A stretch of 36,000 nucleotides of DNA from a virus: IMG/VR virus record IMGVR_UViG_3300018080_000080, positions 1 through 36,000 of that record. The stretch is one strand, 5' to 3'. The notes beneath the pieces are model-generated. The model searched no databases, was not told the origin of the DNA, and saw only the letters and a program-made list of their open reading frames with translations. This document shows positions 1 to 36,000 of this stretch, in pieces (position 1 is the first letter of the stretch; each line of letters opens with the position of its first letter). A program made the position numbers and the translations under genes.

Positions 1-123
1 AAAGCAATATTGATAGCTATAAATGTTCAGCAAAAAATAGCAAGTACAGGTGTCAGAGGTTTGGCAAAGCAGTTCTTTACTCTTAAGAAAGGTGCTACAG
101 AAGCTGGTACTGCATCTAAAGGA
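1..123. repeat. Terminal direct repeat, left copy (circular-map overlap)
   Basis: Bases 1-123 are identical to bases 35878-36000. The repeat lies inside one open reading frame, and the frame continues through both copies (both are in frame 1), so joining base 35877 to base 1 gives one intact tape measure gene. This is what a circular or circularly permuted genome of 35,877 bp looks like when it is written out with a short overlap. The window ends inside the repeat, so the true overlap could be longer. It is not a transposon or LTR repeat, because no gene boundary coincides with it. Confidence 0.93.
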
Positions 124-1950
124 ATGGGAAGTGCTTTAAAAGGTATAGGATGGTCTGCTCTTATTGGTGTTGCTATTGAATTAGCAGTAGCATTTTACGA
201 CATGGCAAGTGGTGCGGATGAAGCTAGAAGGAAAGCTGAAGAGCTTGATGCTTATAGAGCAAAAGCAAGCAAAGATGCTAACAATAGAGTAAGCCAAAGG
301 AATAAAGAATTAAATGACGAAATAGCTAATTTAGAAAGAAAAAGAGATATTGAAATATCTGCATCTAAAACAGAAAAAGAAAGACAATCTATTCAAGAAC
401 AGTTTTTAAAAGACAGAAAAACTTTAGTTGAAGAGAATAACAATATTGTTAAACAAGATTTAATAAACGAAAAAACAAAACTAAGAAACACTAAGGCTTT
501 ACAAAAAGCGTTAGAAAAAGAAATACAACTCCAAAAAGAACTTACTAAAGAAGGTAGAAGAGAAGATGCGGCTATTCAAATGAATAAAGTCAATAAAATA
601 GCTACTCAATTAGGTAAGCAATTAGGGTTAACTTCTGAAGCATGGTTTGGACTTATTGAACAAAATGCAACATTTATAGAGGTGCAAAGTAATTTAAACG
701 CTGAAATAGAGGCGTCAAACACAAGAATAAAAATATACAATGAAGAGTTAGATGGAAGTAACTCACAGCTAAAAGACGTTAATGCATCTATTAAGATTAA
801 CACTAACGAACGTGAAAATAATAGAAATAAAATAAACGCTCAAGTAAAAAGTTTAGGAGATCAAAATAAAGAATTAGAAAAGCAGAAAGAAGATATTGAT
901 TTAATATCGGATTCATTAAATAATGAAGAGACTTTAGATATTGATGCTTCTATATCAAAGCAAAACGAAGCTATTAAAAAGGCAATGACTGAGCGATTAA
1001 CTATGATTAATGACTTAGAGCGTAATCAAACATTAACAGAAAAAGAAGCTCAAGACCAGCGTTTAATCGCTGAAATAGAAGCATTAAATGAACGTAAGAA
1101 AATACTTGAATTATACGGTAGGGACGTAACGGATATTAATAACGAAATTTCACAAGCGCAATTACAACTAAGTAAAGGCGTTAACTCAGATATTGAGGAG
1201 CTTTTAAAAGGTACTAATAAAAACCTTGTCGATTCAACTCAAGAAACAATTAAGCAAGTAGTGGATTCAATAGACAAATTCTTTAATGACTTTATCGACC
1301 GTCAAATGTCCGAGCTACAAAACCAAGAAGAAAGCGCAAAGCAAATGTACGGAACACTTGAAAAGTTAGCAGTTGAAGGTAATATTCAAGCACAACAATC
1401 ATTGACTGAAATGTTAGAAGCACAACAAAAAGCGCAACGAGAGCAGATAAGATTGCAACAACGACAGCAACGAATTGAGCAAGCAAAGCAAGTGTATTCA
1501 ATTATTCAATCACAATTAGACGCTGGAAAGTCGCCTAGTGAAGCAATAGCTTCTACAGGTGGTTACATGACAGCTATACAAGGTTTGATTCAGTCTTTAC
1601 CCTCATTCTATGAAGGTACAGAGGACACAGGAAAGGCGGGTAAACCATTAGACAATAAGGGGGGTAGATTAGCAGTATTACACAATAACGAACGCGTATT
1701 AACAGCCGAACAAAATAAAGCACTTGCGGGCATACCAAACCCGATGATACCAACTTTAGTTCAGAAAGGTTTAGATAGTGCCGGAACGTCTTATGATTTA
1801 CTTATGATTAACGAATTACAACGTACACGAAAAGCAATCGAAAATATACCACAAACTAGCTATGAAGTTCAGAAAGTAATGGGTGAGTTTGCTGGGTTGT
1901 TAGCACGTTCTAAGAAAGGTAATAGCATCACTAAAACAAAATACAACTAA
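1..1950 (+). CDS. Tail tape measure protein, C-terminal part (wraps to 34237)
   Basis: This is the rest of the gene that begins at 34237; joined at the circular seam the product is about 1196 residues. The tape measure protein sets tail length and takes part in tail assembly and DNA ejection. This part starts with a small hydrophobic segment (about window residues 40-65), then long charged, Glu/Lys/Gln-rich coiled-coil stretches to about residue 510. It ends in a globular-looking region with a GTEDTG motif and a GGRLAVLHNNERVL stretch, which I recognise from Bacteroidota phage tape measure proteins. The TAA stop shares its last base with the ATG of the next gene. At the usual scale of about 0.15 nm per residue, the tail would be roughly 180 nm; that length is inference. 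Confidence 0.92.
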   Translation, partial: KAILIAINVQQKIASTGVRGLAKQFFTLKKGATEAGTASKGMGSALKGIGWSALIGVAIELAVAFYDMASGADEARRKAEELDAYRAKASKDANNRVSQRNKELNDEIANLERKRDIEISASKTEKERQSIQEQFLKDRKTLVEENNNIVKQDLINEKTKLRNTKALQKALEKEIQLQKELTKEGRREDAAIQMNKVNKIATQLGKQLGLTSEAWFGLIEQNATFIEVQSNLNAEIEASNTRIKIYNEELDGSNSQLKDVNASIKINTNERENNRNKINAQVKSLGDQNKELEKQKEDIDLISDSLNNEETLDIDASISKQNEAIKKAMTERLTMINDLERNQTLTEKEAQDQRLIAEIEALNERKKILELYGRDVTDINNEISQAQLQLSKGVNSDIEELLKGTNKNLVDSTQETIKQVVDSIDKFFNDFIDRQMSELQNQEESAKQMYGTLEKLAVEGNIQAQQSLTEMLEAQQKAQREQIRLQQRQQRIEQAKQVYSIIQSQLDAGKSPSEAIASTGGYMTAIQGLIQSLPSFYEGTEDTGKAGKPLDNKGGRLAVLHNNERVLTAEQNKALAGIPNPMIPTLVQKGLDSAGTSYDLLMINELQRTRKAIENIPQTSYEVQKVMGEFAGLLARSKKGNSITKTKYN

Positions 1951-3650
1951 TGGTAACACAATTCTATATTAACGGTAATTTAGTTAATCCTGTTAATCGT
2001 GATGCGGTTCAGTTCTCTATTGATTACGAAAACAGAAAACGACTTATAGACATTGACATAACAACCGATGTTTTGACTTTTGTAGCTGAAGACAGACAGC
2101 TTATAATTAATTGGTTAACTCAGTTTGGTTTTGGTGCTGGAATGCCAGCAGAAATACAATTCAGTCAAACCCTTACCCAAGAATATTACATTGATTTCAC
2201 TGATTCGTTTAGTTGGACGGATAATGAGATTAGCGTTAAACTAAAGCGTAGGAATGCGATTAATAATTTCTTTGATTCAGCAGATGGTTTAGTTTGGAGA
2301 AGGGTGCAATTTCAAAGCTCGGACTTTAAAGAATGTGAGTATGTGATAGCACCCGACGTGCAACCGTTGTACGTTATTAGTTTGCTTTCATTAACCTTAT
2401 CGCTTAGGAAAGAATTAGCTGTGGCAATAGACAAGCTAAGTCAAAATACAAGAGCGTTAATTGAAGCTAGTGTTCCTGTAGGCGCACCAGTTCCTGGACC
2501 AAATTGGGGAGCTATAATAACAGCTTCACTTACATTAGCCGCTAACATAGCGTACACAATAGCAATAGCAATAGCATTTGTGAACGTTTTAACTGAGGTT
2601 ATCAACTTAATTATTCCTATTATTAGAAAATTCAAATGTATTTCTTACAAGCGTCTTTTAGAGGTGGGTATTAACCAATTAGGTTATAATTTACAATCTA
2701 GTTTCTTAGATGAAATAGAACCATTAACGGTGCTTCCTGTTCCATTAAGACCAACAGACCCGAACATATTTATAGAAGTCCTTAACCCTTTAGGACTAGC
2801 ATATACAGAAGGCTATCCAACAGAACAAGACGTTATACCAACGGTGGGGAGTGCTATAATGCAACTTTGTGAGATTTACAACCTTAGAGTAACAGCGGTA
2901 AACAACACGGTTACTATTGAGCGTGAGGACTTCTTTGAACAACTTAGCCCCACACCTATACCATTTGCCTATAATTTACAAGAGCAAAAGCAAGCAGAAT
3001 ATAAGTTGAATAATGACTATTGGATTAGACAGTTGTTCTTATGGAATACAGACCAATCTGACATTAATACATTTGATGATAATAAAGGTCAATTAGCCGA
3101 AAAGGGTGCGAGTTTACAAGTTGATCCAAACCCAGATATAAACTTACTTAAAGGACTTGAACAAGCGGATAATAGATTTTCTTTAGGTACGCGAAAAGAT
3201 GAGCTTACTTTTGGCGAAAAGGTGTTAAAGCAATTAGCAAAAGCAGTTGACTTATTTACAGGTGGTTCATTAGAGGCTCAAATAGATAGTAGAGTAGCGT
3301 TACTACAATTATCAAATCAATACTTTTCTAACACCAAACTATTGTGGATGACAGGAACTAGAATAGCGTCAAATCACAGAGAAATGTTGTCCGCTAAGTA
3401 CATTTTAGAAGAGTACCATAAGGACTTCGAGGTCAAAGCTGAAATTGAAAATATGCCAATTAGAATGACAAAAGAACAATTTTTGTTATATTCTCAACAA
3501 TTTTATGTAATTTTGAACACAGGTCAAGAAGCTGAAATAAGGTCTTTAAAATGGAATGAACAAGACAATTTAGCAGAGATAACCTTGTGGATTGACACAA
3601 AATTTAATACGAATATAAACTTTACTTTGATTAACGATGGAGGGGCTTAA
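1950..3650 (+). CDS. Tail tip / hub-like structural protein with an internal hydrophobic segment
   Basis: 566 residues, starting on an ATG that overlaps the tape measure stop by one base. The position directly after the tape measure gene is where distal-tail or hub proteins sit in siphophages, and the long beta-rich sequence fits. I do not recognise a named domain. The odd feature is a hydrophobic run at about residues 184-226, rich in Ala and Ile (for example IAYTIAIAIAFV), flanked by a Pro/Gly-rich loop before and Lys/Arg after. It could form one or two membrane helices and might insert into the host membrane during ejection; this is inference. The end overlaps the next gene by 14 bases. 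Confidence 0.75.
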   Translation: MVTQFYINGNLVNPVNRDAVQFSIDYENRKRLIDIDITTDVLTFVAEDRQLIINWLTQFGFGAGMPAEIQFSQTLTQEYYIDFTDSFSWTDNEISVKLKRRNAINNFFDSADGLVWRRVQFQSSDFKECEYVIAPDVQPLYVISLLSLTLSLRKELAVAIDKLSQNTRALIEASVPVGAPVPGPNWGAIITASLTLAANIAYTIAIAIAFVNVLTEVINLIIPIIRKFKCISYKRLLEVGINQLGYNLQSSFLDEIEPLTVLPVPLRPTDPNIFIEVLNPLGLAYTEGYPTEQDVIPTVGSAIMQLCEIYNLRVTAVNNTVTIEREDFFEQLSPTPIPFAYNLQEQKQAEYKLNNDYWIRQLFLWNTDQSDINTFDDNKGQLAEKGASLQVDPNPDINLLKGLEQADNRFSLGTRKDELTFGEKVLKQLAKAVDLFTGGSLEAQIDSRVALLQLSNQYFSNTKLLWMTGTRIASNHREMLSAKYILEEYHKDFEVKAEIENMPIRMTKEQFLLYSQQFYVILNTGQEAEIRSLKWNEQDNLAEITLWIDTKFNTNINFTLINDGGA

Positions 3651-3831
3651 AGAGTTATTACAAGAAGCGGAGAAAGCTAATAAGTCAATAGATGAAGGAA
3701 TAGCAGATTTAAGTAAGTTACAAGCTACCTTATCAAGCTCTAAAGACAAAGAAGCTATTGAACGTTTAAATAAAGCAGTTAAGCAAGTTAAAGATTTAAA
3801 GAAGCAATTAGATGAGCATAACAGTAAGTAA
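3637..3831 (+). CDS. Small coiled-coil protein in the tail operon
   Basis: 64 residues, almost entirely charged and helical: Lys, Glu, Asp, Leu and Ala in heptad-like spacing, with no cysteine and no membrane segment. It overlaps the gene before by 14 bases and the gene after by 20, so it is translationally embedded in the tail operon. It may be a small tail-assembly or tail-tip accessory factor, but the family is unknown to me. The tight overlaps on both sides and the clean helical composition support a real gene. Confidence 0.7.
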   Translation: MEGLKELLQEAEKANKSIDEGIADLSKLQATLSSSKDKEAIERLNKAVKQVKDLKKQLDEHNSK

Positions 3832-6622
3832 TAGAAGTTTCACTACTATTTTTAGTGCAAATGATTCGTTTTTAAAAATGAATGAGAATAGCAAAGTAAG
3901 CTATTCATGCGATTTAGTTTTTAGTTTTGATTTTGAAGCTAGTAGTGATTATATTTGTCAAATATCAAGTGACAACAGCTTAACTCTTCTTAACTCTACT
4001 TGGGGTAATCATGGATTTATAATTGGAGATTCTATTGACCTTATTATTGTAGTCGATGACCCTTCATCATTCACGAAAGTTATAACAAAAACGGTAACAA
4101 TAGACGATATTACCTCAGATGTTCTTACATTTTCACCCGCTTTAGTTAACGGAGATATTACGCCGACTGGAGATATTAGCGAGTTCTTAAATGTTGTCTT
4201 TCCAAGTGTTGCAGGTGTTACTTTTTTAATTGAAAACAACACACGTTCAGCACCTGAATCGTTTGAGTTCTACTTTAACCTAATTGAAAATACATCACAA
4301 GGTAGTGAGTTCAGTTTAATTGATGGAGAGGTTAACCGATTTAGATTCTTAGCTGTTGACACAATGACAACAGGAGACACGATCAACGGTGTGCAATTAG
4401 GTGATAAGTCGGGTGGCGCAATAGATGCTATACCAGTACTTGAAAAAACAGCAGACGGTTATACATTAACGTTTGATTTTTACAACTGGGTACGGTACGA
4501 ACAAGCACAATTCAATGTGATCCCTTCGCCTTATCAACAGAATAATAGTTTAAAACCTTATGCACGTTTTGAAGCTTTATCTGAGACAAATAACCCTAAT
4601 GCTATAATTGTAGAGACCGACAACTTCCAACTCGGTAACGCTGGATTTATAGGAGAGAATTATAACCAAGGTGTTAATAATTTCACAGTTACTTCAGTTA
4701 TTAATACGGACGATTTAGGCAACCCTATAAGTGGTTTTGATTTCGGTCAGGCTAACAACTTTGTAATAAAAGTAGAAACCAACCAAACCACAATCACAAA
4801 CGATGCTATACTTTTAATTCAGCATTTACCTATTGAAGGGTATAAGAATAACGCACGCTCATTTAATCAAAATACACTTTCAGCTTATTCAATTTCGGAC
4901 GCTGGCACGATTACAGATGAATCATTTGATAGAGACGGAGCAGAACTACAAATCACTTCATCTAGCGTAAGTGTTTCAACGAATGAAATTACTTATGAAG
5001 TTAGATTACTTCCTAATTCAGATTATACGGATTATTTCAACAATCAGGAAGTAGGCGATAGGTTCTTTAGGATCACAATGCAATGTCAATCGGATAGCTC
5101 AGATGATGCAACGGTTGTTTTAATTTCTGAAGGTCAAGCGGATATACAACCCCCAATAGGTCAAGAAGCTGGAGAGGTTGACGATGTAGATTTTTATAAT
5201 CATGGTATGGAATTAGGAGTGGACAGTCCTATAAATGGGAGTGTTTACGCATTAACAGAAGATGACATTCTTTGTCACTCAGTAATAAACTTCAATAAAG
5301 CAGATAATTACGATGCTTTTAGAGTGCTTTTCCAAGTTGTAAACGATTCTACAGGGCAGTTTTTTAATTTGTTTTCGCGAACTATTAACCTTAATCAATA
5401 CCCCGACCAACCAAATGGGGTTAAATTAATTAACTACAATGAGAATTTAGGCTATCAGTTACCAAACCCTGAGCGTAACGTCTTAAGCCTTGAATTTAAC
5501 GGTAACGAAACAAGCACAACATACGAGGTTGAATTGCTACATACATTACTGTTATCGTGGAGGTATTGGCAAGCAAAACCCCAAGCATTAGCTGACTTTT
5601 TAGACGCTAACTTGCCTAACAATGGACTAAATGATGAATGGGTACGTTATGCAACGGCAGGATTTAGCTTTAGATTTAGATTAGAATTAATCAAAGACGG
5701 CATAGCAGATTTCTTTAATTGTTCGCCGACAATTATAGAGGACTACGACACGCAAAATGTAACTACCGTTATAACCTTTGAGGACTTAGCGGGTAATAGT
5801 ATTCCAGCACCATTAAATAACCAACAATTCAAAGTAATAGCTACACATACAGCTCCTACAAATTGGGATATAAGCGACTTATGGGCGTGGATTGCTGAAC
5901 GTCCACTAGAGAATGAACCTAGACGTATGAATAGTACGGCATGGGCATACACTACTGCAAACCTTCCATTAGTTCCTGAGCAAGGGGAAACGCAATCAAC
6001 TGTAACTGTTTCGGGTAGCGTTGCGACCGTTGTTACTTTGTGCGAAGGTAGTCAGTTACCTAACGATGTAACATTTGTAGCTCGGATTGAAAGCCCTATA
6101 ATTCAAGAATGTCAAAGCCCATTAAGTGTATATTTTAAAGGATTAAGCAAGGTAGGTGCAACAGAATCAGAACGTTTAACGCAATTAATTAATGACATTA
6201 GAGATGGTGTTGTATATGATTCAGGTGCTAACCTATGCTGTCCTGAATGTGAGATAAATGATGTTCCCGATACTGGTTATGCGTTTGGTAGAAATTCGTT
6301 ATTAACTACCTTAACATGGTTAGAGCCTTGTTGTGAAAATCAATTTGCTACACCTGACACGAATTGCACAGCGACTTATACAGCAGATGTTCAGGACTTT
6401 ATAGATAATGATATTACGGGGGCTAGTTTACCAATCACATCAGTTAATCCAAGCGAATACAATCGTTATAATGGAACTTCATTCGATCAATTAGCACAAG
6501 GGTTAATTAATGCATTTAGCGATCCTGTGGTAAGATATAATGCATTCGTACACATTATAGGTGTTGGGCTAACTATTATTTGCTCTGGAAGTGAATTAGA
6601 AATTAAACAAATACAAGAGTAA
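3812..6622 (+). CDS. Large tail / baseplate-like structural protein
   Basis: 936 residues, rich in Asn, Asp, Thr, Ser, aromatic and beta-branched residues, typical of extracellular beta-sandwich phage tail proteins. No signal peptide or membrane segment is visible. Near the C-terminus there is a cluster of cysteines (NLCCPEC at about residues 808-814, then EPCCEN and a single Cys), which could form disulfides or bind a metal. It lies between the tail hub candidate and the receptor-binding candidate, so a role in the tail tip or side fibres is likely. No named domain is recognised. Its final TAA shares one base with the next ATG. Confidence 0.72.
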   Translation: MSITVSNRSFTTIFSANDSFLKMNENSKVSYSCDLVFSFDFEASSDYICQISSDNSLTLLNSTWGNHGFIIGDSIDLIIVVDDPSSFTKVITKTVTIDDITSDVLTFSPALVNGDITPTGDISEFLNVVFPSVAGVTFLIENNTRSAPESFEFYFNLIENTSQGSEFSLIDGEVNRFRFLAVDTMTTGDTINGVQLGDKSGGAIDAIPVLEKTADGYTLTFDFYNWVRYEQAQFNVIPSPYQQNNSLKPYARFEALSETNNPNAIIVETDNFQLGNAGFIGENYNQGVNNFTVTSVINTDDLGNPISGFDFGQANNFVIKVETNQTTITNDAILLIQHLPIEGYKNNARSFNQNTLSAYSISDAGTITDESFDRDGAELQITSSSVSVSTNEITYEVRLLPNSDYTDYFNNQEVGDRFFRITMQCQSDSSDDATVVLISEGQADIQPPIGQEAGEVDDVDFYNHGMELGVDSPINGSVYALTEDDILCHSVINFNKADNYDAFRVLFQVVNDSTGQFFNLFSRTINLNQYPDQPNGVKLINYNENLGYQLPNPERNVLSLEFNGNETSTTYEVELLHTLLLSWRYWQAKPQALADFLDANLPNNGLNDEWVRYATAGFSFRFRLELIKDGIADFFNCSPTIIEDYDTQNVTTVITFEDLAGNSIPAPLNNQQFKVIATHTAPTNWDISDLWAWIAERPLENEPRRMNSTAWAYTTANLPLVPEQGETQSTVTVSGSVATVVTLCEGSQLPNDVTFVARIESPIIQECQSPLSVYFKGLSKVGATESERLTQLINDIRDGVVYDSGANLCCPECEINDVPDTGYAFGRNSLLTTLTWLEPCCENQFATPDTNCTATYTADVQDFIDNDITGASLPITSVNPSEYNRYNGTSFDQLAQGLINAFSDPVVRYNAFVHIIGVGLTIICSGSELEIKQIQE

Positions 6623-8460
6623 TGGCTAGAAATGTCCATAAATTAGATACAACGGTTATAAATTTACCAACTAAGCAACTGCAAGAGGACAGGGGTTATA
6701 AAACGTGTGCAGAGCCTTATATAACATTTGGCAATGTAGAAGACGCATCTATAAGCTGGCAAAATGATTTATTTTCGGTTGCGTTTATAGCAGATACGGT
6801 TGAAGTTGTGTTAGTTAAAGATGGTGCTGAACTAACAGCTTTTGGTATTCCTTTGACTTTTCCATACCAACCAAATGCAGTTGGATTTATGATTGTATGG
6901 CGTGAAGTATTAATCAATCACGGTGCTGGGTGCTATAAGGTTAAAGCTAATTACACTCTTCAAGGATTTGAATTTACATTGCATTATGGTAGTTTTGATT
7001 TAATGCCTTATTCGGTTGAAGCTAGCGAAGGCACTATTAGAGTGTTAGGTCAGTATAACGACCTTGTTAAATCATACGGCATAAACTTCCAAGGCTCAAA
7101 TTTTGCACGCTCATTCAGAGTTAAAGGAAACTTGCACAACGAACAACCGAATACAGAACACGGCAACATTTTAAAAGGCAATGATAAGTTCAAGAAGTAC
7201 CGAAATTATGGACAAACGTCTTATGATTTAGAAACGGCTAATATTCCAGCTTGTCAATTAGATCCATTATTTGAAATATTAATTGCATCAAATAGGCTTT
7301 ATGTATCGGATTTCAATAGTGCTAATTTTCGACAATATAGAGATATTGAAGTGGTATTAAATGACGATGAAGAGATAAGTTTTGGTGAACAATTTGGAGA
7401 CCGTAGGCAAGTCTTAGCACCTTTAAAGCAAAAGGATTGGCTAATAGAAAGTAAATATAGCGGTCAAGAAGGAGAAGGGCAACTATTCACAAGCGGTTTA
7501 GATTTCAGTTCTATTGTATGTCCTTCAGGTGGCGGATGTGACCCCGCCACCTTCTCAATCAACAACACGCAAGTCGCTACTATCCCGAGTGGTGGTAGTG
7601 ATTCTATTGAGGTAAGACAAGAACAAGGGGCTACAGAAATAGGAAGCCTGCAAGGTCAATATTGGAGGGTAGATGACTCGCCAATTACGGTTGACGGTGC
7701 AAGCTTTGATTCGTTACCTGCAACGGATAGTTTAGACATTAACCTAGTAGACCAAGACGGTAACAGTATAACGCCGTTAAGTTTGAATGCGCCTGAGATT
7801 GAAATTGATATACCGAGCGGTGGAGCAGTACCAATAGGCGCAAAACCATTAAAGACAGGATGTACGGTATCAGTAAGGACAGGAGATGATGGCGACTTGC
7901 AAGAGGGTAGAGCTGACACCTTCTTTTTGTTAGACTCCACAAAAGACCCTAATCCATTTGGTAATTATCAACGATTTACAGGAGACACAGGAGGCTATTA
8001 CGACCAAGACTTATCGGGATATTACGATGCTAATGGAGTAGCTACTACTAAGGCTTTAGCTTTTCCTAATGGTATAATGATCGATTGGTCAACTTATGAT
8101 GGAACAGAAGTGCTAGCTTATGCTTTGGATAGTCTTCAGGTCGCAGATTTACTAACAGTTAGAAATGCGTATGACACAGCAACGTATGGTGGTTATACAG
8201 GGTGGAGGTTGTGGAATATGAGAGAAGTATTAAACATGGCTTGGTGGGAATATGGAGGCAACAATATGTCTAATTGGGCTCCTTTCAATGACTTTAGTTT
8301 AATAATTCCAGGTCAATATTGGACAGACATACCTTTTTTTAGTACGATTAATAGGGCGGTAGATTTAGATTTAATGCGACCACTTACAGCAGGTATAAAC
8401 TTAACTAGAGGCGGTTGTGCAGTGAAGTATATGACCGTAAACGGAACAACATTAACATAA
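6622..8460 (+). CDS. Tail protein with C-terminal DUF1566/C-type-lectin-like domain (receptor-binding candidate)
   Basis: 612 residues. The N-terminal 290 or so look like a virion-anchoring tail domain. A Gly/Ser/Pro-rich linker region follows (around residues 298-400, with IPSGGS and IPSGGAVP). The last 180 residues contain a Trp- and Asn-rich block with GYTGWRLWNMREVLNM, YWTDIP and a final CAVKYMTV strand. This matches the layout of DUF1566-type domains (a WRLP-like motif, then a W-T motif, then a terminal strand), which adopt a C-type lectin fold and serve as binding domains. It is the last large gene of the tail operon, where receptor-binding proteins are common. The lectin-like call is by motif only. 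Confidence 0.7.
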   Translation: MARNVHKLDTTVINLPTKQLQEDRGYKTCAEPYITFGNVEDASISWQNDLFSVAFIADTVEVVLVKDGAELTAFGIPLTFPYQPNAVGFMIVWREVLINHGAGCYKVKANYTLQGFEFTLHYGSFDLMPYSVEASEGTIRVLGQYNDLVKSYGINFQGSNFARSFRVKGNLHNEQPNTEHGNILKGNDKFKKYRNYGQTSYDLETANIPACQLDPLFEILIASNRLYVSDFNSANFRQYRDIEVVLNDDEEISFGEQFGDRRQVLAPLKQKDWLIESKYSGQEGEGQLFTSGLDFSSIVCPSGGGCDPATFSINNTQVATIPSGGSDSIEVRQEQGATEIGSLQGQYWRVDDSPITVDGASFDSLPATDSLDINLVDQDGNSITPLSLNAPEIEIDIPSGGAVPIGAKPLKTGCTVSVRTGDDGDLQEGRADTFFLLDSTKDPNPFGNYQRFTGDTGGYYDQDLSGYYDANGVATTKALAFPNGIMIDWSTYDGTEVLAYALDSLQVADLLTVRNAYDTATYGGYTGWRLWNMREVLNMAWWEYGGNNMSNWAPFNDFSLIIPGQYWTDIPFFSTINRAVDLDLMRPLTAGINLTRGGCAVKYMTVNGTTLT

Positions 8461-8465
8461 ACAAC

Positions 8466-8714
8466 ATGAAATACAGATTCCCAAATTTTCCAAATTTAGA
8501 ATTTACCGACCCGACAATAACAGTCGATGAGAAGGTAAGTAGATTAGACCCTCAAAGTATGACTATTGAGGTCAACGCATATATTGAGCGTACAGGAGAC
8601 ATAAAAGGGCGTTACTACTTAGATATTAACCCTATACCTGTTCAGGATTTAAACTACAATTATGATGAGTTGGTAGCACGAGTAAACGAACGATTGAAAG
8701 ATTTTGAGAAATGA
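8466..8714 (+). CDS. Small hypothetical protein between tail and holin-like genes
   Basis: 82 residues from the ATG at 8466, five bases after the preceding stop. An in-frame upstream ATG at 8415 would lie inside the lectin-like domain gene and is less likely. The protein begins MKYRFPNFPNLEF and has a short beta-rich body with a GRYYLDINP segment and a helical, charged C-terminus. Its stop overlaps the start of the next gene by four bases, which implies translational coupling. I do not recognise the family; a small tail or lysis-accessory protein is possible. Confidence 0.7.
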   Translation: MKYRFPNFPNLEFTDPTITVDEKVSRLDPQSMTIEVNAYIERTGDIKGRYYLDINPIPVQDLNYNYDELVARVNERLKDFEK

Positions 8715-8986
8715 CAACAGCGACAAAAGATAAAATTTGGCAAAAACTAGGCGAAGCAGGATTAATATTCGTGCTTATGGCAGTAGTTATATACGTTCTG
8801 TACGGACGTATGGAATCAACAGAGCAAAGGATGTTTAAACTTCAACAGCAGACAAACGAACGGCTTAAAAAGGTTGAGCAGGACGTTGAGAGATGCCGAG
8901 ATGAGAACATGGAAATTTTAATCAAAAGTAACCAAGACTACATTGAAGTGATTAAGCGTAACAATCGTTATTTAGAAAATAGATAA
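8711..8986 (+). CDS. Holin-like protein: one N-terminal membrane helix plus coiled coil
   Basis: 91 residues. One hydrophobic helix runs at about residues 17-32 (LIFVLMAVVIYVLYG). The rest is a highly charged coiled coil with one Cys. The size and layout resemble BhlA/UviB-type holins and related one-helix lysis proteins, which let endolysin reach the cell wall. It closes the rightward late operon just before the lysis region, which supports a lysis role, but a one-helix tail-associated protein cannot be excluded. It overlaps the previous gene by four bases and is followed immediately by a bidirectional terminator. Confidence 0.6.
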   Translation: MTTATKDKIWQKLGEAGLIFVLMAVVIYVLYGRMESTEQRMFKLQQQTNERLKKVEQDVERCRDENMEILIKSNQDYIEVIKRNNRYLENR

Positions 8987-8990
8987 AAAA

Positions 8991-9013
8991 AAACACTCTA
9001 CTCGAGTGCTTTT
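8991..9013. terminator. Bidirectional intrinsic terminator between convergent genes
   Basis: CACTC (8994-8998) pairs with GAGTG (9004-9008) around a five-base loop. Rightward the stem is followed by CTTTT; leftward it is followed by a run of nine T residues. It separates the end of the rightward holin-like gene from the end of the leftward HTH gene, whose TAG stop lies in the loop, and should stop transcripts from both sides. Confidence 0.75.
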
Positions 9014-9174
9014 AGTTCCATATCCAAGGCTTTTAATATACCTTCAAGTCTTTTATCTCCCTTAGTGAAATAATCGTAAATCGTTGATCGTGGGATTCCC
9101 GTACGCTCTGAAATTTCACTGTAAGTTAAGCCCAACTGTTTACGTCGGGCTTGTAGGGTGTTTTGTGTTTTCAT
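8998..9174 (-). CDS. HTH transcriptional regulator, cassette 1
   Basis: 58 residues read leftward from an ATG at 9174. The sequence starts MKTQNTLQARRK and contains a helix-turn-helix with the recognition helix IPRSTIYDYF. In the first 44 residues, 40 are identical to the regulator at 12287-12586, and the DNA is also very similar, so the two are recent paralogues or have undergone gene conversion. This copy stops about 14 residues after the shared block, whereas the other has a longer C-terminal extension. It is the second gene of a two-gene leftward operon whose promoter carries a conserved palindrome, so autoregulation is likely (inference). Confidence 0.85.
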   Translation of the reverse strand: MKTQNTLQARRKQLGLTYSEISERTGIPRSTIYDYFTKGDKRLEGILKALDMELKALE

Positions 9175-9199
9175 ATTTTTTTACTAAAAAAATTATAAC

Positions 9200-9409
9200 C
9201 TATGCTTTTTTTAATTTATTAGCAATATCTTGAGGCACATCATACTCTGATATTAATCTAAATTCACCATCAATATAGCAAGCCGTCATTATACCAAACT
9301 GATCTGATCCATTAACCCTACTAATTTTACGTTTAGTCTCTAAATCAATTATAACATCAATAGTTTTAAAATCTTCTGTAGTTGCGCCGTTTGTATTTAC
9401 TTTAATCAT
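9200..9409 (-). CDS. Small hypothetical protein, first gene of cassette 1 leftward operon
   Basis: 69 residues. The start at 9409 is well supported: the 5' leader, including an AAAAGGAATT stretch just before the ATG, is nearly identical to the leader of the gene ending at 12583. The protein looks like a small alpha/beta protein (IDVIIDLETKRKISRV, then a short hydrophobic core) with a Lys-rich helical end. It shows no clear similarity to the gene in the matching position of cassette 2. It might modulate the regulator or be a host-takeover factor; the function is unknown. It is followed after 25 bases by the HTH gene. Confidence 0.75.
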   Translation of the reverse strand: MIKVNTNGATTEDFKTIDVIIDLETKRKISRVNGSDQFGIMTACYIDGEFRLISEYDVPQDIANKLKKA

Positions 9410-9440
9410 AATTCCTTTTTTTTAATTGTTATCGTTGGTA

Positions 9441-9472
9441 CAAATATACGGCAACATATCCGATATACCAAA
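9441..9472 (-). promoter_or_regulatory. Bacteroidota-type promoter, cassette 1 leftward
   Basis: On the minus strand TTTG (9472-9469), 20 bases, then TATATTTG (9448-9441). This is the Bacteroidota -33/-7 pattern. It drives the small gene at 9409 and the HTH gene. The same promoter, with the same spacing, occurs at 12850-12819. Confidence 0.85.
9456..9466. promoter_or_regulatory. Palindromic operator candidate, cassette 1
   Basis: ATATC-C-GATAT is a perfect 11-base inverted repeat with a one-base centre. It lies inside the spacer between the -33 and -7 boxes of the leftward promoter, 7 bases into the spacer, exactly as in cassette 2. A bound protein would block RNA polymerase there. The paralogous HTH proteins are the obvious candidates to bind it; this is inference. 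Confidence 0.7.
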
Positions 9473-9508
9473 CATTTATACAACTTTTTTTAAATTATTT
9501 TTAGTTTT

Positions 9509-9554
9509 GTAGGTTTTATAGGGGTTGTATGATGAAAGTTTTTTTGTAAATTTG
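9509..9554 (+). promoter_or_regulatory. Rightward promoter of the Amidase_2 gene
   Basis: An 18-base block (9509-9526, containing TTTTATAGGGG) is identical to 12887-12904. It is followed by a -7 box TAAATTTG (9547-9554). The ATG at 9559 starts 5 bases after the box, so the transcript should have no leader or one of a base or two. The distance from the 18-base block to the ATG is 33 bases in both cassettes. Confidence 0.75.
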
Positions 9555-9558
9555 GTGT

Positions 9559-9966
9559 ATGAGAAAAATAAAACACATAGTGTGCCATTGTACAGCTACC
9601 GATCAAGACGCAAAAGTTGACGCTATTCTTAACTATTGGCGAACAAAATTAGGATGGAAGAACCCTGGCTACCATTTTTTAATCGAAGAAAACGGAAAAA
9701 TCCACAATTTACAGCCATTAGAGAAACCCTCAAATGGTGTGCGTGGTTACAACTCTACTTCTATACATATAAGCTACATTGGAGGTAAAGATAAAGACGA
9801 CCGTACAGACGCACAGAAAAGGTCAATGCTTGCCGTTGTAATGACTTTAAGTGCTATGTATCCAAACGCAATTATTCAAGGGCATAGAGACTTTCCTAAC
9901 GTTAATAAAAGTTGCCCAAGGTTTGACGCTATTGAGGAGTTTAGTCATTATCAACCACAAGTTTAA
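9559..9966 (+). CDS. N-acetylmuramoyl-L-alanine amidase, Amidase_2 / T7 lysozyme-like (endolysin 1)
   Basis: 135 residues, the length of a single Amidase_2 catalytic domain. It cleaves the bond between MurNAc and the L-alanine of the peptidoglycan stem. Zinc ligands in the T7 lysozyme arrangement are visible: His10 (VCHCTAT), His109 (GHRDF) and Cys119 (KSCPRFD), with Tyr38 near the active site. There is no signal peptide or cell-wall-binding domain, so it would need a holin to reach the wall. Its ATG follows the -7 box by only 5 bases. The last 26 bases overlap the convergent gene ending at 9941. A second, unrelated amidase is encoded at 12937. Confidence 0.93.
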   Translation: MRKIKHIVCHCTATDQDAKVDAILNYWRTKLGWKNPGYHFLIEENGKIHNLQPLEKPSNGVRGYNSTSIHISYIGGKDKDDRTDAQKRSMLAVVMTLSAMYPNAIIQGHRDFPNVNKSCPRFDAIEEFSHYQPQV

Positions 9967-10165
9967 ACGTACAGAATTCAATAGGTTTCCTGCACGTATA
10001 AACACCTTGTGGAGTTATATTATTTTCCTTTGCATATTCCTTAACCGACTTCAACTGAAGTAACTCTCGAATTAATTGCAATATTTCAATCAAATCTTCA
10101 TTCGATAATTCTCCACCGTAGAAGTCTAGTTCTATGCTTTCCTTGTATTTGTTGGGTTTTTCCAT
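9941..10165 (-). CDS. Small hypothetical protein with a possible DNA-binding helix
   Basis: 74 residues, leftward, last gene of the operon that starts at 12786. It overlaps the 3' end of the amidase gene by 26 bases. The N-terminal half is acidic and helical. The segment KSVKEYAKENNITPQGVYTC has the look of a short helix-turn-helix of the kind used in small excisionase-like proteins, but the expected basic recognition residues are few. The function is unknown and the DNA-binding idea is weak. Confidence 0.65.
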   Translation of the reverse strand: MEKPNKYKESIELDFYGGELSNEDLIEILQLIRELLQLKSVKEYAKENNITPQGVYTCRKPIEFCTFKLVVDND

Positions 10166-10181
10166 TATTTAAAGTTTTAAA

Positions 10182-10203
10182 GTGTTGTTAGCCATGAGTT
10201 ACC
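10182..10203. repeat. 22-bp imperfect direct repeat, copy 1
   Basis: This 22-base block matches 12263-12284 at 19 of 22 positions (shared core ATGAGTTACC). Both copies lie just 3' of a leftward gene and overlap or abut its stop codon. The two copies bracket a block of five leftward genes. A third related site, GGTGGGTAAC at 10742-10751, is inverted relative to this one (the sequence here continues as GTTACCCACC). The role is unknown; it could be a recombination footprint. Confidence 0.55.
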
Positions 10204-10702
10204 CACCATTTAACATAAGTAGGTTCAACTTTTGCCACGCCTTATTGGTTTCGCTATGTGGATGGTTTTTACTCATCAAGCTTGTGCAAAAAAGGTCGTG
10301 TTCTTTTCGATACATTTCAAAAAGCCTTTTATTGTATTCTTTAGATTGATTTACATTGGCAATCCTATCACATATTTTTACAATAGTAGCTTTCCAGTTG
10401 CCTTGTATTTTTGGGTAAGTCTTTGCTTTTCGCTCATTTCTGTTTCTTCCTAATTCGTCAGTAACACAATAAACTATTTCGGCAACTTCCTCACCAAAGG
10501 CTTTTTTAAGGTCATTAAATGAAAGTTCGGTATCTTCCAAGGTGTCGTGCAATGCACAAGCAACAACAATGCTTTCATCAAAACCTAGTTCTTCAGCTAT
10601 CTTTACTACTTGTCTAATGTGGTAGATATAAGGGTATATATCGTAAGTTTGGTTATTATGTGCTTTTTCAGCCACCAATAAGGCTCTTTCTTTGTTATTC
10701 AT
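10199..10702 (-). CDS. HD-domain protein, probable small alarmone hydrolase ((p)ppGpp 3'-pyrophosphohydrolase-like)
   Basis: 167 residues, the length of a stand-alone hydrolase domain of the RelA/SpoT or MESH1 type. Key residues are His28, His52-Asp53 (LHDTLEDT), Glu56-Asp57, Asp112 and Asn116 (CDRIAN). The spacing fits the RSH hydrolase motifs: 24 residues between the first two His, four between HD and ED, four between Asp and Asn. Such enzymes remove pyrophosphate from (p)ppGpp and would lower the host stringent response. No synthetase domain is present. It lies in the leftward regulatory operon and is flanked by inverted GGTGGGTAAC motifs. Another HD phosphohydrolase substrate is possible. 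Confidence 0.82.
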   Translation of the reverse strand: MNNKERALLVAEKAHNNQTYDIYPYIYHIRQVVKIAEELGFDESIVVACALHDTLEDTELSFNDLKKAFGEEVAEIVYCVTDELGRNRNERKAKTYPKIQGNWKATIVKICDRIANVNQSKEYNKRLFEMYRKEHDLFCTSLMSKNHPHSETNKAWQKLNLLMLNGG

Positions 10703-10733
10703 AAGTTCTGTATTTATCTATTAATTTTTGGTT

Positions 10734-10800
10734 AAAAAAACGGTGGGTAACAACAGCTAAAAAGCATACCCTTCGGGATACGCATTTTAGCCAAACCGTT
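10734..10800 (-). terminator. Long imperfect hairpin followed by a T-run (terminator or structured spacer)
   Basis: AACGGT (10739-10744) pairs with ACCGTT (10795-10800). Inside, GCTAAAA (10756-10762) pairs with TTTTAGC (10785-10791), and a CCTTCGGG loop sits at the top. On the minus strand the structure ends in seven T residues, so it could terminate leftward transcripts before the HD gene. The asymmetric internal loop and the GGTGGGTAAC motif inside it are unusual for a plain terminator. Confidence 0.6.
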
Positions 10801-10808
10801 AGGCGCAA

Positions 10809-11147
10809 TTAACCCCCGAAGCATTCTTTAATCAATTTAATATCTCTGTCTGAAATCTCCTTTAGTTCTTTAGAAAATTTCACCCTACCTTCTTTTGTTA
10901 ATCCATATCCGTTATAAGGTGGATAAAAATCCTCTTCGCTTCCAATCATTATTGATTTGTATTTAATAAGTCCTTGCTTCTTTAATGATTTTATATGCTT
11001 ATCTACCTGATACCTGCTTGTTTCTAAAAGTGAAGCAATATTAGAAGGTGAAATTATTCCTACGCCTTGCCAATCTTCTGCCTTGTCTATTATATTGTCA
11101 GTCGTTTTGAAGTGCCATGTATGAATATCTTTATCTGTTTTTTTCAT
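10809..11147 (-). CDS. Winged-helix DNA-binding protein
   Basis: 112 residues. The region from about residue 30 to 65 (IISPSNIASLLETSRYQVDKHIKSLKKQGLI, in parts) reads as a winged helix: a short helix, a recognition helix beginning SRYQVDKHI, then a strand-turn wing with YKS. The C-terminus has GYGLTKEGRVKFSKEL, typical of MarR- or PadR-like small regulators. It overlaps the upstream gene by four bases and belongs to the leftward operon from the cassette 2 promoter. It probably regulates phage or host genes; the target is unknown. Confidence 0.72.
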   Translation of the reverse strand: MKKTDKDIHTWHFKTTDNIIDKAEDWQGVGIISPSNIASLLETSRYQVDKHIKSLKKQGLIKYKSIMIGSEEDFYPPYNGYGLTKEGRVKFSKELKEISDRDIKLIKECFGG

Positions 11148-11530
11148 ACCGTCAAAATATTAAATTCATTCTTATTGCATTTCTTTGCCTCAATCCGATT
11201 AACAGCATAGTAATTAATTAACCTTAACCGTTCGATGAGCTTGTAATTTGCAAACCCATCTATTTCGGATTGTAGCTTTTTCTTAGCGTTAATTAACGTG
11301 GTCCTATCTCTATTAAACTTTTCTGCAAATTGCATATCACTAATACCGTTAATGTAATGCGATAACCACACAACCCACTTCCAATTTACTATCTCATTTG
11401 AGCCTCTTCGTAAGTGTAGAGCATTAATAGCGTTTTTAGGAACATTTAAGTTAATGGACTTTTCAAGTCTTTCAGAAGAAACACGTTCCCAACCGATAGC
11501 GTCCTTGTAGTGTTGTCGTTCGTTTTTCAT
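11144..11530 (-). CDS. Protein with DnaA domain IV-like helix-turn-helix
   Basis: 128 residues. The segment ISDMQFAEKFNRDRTTLINAKKKL matches in pattern the DNA-binding domain IV of DnaA (a helix, then a basic F-x-R-D-x-T-T motif, then a helix). DnaA uses this to bind origin boxes. No ATPase domain is present. Phage proteins of this kind may bind DnaA-box-like sites in phage or host DNA; this is inference. It overlaps both neighbours by four bases, so it is co-translated with them. Confidence 0.65.
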   Translation of the reverse strand: MKNERQHYKDAIGWERVSSERLEKSINLNVPKNAINALHLRRGSNEIVNWKWVVWLSHYINGISDMQFAEKFNRDRTTLINAKKKLQSEIDGFANYKLIERLRLINYYAVNRIEAKKCNKNEFNILTV

Positions 11531-11868
11531 TTTCCTTGAAGTTTTCCATTCAACTTATCAGCTATTTCTGAGAACGTGCCTCTTCTAACTAGCATCTCAT
11601 TGCTTGGGTTATTCATGTTATTTATTAGCTCAATCTCTTTAAGGCAATATTCGTAAACGCCTTGAATCTCTACTGCGAAATCCTTCAGCAATTCAGCTGG
11701 CGACTTCTTAACATGATAGCTATTTTCCTTAATCGGTGTTAGAGATGCATAAGGCACTGTTCTGATTTCGCCATCAATAGAGATCTTTGCCGTTCTTGAA
11801 TGTGGGTTAATTTTCGTTACCGTTACTACTTGACCCTTGAAGGTCGCTTTGTCATTTGCTTGTATCAT
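11527..11868 (-). CDS. Hypothetical protein with SH3/KOW-like N-terminus
   Basis: 113 residues. The first 50 residues form a run of short strands with a turn pattern (KATFKGQVVTVTKINPHSRT) that looks like a small SH3-like barrel. The rest is helical and charged. No catalytic motif is visible. It overlaps the genes before and after by four bases. The function is unknown; it moves with the regulatory operon. Confidence 0.65.
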   Translation of the reverse strand: MIQANDKATFKGQVVTVTKINPHSRTAKISIDGEIRTVPYASLTPIKENSYHVKKSPAELLKDFAVEIQGVYEYCLKEIELINNMNNPSNEMLVRRGTFSEIADKLNGKLQGK

Positions 11869-12233
11869 AATTTTTTTGTTAAAGTTAATTCCTCTCTTGT
11901 TAGTGCAAACATTAGGTTTTGAAGGTGGTGGACGTGTTTGATTAATATATTCTTGTGTGATAAATAAACATTACCACTATTGGAAATATCAAATTTAATT
12001 TTACTTTTTGAATACTGAGCTAATACACCTCTCTTTGTGCAATTAACTTCTTGAAACCCTAACTCAATCAACTTTTCCTCTGTTAGTGGTATTGGTCTAA
12101 ATCCGTGAGCTTTTGGATATTGAATTATTTTAGCTAAGTCACCCACTGAAATTTTATTTTCAACCCACTCACTTATCTGTGGTTCAAGGTAATATTCAAC
12201 CCAATTCCCTATCCTTAATTCATTTGCTTTCAT
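11865..12233 (-). CDS. Conserved Bacteroidota phage hypothetical protein (MKANELRIGNWV family)
   Basis: 122 residues. The opening MKANELRIGNWVEY, the middle PIPLTEEKLIELGF and the end HHLQNLMFALTREELT are hallmarks of a small protein family that I know as very common in phages and prophages of Bacteroidota, with no established function. It has no signal peptide or membrane segment. Its 5' leader carries a 22-base repeat shared with 10182-10203. It is the third gene of the cassette 2 leftward operon. Confidence 0.8.
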   Translation of the reverse strand: MKANELRIGNWVEYYLEPQISEWVENKISVGDLAKIIQYPKAHGFRPIPLTEEKLIELGFQEVNCTKRGVLAQYSKSKIKFDISNSGNVYLSHKNILIKHVHHLQNLMFALTREELTLTKKL

Positions 12234-12262
12234 AATTGTTTTGTTTTTATTTACGTTTATAG

Positions 12263-12284
12263 GTGTGGTTGGCTATGAGTTACC
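12263..12284. repeat. 22-bp imperfect direct repeat, copy 2
   Basis: Same orientation as the copy at 10182-10203, with 19 of 22 bases identical. It lies between the HTH gene stop (12287) and the next leftward gene start (12233). Confidence 0.55.
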
Positions 12285-12286
12285 AA

Positions 12287-12586
12287 CTATAAATTGCTTA
12301 AATATTCGTCTGTAAACTTATCTAAGGTAGTTCCTTCTAAGTATAAATTTCTACCTTCCAACTCTTCGCCATAAGCAATTAACTGTTCCCTTTTGTTGCT
12401 AACATCTGGTTTAGAGCAGTTCTTTATCTCCATACCCAACTCATCCAGAACCTTCTCAAGGCGTACATCTCCTTTACTAAAATAGTCGTAAATCGTTGAT
12501 CGTGGTATTCCTGTACGCTCTGAAATCTCCGTGTAAGTTAAGCCCAACTCTTTCCGTCGGGCTTGTAAGGTGTTTTGTGTTTTCAT
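12287..12586 (-). CDS. HTH transcriptional regulator, cassette 2
   Basis: 99 residues. The first 44 residues are 40/44 identical to the regulator at 8998-9174, including the recognition helix IPRSTIYDYF. The 41-residue or so C-terminal extension, absent from the other copy, is acidic and could mediate dimerisation or binding to another protein. It overlaps the upstream small gene by four bases. With the same operator palindrome in both promoters, the two regulators probably bind the same site, alone or as heterodimers; this is inference. Confidence 0.85.
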   Translation of the reverse strand: MKTQNTLQARRKELGLTYTEISERTGIPRSTIYDYFSKGDVRLEKVLDELGMEIKNCSKPDVSNKREQLIAYGEELEGRNLYLEGTTLDKFTDEYLSNL

Positions 12587-12786
12587 ACTATATAATATTC
12601 ATCTGTTTTTAAAAATTGATTCCAATCATTAGCCGTCCAATGTTCAGCACTTTCAAACTCTTCTTTACTCATTTGAATAGTTCTGTATTTTGTTTTTGAA
12701 CCGTCCGTATGTGTTTTACGAATAGTGAATGTTCGCTTTGATTGGTTTGCTTTAACCTCGATTGTTTCTCCTGTAATTGTTTTCAT
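12583..12786 (-). CDS. Small hypothetical protein, first gene of cassette 2 leftward operon
   Basis: 67 residues from the ATG at 12786. A longer reading frame to 12849 exists, but it would start within the promoter. The start at 12786 is preceded by the same leader (AAAAGGAATT before ATG) as the gene starting at 9409. The protein is basic and beta-rich in its first half (MKTITGETIEVKANQSKRT) and ends in EYYIV. It appears unrelated to its positional counterpart in cassette 1. The function is unknown. Confidence 0.75.
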   Translation of the reverse strand: MKTITGETIEVKANQSKRTFTIRKTHTDGSKTKYRTIQMSKEEFESAEHWTANDWNQFLKTDEYYIV

Positions 12787-12818
12787 AATTCCTTTTTTTT
12801 TAATTGTTATCGTTGACA

Positions 12819-12850
12819 CAAATATACATACACATATCCGATATTCCAAA
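12819..12850 (-). promoter_or_regulatory. Bacteroidota-type promoter, cassette 2 leftward
   Basis: On the minus strand TTTG (12850-12847), 20 bases, then TATATTTG (12826-12819). It should drive the whole leftward operon from 12786 down to 9941. The spacing and 5' leader match the cassette 1 promoter. Confidence 0.85.
12834..12844. promoter_or_regulatory. Palindromic operator candidate, cassette 2
   Basis: Second copy of ATATC-C-GATAT, in the same position within the -33/-7 spacer as the copy at 9456-9466. The flanking bases differ, but the palindrome is fully conserved. Confidence 0.7.
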
Positions 12851-12886
12851 TATTTTAACAGTTATTTTTAAATTAAATTTTGCTTA

Positions 12887-12932
12887 GTAGGTTTTATAGG
12901 GGTTACACGACTAATATTTTTTTGTATTTTTG
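12887..12932 (+). promoter_or_regulatory. Rightward promoter of the Amidase_3 gene
   Basis: Contains the 18-base block shared with 9509-9526, then a -7 box TATTTTTG (12925-12932), 5 bases before the ATG at 12937. The predicted transcript is leaderless or nearly so, as in cassette 1. Confidence 0.75.
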
Positions 12933-12936
12933 AAAC

Positions 12937-13554
12937 ATGAACATAATATTAGACGCTGGCCACGGTGGTATTGACCCAAAAACACAACTTTACGTAACTA
13001 AAGGTAAACGATCCCTTAGACCTATTGACGGTAAATGGTACTATGAAGGAGTAGAAAACCGATTAATCGTTAAAGAATGGGCTACTATACTTGAGAATCT
13101 AGGGCATAAAGTATTTTACACGGTTGACCCAAACGACTACAGAGATGTTAGCTTAACAGAACGTGTACGAATAGCGAATGAAATTAACAAAGAACACAAT
13201 GCGTTTTTAATTTCTGTTCATTCGAACGGTTTCCATAAAGAAACGGCAAACGGTCATGAGGTTTTTACTTGTCCTGACTATAATGATTCGGATAGATTTG
13301 CTAAATTATGGGGGGATAGGTACCGTGTAAAGTTTCCTGACCATGCCTACAGATATGGAAAAAAACGAGCAAATGATAAGGAGGAGCTATTTACTATCAT
13401 TGCAGGTAATAGGCACGTAAAACCTAACTACAATAGCATATTAATAGAGCTTGCGTTTCACACAAACCCAGATGATGTGCGTTTACTTAGATCGTGGGAC
13501 TATCGCATGAAAACAGGAATTTTACTCGCTCAAACAGCTAATCATTTTCAATAA
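12937..13554 (+). CDS. N-acetylmuramoyl-L-alanine amidase, Amidase_3 (endolysin 2)
   Basis: 205 residues, one Amidase_3 domain. It cleaves the same amide bond as the Amidase_2 enzyme at 9559 but uses a different fold. Zinc ligands and catalytic Glu are in the expected order: His9 (DAGHGG), Glu40 (GVENRLI), His95 (SVHSNG) and Glu171 (LIELAF). There is no signal peptide and no binding domain. It starts the rightward lysis operon amidase - phosphoesterase - spanin. Two amidases of different folds in one small phage are unusual. One may act in virion entry or at a different time from the other. Confidence 0.93.
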   Translation: MNIILDAGHGGIDPKTQLYVTKGKRSLRPIDGKWYYEGVENRLIVKEWATILENLGHKVFYTVDPNDYRDVSLTERVRIANEINKEHNAFLISVHSNGFHKETANGHEVFTCPDYNDSDRFAKLWGDRYRVKFPDHAYRYGKKRANDKEELFTIIAGNRHVKPNYNSILIELAFHTNPDDVRLLRSWDYRMKTGILLAQTANHFQ

Positions 13555-13562
13555 CAGATATA

Positions 13563-14441
13563 ATGGAAGTAATAGCACACAGTAACAACGTACACGAAAT
13601 CAAGTTTAACTCATCAAATCAAAAGATAGCATTACTTTCAGATTTGCACTGGGATAATCCAAAATGTAAGCTAGATATACTTAAAAAGCATTTAGATTAC
13701 TGCAAAGAGAATAACATACCTGTACATATTAACGGAGATATGTTCTGCCTTATGCAAGGGCGAGGAGATAGACGAGGTAACAAGTCAGATATTAGACCAG
13801 AGCATAACAACGCGCGTTATTTAGATAGTATAGTTGAGACAGCAGTAGAGTGGTTTAAGCCTTATAAAGACATTTTAACTGTGATAGGTTACGGAAATCA
13901 TGAGACAGCAATAATTAAACACCAAGAAACTGACGTACTAAGAAACTTTGTATATCGTTTTAATAAAGAAACAGGAGCTAACATATATACAGGTGGTTAT
14001 GGTGGTTTTATGGTTTATAAATTAAAGAAAGGAAATCATGGATCAACTTTTATACATAAGTATTTTCACGGATCAGGCGGTGGTGGTATAGTTACAAAAG
14101 GAGCTATTAACATTACAAGAGCATTAGAAATATATGAGGGTTACGATTTATTTAGCCTTGGACATATCCACGAAAATTGGAGCAGAAACGATGTAAGAGA
14201 AGAACTGTTTATTAGCCCTAAATCAGGGGCGCAAATAAGACATAAAAATATTCACTCAGCGATTACTGGAAGTTATAAAGAGGAGTATGGTGACGGCTCA
14301 AAAGGTTGGCACATTGAAAGAGGCGCGCCTCCTAAATTTGTAGGAGGTCGAATTGCAGAATTTTCATTTAAGCAGTTGCGACAAAATGGAGAGAGAAAGA
14401 CACATAAAATGGTAGACAGTTCTAAATTCCCTTTACTATGA
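13563..14441 (+). CDS. Calcineurin-like metallophosphoesterase
   Basis: 292 residues with a full set of motifs: Asp27-x-His29 (LSDLHWD), Asp59 (NGD), Asn112-His113 (GNHE), His169 (YFHG) and His201-x-His203 (GHIH). These bind two metal ions and hydrolyse phosphate esters; the substrate could be DNA ends, cyclic nucleotides or other phosphomonoesters or diesters. No membrane segment is seen. It begins 8 bases after the amidase and overlaps the spanin gene by four bases, so it is expressed with the lysis genes, an odd place for a nuclease-like enzyme. Confidence 0.88.
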   Translation: MEVIAHSNNVHEIKFNSSNQKIALLSDLHWDNPKCKLDILKKHLDYCKENNIPVHINGDMFCLMQGRGDRRGNKSDIRPEHNNARYLDSIVETAVEWFKPYKDILTVIGYGNHETAIIKHQETDVLRNFVYRFNKETGANIYTGGYGGFMVYKLKKGNHGSTFIHKYFHGSGGGGIVTKGAINITRALEIYEGYDLFSLGHIHENWSRNDVREELFISPKSGAQIRHKNIHSAITGSYKEEYGDGSKGWHIERGAPPKFVGGRIAEFSFKQLRQNGERKTHKMVDSSKFPLL

Positions 14442-14848
14442 AAAACATAATTATACTACTCGTAATCTTATCCGCTTGCTCCCCTGACTATCACATCCGT
14501 AGGGCAAAGTTCAAGCAACCTGACATATTGCAACAATGGAATGACACGATCAAATTAACAGATGTACGACTTGACACTATATTTTACAACGATACTTTTC
14601 AGGTAGTCCAGACCGTAACAAAAAAAGATACGATAATTGAAACACGCTATTTAAAGCCTCAAACACGTTACGAAACTAGATGGAAGTATAAAACTATTAG
14701 AGACACCGTTAGAATCAAAGAACGGTACGCCTACAAGGAAACTAAGCAAGAAGAGCGTACAGAGCGCAAACAGTCTCGCAGTTGGTGGTGGCTTTGGTTA
14801 ATTATTGGATTTATTGGTGGCGGATGGTTGGTTAATCGGTTATTTTAA
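14438..14848 (+). CDS. Unimolecular spanin candidate (lipoprotein with C-terminal membrane helix)
   Basis: 136 residues. The N-terminus is a lipoprotein signal with lipobox LSAC (Cys14). The middle is periplasmic, Thr/Arg/Lys-rich and beta-like. The C-terminus is a Trp-rich membrane helix (about residues 115-135, WWWLWLIIGFIGGGWLV). A protein anchored to the outer membrane by lipid and to the inner membrane by a C-terminal helix is the layout of T1 gp11-type u-spanins, which fuse the two membranes at lysis. It ends the lysis operon, which fits. A promoter for the next transcript starts inside its 3' end. Confidence 0.8.
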   Translation: MKNIIILLVILSACSPDYHIRRAKFKQPDILQQWNDTIKLTDVRLDTIFYNDTFQVVQTVTKKDTIIETRYLKPQTRYETRWKYKTIRDTVRIKERYAYKETKQEERTERKQSRSWWWLWLIIGFIGGGWLVNRLF

Positions 14849-14857
14849 TTATATTTG
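14828..14857 (+). promoter_or_regulatory. Promoter of small RNA / leader 14861
   Basis: TTG (14828-14830), 19 bases, then TATATTTG (14850-14857). Transcription should start near 14861, after the spanin gene, and run into two terminator-like hairpins. Confidence 0.75.
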
Positions 14858-14860
14858 TCT

Positions 14861-14944
14861 CATCATAATAACCAGCACCCGCTGGACTGTTTTTTTTAAT
14901 TATATGTTATCGGAAAAGGAGGCTTTAATTAGCCTCTTTTTTTT
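14861..14944 (+). ncRNA. Short non-coding transcript with two tandem terminator-like hairpins
   Basis: The RNA would start near 14861. Hairpin 1 is CCAGC (14872-14876) with GCTGG (14881-14885), followed by ACTG and a T-run to 14897. Hairpin 2 is GAGGCT (14919-14924) with AGCCTC (14931-14936), followed by eight T residues, a strong intrinsic terminator. There is no open reading frame. It could be a small RNA or simply the leader and attenuator between the lysis genes and the helicase gene; the sequence alone does not decide. Confidence 0.55.
14919..14944 (+). terminator. Intrinsic terminator after the lysis operon
   Basis: Perfect six-base stem GAGGCT/AGCCTC with loop TTAATT, followed by eight T residues. 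It isolates the lysis operon and the small RNA from the next promoter at 14970. Confidence 0.88.
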
Positions 14945-14969
14945 GTTATAAAATAAATATAAAAAATAC

Positions 14970-15000
14970 TTGCGTAAACGAAAGTAAATATATATTTTTG
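14970..15000 (+). promoter_or_regulatory. Promoter of the helicase-methyltransferase gene
   Basis: TTG (14970-14972), 20 bases, then TATTTTTG (14993-15000), 29 bases before the ATG at 15029. The leader is AT-rich. Confidence 0.75.
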
Positions 15001-15028
15001 CCAAAACGATAATTTAAAAAATATTATT

Positions 15029-17212
15029 ATGAAGTACAATGAATTTTTAGACACAAAGAAAAAGTCTTTTATTGAGAGTGGATTTGATGTCGACACAAAG
15101 AAACTAAACAAAAACTTATTTGATTTTCAAAAATATAGCGTAAAAACTGCGCTAAATAAGGGTAGATTCGCATTATTTTTTGACTGTGGATTAGGTAAGA
15201 CTCTTATGCAACTTTCATGGGCTGAGGCTGTTTATAATGAAACCAATAAAAAAGTTTTAATATTAGCCCCTTTAGCTGTTGTTGATCAAACTAAAGATGA
15301 AGCTGTTAAATTCGGTATAAACTTAGAATGTTTTGAAATAACCAACTACGACCAACTTAAAAATATTAAAAATATGGATCAATATTCGGGTGTAGTTTTA
15401 GATGAAAGCTCAATATTAAAAGGTCGTGACGGAAAACTATCAAGACTAATTATTGAAACATTCAAACAAACGCCTTATAAACTAGCGTGTACAGCTACAC
15501 CCTCCCCAAATGATCACATGGAGTTAGGTCAGCATAGTGAGTTTCTAGGCGCTATGAGTTATCTTGAAATGCTTGCGATGTATTTTGTTCATGATGGAGG
15601 AGAAACCTCTAAATGGAGACTAAGAAAGCACGCAAAAGATCCGTTTTGGAATTATGTATGTACTTGGTCAATGGCTTGTGACAAACCTCAAACATTAGGA
15701 TTTGATTCTGATGGATATAACTTGCCTGAAATTGAGTTTATAGAGCATATTATACCAGTAGAAAACAATACTGATACGCTGTTTGGCGATGTTGCTGTTA
15801 GTGCAACAGATTTACATAAAGACTTAAAAAGATCATTTGATAAAAGGCTAGATAAAACGATAGAACTTGTTAACTCAAATGATAATCAATGGATAGTTTG
15901 GGGGCTTAGAAATACTGAAACTGATACTCTCGAAAAGCATTTAAAAGACGCTGTTAACGTTCAAGGTTCAGATAAACCTGATTTTAAAGCAAAACATTTA
16001 AATGGATTTGCAAAGGGCAAATTTAAAACATTGATAACTAAAACGTCAATCGCTTCATTTGGTATGAATTATCAAAATTGTCATCAAATGGTTTTTATGT
16101 CTTATGATTTTAAATTTGAAGCATTTTATCAAGCGGTCAGAAGGTGTTATCGTTTTGGGCAAAAACATAAAGTTAAGGTTCATATCATGGTTCCTGAAAG
16201 CCAAACAAATGTAAGGAAGTCGATATTGCAAAAACAGCAAAGGCATTTTGAAATGATTCAAGAAATGTCTAAATATTCAAGTCAATCAGATTACAAAACA
16301 AACAAATCAAAATTTATGATAAAAGAAAAGGAAGTAAAAACAGAAAACTACTATTTATTAAATGGTGACTGCGTGCAAGAAACAAAAAAGTTAGATAATG
16401 ATTCAGTAGACCTAACTGTATTTAGCCCTCCATTTGCTGAATTATATGTTTATTCAGATAAAGAGGAGGATATGGGAAATGTAGCAAACTATAAAGAGTT
16501 TGAAAAACATTTTAAATTTTTGATACCTGAGATAAAAAGAGTACTAAAACCAGGGAGAATATGCGCTATTCACTGCATGGACTTGCCTATTCAAAAAGGT
16601 AAAGAGGGTTTTATTGGGCTTAGAGACTTTAGCGGCATGCTTGTTCAGTGGTTTACTGAAATGGGCTTTATATACCATGCAAGAACGACAATATGGAAAA
16701 ACCCAGTAACTGAAATGCAAAGAACTAAAGCAGTAGGATTGCTTCATAAAACTATAAAAAAAGATAGCGTTATGAGTAGAGTTGGAATACCTGATTATAT
16801 TTTGTTTTTTAGAAACGAGGGGGATAATATAACGCCTATTACTCATCAAGCTGAAGACAGTGATTCTCCTGATTACCTACCAGTTGATTTATGGCAAAAA
16901 TATGCATCTCCTGTTTGGAATGATATAGATTATAGCAGAACTTTACAATACAGGTCAGGTAGAGATGGAAATGACGAAAAACATATCTGCCCTTTACAGT
17001 TAGATACTATTGAAAGGATATTACATTTGTATTCTAATGAAGGAGAAACAGTTTTCAGTCCTTTTGGTGGTATCGGTTCAGAGGGGTTTAAAGCTATTAA
17101 AATGGGTCGTAAAAGTATATCAATAGAATTAAAAGAGAGCTATTTTAAATTAAATGCTGCCAACCATAAAGCTATTGATTTAGAAAAGAAATCTACATTA
17201 ACATTATTTTAA
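15029..17212 (+). CDS. SNF2-like helicase fused to a DNA N6/N4 methyltransferase
   Basis: 727 residues in two parts. Residues 1-430 are a superfamily 2, SNF2-like translocase: Walker A DCGLGKT (about 52-58), DEx motif LDESS (about 124-128), TATPSPN (about 155) and a motif VI-like block RRCYRFGQ (about 371-378). Residues 440-725 are a methyltransferase in beta-class order: NGDC, then catalytic SPPF (about 465), then the AdoMet-binding SPFGGIGS near the C-terminus (about 676). The likely job is methylation of phage DNA coupled to translocation, for protection from host restriction. No restriction nuclease domain is present. It has its own promoter. Confidence 0.9.
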   Translation: MKYNEFLDTKKKSFIESGFDVDTKKLNKNLFDFQKYSVKTALNKGRFALFFDCGLGKTLMQLSWAEAVYNETNKKVLILAPLAVVDQTKDEAVKFGINLECFEITNYDQLKNIKNMDQYSGVVLDESSILKGRDGKLSRLIIETFKQTPYKLACTATPSPNDHMELGQHSEFLGAMSYLEMLAMYFVHDGGETSKWRLRKHAKDPFWNYVCTWSMACDKPQTLGFDSDGYNLPEIEFIEHIIPVENNTDTLFGDVAVSATDLHKDLKRSFDKRLDKTIELVNSNDNQWIVWGLRNTETDTLEKHLKDAVNVQGSDKPDFKAKHLNGFAKGKFKTLITKTSIASFGMNYQNCHQMVFMSYDFKFEAFYQAVRRCYRFGQKHKVKVHIMVPESQTNVRKSILQKQQRHFEMIQEMSKYSSQSDYKTNKSKFMIKEKEVKTENYYLLNGDCVQETKKLDNDSVDLTVFSPPFAELYVYSDKEEDMGNVANYKEFEKHFKFLIPEIKRVLKPGRICAIHCMDLPIQKGKEGFIGLRDFSGMLVQWFTEMGFIYHARTTIWKNPVTEMQRTKAVGLLHKTIKKDSVMSRVGIPDYILFFRNEGDNITPITHQAEDSDSPDYLPVDLWQKYASPVWNDIDYSRTLQYRSGRDGNDEKHICPLQLDTIERILHLYSNEGETVFSPFGGIGSEGFKAIKMGRKSISIELKESYFKLNAANHKAIDLEKKSTLTLF

Positions 17213-17213
17213 T

Positions 17214-17384
17214 ATGAATCTAAAAAAAGAAATGCAGTCGGTAGGTATAACAGCCTATCGACTTAGTAAAATAAGTGGTATAAGCCAAAGCACTATATCT
17301 AAAATAAAGAGAGGGTTACAAGTGCCTAAGGTTACAACTATGCAAAAAATTAAAAACGGAATAAATCAATTTAAAAAACAGTAG
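17214..17384 (+). CDS. Very small HTH protein
   Basis: 56 residues, one base after the helicase-methyltransferase stop. It begins MNLKKEMQSVGITAYRLSK and continues ISGISQSTISKIKRG, a classic XRE-type helix-turn-helix with helix 3 SQSTISKIKRG. It has only the DNA-binding core and a short basic tail. It probably regulates the early region or the modification gene upstream. The tight spacing (one base on each side) supports a real gene in the same operon. Confidence 0.75.
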   Translation: MNLKKEMQSVGITAYRLSKISGISQSTISKIKRGLQVPKVTTMQKIKNGINQFKKQ

Positions 17385-17385
17385 T

Positions 17386-17643
17386 ATGAAACTAACAACA
17401 GCACAGAAAATAGCACGACTTACAGGGTTAATGCTAATCGTAAGAGATGAACTCGAGGACTTACAAGCAGATCGACTACTTCCTAAACGATTAAACACAC
17501 GTACAAACTCATGGTTGACAGATGCCAACGAGTTACTAAGCCAAGTCCTAGACGGTGGTGATAAGGGAGTAGATGACGACATCATGGAAATCTACAAAAT
17601 CCTTGAGGAAAAGTTTAACGAGTTGGATATAGTTAGCGAATAA
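17386..17643 (+). CDS. Small acidic hypothetical protein
   Basis: 85 residues, mostly helical. It has a short moderately hydrophobic N-terminal helix (ARLTGLMLIVRDEL) and a strongly acidic C-terminal half (GVDDDIMEIYKILEEKFNEL). One base separates it from the HTH gene. The acidic character is compatible with DNA mimicry or protein binding, but nothing specific can be said. The promoter of the next RNA starts at its stop codon. Confidence 0.65.
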   Translation: MKLTTAQKIARLTGLMLIVRDELEDLQADRLLPKRLNTRTNSWLTDANELLSQVLDGGDKGVDDDIMEIYKILEEKFNELDIVSE

Positions 17644-17655
17644 TTGTTATATTTG
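17623..17655 (+). promoter_or_regulatory. Promoter of structured RNA 17659
   Basis: TATATTTG at 17648-17655 is a strong -7 box. A TTG at 17623-17625 lies 22 bases upstream, slightly longer than the usual 19-20. The start of transcription is expected near 17659. Confidence 0.65.
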
Positions 17656-17658
17656 TAA

Positions 17659-17752
17659 AAGTTGCGGTCTGACATCATAGCAACATAGGAAATTATTTTA
17701 GCCTTATAATGAATTGAGAAGTCAGACCCTCAAGGATTTATGAGGCTTTTTT
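17659..17752 (+). ncRNA. Structured RNA with pseudoknot potential and terminator
   Basis: About 94 nt. GTTGC (17661-17665) pairs with GCAAC (17680-17684). The loop holds GGTCTGAC (17666-17673), which is a perfect 8-base complement of GTCAGACC (17721-17728). This would form an H-type pseudoknot or an alternative long-range stem. A terminator follows: CCTCA (17728-17732) with TGAGG (17741-17745), then CTTTTTT. There is no reading frame of note. It lies between a small acidic gene and the HNH endonuclease gene and may be a free RNA or a leader controlling that gene. Confidence 0.6.
17728..17752 (+). terminator. Terminator at the end of structured RNA
   Basis: CCTCA/TGAGG stem with an eight-base loop, followed by C and six T residues. 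The first base of the stem overlaps the end of the GTCAGACC arm, so the pseudoknot and the terminator may compete. Confidence 0.6.
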
Positions 17753-17769
17753 AATTTAAAAAAATTATT

Positions 17770-18360
17770 ATGAAAAAAGAAATTTGGATGCCAGTAAAAG
17801 GATTTGAAGAATTTGCAAAAGTATCAAATTATGGAAATATAGTTCGTTACGGAAGATGGGTTAATAGTGGAACCAATAAAAGGTATATTAAAGAAAAAAT
17901 ATTAACTATACTTAAATCAAAAGACTCTTATGAATATAGACACGTAATTATTCATTCAAATGGAAAAAAAGTAACATTGAATGTGGCTCGAACTGTTTAT
18001 GAAACTTTTAATGATATTTTTTTAAATAACAAGTTTTGTATGGTTCATATTGATGGAAATAAAGGTAACTGTAGTTTAGAAAACTTAAAGGTTATTTCAA
18101 GAAGAGACAAACAAAACTTATTACCAAACGTGACTGGGTTTAATGGAGTGAATAAGTGTGGTGATAATCAATATACAGCAAGTATAGTTTTTGAAGGCAA
18201 AAGGATTACAGTTCACACTTGTGACTCAAAGGAAGATTGCATGAAGATTTACGAACTTGCAAAAAGTTTGATTAATACTTACGAGAAAGAAAAACTGAGC
18301 ATATTACAAAACTCAAAACTACACAATAAAATTATTCAGAAACAAAACCGATTAAAGTAA
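17770..18360 (+). CDS. HNH homing endonuclease (NUMOD4 - HNH)
   Basis: 196 residues. The N-terminus WMPVKGFEEFAKVSNYGNI matches the NUMOD4 DNA-binding module. The HNH core is VHIDGNKGN..LENL (about residues 97-112), with the metal-binding His and Asn in place. The C-terminal part (about 120-165) resembles an AP2-like DNA-binding module. Such genes are selfish elements that cut DNA lacking them. It is free-standing, not in an intron as far as I can see, and sits between a structured RNA and the replication genes. Confidence 0.88.
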   Translation: MKKEIWMPVKGFEEFAKVSNYGNIVRYGRWVNSGTNKRYIKEKILTILKSKDSYEYRHVIIHSNGKKVTLNVARTVYETFNDIFLNNKFCMVHIDGNKGNCSLENLKVISRRDKQNLLPNVTGFNGVNKCGDNQYTASIVFEGKRITVHTCDSKEDCMKIYELAKSLINTYEKEKLSILQNSKLHNKIIQKQNRLK

Positions 18361-18366
18361 TATTCT

Positions 18367-18975
18367 ATGGCTAAAGATAAAAAATCATTTGTGCTTTATT
18401 CGGATCAAAAAGAATTGATTGAAGCACTATCAGACGAACAAGCTGGGAAGCTAATAAAACATATTTATAAGTATGTTAATGATGAGAATCCAAAACTAGA
18501 AGACCCTATACTAAACATTGCTTTTGTACCTATTAAACAACAGTTGAAGAGGGATTTACAGAAATGGGAAGACCAAAGAAAACAACGAAGCGAAGCAGGA
18601 AAGAAGAGTGCTAAAAGTCGTAAACGAAAATCAACGAGCGTTAACGAGAGTCAACGAGCGTCAACTGTTAATGTAAATGATAATGTAAATGTAAATGATA
18701 ATGTAAATGTAAATGTAAATGATAAAAAAGAAAAGAAAGGCGTTCCGCCCTCGTTAGATTCTTTTATTTCTCATTGTAAGTTAAAAGCCAAGGAAAAGAA
18801 TATTTTGTTAGATGAGGAAAAAGCAAGGAATAAATTTGAAGCATGGTTAGAAAATGACTGGAAAGATTTAAACGGTAAGAAAATATTAAATTGGAAAGTT
18901 AAAATAACTTCAAATATTACTTACTGGCAGAAACCAAAAGAAGTAGATAACACACCACCAAGACCAATATTTTAA
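18367..18975 (+). CDS. DUF6291-like replication-associated protein with internal DNA repeats
   Basis: 202 residues. The N-terminus (SFVLYSDQKELIEALSDEQ, then a KQQLKRDLQKWEDQRKQRSEAGKK stretch in parts) matches a phage family annotated DUF6291 or replisome-organiser-like. A low-complexity linker of alternating Val, Asn and Asp (about residues 101-118) separates it from a C-terminal domain with W residues (EAWLENDWKDLNGKK), similar to DnaD/replication initiators. It precedes the primase-helicase by two bases. The gene contains 10-bp tandem repeats and an AT-rich hexamer tract that may be the replication origin. Confidence 0.75.
   Translation: MAKDKKSFVLYSDQKELIEALSDEQAGKLIKHIYKYVNDENPKLEDPILNIAFVPIKQQLKRDLQKWEDQRKQRSEAGKKSAKSRKRKSTSVNESQRASTVNVNDNVNVNDNVNVNVNDKKEKKGVPPSLDSFISHCKLKAKEKNILLDEEKARNKFEAWLENDWKDLNGKKILNWKVKITSNITYWQKPKEVDNTPPRPIF
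18631..18665 (+). repeat. 10-bp tandem iterons, candidate replication origin
   Basis: TCAACGAGCG, TTAACGAGAG and TCAACGAGCG follow one another exactly every 10 bases (18631-18660), then TCAAC begins a further unit; TAAACGAAAA just before is a degenerate one. Ten is not a multiple of three, so the encoded protein shows no repeat, which suggests selection on the DNA. An AT-rich repeat lies directly downstream, an arrangement seen in phage origins within initiator genes. Confidence 0.6.
18669..18724 (+). repeat. AT-rich AATGTA/AATGAT hexamer repeat
   Basis: About nine six-base units of AATGTA or AATGAT encode an alternating Asn-Val/Asn-Asp linker. The unit is a multiple of three, so the number of copies can change without frameshift. 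It may be an unwinding element of an origin, or just a flexible, slippage-prone linker. Confidence 0.75.
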
Positions 18976-18977
18976 TC

Positions 18978-20798
18978 ATGGAGAAATTTGAATGGGAATT
19001 AATCGAAGTAAAAGGTTCACGTAATGGACAAAAAACAACTACATGTCCAGTTTGCAGTCATACAAGAAAGAAAAAAACTCACAAGTGTTTATCTGTAAAT
19101 TTTGGTATTGGCAAGGCTTATTGCAATCATTGCAACGCTGTATCTTTTCAGGATGAAAACAAACAATCATATACAGATAAAGTGTATGAGTTGCCACCTC
19201 AGGAATGGACAAACTATACTTCTTTGTCAGATAACTTGGTAAAGTGGTGTGAAGAGGCTAGAGGTATTCGCCAATCTACTTTGATGGACTTATCAGTGAC
19301 AGAGGAAAAGCAATACATACCACAAGTAGGAAAAGAGCAAAACTGTATAGTGTTTAATTACTTTGAAAGCGGTGTATTGGTTAACAAGAAGTATAGAGAT
19401 GGTAAAAAGAACTTCACACAATCCAAAGGGGGCAAGCCTATATTTTACAATATCAATTCAGTAGTAGGAGCCGAAACCGTTTATATTGTAGAGGGTGAGT
19501 TTGATGTCCTGGCCATGTATCAAAGTGGATATAAAAATGTTATATCTCTACCTAGTGGCGCGAATGATAATGACGACTATTGGCAAAACTCAAAAGAGTA
19601 TTTGGATGAAGTTAAAGAGTATATTATTGCAGTTGACAATGATGAAAAAGGCGAACAGATAAGAGATAAGATAGCACACCGATTAGGCAAGTACAAGTGT
19701 AAGTTTGTGCAATGGAAAGGAAAAGACGCAAACGATGATCTATTAACCAATGATTTATTAGATAGTGTAAAAAATGCACAATCTTTTCCAGTCAATGGAA
19801 CATTCAACGCTTTTGATTTTAGTGAACAAATAGACAATCTTTACTCAAATGGAGTGCCTAAAACCATAGCACCAAAGAAAACTTGTTTTGGAAACTTTCA
19901 CGAAAAATTTAGCACTTTGCAAGGTCAACTAACTACAATCACAGGGATCCCGTCACATGGTAAAAGTAATTTTGTCGAATGGTATGTTTTAAATTTAATT
20001 GATGAGTTTGATCTAAAAAGTAGTTTCTTTTCTCCGGAACACCATCCAATAGAAATGCACTTTGCTAACTTTGCTCAAAAAGCAATAGGGCGACCATTTT
20101 ACAAAGATGTGGACAATGTGAAGCGAATGACTAAAGAAGACATACAACGCTTTAAGCAATGGTCAAAAGAACGTTTATACATTACAGCAGGAGAAGGTGC
20201 TGAAGTTATTGATTGGAATTGGCTAATAGAAAAATTTAAAGAACAGTTATTTACTTTTGGAATTAATGTATTTGTAGTAGATGCATGGAATAAAGTGCAG
20301 ATGCCTGAGGGTTATCATGGTAAAGAAGGAATTGACAAGGTATTAACTAAGCTAACTGCTTTCTGTCAACAGAATAACGTGCAAGTATTTTTAGTGGCTC
20401 ATCCTACTAAGATGAAAAAGATTGAAAAGAAGCAGACTTATGAAGTACCAACTTTGTATGATGTATCAGGAAGTTCAGATTTTCGTAATCAGTCGCATAA
20501 TGGATTTACAATTTACAGGAACTTTGCAACGGAAATCGAAGAAGGAAGTACGGACTTTTACAACATGAAAACAAAGTTTAGCTTTCAGGGTAGTATTGGT
20601 CAAGTAGTTAAATTTAGATACCATGTACCAAGCGCAAGGTATTATGTAGATGGGTGCGCTCCGTATGAGTTTGACTTGACAGAGAAAGGGCAACGAAAGC
20701 AAATAGACTACAACCCTAATCAATTTATTGAACAAAATAATTTTGAACCAAATGAAGAATTTGAATTTGAAGGAGAAGGGGAGGACGCTCCATTTTAA
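18978..20798 (+). CDS. Bifunctional DNA primase-helicase (T7 gp4 / Twinkle-like)
   Basis: 606 residues. An N-terminal zinc-binding domain has CPVC (about 23-26) and CNHC (about 49-52). A TOPRIM primase core has VEGEFDVLAMY (about 170-180) and VDNDEKG (about 218-224). A RecA-like helicase domain has Walker A GIPSHGKS (about 323-330), Walker B-like VFVVDAWN (about 431-438) and VAHPTK (about 472). It would unwind phage DNA and synthesise primers. It follows the replication protein closely and is followed by RusA and ERF, so this is the replication module. No phage DNA polymerase is seen, so host polymerase is probably used. Confidence 0.93.
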   Translation: MEKFEWELIEVKGSRNGQKTTTCPVCSHTRKKKTHKCLSVNFGIGKAYCNHCNAVSFQDENKQSYTDKVYELPPQEWTNYTSLSDNLVKWCEEARGIRQSTLMDLSVTEEKQYIPQVGKEQNCIVFNYFESGVLVNKKYRDGKKNFTQSKGGKPIFYNINSVVGAETVYIVEGEFDVLAMYQSGYKNVISLPSGANDNDDYWQNSKEYLDEVKEYIIAVDNDEKGEQIRDKIAHRLGKYKCKFVQWKGKDANDDLLTNDLLDSVKNAQSFPVNGTFNAFDFSEQIDNLYSNGVPKTIAPKKTCFGNFHEKFSTLQGQLTTITGIPSHGKSNFVEWYVLNLIDEFDLKSSFFSPEHHPIEMHFANFAQKAIGRPFYKDVDNVKRMTKEDIQRFKQWSKERLYITAGEGAEVIDWNWLIEKFKEQLFTFGINVFVVDAWNKVQMPEGYHGKEGIDKVLTKLTAFCQQNNVQVFLVAHPTKMKKIEKKQTYEVPTLYDVSGSSDFRNQSHNGFTIYRNFATEIEEGSTDFYNMKTKFSFQGSIGQVVKFRYHVPSARYYVDGCAPYEFDLTEKGQRKQIDYNPNQFIEQNNFEPNEEFEFEGEGEDAPF

Positions 20799-20967
20799 AG
20801 AGTATTCTAAAAAAAAAGTACGTGAATTAGGAATAGATGGTGCAGTTCAGTACTTTAGAAATCAAATAGAATACTATCAAAATAATAAGATTTATGAACA
20901 GTCTAGTTTTTATATTTTTGTGTGTGAATTGAGTATTGAATATATTGTAAATGATTTAGCAGAATGA
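20752..20967 (+). CDS. Small hypothetical protein overlapping the primase-helicase end
   Basis: 71 residues from the ATG at 20752; another in-frame ATG at 20728 would add eight residues. Either start lies inside the 3' end of the primase-helicase gene in another frame. The protein has a basic, helical N-terminus (EYSKKKVRELG) and a more hydrophobic, aromatic C-terminus. It overlaps the next gene by four bases. The start and function are uncertain. Confidence 0.55.
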   Translation: MKNLNLKEKGRTLHFKEYSKKKVRELGIDGAVQYFRNQIEYYQNNKIYEQSSFYIFVCELSIEYIVNDLAE

Positions 20968-21161
20968 CCATTGAATACGAATACAACTTGTATGTTGAGA
21001 GACACGGAGAAGAGGACGCTAAAGTATTATTTATTCAATACTGCCAGTTTATGTCCGAAACGCTACCTTTTCCAAAGAATATAGATTATTGCGAAAAAAT
21101 AAGAGAATTAAAAAAAGAAATAGATCATGAAAGAAATACAAGAGTTAAACGATTACGTTAA
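20964..21161 (+). CDS. Small hypothetical protein
   Basis: 65 residues, charged and helical, starting MTIEYEYNLYVERHG and ending in a basic tail. It overlaps the gene before by four bases and the gene after by 35. No family is recognised. The chain of overlaps places it in the replication operon. Confidence 0.6.
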   Translation: MTIEYEYNLYVERHGEEDAKVLFIQYCQFMSETLPFPKNIDYCEKIRELKKEIDHERNTRVKRLR

Positions 21162-21462
21162 TCAGTATTACAAATGTGACCGTACAAATGGAGAGGAGTT
21201 GTTATTACTCCAGCAGAAAATAAGTGGTTTACTGTACTACTTTGAAACAGTTAGAAGCCAACAGCATGATGCATTTGAATGTAAAGTATTTGAGTTAGTT
21301 CAAGAGGGTCAAAGCGTTGCAAGGGCGGTTAATGAAGCTCATGTTACTTATCCGTTAATGTATAAATTGCGCAGAATAATGGATGCTGGTTACAGAATAG
21401 TAGATGCTATACGTACAAATATTTCTTATCTTAAAAGCGAAATGAATAATATTAAGCGATGA
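21127..21462 (+). CDS. Hypothetical helical protein
   Basis: 111 residues, predicted mainly helical, with a central ARAVNEAHVTYPLMYKLRRI segment. No catalytic motif or membrane segment is seen. It overlaps RusA by four bases. It may be a replication or recombination accessory, by position only. Confidence 0.65.
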   Translation: MKEIQELNDYVNQYYKCDRTNGEELLLLQQKISGLLYYFETVRSQQHDAFECKVFELVQEGQSVARAVNEAHVTYPLMYKLRRIMDAGYRIVDAIRTNISYLKSEMNNIKR

Positions 21463-21791
21463 GGATAAACATAAAACCATTATCAGTTAATCAAGTTTGG
21501 CAAGGTAAGCGTTTTAAAACTCGTAAATACACGAACTATGAAAAAGATATGTTACACCTACTAAAAGCATTTAAGATGCCTAAATCACCCCTTAAAATTA
21601 AAATTACGTGGGGTTTTAGTTCTAAACTGTCGGACATAGATAACCCAACTAAACCATTTTTAGATATTTTACAAAAAAAATACGGATTTGATGATCGAGA
21701 TATTTATGAATTGATTTTAAAAAAAGAAATTGTAAAGAAAGGAGATGAATTTATAAATTTTGAAATAAAACACTTGCAGATTAAAAATTAA
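21459..21791 (+). CDS. rusA: RusA-like Holliday junction resolvase
   Basis: 110 residues, close to the usual length. It has an N-terminal strand (MRINIKPLSVNQVWQGKRFKT), then the active-site block SDIDNPTKPFLDIL with the conserved Asp, Asp and Lys, followed by GFDDRDIYEL with further Asp residues. RusA homodimers resolve four-way DNA junctions formed during recombination and replication, and may prepare DNA for packaging. It is in the replication-recombination operon with ERF. Confidence 0.88.
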   Translation: MRINIKPLSVNQVWQGKRFKTRKYTNYEKDMLHLLKAFKMPKSPLKIKITWGFSSKLSDIDNPTKPFLDILQKKYGFDDRDIYELILKKEIVKKGDEFINFEIKHLQIKN

Positions 21792-21795
21792 AATT

Positions 21796-22113
21796 ATGGA
21801 ATACGAAGTAAAAAAAATTGAACACCCTAACTTTCAAATTGACGATGAATTAGCATTGAATATAGACAATATTACCAAATGTTTTATTGATGAAGTTCAA
21901 AGACAACAAGAGGAAATATTTACAACTGCCTTACGGACAATGGCAGAACCACCGATAAAAGGTGAGATAACTAAAGGAAAAATACAATGGCGAGGTATTC
22001 GATTAATAAGGCAACAAGTAGGATTAGAATCTTACAGTTGGCTTGAACAAAGAGGTAAACAAATTAGCCCTAAATTCCACATAGAATCAAAGTTGCCTGA
22101 CTTAAATATTTAA
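21796..22113 (+). CDS. Hypothetical protein after RusA
   Basis: 105 residues, starting four bases after RusA. The first part is acidic and helical. The second part has a GKIQWRGIRLIRQQVG segment, basic and amphipathic, that could bind nucleic acid. No known family is recognised. It is the last gene before a promoter and a structured leader. Confidence 0.65.
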   Translation: MEYEVKKIEHPNFQIDDELALNIDNITKCFIDEVQRQQEEIFTTALRTMAEPPIKGEITKGKIQWRGIRLIRQQVGLESYSWLEQRGKQISPKFHIESKLPDLNI

Positions 22114-22141
22114 AAGCACTAAAGAATAATTTACAAATAAC

Positions 22142-22171
22142 TTGCAGATTAAAAATAAATAGTTATATTTG
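22142..22171 (+). promoter_or_regulatory. Promoter of the structured leader and Cys-rich/ERF operon
   Basis: TTG (22142-22144), 19 bases, then TATATTTG (22164-22171). Transcription should start near 22175, giving a leader of about 106 bases before the ATG at 22281. Confidence 0.78.
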
Positions 22172-22174
22172 TAT

Positions 22175-22280
22175 TCGAGTTGGTACAGAACTCTATTAAA
22201 AAATTATTAGAAACCGTATTGAGTTAGTAGGCTGTACCCCGAAACCTTGATGCGGTTTCTGTCATTTAAAAGGTACAGTA
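22175..22280 (+). promoter_or_regulatory. Structured 5' leader, riboswitch-like, with competing repeats
   Basis: GGTACAG (22182-22188) is complementary to CTGTACC (22232-22238); a second GGTACAG (22272-22278) ends two bases before the start codon and can pair with the same CTGTACC. AACTC (22189-22193) can extend the first stem with GAGTT (22221-22225). AGAAACCG (22209-22216), in that loop, is complementary to CGGTTTCT (22253-22260), which makes a pseudoknot. GAAACC (22241-22246) can instead pair with GGTTTC (22254-22259). The mutually exclusive pairings around the start codon suggest translational control. Confidence 0.6.
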
Positions 22281-22577
22281 ATGATAGTAGTATTAGAATG
22301 TAAAGAGTGCTATAATGGCACGGTAACGGATCCGACGGGTAACTGCTCCGACAACTCAAACGAATGTTGTGGAGGTTGCGATAAGCAAGTCGATTGTAAT
22401 GATTGCGAAGGAGGTTTCCAGGATGTTGATTTAAACGAATACTTTGACGGCGAAATTTCAACTATAGGAATCACTTTAGAATCAATGTTTGACGACCTTG
22501 TTAACCGTGGTGTAAGTAAGTCAGAGTCTAAGAAGTTGCTAAGAAAAATAGTTAAGGAACAAATAAATAACATATAA
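22281..22577 (+). CDS. Cys-rich small protein, possible zinc-binding
   Basis: 98 residues. The first half is rich in cysteines in CxxC-like spacings (CKEC, CC, CGGC, CNDC), similar to the zinc-binding central domain of DnaJ-type proteins but shorter. The C-terminal half is helical and charged, without cysteine. It is the first gene after the structured leader and precedes ERF by two bases. It may be a small zinc protein of the recombination module; the function is unknown. Confidence 0.72.
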   Translation: MIVVLECKECYNGTVTDPTGNCSDNSNECCGGCDKQVDCNDCEGGFQDVDLNEYFDGEISTIGITLESMFDDLVNRGVSKSESKKLLRKIVKEQINNI

Positions 22578-22579
22578 TT

Positions 22580-23218
22580 ATGAGTGAGAAAAAGACAGCA
22601 ACCATACACGCACGTATGGCAAAAATTAAAAAAGAACTATCGGATACTAAGATAGAAAAGTCAGGTTTTAATAAATTTGCAGGCTTTAAATACCATGAGC
22701 TTTCAGACTTTATAGAGGTAGTTAACAAGTTGAATGACAAGCATGGAGTTAATGATGTGGTTAACATCGACAAAATAAGTGGTAGCTGTACGTTGACTTT
22801 ATATAATGTAGAGGACGCTAAGGACTTTATAACAGTTGTAACACCGTATGAAGAAGCGCAGATGCTAGGGAAAGGTGGCGCACCATCAAATGTAGACAAA
22901 ATACAGCGCATGGGTTCTACTATTACTTATAATAGAAGATACTTATACATGACAGCGTACAACATACAGGAAAGTGATGGGGTCGATAGTAATGATACAA
23001 CACCACCTAAACCAACACCAAAGAAAACCACCCCTAAACCTATAATTCCACCTAAACCAAAAATGAGAGAAGACGGTAAGTTAGAGGTTCCAACAAAAAA
23101 AGACATGGATGCGTGTCTACATCACAACATGAAAATAGAAGACGTTATTACTATTTACAAACTAAATAACGATCAATGTGATAAGTATAATAAATTATTA
23201 AACGATAAAAACAAATAG
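22580..23218 (+). CDS. erf: ERF-family single-strand annealing recombinase
   Basis: 212 residues. The N-terminal domain shows the ERF pattern: GFNKFAGFKYHELSDF, then GKGGAPS and GSTITYNRRYLYM. A Pro/Lys/Thr-rich linker follows (about residues 142-165), then a small helical C-terminal domain. ERF proteins anneal complementary single strands and can circularise phage genomes with terminal redundancy, which agrees with the circular map. It is in an operon with an SSB-like protein. Confidence 0.9.
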   Translation: MSEKKTATIHARMAKIKKELSDTKIEKSGFNKFAGFKYHELSDFIEVVNKLNDKHGVNDVVNIDKISGSCTLTLYNVEDAKDFITVVTPYEEAQMLGKGGAPSNVDKIQRMGSTITYNRRYLYMTAYNIQESDGVDSNDTTPPKPTPKKTTPKPIIPPKPKMREDGKLEVPTKKDMDACLHHNMKIEDVITIYKLNNDQCDKYNKLLNDKNK

Positions 23219-23220
23219 TT

Positions 23221-23682
23221 ATGGGAGCAAGTTCAAGAGAATTTTTAATGATGAGAATGGAGGAGGAAAGTGGGGACTTATATATCCCAGCTCTTCCAAA
23301 GAAAGAAATAAAAGAAAAAGCAGAGAAAGATGCTAAAGTATTAATTGAAGAAAACAAAGTCTATTTAGATGATGTGTTAGTTGATGCTACAAGAGTAAAT
23401 GAGTATCTTAGTACCTTCATTAAGACATTGCGATCTGAAATTGTAGAGTCTGAAACAAAAGACAAAGTAAAAGGAGTAGAGATAAGTTTTAAGAACGCTC
23501 CAACACGTTTAAACTACAAAGAGGACACAACTTGGCAAGAGTTAAAAGAAAAGCTAACAGAACGTGAAAGTCTACTTAAACACGCTGAAAAATCAAAAGA
23601 GCCTGTATATGATTCAGATGGTGCAGAAGTACCTAGAGTTTCAAGGTCAGGAGGAGGACAAGTAATTAATCTTAAATATTAA
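23221..23682 (+). CDS. Conserved phage hypothetical protein in the recombination operon
   Basis: 153 residues. It starts MGASSREFLMMRMEEESGDL and ends in a GGGQVINLKY strand. The middle is helical and charged. I recall similar proteins near ssDNA-annealing genes in Bacteroidota phages, without known function. It starts two bases after ERF and is probably translated with it. Confidence 0.7.
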   Translation: MGASSREFLMMRMEEESGDLYIPALPKKEIKEKAEKDAKVLIEENKVYLDDVLVDATRVNEYLSTFIKTLRSEIVESETKDKVKGVEISFKNAPTRLNYKEDTTWQELKEKLTERESLLKHAEKSKEPVYDSDGAEVPRVSRSGGGQVINLKY

Positions 23683-23687
23683 ATAAA

Positions 23688-24062
23688 ATGGTAAAAAAAG
23701 GAGACATATTAATAGCACCTGAGGGGTGTGAGGATAACTTAACTGCTGGTAAAGAATATGAGGTTTTGAAAGTTTATACACATACTTTTAAAATCCTATC
23801 AGATCTTAAAAGTGAATCAATATGCAAAATTAAAAACTGTCCTAATCTTGAAGGTCAAGATTGGATTATAAAGCCTTCATATTCAAAACAGCAAGCAGAG
23901 CAAGTTATTAAGGATTATAATGAGTTTACGATTGGTTGTTATATATTATATAATTCTGATAAAAAATTCATCAATCACAAATTTTCCGAAGAGAACAAAG
24001 AAGTAAAAGAGCAAATCCAACAGCTCGAAAACGAGTTGGAAAAATTAAAAAGTAAATTGTAA
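23688..24062 (+). CDS. Hypothetical protein with C-terminal coiled coil
   Basis: 124 residues. The first 60 or so residues look like a small beta-barrel (KKGDILIAPEG, then EYEVLKVYTHTFKIL). The end is a short Glu/Lys coiled coil (about residues 104-124). There is no catalytic motif. It lies three bases before the SSB-like gene. Confidence 0.65.
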   Translation: MVKKGDILIAPEGCEDNLTAGKEYEVLKVYTHTFKILSDLKSESICKIKNCPNLEGQDWIIKPSYSKQQAEQVIKDYNEFTIGCYILYNSDKKFINHKFSEENKEVKEQIQQLENELEKLKSKL

Positions 24063-24065
24063 ATT

Positions 24066-24302
24066 ATGAGTGATTACGACAACACTAACAGAGGTGCTAT
24101 ATTTAAGAATGAGCATAAGAAAGCAGAAAACCATCCTGACTATCGTGGAACCATTAACGTTGACGGTAAGGATAAGGAGATAAGCTTATGGGTAAAGACC
24201 TCAAAGGCGGGTAAGAAATTCTTTAGCGCAAGCATACAAGAACCGTATGTAGCACCAGAGCAAAGCGCACCACAAGAAGAGGAGGGCGACCTTCCGTTTT
24301 AG
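24066..24302 (+). CDS. SSB-like small protein with acidic C-terminal tip
   Basis: 78 residues. A compact beta-rich part (RGTINVDGKDKEISLWVKTS) is followed by a flexible Pro/Ala-rich stretch and the end EEEGDLPF. Bacterial SSB proteins end in a similar DDDIPF tip that recruits partners, and phage proteins of this short type are often found beside ERF. The OB fold is not proven. It is the last gene before a strong terminator. Confidence 0.6.
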   Translation: MSDYDNTNRGAIFKNEHKKAENHPDYRGTINVDGKDKEISLWVKTSKAGKKFFSASIQEPYVAPEQSAPQEEEGDLPF

Positions 24303-24310
24303 TAATTTAT

Positions 24311-24338
24311 AGGGAGGTTTAATTATCTCCCTTTTTTT
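24311..24338 (+). terminator. Intrinsic terminator after the recombination operon
   Basis: AGGGAG (24311-24316) pairs with CTCCCT (24327-24332) around a ten-base loop, followed by a T-run to 24338. It closes the transcript that starts at the 22142 promoter. Confidence 0.88.
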
Positions 24339-24348
24339 AAAAAATATT

Positions 24349-24669
24349 ATGATAAAAGAAGCAAACCAAAGAATAAATGACTTTATAGATATACTATACA
24401 TCGACGCTATATCTAAAGTAGTTTGCAAAAATAGCCCAGAATCAAAAAAATTAACTAAAAAAAACATTGAAGACTACATAAAGAAAAGAGGCTATGTATT
24501 TAACAATGTAGGAAAAGATCCAGTATGGACTAAAGGGTTTACAGTTGTAAGAGTAACTGATAACGCTTTTGAAATATGGACAGATGTCAACAATTCAAAG
24601 AAGTCTATAATAGACAACTCGTTCTTGACCTCAATCCCTATGTTTTTAAACTATTTTGAAAGAATCTAA
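24349..24669 (+). CDS. Hypothetical protein between terminator and moron-like operon
   Basis: 106 residues, alpha/beta, with no signal or membrane segment. It begins MIKEANQRINDFIDILYID, and the middle has a TVVRVTDNAFEIWTDV strand pair. It starts shortly after the terminator, and no perfect promoter is visible, so it may rely on read-through. No family is recognised. Confidence 0.6.
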   Translation: MIKEANQRINDFIDILYIDAISKVVCKNSPESKKLTKKNIEDYIKKRGYVFNNVGKDPVWTKGFTVVRVTDNAFEIWTDVNNSKKSIIDNSFLTSIPMFLNYFERI

Positions 24670-24685
24670 TTTATAACTATATTTG
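24655..24685 (+). promoter_or_regulatory. Promoter of the membrane protein / lipoprotein operon
   Basis: TTTG (24655-24658), 19 bases, then TATATTTG (24678-24685), a full match to the Bacteroidota consensus. The ATG at 24691 is 6 bases after the box, so the transcript is nearly leaderless. Confidence 0.85.
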
Positions 24686-24690
24686 TAATT

Positions 24691-24933
24691 ATGAAAACAC
24701 TAAAAACGTTTTTTAAAGCACTATTAGGAGCTATCATTATAGCATTTCTATACGTACTATTTGTATTGGATAGACTTATAGTTGCATTCTTTCCAGCTGA
24801 ACAGAAATCGTTCATTAATTGGACAGATATGGACATAAAGCAAGAACTAAGATCAACAAATGAAATAGTAAACTCATTTATTAGAGTAGTAGTGTTATTT
24901 ATACTAATATTAATTTTAAACTTATTTATATGA
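24691..24933 (+). CDS. Small membrane protein with two helices
   Basis: 80 residues with two hydrophobic helices (about 10-27, LLGAIIIAFLYVLFVLD, and 63-80, IRVVVLFILILILNLFI) joined by a polar loop with WTDMD. The layout could be a holin, but the position away from the lysis genes, the own promoter and the coupled lipoprotein gene suggest a membrane accessory protein, perhaps in superinfection exclusion (inference). It overlaps the lipoprotein gene by four bases. Confidence 0.68.
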   Translation: MKTLKTFFKALLGAIIIAFLYVLFVLDRLIVAFFPAEQKSFINWTDMDIKQELRSTNEIVNSFIRVVVLFILILILNLFI

Positions 24934-25148
24934 AAAAAATATTAATTGTAACAGTAGTAGCATTGTCATTTATCTCATGCAGAAAAGACTACACTTGTGA
25001 ATGTGAATACAACAACCTTGTGCATGGTTGGACAGATGAAAGTCACTCCTTCCAATGGGATAACAAAAGCGAAGCACAAGAGCTATGCGAAAAGGACGGA
25101 ATGGGGGTTTATAGTAATGGTTTTGAATGTGATTTGAGGATTGAATAA
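24930..25148 (+). CDS. Small Cys-containing lipoprotein
   Basis: 72 residues. The signal peptide MKKILIVTVVALSFIS is followed by the lipobox Cys17. The mature part is short, acidic, and has four further Cys (CEC, then two more) that could form disulfides. It would sit in the inner or outer membrane facing the periplasm. Phage lipoproteins of this size (for example T5 Llp) can block receptors and exclude other phages; this is a hypothesis from layout, not homology. Confidence 0.75.
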   Translation: MKKILIVTVVALSFISCRKDYTCECEYNNLVHGWTDESHSFQWDNKSEAQELCEKDGMGVYSNGFECDLRIE

Positions 25149-25165
25149 TCAATATTTTTTCAATT

Positions 25166-25447
25166 ATGGATGGTCGTAAAAATAACGGTGGAGCACGTAA
25201 AGGAGCTGGTAGAAAACCAAAAAATGATGAACAAGAACTTTTGGAAAAACTATCTAAGTATAGCGATACTGCACACGAAAAACTAAAAGATGCAGTAGAG
25301 GATGGCGAGCAATGGGCAATTAAAATGTACTTTGAATATTTCTACGGAAAACCAAACCAAACCATTAACCACAAGAACAACGGAGAAGGATTTGAAACTA
25401 CTACTTTAACTAAAGAACAACAAGATAAGTTGATTGACAAGTTATAA
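25166..25447 (+). CDS. terS: Small terminase subunit candidate
   Basis: 93 residues, directly before and overlapping the large terminase by 14 bases. The N-terminus GGARKGAGRKPK is a basic, Gly-rich DNA-binding stretch found in many short small-terminase proteins. The rest is helical and charged, with KMYFEYFYGKPNQ, similar to phage proteins in this position. It would recognise the packaging site. Assignment rests on position and the basic N-terminus. Confidence 0.75.
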   Translation: MDGRKNNGGARKGAGRKPKNDEQELLEKLSKYSDTAHEKLKDAVEDGEQWAIKMYFEYFYGKPNQTINHKNNGEGFETTTLTKEQQDKLIDKL

Positions 25448-26774
25448 AGAAATAGAGCCTATTTTGAGAGCAGGAGCACGAGATAATTTCGTGCTTTTTT
25501 GCTATTATTACGAGTTTGATTTTATGAAGTCAAGACCTTATCTAAAGGAGGTCGCACAAGCATTTCAAGATATTGCAGACGGTAAAATTAAAACACTATC
25601 AGTATCATTCCCTCCACGTTTCGGAAAGTCTTATATTACCTCTTTATTTTGTGCATGGATTTTAGGCAAGTACCCGAATGAGTCAGTCATGCGGAATACA
25701 TGCACCGCTACACTAGCCCGAAAACTATCATACGACACTAGAGAAATATTAAAGCACGAAAAATTCACAGCTGTATTCCCAGATGTTCGACTTTCAGATG
25801 ATAAGTCAGCAGTTGACGGTTGGAACACTAACCACGCAAAGCAAGTGAGTTATTTTTGTGCTGGTGTTGGTGGTACTATTATAGGTTTTGGAGCTTCTAA
25901 GTTAGCTATAACAGATGACTTATTTAAGTCAATGGAGGACGCAATGAGCGAAACCATACGAGAGAAAACGCACTCATGGAAAGAAGCAACGCATGATTCA
26001 AGAAAAGAAACTGGTTGCGCTGAAATAGATATTGGTACTCGTTGGACTCGAGACGATGTGATCGGTAAAAATATGCAAGAAGGTTATTATGATAAGTCAA
26101 TCATTGTTCCAGCATTAGATGAAGAGGGTAATTCAACATGTGAAGCAGTAATGACAACCGATGAATACCATTTAAAGCGTAAAAAGACACGTGAAGAGAT
26201 ATGGCTCGCTGAATACATGCAACAGCCAGTAGACATCAAAGGACGTATGTTTGAGGGGTTAAAAACCTTTACAGATGTTGAACACGTGCGTAATAATTCA
26301 CAAGGTGCATTAGCTTATATTGACGTTGCTGATGAGGGTAAGGATTATTTATGTATGGTATTAGGACATTTAATAGACAGTCAAATATATATTACTGATG
26401 TGGTTTACACAAAGGCAAATATAGACGTTACTATTCCAACGTGTGCATCTATTTTAAACAACAATAAGGTGCGTTTTTGTCAGATAGAAACGAACGGAAT
26501 GGGTGCGCCTTTCTTAAAAATGCTAAGAAAAGAAACTAAGACTAAGTTAATAGGCATCACTAACAAAACCAATAAGCAAACGAGAATCATAATGAACAGT
26601 CAAATGGTTCTTAATAACTTCTATTTTTTAGATAAAAAAGAGGGTAATTACTATCAATATTTGAACGGTTTAAAAACCTATTCTAAAGAGGGTAAGAATA
26701 TAAATGACGACGCCCCAGATGCAACTACAGGATTAGCACTATTCTATCAGGTTCAATTTCCTAAACTGTTTTAA
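25434..26774 (+). CDS. terL: Terminase large subunit (ATPase-nuclease)
   Basis: 446 residues starting at TTG 25434, inside the small subunit gene; no ATG is available before about residue 31, and homologous N-termini need this region. The ATPase has Walker A PPRFGKS (about 59-65) and Walker B LAITDD (about 156-161). The RNase H-like nuclease has AYIDVADEG (about 294) and the late DDAPDA motif (about 425), with the conserved Asp residues. It drives DNA into the prohead and cuts the concatemer. The TAA stop shares two bases with the portal gene's stop on the other strand. Confidence 0.93.
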   Translation: MTSYKEIEPILRAGARDNFVLFCYYYEFDFMKSRPYLKEVAQAFQDIADGKIKTLSVSFPPRFGKSYITSLFCAWILGKYPNESVMRNTCTATLARKLSYDTREILKHEKFTAVFPDVRLSDDKSAVDGWNTNHAKQVSYFCAGVGGTIIGFGASKLAITDDLFKSMEDAMSETIREKTHSWKEATHDSRKETGCAEIDIGTRWTRDDVIGKNMQEGYYDKSIIVPALDEEGNSTCEAVMTTDEYHLKRKKTREEIWLAEYMQQPVDIKGRMFEGLKTFTDVEHVRNNSQGALAYIDVADEGKDYLCMVLGHLIDSQIYITDVVYTKANIDVTIPTCASILNNNKVRFCQIETNGMGAPFLKMLRKETKTKLIGITNKTNKQTRIIMNSQMVLNNFYFLDKKEGNYYQYLNGLKTYSKEGKNINDDAPDATTGLALFYQVQFPKLF

Positions 26775-27988
26775 ATACCTATCATTTCACGGTACTCATC
26801 AGTATCAATAACACCGTCACGAAGTAAGATAGAAAGTTTTTCAGCTTCTATTTTATCTGCTTGCGCCTTATGCCTATCGTCTATTTGTAGAGCCGAAACA
26901 TGGCTGAATGATGCCTTCATGTGTATTCCTATTTTATCAAGTCCCCACTGATTAGTAAGTTCTTTATAAATATCATTAGATGCTGGAATGATAGTAGAGT
27001 TATACGCTTGCTTTTCTCCAGCTTCAGCATTTGCGAACGTAGTGCCTTTTGCGAGAACGTTACCGAACATAAACTCATTAAGTCCAAACGCATCAATGAT
27101 ACGCACAAAGTCAGCGTGATTCTCTTCATACAGCATCAAGTCCTTTGTTGGGTAGCTCATAGGTTGCCACTTGAAAGCCTTATCGGTTATAATTATCTCA
27201 TCTTTGTGCCTTTTCTTAATATCATCACGTTGAGCCTTTACGTCTGTTTCATCGAGTGCTTGTGAGTTCAAACCATCTCCAACGTCTGCGGATAAAATAC
27301 CTAGACTAAACATATTTTTTAACAAAACATTTCTCTTTTCGTATGCCTTTTCGATGTTAGATAGTGGGTATTTCAAAGCGTCTACACGGCTAACGGTGTC
27401 CATTAGATTAATACCGTCCGAATCAAACATATAAACAACTTGCTCGGGTTTCAAACTCTCAAACGTGCCTTTGTTGTCGATAGGAATGTCTATTTTATCA
27501 ATCACTCCAGATCGTTCGATTTGCTTATATCCTTTCTTATTTGCATGTATTTTCACGTTATTGAATGCTATCGGAACAGCTATGTTTCTATTTCCAAAAG
27601 TTCCAGCGGGCGAGTAAATTAAAGCATTACCAGTAACACACTTATTTATTTCTACCATTTCAATAACCTTAGACCATGACAGCATTGGGTTAGGTCTGTT
27701 CAGCAAATCCTTTAGCCAGTTTAGTTCACTAGGTAAATCACTCATCAAAATTTTATTACCGTCTTCATCACAGAAATAGGGTTTACCATTACTAACCATT
27801 TTAGCACGTCTATTAACTACTGCTTGAAGCTCAGGAATGCGACCATATAAGTTCCAATAGTTAGTCGTATTGATCCAACTCGGTGCTGTATCTCCTATGG
27901 ATTGTAATGTGTAATAGTTATTATTTCGTGAAAAAGCATTAAAACGTCCGAAAAGGTTAAATGCGTCATTGAGAATATTATAAGCCAT
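26771..27988 (-). CDS. Portal protein, encoded on the opposite strand
   Basis: 405 residues. The sequence shows phage portal features: an N-terminal stretch with NYWNLYGRIPELQAVVNRRA, a core with VTGNALIYSP, then LSNIEKAYEKRNVLLKNMF and a C-terminal FGLNEFMFGN with a helical end. The portal is the 12-mer ring through which DNA enters the head. It lies in the usual place between terminase and protease, but leftward, while all neighbours run rightward. It has its own divergent promoter at 28020-28013. The stop overlaps the terminase stop, with no terminator between. Confidence 0.88.
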   Translation of the reverse strand: MAYNILNDAFNLFGRFNAFSRNNNYYTLQSIGDTAPSWINTTNYWNLYGRIPELQAVVNRRAKMVSNGKPYFCDEDGNKILMSDLPSELNWLKDLLNRPNPMLSWSKVIEMVEINKCVTGNALIYSPAGTFGNRNIAVPIAFNNVKIHANKKGYKQIERSGVIDKIDIPIDNKGTFESLKPEQVVYMFDSDGINLMDTVSRVDALKYPLSNIEKAYEKRNVLLKNMFSLGILSADVGDGLNSQALDETDVKAQRDDIKKRHKDEIIITDKAFKWQPMSYPTKDLMLYEENHADFVRIIDAFGLNEFMFGNVLAKGTTFANAEAGEKQAYNSTIIPASNDIYKELTNQWGLDKIGIHMKASFSHVSALQIDDRHKAQADKIEAEKLSILLRDGVIDTDEYREMIGI

Positions 27989-28012
27989 TTGATAAAAAAT
28001 TTACATTAATAA

Positions 28013-28041
28013 CAAAATTACAATTTTTTTTCATAGTTTTG
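28013..28041. promoter_or_regulatory. Divergent promoter pair between portal and protease genes
   Basis: On the minus strand TAATTTTG (28020-28013) faces the portal gene, whose ATG is at 27988. On the plus strand TAGTTTTG (28034-28041) faces the small gene at 28056. Both fit TAnnTTTG; clear -33 boxes are not visible, so strength is uncertain. Confidence 0.6.
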
Positions 28042-28055
28042 TTAAAAATACAACA

Positions 28056-28163
28056 ATGAGTGATAAAAAAACCAAAGTTGATATTGATAAGTTAAGAAAA
28101 AAGACCTCCAAGAAATTGGGTAAAATAGTTACAAAAGATGAAGATACCGAAGTTTCAAAGTAA
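28056..28163 (+). CDS. Short lysine-rich peptide upstream of the protease
   Basis: 35 residues (MSDKKTKVDIDKLRKKTSKK at the start), about one-third Lys. It begins 15 bases after the -7 box and its end overlaps the protease ORF start by 26 bases. It may be a leader peptide that couples translation or a small basic head protein. The gene is short and the call rests on position. Confidence 0.5.
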   Translation: MSDKKTKVDIDKLRKKTSKKLGKIVTKDEDTEVSK

Positions 28164-28923
28164 TAAAGAGCGCATTAACTGGCTTATCAAAAATAAGACG
28201 GATTTAGTTGAGATGAAAAAGTCAGCTGTAAAGTTTGGCGATATTGCTATAACTCCAACAGTTGAGAATGTAACGTCTAAAGCCTTAATGACTAACTATG
28301 AGGATAAAGAAGACGTTATAACACGTTCACTTGTAACCAACACATACAATTGGATGGATAGCCATGGAGATGTTCACGTTGGTAACACCTTTGCTAAAAC
28401 CATTAAAGAACGTGCTACTAAGATTTTTCATTTACACGATCATAAGCATATGGTAACTGCTAAAGTTGGTCGAACTAAATCGCTTAAAGAAGTTGAGGTG
28501 CTTTGGTCTGACTTAGGAGTTGAAAAAGAAGGGAGCACAACTGTATTGCTTGCTGAATCTGAAATAGCTAAATCGCTTAATGAAAAGGTGTTTGATTTCT
28601 ATGTCAACAATGAGATAGATCAACATAGTGTAGGTATGATTTACCAAAAGTTATCACTTGCTGTTAATGATGAGGACTATAAAGAAGAGTATGCAACTTG
28701 GAATACTTATATTGACAAATTAGGTAATAAAGAAGAAGCCGAAAAACAAGGTTATTTCTGGGCTGTAACAGAAGCAAAACTAATAGAATATTCAGCGGTA
28801 TTAATGGGGTCAAATGAGTTGACTCCAACCGTTCAAAATAATTCAGAGCCGTTTAACGACACTCCGAAATCCGAGCCGTCAAGTGACACTCAAAAAAATA
28901 AATCAGTAATTTTTGTAATTTAA
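28138..28923 (+). CDS. Prohead maturation protease (HK97 / U35-like)
   Basis: 261 residues. The His of the catalytic site is in KIFHLHDHK (about residue 98), and the Ser in DQHSVGM (about 163), the expected order for HK97-family prohead proteases. The C-terminal tail (from about 225) is Asn/Pro/Ser-rich and probably disordered. It processes the capsid N-terminal region inside the prohead. It is directly before the major capsid gene. Confidence 0.87.
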   Translation: MKIPKFQSNKERINWLIKNKTDLVEMKKSAVKFGDIAITPTVENVTSKALMTNYEDKEDVITRSLVTNTYNWMDSHGDVHVGNTFAKTIKERATKIFHLHDHKHMVTAKVGRTKSLKEVEVLWSDLGVEKEGSTTVLLAESEIAKSLNEKVFDFYVNNEIDQHSVGMIYQKLSLAVNDEDYKEEYATWNTYIDKLGNKEEAEKQGYFWAVTEAKLIEYSAVLMGSNELTPTVQNNSEPFNDTPKSEPSSDTQKNKSVIFVI

Positions 28924-28933
28924 ACTAAAAAAA

Positions 28934-30211
28934 ATGTTTGAAAAATTTTTAAAAGAAAAGAGTATCACTTTGGATGCGTTCAAAGGGTACGAAGTAGAAA
29001 AGCAGTCAGAGCTTCAAAGAGAGTATCTTTCTGCTATCGAAAGTAAAGTAGAAGGAAAAGCGACTAAAGAGGACTTGCAGTCTGAATTAGCAACGTTTAA
29101 GGAAGGACTTTCTATTGATGCTATGAAGTCAGAAATAGACAAATTGCAGTCTAAAATAGAGGCTATTGAGGAAGCACCAGCGACTAAAGAAGAAGGTCAT
29201 AAAACGCTTTCAGGTGCTATTTTAGGAGCGTTAAAAGACAATGAGGACGCTATTAAGCAATTAAAATCTGATGCTATTGCTGGAAAGGCTTCTCCTTTAT
29301 CAATCACAGTTAAAGCACCTGTTACAATTAGCAATGCTAACACTATCGGAAGTGCTGAGCCAATGTATCAATTAACGCAAGACACTGGAATAGTTTCAAC
29401 GATCCGTAAGCGTGAAATGAGATACCTTGCCAATGTATCAGTTGGTACTATCGGAAGTAACCGCGCGTTATGGACTGAGGAAGTAGATGAGCAAGGAAAC
29501 CCAACATTTATCGGAGAGGGAGACACTAAGGCACAAGGTTCTGTTCTTTACGTGAACAAGACAGAGGACGTTAAGAAAGTGGCTGTATGGGCTAAAATGA
29601 CTCTAGAGATGTTAGATGATTTACCTCAGTTTGTATCGTTCATCACTCGTAACTTAGAGCGTAGACTTGACATAGTTGCAGAAAACCAACTATTTAACGG
29701 TAACGGAATAGGTGACAACCTTACAGGAGCGAATGAATATGCTACTGCATTTACAGGTGGTTCTTTAGCTGGTGCGTTAACTGCTCCGAATGAGTTAGAT
29801 GTAATTGAAGCGATTTCGTTACAAGTTAAGCAAGCGAACGGTATTCCTGAAGTGTTATTTATTAACCCTTCTACAATGTCAGAAATTCGTTTGATTAAGG
29901 ATTCAAGTGGTCGTCCAATTTGGAAAGATTATGTAACACCTTCAGGAGAATTTAACTACTCAGGAATGAGAATAGTCGAGACTTTAGCGGTTGACGCTGG
30001 AGACTTCATAGGTGGAGAGACATCTGTAATTAACGTTCTTAACCGAACAGGATTACAAATGCAAATCGGACTTGATGGGAATGATTTAACACAAAACAAA
30101 CAAACACTTGTTCTTGAAAAAAGAATGGTTCAGTTTGTTTCTGCGAATGATACGAACGTACTTGTAAAAGGAGACTTTGCAAGTGCAATCACTGCCATCA
30201 CTGCTACTTAA
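28934..30211 (+). CDS. Major capsid protein (HK97 fold) with scaffolding N-terminal domain
   Basis: 425 residues. The first 100 or so are charged and helical, like a delta (scaffold) domain that the protease removes. The rest carries HK97-like features: GIVSTIRKREMRYLANV, the E-loop-like region after residue 160, WAKMTLEMLDDLPQFVSFI and a P-domain with LEVIEAI-like helices. The protein would form the icosahedral shell. It is followed by a strong terminator hairpin, consistent with high expression. Confidence 0.92.
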   Translation: MFEKFLKEKSITLDAFKGYEVEKQSELQREYLSAIESKVEGKATKEDLQSELATFKEGLSIDAMKSEIDKLQSKIEAIEEAPATKEEGHKTLSGAILGALKDNEDAIKQLKSDAIAGKASPLSITVKAPVTISNANTIGSAEPMYQLTQDTGIVSTIRKREMRYLANVSVGTIGSNRALWTEEVDEQGNPTFIGEGDTKAQGSVLYVNKTEDVKKVAVWAKMTLEMLDDLPQFVSFITRNLERRLDIVAENQLFNGNGIGDNLTGANEYATAFTGGSLAGALTAPNELDVIEAISLQVKQANGIPEVLFINPSTMSEIRLIKDSSGRPIWKDYVTPSGEFNYSGMRIVETLAVDAGDFIGGETSVINVLNRTGLQMQIGLDGNDLTQNKQTLVLEKRMVQFVSANDTNVLVKGDFASAITAITAT

Positions 30212-30230
30212 TAAGTAGAAACCTAATATT

Positions 30231-30260
30231 AGGGCGTATACCTTCGGGTTGCGCCCTTTT
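30231..30260 (+). terminator. Terminator after the major capsid gene
   Basis: AGGGCG (30231-30236) pairs with CGCCCT (30252-30257); inside, ACC can pair with GGT around a TTCG loop, and four T residues follow. Genes downstream may rely on partial read-through. Confidence 0.8.
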
Positions 30261-30281
30261 GGTAGTAAAAGACGTAACGAA

Positions 30282-31079
30282 ATGAAAGTAGTAATAGTTC
30301 CAATTTATAAGCGTATAGAGCTAGCAAAATTGTGTATTTCACGATTGGTTGAGCAAGGGGAGAACCTCGGATTTGATGTTATGATTGTTGGTACAAAATC
30401 AGACCTTGACAAATTGCCAGAAGGTTGTATTAAGGTCTACCATGATAATCCTGTGAGCGATAAATTGAACCATGCTTTAAGTCATTGTAAGGACTATTCT
30501 AAGGTTATGATTTGGGGAAGTGATAATTTCGCTAGTGATTTAGCTATTGAGCGTTTATTTAAGTCACGATCTAAAATAGTAGGTTATGATTCCATTTACT
30601 TCCATAGAGTAAAGGATGGCAAATGGTCTATATGGTCAACTGATAAAATGACTATCGGAGTAGGCAGAACTTACTCTAAGAAAGCACTTGAAGCAGTAGA
30701 TTATAAGCTATATGATAAAGGCTTAAATAAAGGACTAGACAATAACGCACGTAAGAAATACGACAAAGAAACTACCTTAAAACTAGGTGATGACTGGCTA
30801 ATTGATGTAAAATATTCATCTAACATTACCAATCACAACATAGTAGATTTAGGTGAAGAGTGTAATCCTGTGGGCGACATTGATTTTAGCGAATTGGTTG
30901 AAACAACTGAAAAACCTATGGTAAAACATAAGGCTATTGCGTTTAAACCTATCGAAAAAGAACTCGTTACCATCGAAACTATAAAGGACTTCTCAGGAAT
31001 GAAAAAAGGAACTGTTAAAAGGATTCCTAAGCGTATAGCTAATAACTTAGAAAAACGAAAACTAATTAAAATAAAATGA
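30282..31079 (+). CDS. GT-A-like glycosyltransferase-type protein in the head module
   Basis: 265 residues from the ATG at 30282; a longer frame with TTG at 30249 starts inside the terminator. The N-terminus MKVVIVPIYKRIELAKLCI and the IWGSDN segment (DxD-like, about 80-85) resemble family 2 glycosyltransferases. The middle is a mixed alpha/beta domain. The C-terminal 45 residues, with FSGMKKGTVKRIPKRIANNL, look like a short domain found near connector proteins of Bacteroidota phages. It may modify the capsid, or be a repurposed fold. It overlaps the connector by four bases. Confidence 0.6.
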   Translation: MKVVIVPIYKRIELAKLCISRLVEQGENLGFDVMIVGTKSDLDKLPEGCIKVYHDNPVSDKLNHALSHCKDYSKVMIWGSDNFASDLAIERLFKSRSKIVGYDSIYFHRVKDGKWSIWSTDKMTIGVGRTYSKKALEAVDYKLYDKGLNKGLDNNARKKYDKETTLKLGDDWLIDVKYSSNITNHNIVDLGEECNPVGDIDFSELVETTEKPMVKHKAIAFKPIEKELVTIETIKDFSGMKKGTVKRIPKRIANNLEKRKLIKIK

Positions 31080-31576
31080 TTTTACAACCTTCTGATTTTG
31101 TTGGTAAATGGGCTATTACTCAAAAGTATAATAGTAACGATATACAGCAGTTAATTGATGCTTATGAAGAGCAAATAATATATGAGCTGTTAGGTGTTGA
31201 CTTGGGTAATGACTTATATACCAATTTAGCATCGTTACCAGCTGAATTGCAATTCATATACGATCCTTTTGCTGTAAACATAACTAATATTTATGGAGAT
31301 AATATGCTTGTTCAGTCACTAGGTATTGAAGTGATGCTGAAGAATATCTTAACAGGCATATATTATCTAACAGATTTCGGAACAGCAACAAGTGAAGGAA
31401 AAGTTAAATTTCAGCCTGAAGGAGGTTCTTTAATAAACGATAATTACAATGATAATTATAAGCTATACAATCAAGGCGTAAGGACTTATAAGGCTATTCA
31501 GAAATACATTGAAGAGAATGAACAGGACTATCCTGACTACTTAGGAATCCAAAAGCACACAGCATGGCTAATATGA
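31076..31576 (+). CDS. Head-tail connector (adaptor) protein
   Basis: 166 residues, helical. The start MILQPSDFVGKWAI and the LGIEVMLKNILTGIYYLTDF segment match the pattern of connector proteins that follow the capsid gene in Bacteroidota phages (annotated as DUF6712-type). It would join the portal to the tail. It overlaps its neighbours by four and 13 bases. Confidence 0.72.
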   Translation: MILQPSDFVGKWAITQKYNSNDIQQLIDAYEEQIIYELLGVDLGNDLYTNLASLPAELQFIYDPFAVNITNIYGDNMLVQSLGIEVMLKNILTGIYYLTDFGTATSEGKVKFQPEGGSLINDNYNDNYKLYNQGVRTYKAIQKYIEENEQDYPDYLGIQKHTAWLI

Positions 31577-32250
31577 TTACGGACATAGTAGAAGATGAGA
31601 TTATCAATAAGCTAGATAACACGTTAAAGGTTATTAGTGCTTCTGCTGTGGTTAATAACGTTCAGACACTAACTTTTTGTAACATCAAATGGTTAGAGTT
31701 ATATAAAGTTTTTGTAGGTGGTTTGGAGGTGGTTAGCATTTCAGGTAACAGCGTAAGTGTAACCACTTCTACACCTATTCAAGTTGGCGCTATATTAGAA
31801 ATACCTAGACCCGTATTCTTTCACGGAACACCATTAAACACCGTTCAAGAATGGCACGAGTTCAGCACCAACGAAAAAGACAAGTTACCGTTTATATGGC
31901 TTGTAACTCCGACTGATGAAAACTACCAAGACAGAAAGTCCACTATTGAGCGCATAAGCAACTGTAAACTATTCTTTGTGCATTGGTCAAATTGGCTTGA
32001 GTTGAACCAAAATAGAGTTAACGAAACTATCAAACCATTGCATGAGCTGGTAGATGCATTTTTGAATAAAACGAATAACAATCCTAGTGTATTTGATAGG
32101 CTTTCTAACAATGGTAGACGAAAAGAATACCCAAAATTTGGTCGTGAAACTCAGAAAGGAATTGAAGAGGTTATAATGAATAGCACACTAGGTGCAATTT
32201 CACTAGATATAGAATTGCGTATTAAAAAATCATATATTTGTGAATGTTAA
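31564..32250 (+). CDS. Neck / tail completion-type protein
   Basis: 228 residues. The N-terminal part is helix plus beta (VISASAVVNNVQTLTFCNIK), the middle has a WHEF-containing stretch and the C-terminus is charged. I do not recognise a named family, but its position between the connector and the major tail protein is that of neck or tail-terminator proteins. A promoter for the next gene begins inside its 3' end. Confidence 0.62.
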   Translation: MANMITDIVEDEIINKLDNTLKVISASAVVNNVQTLTFCNIKWLELYKVFVGGLEVVSISGNSVSVTTSTPIQVGAILEIPRPVFFHGTPLNTVQEWHEFSTNEKDKLPFIWLVTPTDENYQDRKSTIERISNCKLFFVHWSNWLELNQNRVNETIKPLHELVDAFLNKTNNNPSVFDRLSNNGRRKEYPKFGRETQKGIEEVIMNSTLGAISLDIELRIKKSYICEC

Positions 32251-32268
32251 TACAAAATGTTAAATTTG
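32237..32268 (+). promoter_or_regulatory. Promoter of the major tail protein
   Basis: TTTG (32237-32240), 20 bases, then TAAATTTG (32261-32268). It is a full match to the consensus, with a leader of about 30 bases before the ATG at 32302. Confidence 0.82.
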
Positions 32269-32301
32269 TAACAATAATTATTAATTTTTAAATTTATTAC
32301 C

Positions 32302-33213
32302 ATGGGAACAATTTGTGAATGCGGATCAGGAGGTATGAACTTAGGTCAAGCCAACTGTGATGCAGTATTGAAATCCTTTAACAAGATGTTGTTTAAGGAC
32401 AGAACCAACGCTGATGGCAGTGTTGCAGGAATAGACTTTGCAAGCGGTAACGCACCGTTTGACCAATCATTTTGGAATGATTACTTGCAAGCTACTCCGA
32501 TGAAAGACCGTTATATCTTAGGTGATTCGGTAGATGATTTTGAGTTTACGCAAAATGAGCGTGAAGCCTTAGAGACGGCTAATGCAGTTGAGTACAAAGT
32601 GCGTGATGGACATATTGACGTTATGTACCATGTATTTGGAACAAAAGGAGCTTCTTTGACTTTGTATAACAAATACAAGGCTTTAGAGTGTTTGAGCTTA
32701 GGTGTTAACGTAATTGACGATGATGGTCAAGTTGCTGGCCCTATGGATGGGGATGTGATGCGAGTGATTCCAATTAATTCAATGCAAGTGCGTTACGGTG
32801 CTCAAATGAACAGCGGAGAAATTGCTCATATTATCGTACAATTTAGAATACCACACACATTCGATTGGGGTTCTGTAAAGTTGTTTCAAGCTGGAGTGGA
32901 CGACATTAACCCACTTGAATTGATGCCTATTGTAGATGTTACAGGAACACTTTCAGTAAGTGCTGGTACTTCTATTGATGTAACGGTTAGACAGAACGCT
33001 ACACAGCTAGGAGGTTTGCCACTTGTAGGATTGGCAATAGCTAATTTTGCTGTTGAAGTGAATGGAGCTTCTGAAACTATTACCGCAATTAATGAGACAG
33101 CAGATGGAGACTACACGTTGACAACTACAACAACGTTATCTACTTCTGATGTTGTTACTGTGAATCTAGTCGCTGATGGCTTTGAAATGCCTGAGTTAGA
33201 AGAGACAGTATAA
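32302..33213 (+). CDS. Major tail protein with C-terminal Ig-like domain
   Basis: 303 residues. The N-terminus contains CECGSGGM, like other Bacteroidota phage major tail proteins with an N-terminal Cys/Gly motif. The central part is beta-rich (tube-forming domain). The last 90 residues (TGTLSVSAGTSIDVTVRQ onwards, Thr/Ser-rich) look like an immunoglobulin-like domain exposed on the tube surface. It has its own strong promoter and a terminator after the next small gene, as expected for an abundant protein. Confidence 0.82.
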   Translation: MGTICECGSGGMNLGQANCDAVLKSFNKMLFKDRTNADGSVAGIDFASGNAPFDQSFWNDYLQATPMKDRYILGDSVDDFEFTQNEREALETANAVEYKVRDGHIDVMYHVFGTKGASLTLYNKYKALECLSLGVNVIDDDGQVAGPMDGDVMRVIPINSMQVRYGAQMNSGEIAHIIVQFRIPHTFDWGSVKLFQAGVDDINPLELMPIVDVTGTLSVSAGTSIDVTVRQNATQLGGLPLVGLAIANFAVEVNGASETITAINETADGDYTLTTTTTLSTSDVVTVNLVADGFEMPELEETV

Positions 33214-33338
33214 TGACTATCTTTAATGAGAAATGGCTCAAAAAAGCCACCTTAAAGGAAGTTAAAAAGGTGTTCAAAGGCGACAAAGTAACACTTAACA
33301 GAGCTTTAAGACGGCGAAAAGAGCTAAGAAAAAAGTAA
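33213..33338 (+). CDS. Small basic protein after the major tail gene
   Basis: 41 residues, about 40 percent Lys and Arg (KKATLKEVKKVFKGDK, then ALRRRKELRKK). The ATG overlaps the major tail protein stop by one base, so translation is coupled. It ends seven bases before a terminator. Size and charge suggest a small chaperone or RNA/DNA-binding peptide in tail assembly; no family is recognised. Confidence 0.65.
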   Translation: MTIFNEKWLKKATLKEVKKVFKGDKVTLNRALRRRKELRKK

Positions 33339-33344
33339 ACAAAG

Positions 33345-33371
33345 AGGGTAGTTAGTAGCTACCCTTTTTTT
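33345..33371 (+). terminator. Terminator after the major tail protein unit
   Basis: AGGGTAG (33345-33351) pairs with CTACCCT (33359-33365) around a seven-base loop, followed by a T-run. It closes the two-gene unit that starts at 32237. Confidence 0.88.
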
Positions 33372-33376
33372 CTATT

Positions 33377-33829
33377 ATGCTAAAACAAACTAGATTAGGG
33401 GAATTTGTACGAGAATTAGAAGCTATAAACGAAATAGATGTATGGCTTTTAACCGCTGGTGAACAGTCGGTAATTGAGTTTGTGGCTAACTTACAAAGGG
33501 CGCAATTAGAAAAAGGACAGCGACCAGATGGCACTAACTTTCCTGACTATTCAGAAACGTCCGTAAATGTTTACGGAAAAGAAGATGGCCCGATAAAATG
33601 GGAAGATAGCGGATACTTTTATGAACACATTTCGGCACTTGTTCGCCCTGACTTCTTAGAGATAACGAATGAGGGAACAATAGACGAGATAACAGGGCAA
33701 AGATTTGACTTAGAAATACGATTTAATGAAGAAATTATTGGTTTGGATCAAGACAGCATGGCGGAGCTTACGGATAAGATTAAGGACAAGTATATTGATC
33801 TTATTAGGAAGGTACTACAAATCGGTTGA
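33377..33829 (+). CDS. Tail completion-type protein
   Basis: 150 residues. It has an AGEQSVIEFVANLQRAQLEKG helix with basic residues, a PDGTNFPDYSE segment and an acidic C-terminal helix (DQDSMAELTDKIKDKYIDLI). This type, with a D-G-x-x-x-PDYS motif, is found between the major tail and tape measure genes in Bacteroidota phages and is thought to act in tail completion. No frameshift signal is evident near its end. Confidence 0.65.
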   Translation: MLKQTRLGEFVRELEAINEIDVWLLTAGEQSVIEFVANLQRAQLEKGQRPDGTNFPDYSETSVNVYGKEDGPIKWEDSGYFYEHISALVRPDFLEITNEGTIDEITGQRFDLEIRFNEEIIGLDQDSMAELTDKIKDKYIDLIRKVLQIG

Positions 33830-34298
33830 CGATTGCACGATTTACCATTGGAACAAAGTTTTTAATGAGGGGCAATACAACTATGTATTTAAGAAGCCTA
33901 AGAAAGTTATAGTAACTCATAAAGTAGTTGACTTAATAGATGGCTTAATGGATAGCTATTTGAATCGGTTTGGACTTGAAAAGAAGGTTCAGGAATACAA
34001 TAAGCTAAGGTTTAAAGTCGCTAAACTAAAGTTAAGGTACATTAAGACCGATGAGCGGTTTTTAATTAACAAAATTAACCAACTAGAAAACCGAATACAA
34101 GAATTAAAAAAGTTAATATTTTCACAGAATAGCAATGATTTTAACGAAAATCATGTAATTTTACAAAAGTGGTACGGACAAAGAATAGATTTAAAAACAA
34201 CAACGGTAGTTGAATACCGATCAATACAGAAGTCTTATGAGCAAGAGAATAAACAGACAAGAAATAGCAGAAGAGGGGGTTCTCGACAACCTTCTTAA
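33795..34298 (+). CDS. Tail assembly chaperone-like protein before the tape measure
   Basis: 167 residues if it starts at TTG 33795. An upstream ATG at 33726 would add 23 basic residues, inside the previous gene in another frame. The conserved-looking start is RYYKSVDDCTIYHWNKVF, then charged helices and a C-terminal stretch WYGQRIDLKTTTVVEYRS. The place just before the tape measure gene fits a tail assembly chaperone. The end overlaps the tape measure start by 62 bases, which is long. The start codon is uncertain. Confidence 0.58.
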   Translation: MILLGRYYKSVDDCTIYHWNKVFNEGQYNYVFKKPKKVIVTHKVVDLIDGLMDSYLNRFGLEKKVQEYNKLRFKVAKLKLRYIKTDERFLINKINQLENRIQELKKLIFSQNSNDFNENHVILQKWYGQRIDLKTTTVVEYRSIQKSYEQENKQTRNSRRGGSRQPS

Positions 34299-36000
34299 AC
34301 CTCTTAAAGACTTAAAAGAAGTATTAGATAGCACGGATAAGTCACTTAAGGACTTTGCTTCTACCGTTGAAAAGGATTTAAACTTTGGAGATAAAGCTAA
34401 AGAATTACGCTCATTCACAGAATCGGAACAGAAGTTAAATAAAGTTTATGAGCAGAAAAAGAAGGTACAACGACAAAGTATTGATGCGGATCAAGAAATA
34501 CTCAAATTAAAAGCTAAATTAGAAAAACTTAACAATGACGAAGCTAAAGACGTTGCTAAGCTAAAGGTTGCAATTTCTGAAAAAAATAGAGAATTAAGAG
34601 CTGAAGCTAAGGCAATCAAAAACAATACTACTGCTTATTCAAAACTTTCTAAAGAATCCAGAGACTTAAAGAACCGATCAAAAGAATTAGGGGCGCAACT
34701 TTTGAAATTAGAAAGTGAGGGCAAGAAAAACACGAAAGAATTTAAAGAGCTTTCAACTTCTTACAGAACCACCACTAAGGAAGCACAACGCACGGACGCT
34801 CAACTAAAGAAGTTAGATGCAACAGTTGGTGATAATTTCAGAAATGTAGGTAATTATAAAAGTGCGTTAAATGGTGCTAGTCGTGCATTAGGTCAGCTTG
34901 GAATAGCTATGGGGGTTGGTACTGTTATACGTGGCGTTACAAGCGTAATAGGTGACTATAACCAAGCGACAACTGATTTAGGAGCAATTAGTGGAAAGTC
35001 AGCAGAAGAGTTAAAACCACTTAACGACCAAGCAAGAGAATTGGGGGCGACAACTCAATTTAGCGCAACAGAAGTAACGCAATTACAAATAGAACTTGCA
35101 AAATTAGGTTTTACAACGCAAGAAATAACGGATTCAACAGGAGGTATTGCTAACTTTGCTGCAGCAACAGGGGTAGAAATACCTAGAGCAGCATCATTAG
35201 CAGGGTCAGCATTAAGAGCTTTTGGACTAGATGCTTCTGAAATGGATCGAGTTGTTTCGACTTTAGGAGTTGCGACTACTAAGACGGCATTAGATGTCTC
35301 ACAATTAGAAACAGGGTTATCAAGTGTTGCTCCAGTTGCGGCTGCGTTTGGATTTTCAATAGAAGATACAACTGCTTTATTAGGTCAATTGTCAAACGCT
35401 GGTTTTGATGCTTCAAGTGCAGCAACTTCTACACGTAACATATTATTAAATTTAGCAGATGCAAATGGTTCTTTAGCGCAAGAATTAGGTAGACCTGTAA
35501 AGTCAGCAGATGATTTATCAGGAGCTTTAAAAGAATTAGATAATAGAGGGGTTGACCTTGCAGCGGCTTTAGAATTAACAGATAAACGTTCAGTAGCAGC
35601 ATTTCAAACTTTCTTAGGTGGTGCTGATTCATTAGTTCCTTTACGTGATAGTATTACAGACGTTAACGATGAGTTGACAGATATGGCTGAAAAGCGTATA
35701 GACTCAGTTAGTGGTGCTTTAAAGCTACTTAGTTCAGCATTTCAAGAGCAAGTATTAGGATTCAATGAAGCGACTGGAGCAAGTGATAAATTTCAAGCTA
35801 CTATTAAATTTTTAGCTGAAAACTTGGGGGCTATCGTATCAATTATAGGTCGTTTAGTTGTTGGATTCTTATCATATAAAGCAATATTGATAGCTATAAA
35901 TGTTCAGCAAAAAATAGCAAGTACAGGTGTCAGAGGTTTGGCAAAGCAGTTCTTTACTCTTAAGAAAGGTGCTACAGAAGCTGGTACTGCATCTAAAGGA
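34237..36000 (+). CDS. Tail tape measure protein, N-terminal part (TP901-type)
   Basis: The gene starts at ATG 34237 and runs off the window end; with 1-1950 it encodes about 1196 residues. It starts MSKRINRQEIAEEG, then has a long coiled coil (to about residue 210). The TP901-type core follows: TTQFSATEVTQLQIELAKLG, GGIANFAAATGVEI and LLGQLSNAGFDASSAAT, the most recognisable signature of phage tail tape measure proteins. A hydrophobic helix follows near the window end (about residues 532-556). The core family assignment is firm. Confidence 0.95.
   Translation, partial: MSKRINRQEIAEEGVLDNLLKPLKDLKEVLDSTDKSLKDFASTVEKDLNFGDKAKELRSFTESEQKLNKVYEQKKKVQRQSIDADQEILKLKAKLEKLNNDEAKDVAKLKVAISEKNRELRAEAKAIKNNTTAYSKLSKESRDLKNRSKELGAQLLKLESEGKKNTKEFKELSTSYRTTTKEAQRTDAQLKKLDATVGDNFRNVGNYKSALNGASRALGQLGIAMGVGTVIRGVTSVIGDYNQATTDLGAISGKSAEELKPLNDQARELGATTQFSATEVTQLQIELAKLGFTTQEITDSTGGIANFAAATGVEIPRAASLAGSALRAFGLDASEMDRVVSTLGVATTKTALDVSQLETGLSSVAPVAAAFGFSIEDTTALLGQLSNAGFDASSAATSTRNILLNLADANGSLAQELGRPVKSADDLSGALKELDNRGVDLAAALELTDKRSVAAFQTFLGGADSLVPLRDSITDVNDELTDMAEKRIDSVSGALKLLSSAFQEQVLGFNEATGASDKFQATIKFLAENLGAIVSIIGRLVVGFLSYKAILIAINVQQKIASTGVRGLAKQFFTLKKGATEAGTASKG
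35878..36000. repeat. Terminal direct repeat, right copy
   Basis: Identical to bases 1-123. It indicates that the sequence closes into a circle of 35,877 bp, and the window ends inside the repeat. Confidence 0.93.

Follow-up and report, generated by a model that had tools for sequence, protein, structure and literature searches.

Two paralogous regulatory cassettes of acr-aca-like architecture lie beside unrelated lysin genes in a phage genome

Two regions of one phage genome carry the same regulatory cassette, in which a leftward operon of a small gene and a gene for an HTH_3 repressor-like protein faces a rightward amidase gene across a conserved divergent promoter region. With moderate confidence, we interpret the cassettes as a pair of accessory-gene (moron) operons that are paralogous, repress themselves, and are built like acr-aca operons, each beside a lysin. 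The window, i.e., the whole stretch of DNA analyzed (36,000 bases of a virus record), has ends that repeat over 123 bp and on that account appears to be a complete phage genome. Genes for tail, head, packaging, replication, and lysis can be recognized in it, and its promoters are of the Bacteroidota type. All feature positions are collected in Table 1.

Cassette 1 (8998–9570) and cassette 2 (12287–12948) contain the two longest repeats returned by a repeat search of the whole window. The divergent promoter region (9416–9570 and 12794–12948) is 78% identical over 155 nt, its Smith–Waterman score of 88 comparing with at most 26 among 200 dinucleotide-shuffled sequences, while part of the HTH gene (9044–9175 and 12456–12587) is 88% identical over 132 nt. 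In contrast, the small genes S1 and S2 show no similarity (score of 16.5 versus 23 for shuffles), and the two amidases have unrelated folds. This alignment of the two regions, which an earlier note on this DNA had proposed, bears out its main claim that one regulatory frame with the same gene order was duplicated and loaded with different cargo. Its layout of the leftward genes holds as to content but is corrected in detail: In both cassettes, the small gene comes first and the HTH gene follows downstream in the same direction, after 25 nt in cassette 1 and with an overlap in cassette 2. Further, S2 starts at the ATG at 12786, and a longer TTG ORF extends into the promoter. The architecture is read from one genome and from remnants, since an intact cassette was found in no relative searched; a query with a tail protein found no relatives.

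Table 1. Positions of the cassette features within the window.
Feature	Position	Strand	Description
Terminator hairpin, bidirectional	8989–9013	.	Overlaps last HTH1 codons
HTH1	8998–9174	−	Cassette 1; 58 aa, HTH_3 repressor-like; PF01381 E 1.3e-7
S1	9200–9409	−	Cassette 1; 69 aa
S1 5′ leader	9410–9436	−	AACGATAACAATTAAAAAAAAGGAATT; 27 nt; predicted +1 at 9436
Leftward promoter	9441–9472	−	Cassette 1; −7 TATATTTG (9441–9448); −33 TTTG (9469–9472); 20-nt spacer
Palindrome, candidate HTH operator	9456–9466	.	ATATC-C-GATAT, within leftward core promoter of cassette 1
18-bp block	9509–9526	.	Cassette 1; GTAGGTTTTATAGGGGTT; exact copies in L002 and L003
Rightward −7 box	9547–9554	+	Cassette 1; TAAATTTG, four bases ahead of ATG
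Amidase_2 lysin (amidase 1)	9559–9966	+	PF01510 E 2e-17; phrog_822 E 3e-41
HTH2	12287–12586	−	Cassette 2; 99 aa, HTH_3, longer C-terminus; PF01381 E 3.6e-7
S2	12583–12786	−	Cassette 2; 67 aa; ATGA overlap with HTH2
S2 5′ leader	12787–12814	−	28 nt; predicted +1 at 12814
Leftward promoter	12819–12850	−	Cassette 2; −7 TATATTTG; −33 TTTG; 20-nt spacer
Palindrome, candidate HTH operator	12834–12844	.	Cassette 2; ATATCCGATAT
18-bp block	12887–12904	.	Cassette 2; geometry as in cassette 1
Rightward −7 box	12925–12932	+	Cassette 2; TATTTTTG, four bases ahead of ATG
Amidase_3 lysin (amidase 2)	12937–13554	+	PF01520 E 4e-23; phrog_435 E 2e-21

The elements that the earlier note had listed in the promoter region, namely the leader, the −33 and −7 boxes with their 20-nt spacing, the palindrome, and the 18-bp block, are all present in both cassettes. 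Promoter elements are identical at 68 of 68 positions compared with 44 of 75 in the remainder, a partly circular comparison as some elements were picked for conservation. Bacteroidota promoters follow the consensus −33 TTTG/−7 TAHHTTTG with the last G at −5 (PMC6847099). Both leftward promoters match this sigma-A consensus fully, and their predicted starts were placed by it, with the final G set to −5. The leaders downstream agree in 21 of 21 aligned bases. Between −33 and −7, both cassettes carry the palindrome ATATCCGATAT (pattern ATATCSGATAT), which occupies about −30 to −20 of the leftward promoter and lies ~100 bp from the lysin start. This location makes autorepression the most likely role of the HTH proteins; in the Aca families analyzed previously, an inverted repeat is likewise found within the core promoter (PMC9410906). 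Matches to the operator pattern in two further contigs (L102 and L103) were judged to be chance, as they fall within coding DNA or at its margin and no cassette accompanies them. Flavobacterium “Moomin” phages align at 74–76% to the leader and leftward promoter of cassette 1, an alignment that reflects a generic strong promoter and includes neither palindrome nor block; these phages were accordingly not accepted as relatives.

The HTH genes are identical at 115 of their first 132 nt, confirming the reported match of 40 of the first 44 residues. To judge from 10 synonymous versus 4 replacement codon differences, the HTH N-terminus is under purifying selection. Residues 20–36 are identical in both proteins, with an S19T change immediately ahead; as the operators are the same, too, each repressor is predicted to act on both operons. 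HipB antitoxins are among the closest solved relatives of the HTH. Compared with Acas of solved structure (those with PDB entries), the best hit was an Aca3 chain with E 0.83, and within this scope the cassette proteins gave no sequence match to known Acr or Aca proteins. Peptide-seeded scans of viral and bacterial contigs for HTH relatives returned only generic, unrelated HTH genes (L004–L007 and L101).

The cargo of both operons has relatives on other mobile elements. A relative of S1 is encoded by two mobilizable Aliarcobacter butzleri plasmids (37% over 65 aa, E 8e-7), where it is one of several small hypothetical genes in a row that separate ParB from an SprT-like gene, and phage records contain no convincing S1 relative. 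Plasmid leading regions can carry counter-defence genes (PMC11541004). The predicted structure model of S1 is of poor quality. S2 belongs to a family of 55–80-aa phage proteins with members in L105–L115 and in microvirus OR148996. Between L106 and L108, DNA homology (92%) is limited to the promoter and the S2 gene within unrelated surroundings, and in a 6-kb microvirus, a relative with 52% identity is flanked by the pilot gene and the replication gene; S2 relatives elsewhere have no HTH partner. By these comparisons, S2 is a moron that moves among phages with its own promoter, and both small-gene families are seen to move among mobile elements. The fold predicted for S2 comprises three strands and two helices (pLDDT 78) and gave no convincing structural match in fold searches. 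The Foldseek and VIA-align matches of S2, weak AcrF1 rows (Z 3.5) among them, fall under the tool's stated noise level, and the idea of a PC4-like DNA-binding protein found no such match in sequence or fold searches. Neither S1 nor S2 matched a toxin family in Pfam, NCBIfam, or PADLOC, and neither showed homology to solved inhibitors of CRISPR-Cas or other defence systems.

Judged by their gene neighbourhoods, the lysins look like pre-existing neighbours of the cassettes. Amidase 1 was located in 34 loci (including L032, the closest relative of the window), usually after a co-oriented gene with an overlap or a short gap. Only one of these loci (L019) has leftward ORFs in the gap before the amidase, and they display no tblastn similarity to the HTH or small genes. 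Relatives of amidase 2 in Flavobacterium phage lotta8-2 and Cellulophaga phage phi40:1 reside in ordinary operons with no cassette. L032 has collinear tail genes with 30–43% protein identity, and its DNA matches the window at 83% over a stretch that starts at the rightward −7 box and takes in amidase 1 and the gene after it; the amidase 1 segment (9540–10201) was recently exchanged. In L032, the 60 bp between the upstream gene and the amidase contain, in this order, a bidirectional terminator, the remnant RLEGILKALK, a T-run, and the −7 box. The remnant matches the C-terminus of HTH1 (RLEGILKAL, nine codons) with synonymous differences, and cassette 1 was thus most likely once present and then deleted, apparently between T-tracts. 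The L032 contig stops ahead of the position of cassette 2.

On the opposite side of the divergent region, the −7 boxes of the lysin promoters match the consensus fully in both cassettes, and their −33 elements are just GTTG or GTTA. Since these −7 boxes end four bases before the ATG, transcription is predicted to begin with the A of the ATG itself (+1), which would make both lysin messages leaderless; such messages make up only 5.5% of mapped mRNAs in one flavobacterium (PMC9723704). Within the −7 box and the gap, six of six published consensus positions are kept while six of six free positions are changed (Fisher p 0.002), which argues that the rightward promoter is in use. By this footprint of conserved positions, the rightward promoters look real, and their weak −33 may be likened to that of activator-dependent promoters.

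The 18-bp block is identical in all 18 positions and ends 32 nt before each amidase ATG. In both cassettes, its centre lies at −41.5 from the lysin start and −81.5 from the leftward start. In E. coli, CRP usually sits at −41.5 when it acts from a class II site, while class I sites are found at −61.5 or further upstream (PMC2859248); by analogy, a CRP-like class II/class I reading may suit the block. A search for the conserved promoter block in other phages, suggested by the earlier note, recovered exact copies in two viral contigs. In L002, with 28 bases identical, the block is again centred at −81.5 relative to a leftward promoter; the small gene that this promoter drives precedes genes for portal, protease, and capsid, and these head genes are distantly related to those of the window (protease 51%). 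In L003, the block lies at −71.5, one helical turn closer, between divergent small genes. L003 has no other similarity to the window, and as this match is short, its chance origin cannot be fully excluded. No recognizable lysin lies right of the block in L003 or in L002, whose contig ends soon after. On this evidence, the link of the block with leftward small-gene promoters is no weaker than its link with lysins. Among the genomes of the GTDB r220 collection, none contains an exact copy of its 21-mer form, and the block region matches neither cultured phages nor plasmids; as judged by exact matches, a common host chromosomal site is therefore unlikely.

In the mechanism that we propose, each cassette would be a small moron operon set head-to-head against a lysin gene that was already in place. 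Leftward transcription from a strong host sigma-A promoter would yield S1 or S2 and then the HTH_3 repressor, whose dimer would bind the palindrome between −33 and −7 and switch the operon off, leaving an early burst. With each repressor acting on both operons, the cassettes would constitute one regulon with two cargoes. By analogy with acr-aca operons, S1 and S2 would most likely serve counter-defence or some other aspect of host takeover. Each lysin would be transcribed without a leader from a promoter of its own whose −33 is weak, and the 18-bp block, centred at −41.5 relative to this promoter and at −81.5 relative to that of the operon, would serve as a bidirectional activator site.

An alternative places the lysins at the centre: The duplicated frame would time the two lysins together, with the HTH or a block-binding factor as shared switch. 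Both lysins indeed share an identical block at the class II position of CRP, together with a leaderless promoter that the footprint supports, an arrangement that amidases in relatives do not have. Against this, L002 and L003 hold the block in leftward geometry with no visible lysin adjoining, and we regard this reading as rather unlikely. The earlier suggestion that competing HTH regulators control the lysins is not supported, since the palindrome sits in the opposite, leftward promoter, amidase relatives occur without the cassette, and L032 retains the amidase after losing it. What stands of the idea of two lysins under one control is a route through the block and not the HTH palindrome, which is possible because both lysins share the leaderless promoter and the block at −41.5. 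That the region is a passive relic, copied by homology-driven shuffling with no joint control, would fit the loss of cassette 1 through T-tracts in L032 and the recent exchange of the amidase 1 segment; it is highly improbable in view of the preserved promoter elements, a count that is partly circular, and of the selection on HTH codons.

The two co-transcribed small genes per cassette also recall type II toxin–antitoxin systems, in which the small gene would be the toxin and the HTH protein the antitoxin and autorepressor. The toxin-first gene order, as in HigBA, and the relationship to HipB speak for this assignment. However, no HipA kinase gene lies beside the HTH, the partners of 69 and 67 aa contain no such domain, the toxin families searched gave no match, and the occurrence of S2 alone in other phages and in the 6-kb microvirus argues against a free toxin; we consider this assignment very unlikely. 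A pair of divergent promoters flanked on one side by an HTH gene would likewise be expected of a lysogeny-type immunity switch with a cI/Cro-like repressor of lytic genes, a reading to which we give hardly any credence: No integrase was found among the gene products scanned (part of the genes), the genes on the lytic side are lysins rather than early genes, and two near-identical repressors would not yield distinct immunity. Both readings are weaker than the acr-aca-like one.

If the acr-aca-like reading of the cassettes is true, S1 and S2 are immediate counter-defence candidates, and the HTH with its operator offers a handle for counter-defence genes in Bacteroidota phages, on which we found little described in the literature. 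If the block controls the lysins too, it would connect lysis with the accessory genes at the level of regulation. In its fullest form, which we hold to be unlikely, one site would activate a leaderless lysin and a self-limited counter-defence operon in opposite directions; this coupled switch would be present twice with differing cargo on both sides, lysis and host takeover would answer to one signal, and the site, recurring in uncultured phages, would mark anti-host genes.

The earlier note knew of no described system of this kind, which is too strong, as acr-aca operons share the left half of the architecture (PMC9410906). As in the acr-aca operons with Aca1–Aca10 (PMC9410906, PMC7648647), a variable small gene is followed by a short HTH repressor gene, the inverted repeat lies within the core promoter, one regulator type accompanies several unrelated cargoes, and the small genes are mobile; HTH1, with 58 aa and an HTH_3 domain, has the size and class of known Acas. 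In contrast to acr-aca operons, the cassettes occur twice in one phage, each head-to-head with a lysin, and add an 18-bp block common to both directions. Their HTH is not recognizably an Aca family with solved structure, and as it is not identified as a known Aca, we propose that the cassettes may work like acr-aca operons and do not claim membership. Phage moron cassettes, too, have their own promoter and terminator (the latter seen in cassette 1) and are inserted between genes that are adjacent in relatives, as reflected by the loss in L032; unlike them, the cassettes described here carry their own repressor, and their control region also provides the adjacent lysin with its promoter. The geometry of the block resembles CRP class I and class II promoters (PMC2859248), with one site at −41.5 of one promoter and phased upstream of the other, but the block has no known binder, and the cassettes have Bacteroidota sigma-A promoters and predicted leaderless lysin transcripts. 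Set against these systems, mainly three features are new here, namely the presence of two copies, their coupling to lysins, and a block that recurs elsewhere.

Between the window and L032, a close relative that has most likely lost cassette 1, positions 9540-10201 and 5982-6643, respectively, share 83% DNA identity across amidase 1 (the Amidase_2 lysin beside cassette 1) and gene 9941-10165, whereas the adjoining tail genes reach just 30-43% protein likeness. This difference in similarity marks amidase 1 and gene 9941-10165 as a recently exchanged module.

A gene between cassettes 1 and 2 encodes an HD hydrolase domain of the RelA/SpoT type but no synthetase. Elsewhere in the window, a DNA helicase and a DNA methyltransferase are joined in one protein, whose gene is directly followed by a third small HTH_3 gene (56 aa), a candidate regulator with no visible relationship to the cassette regulators HTH1 and HTH2. 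The portal-like gene runs against terminase, protease, and capsid, while portal, protease, and capsid are all co-oriented in the relative L002; a search for a strong inverted repeat flanking the portal-like gene found none.

Window features discussed here
Feature	Position	Strand
HD hydrolase	10199-10702	-
Helicase-methyltransferase	15029-17212	+
HTH_3 gene	17214-17384	+
Terminase	25434-26774	opposite to portal-like gene
Portal-like gene	26771-27988	-
Protease	28138	opposite to portal-like gene
Capsid	28934	opposite to portal-like gene

In viral contig L003, CTGATACAG-type palindromes flank the 18-bp block on either side within the divergent promoter region (1990-2090). The small-protein family of S2, from cassette 2, is common to tailed phages and a microvirus (OR148996), where its member (2947-3189) is flanked by pilot and Rep genes.
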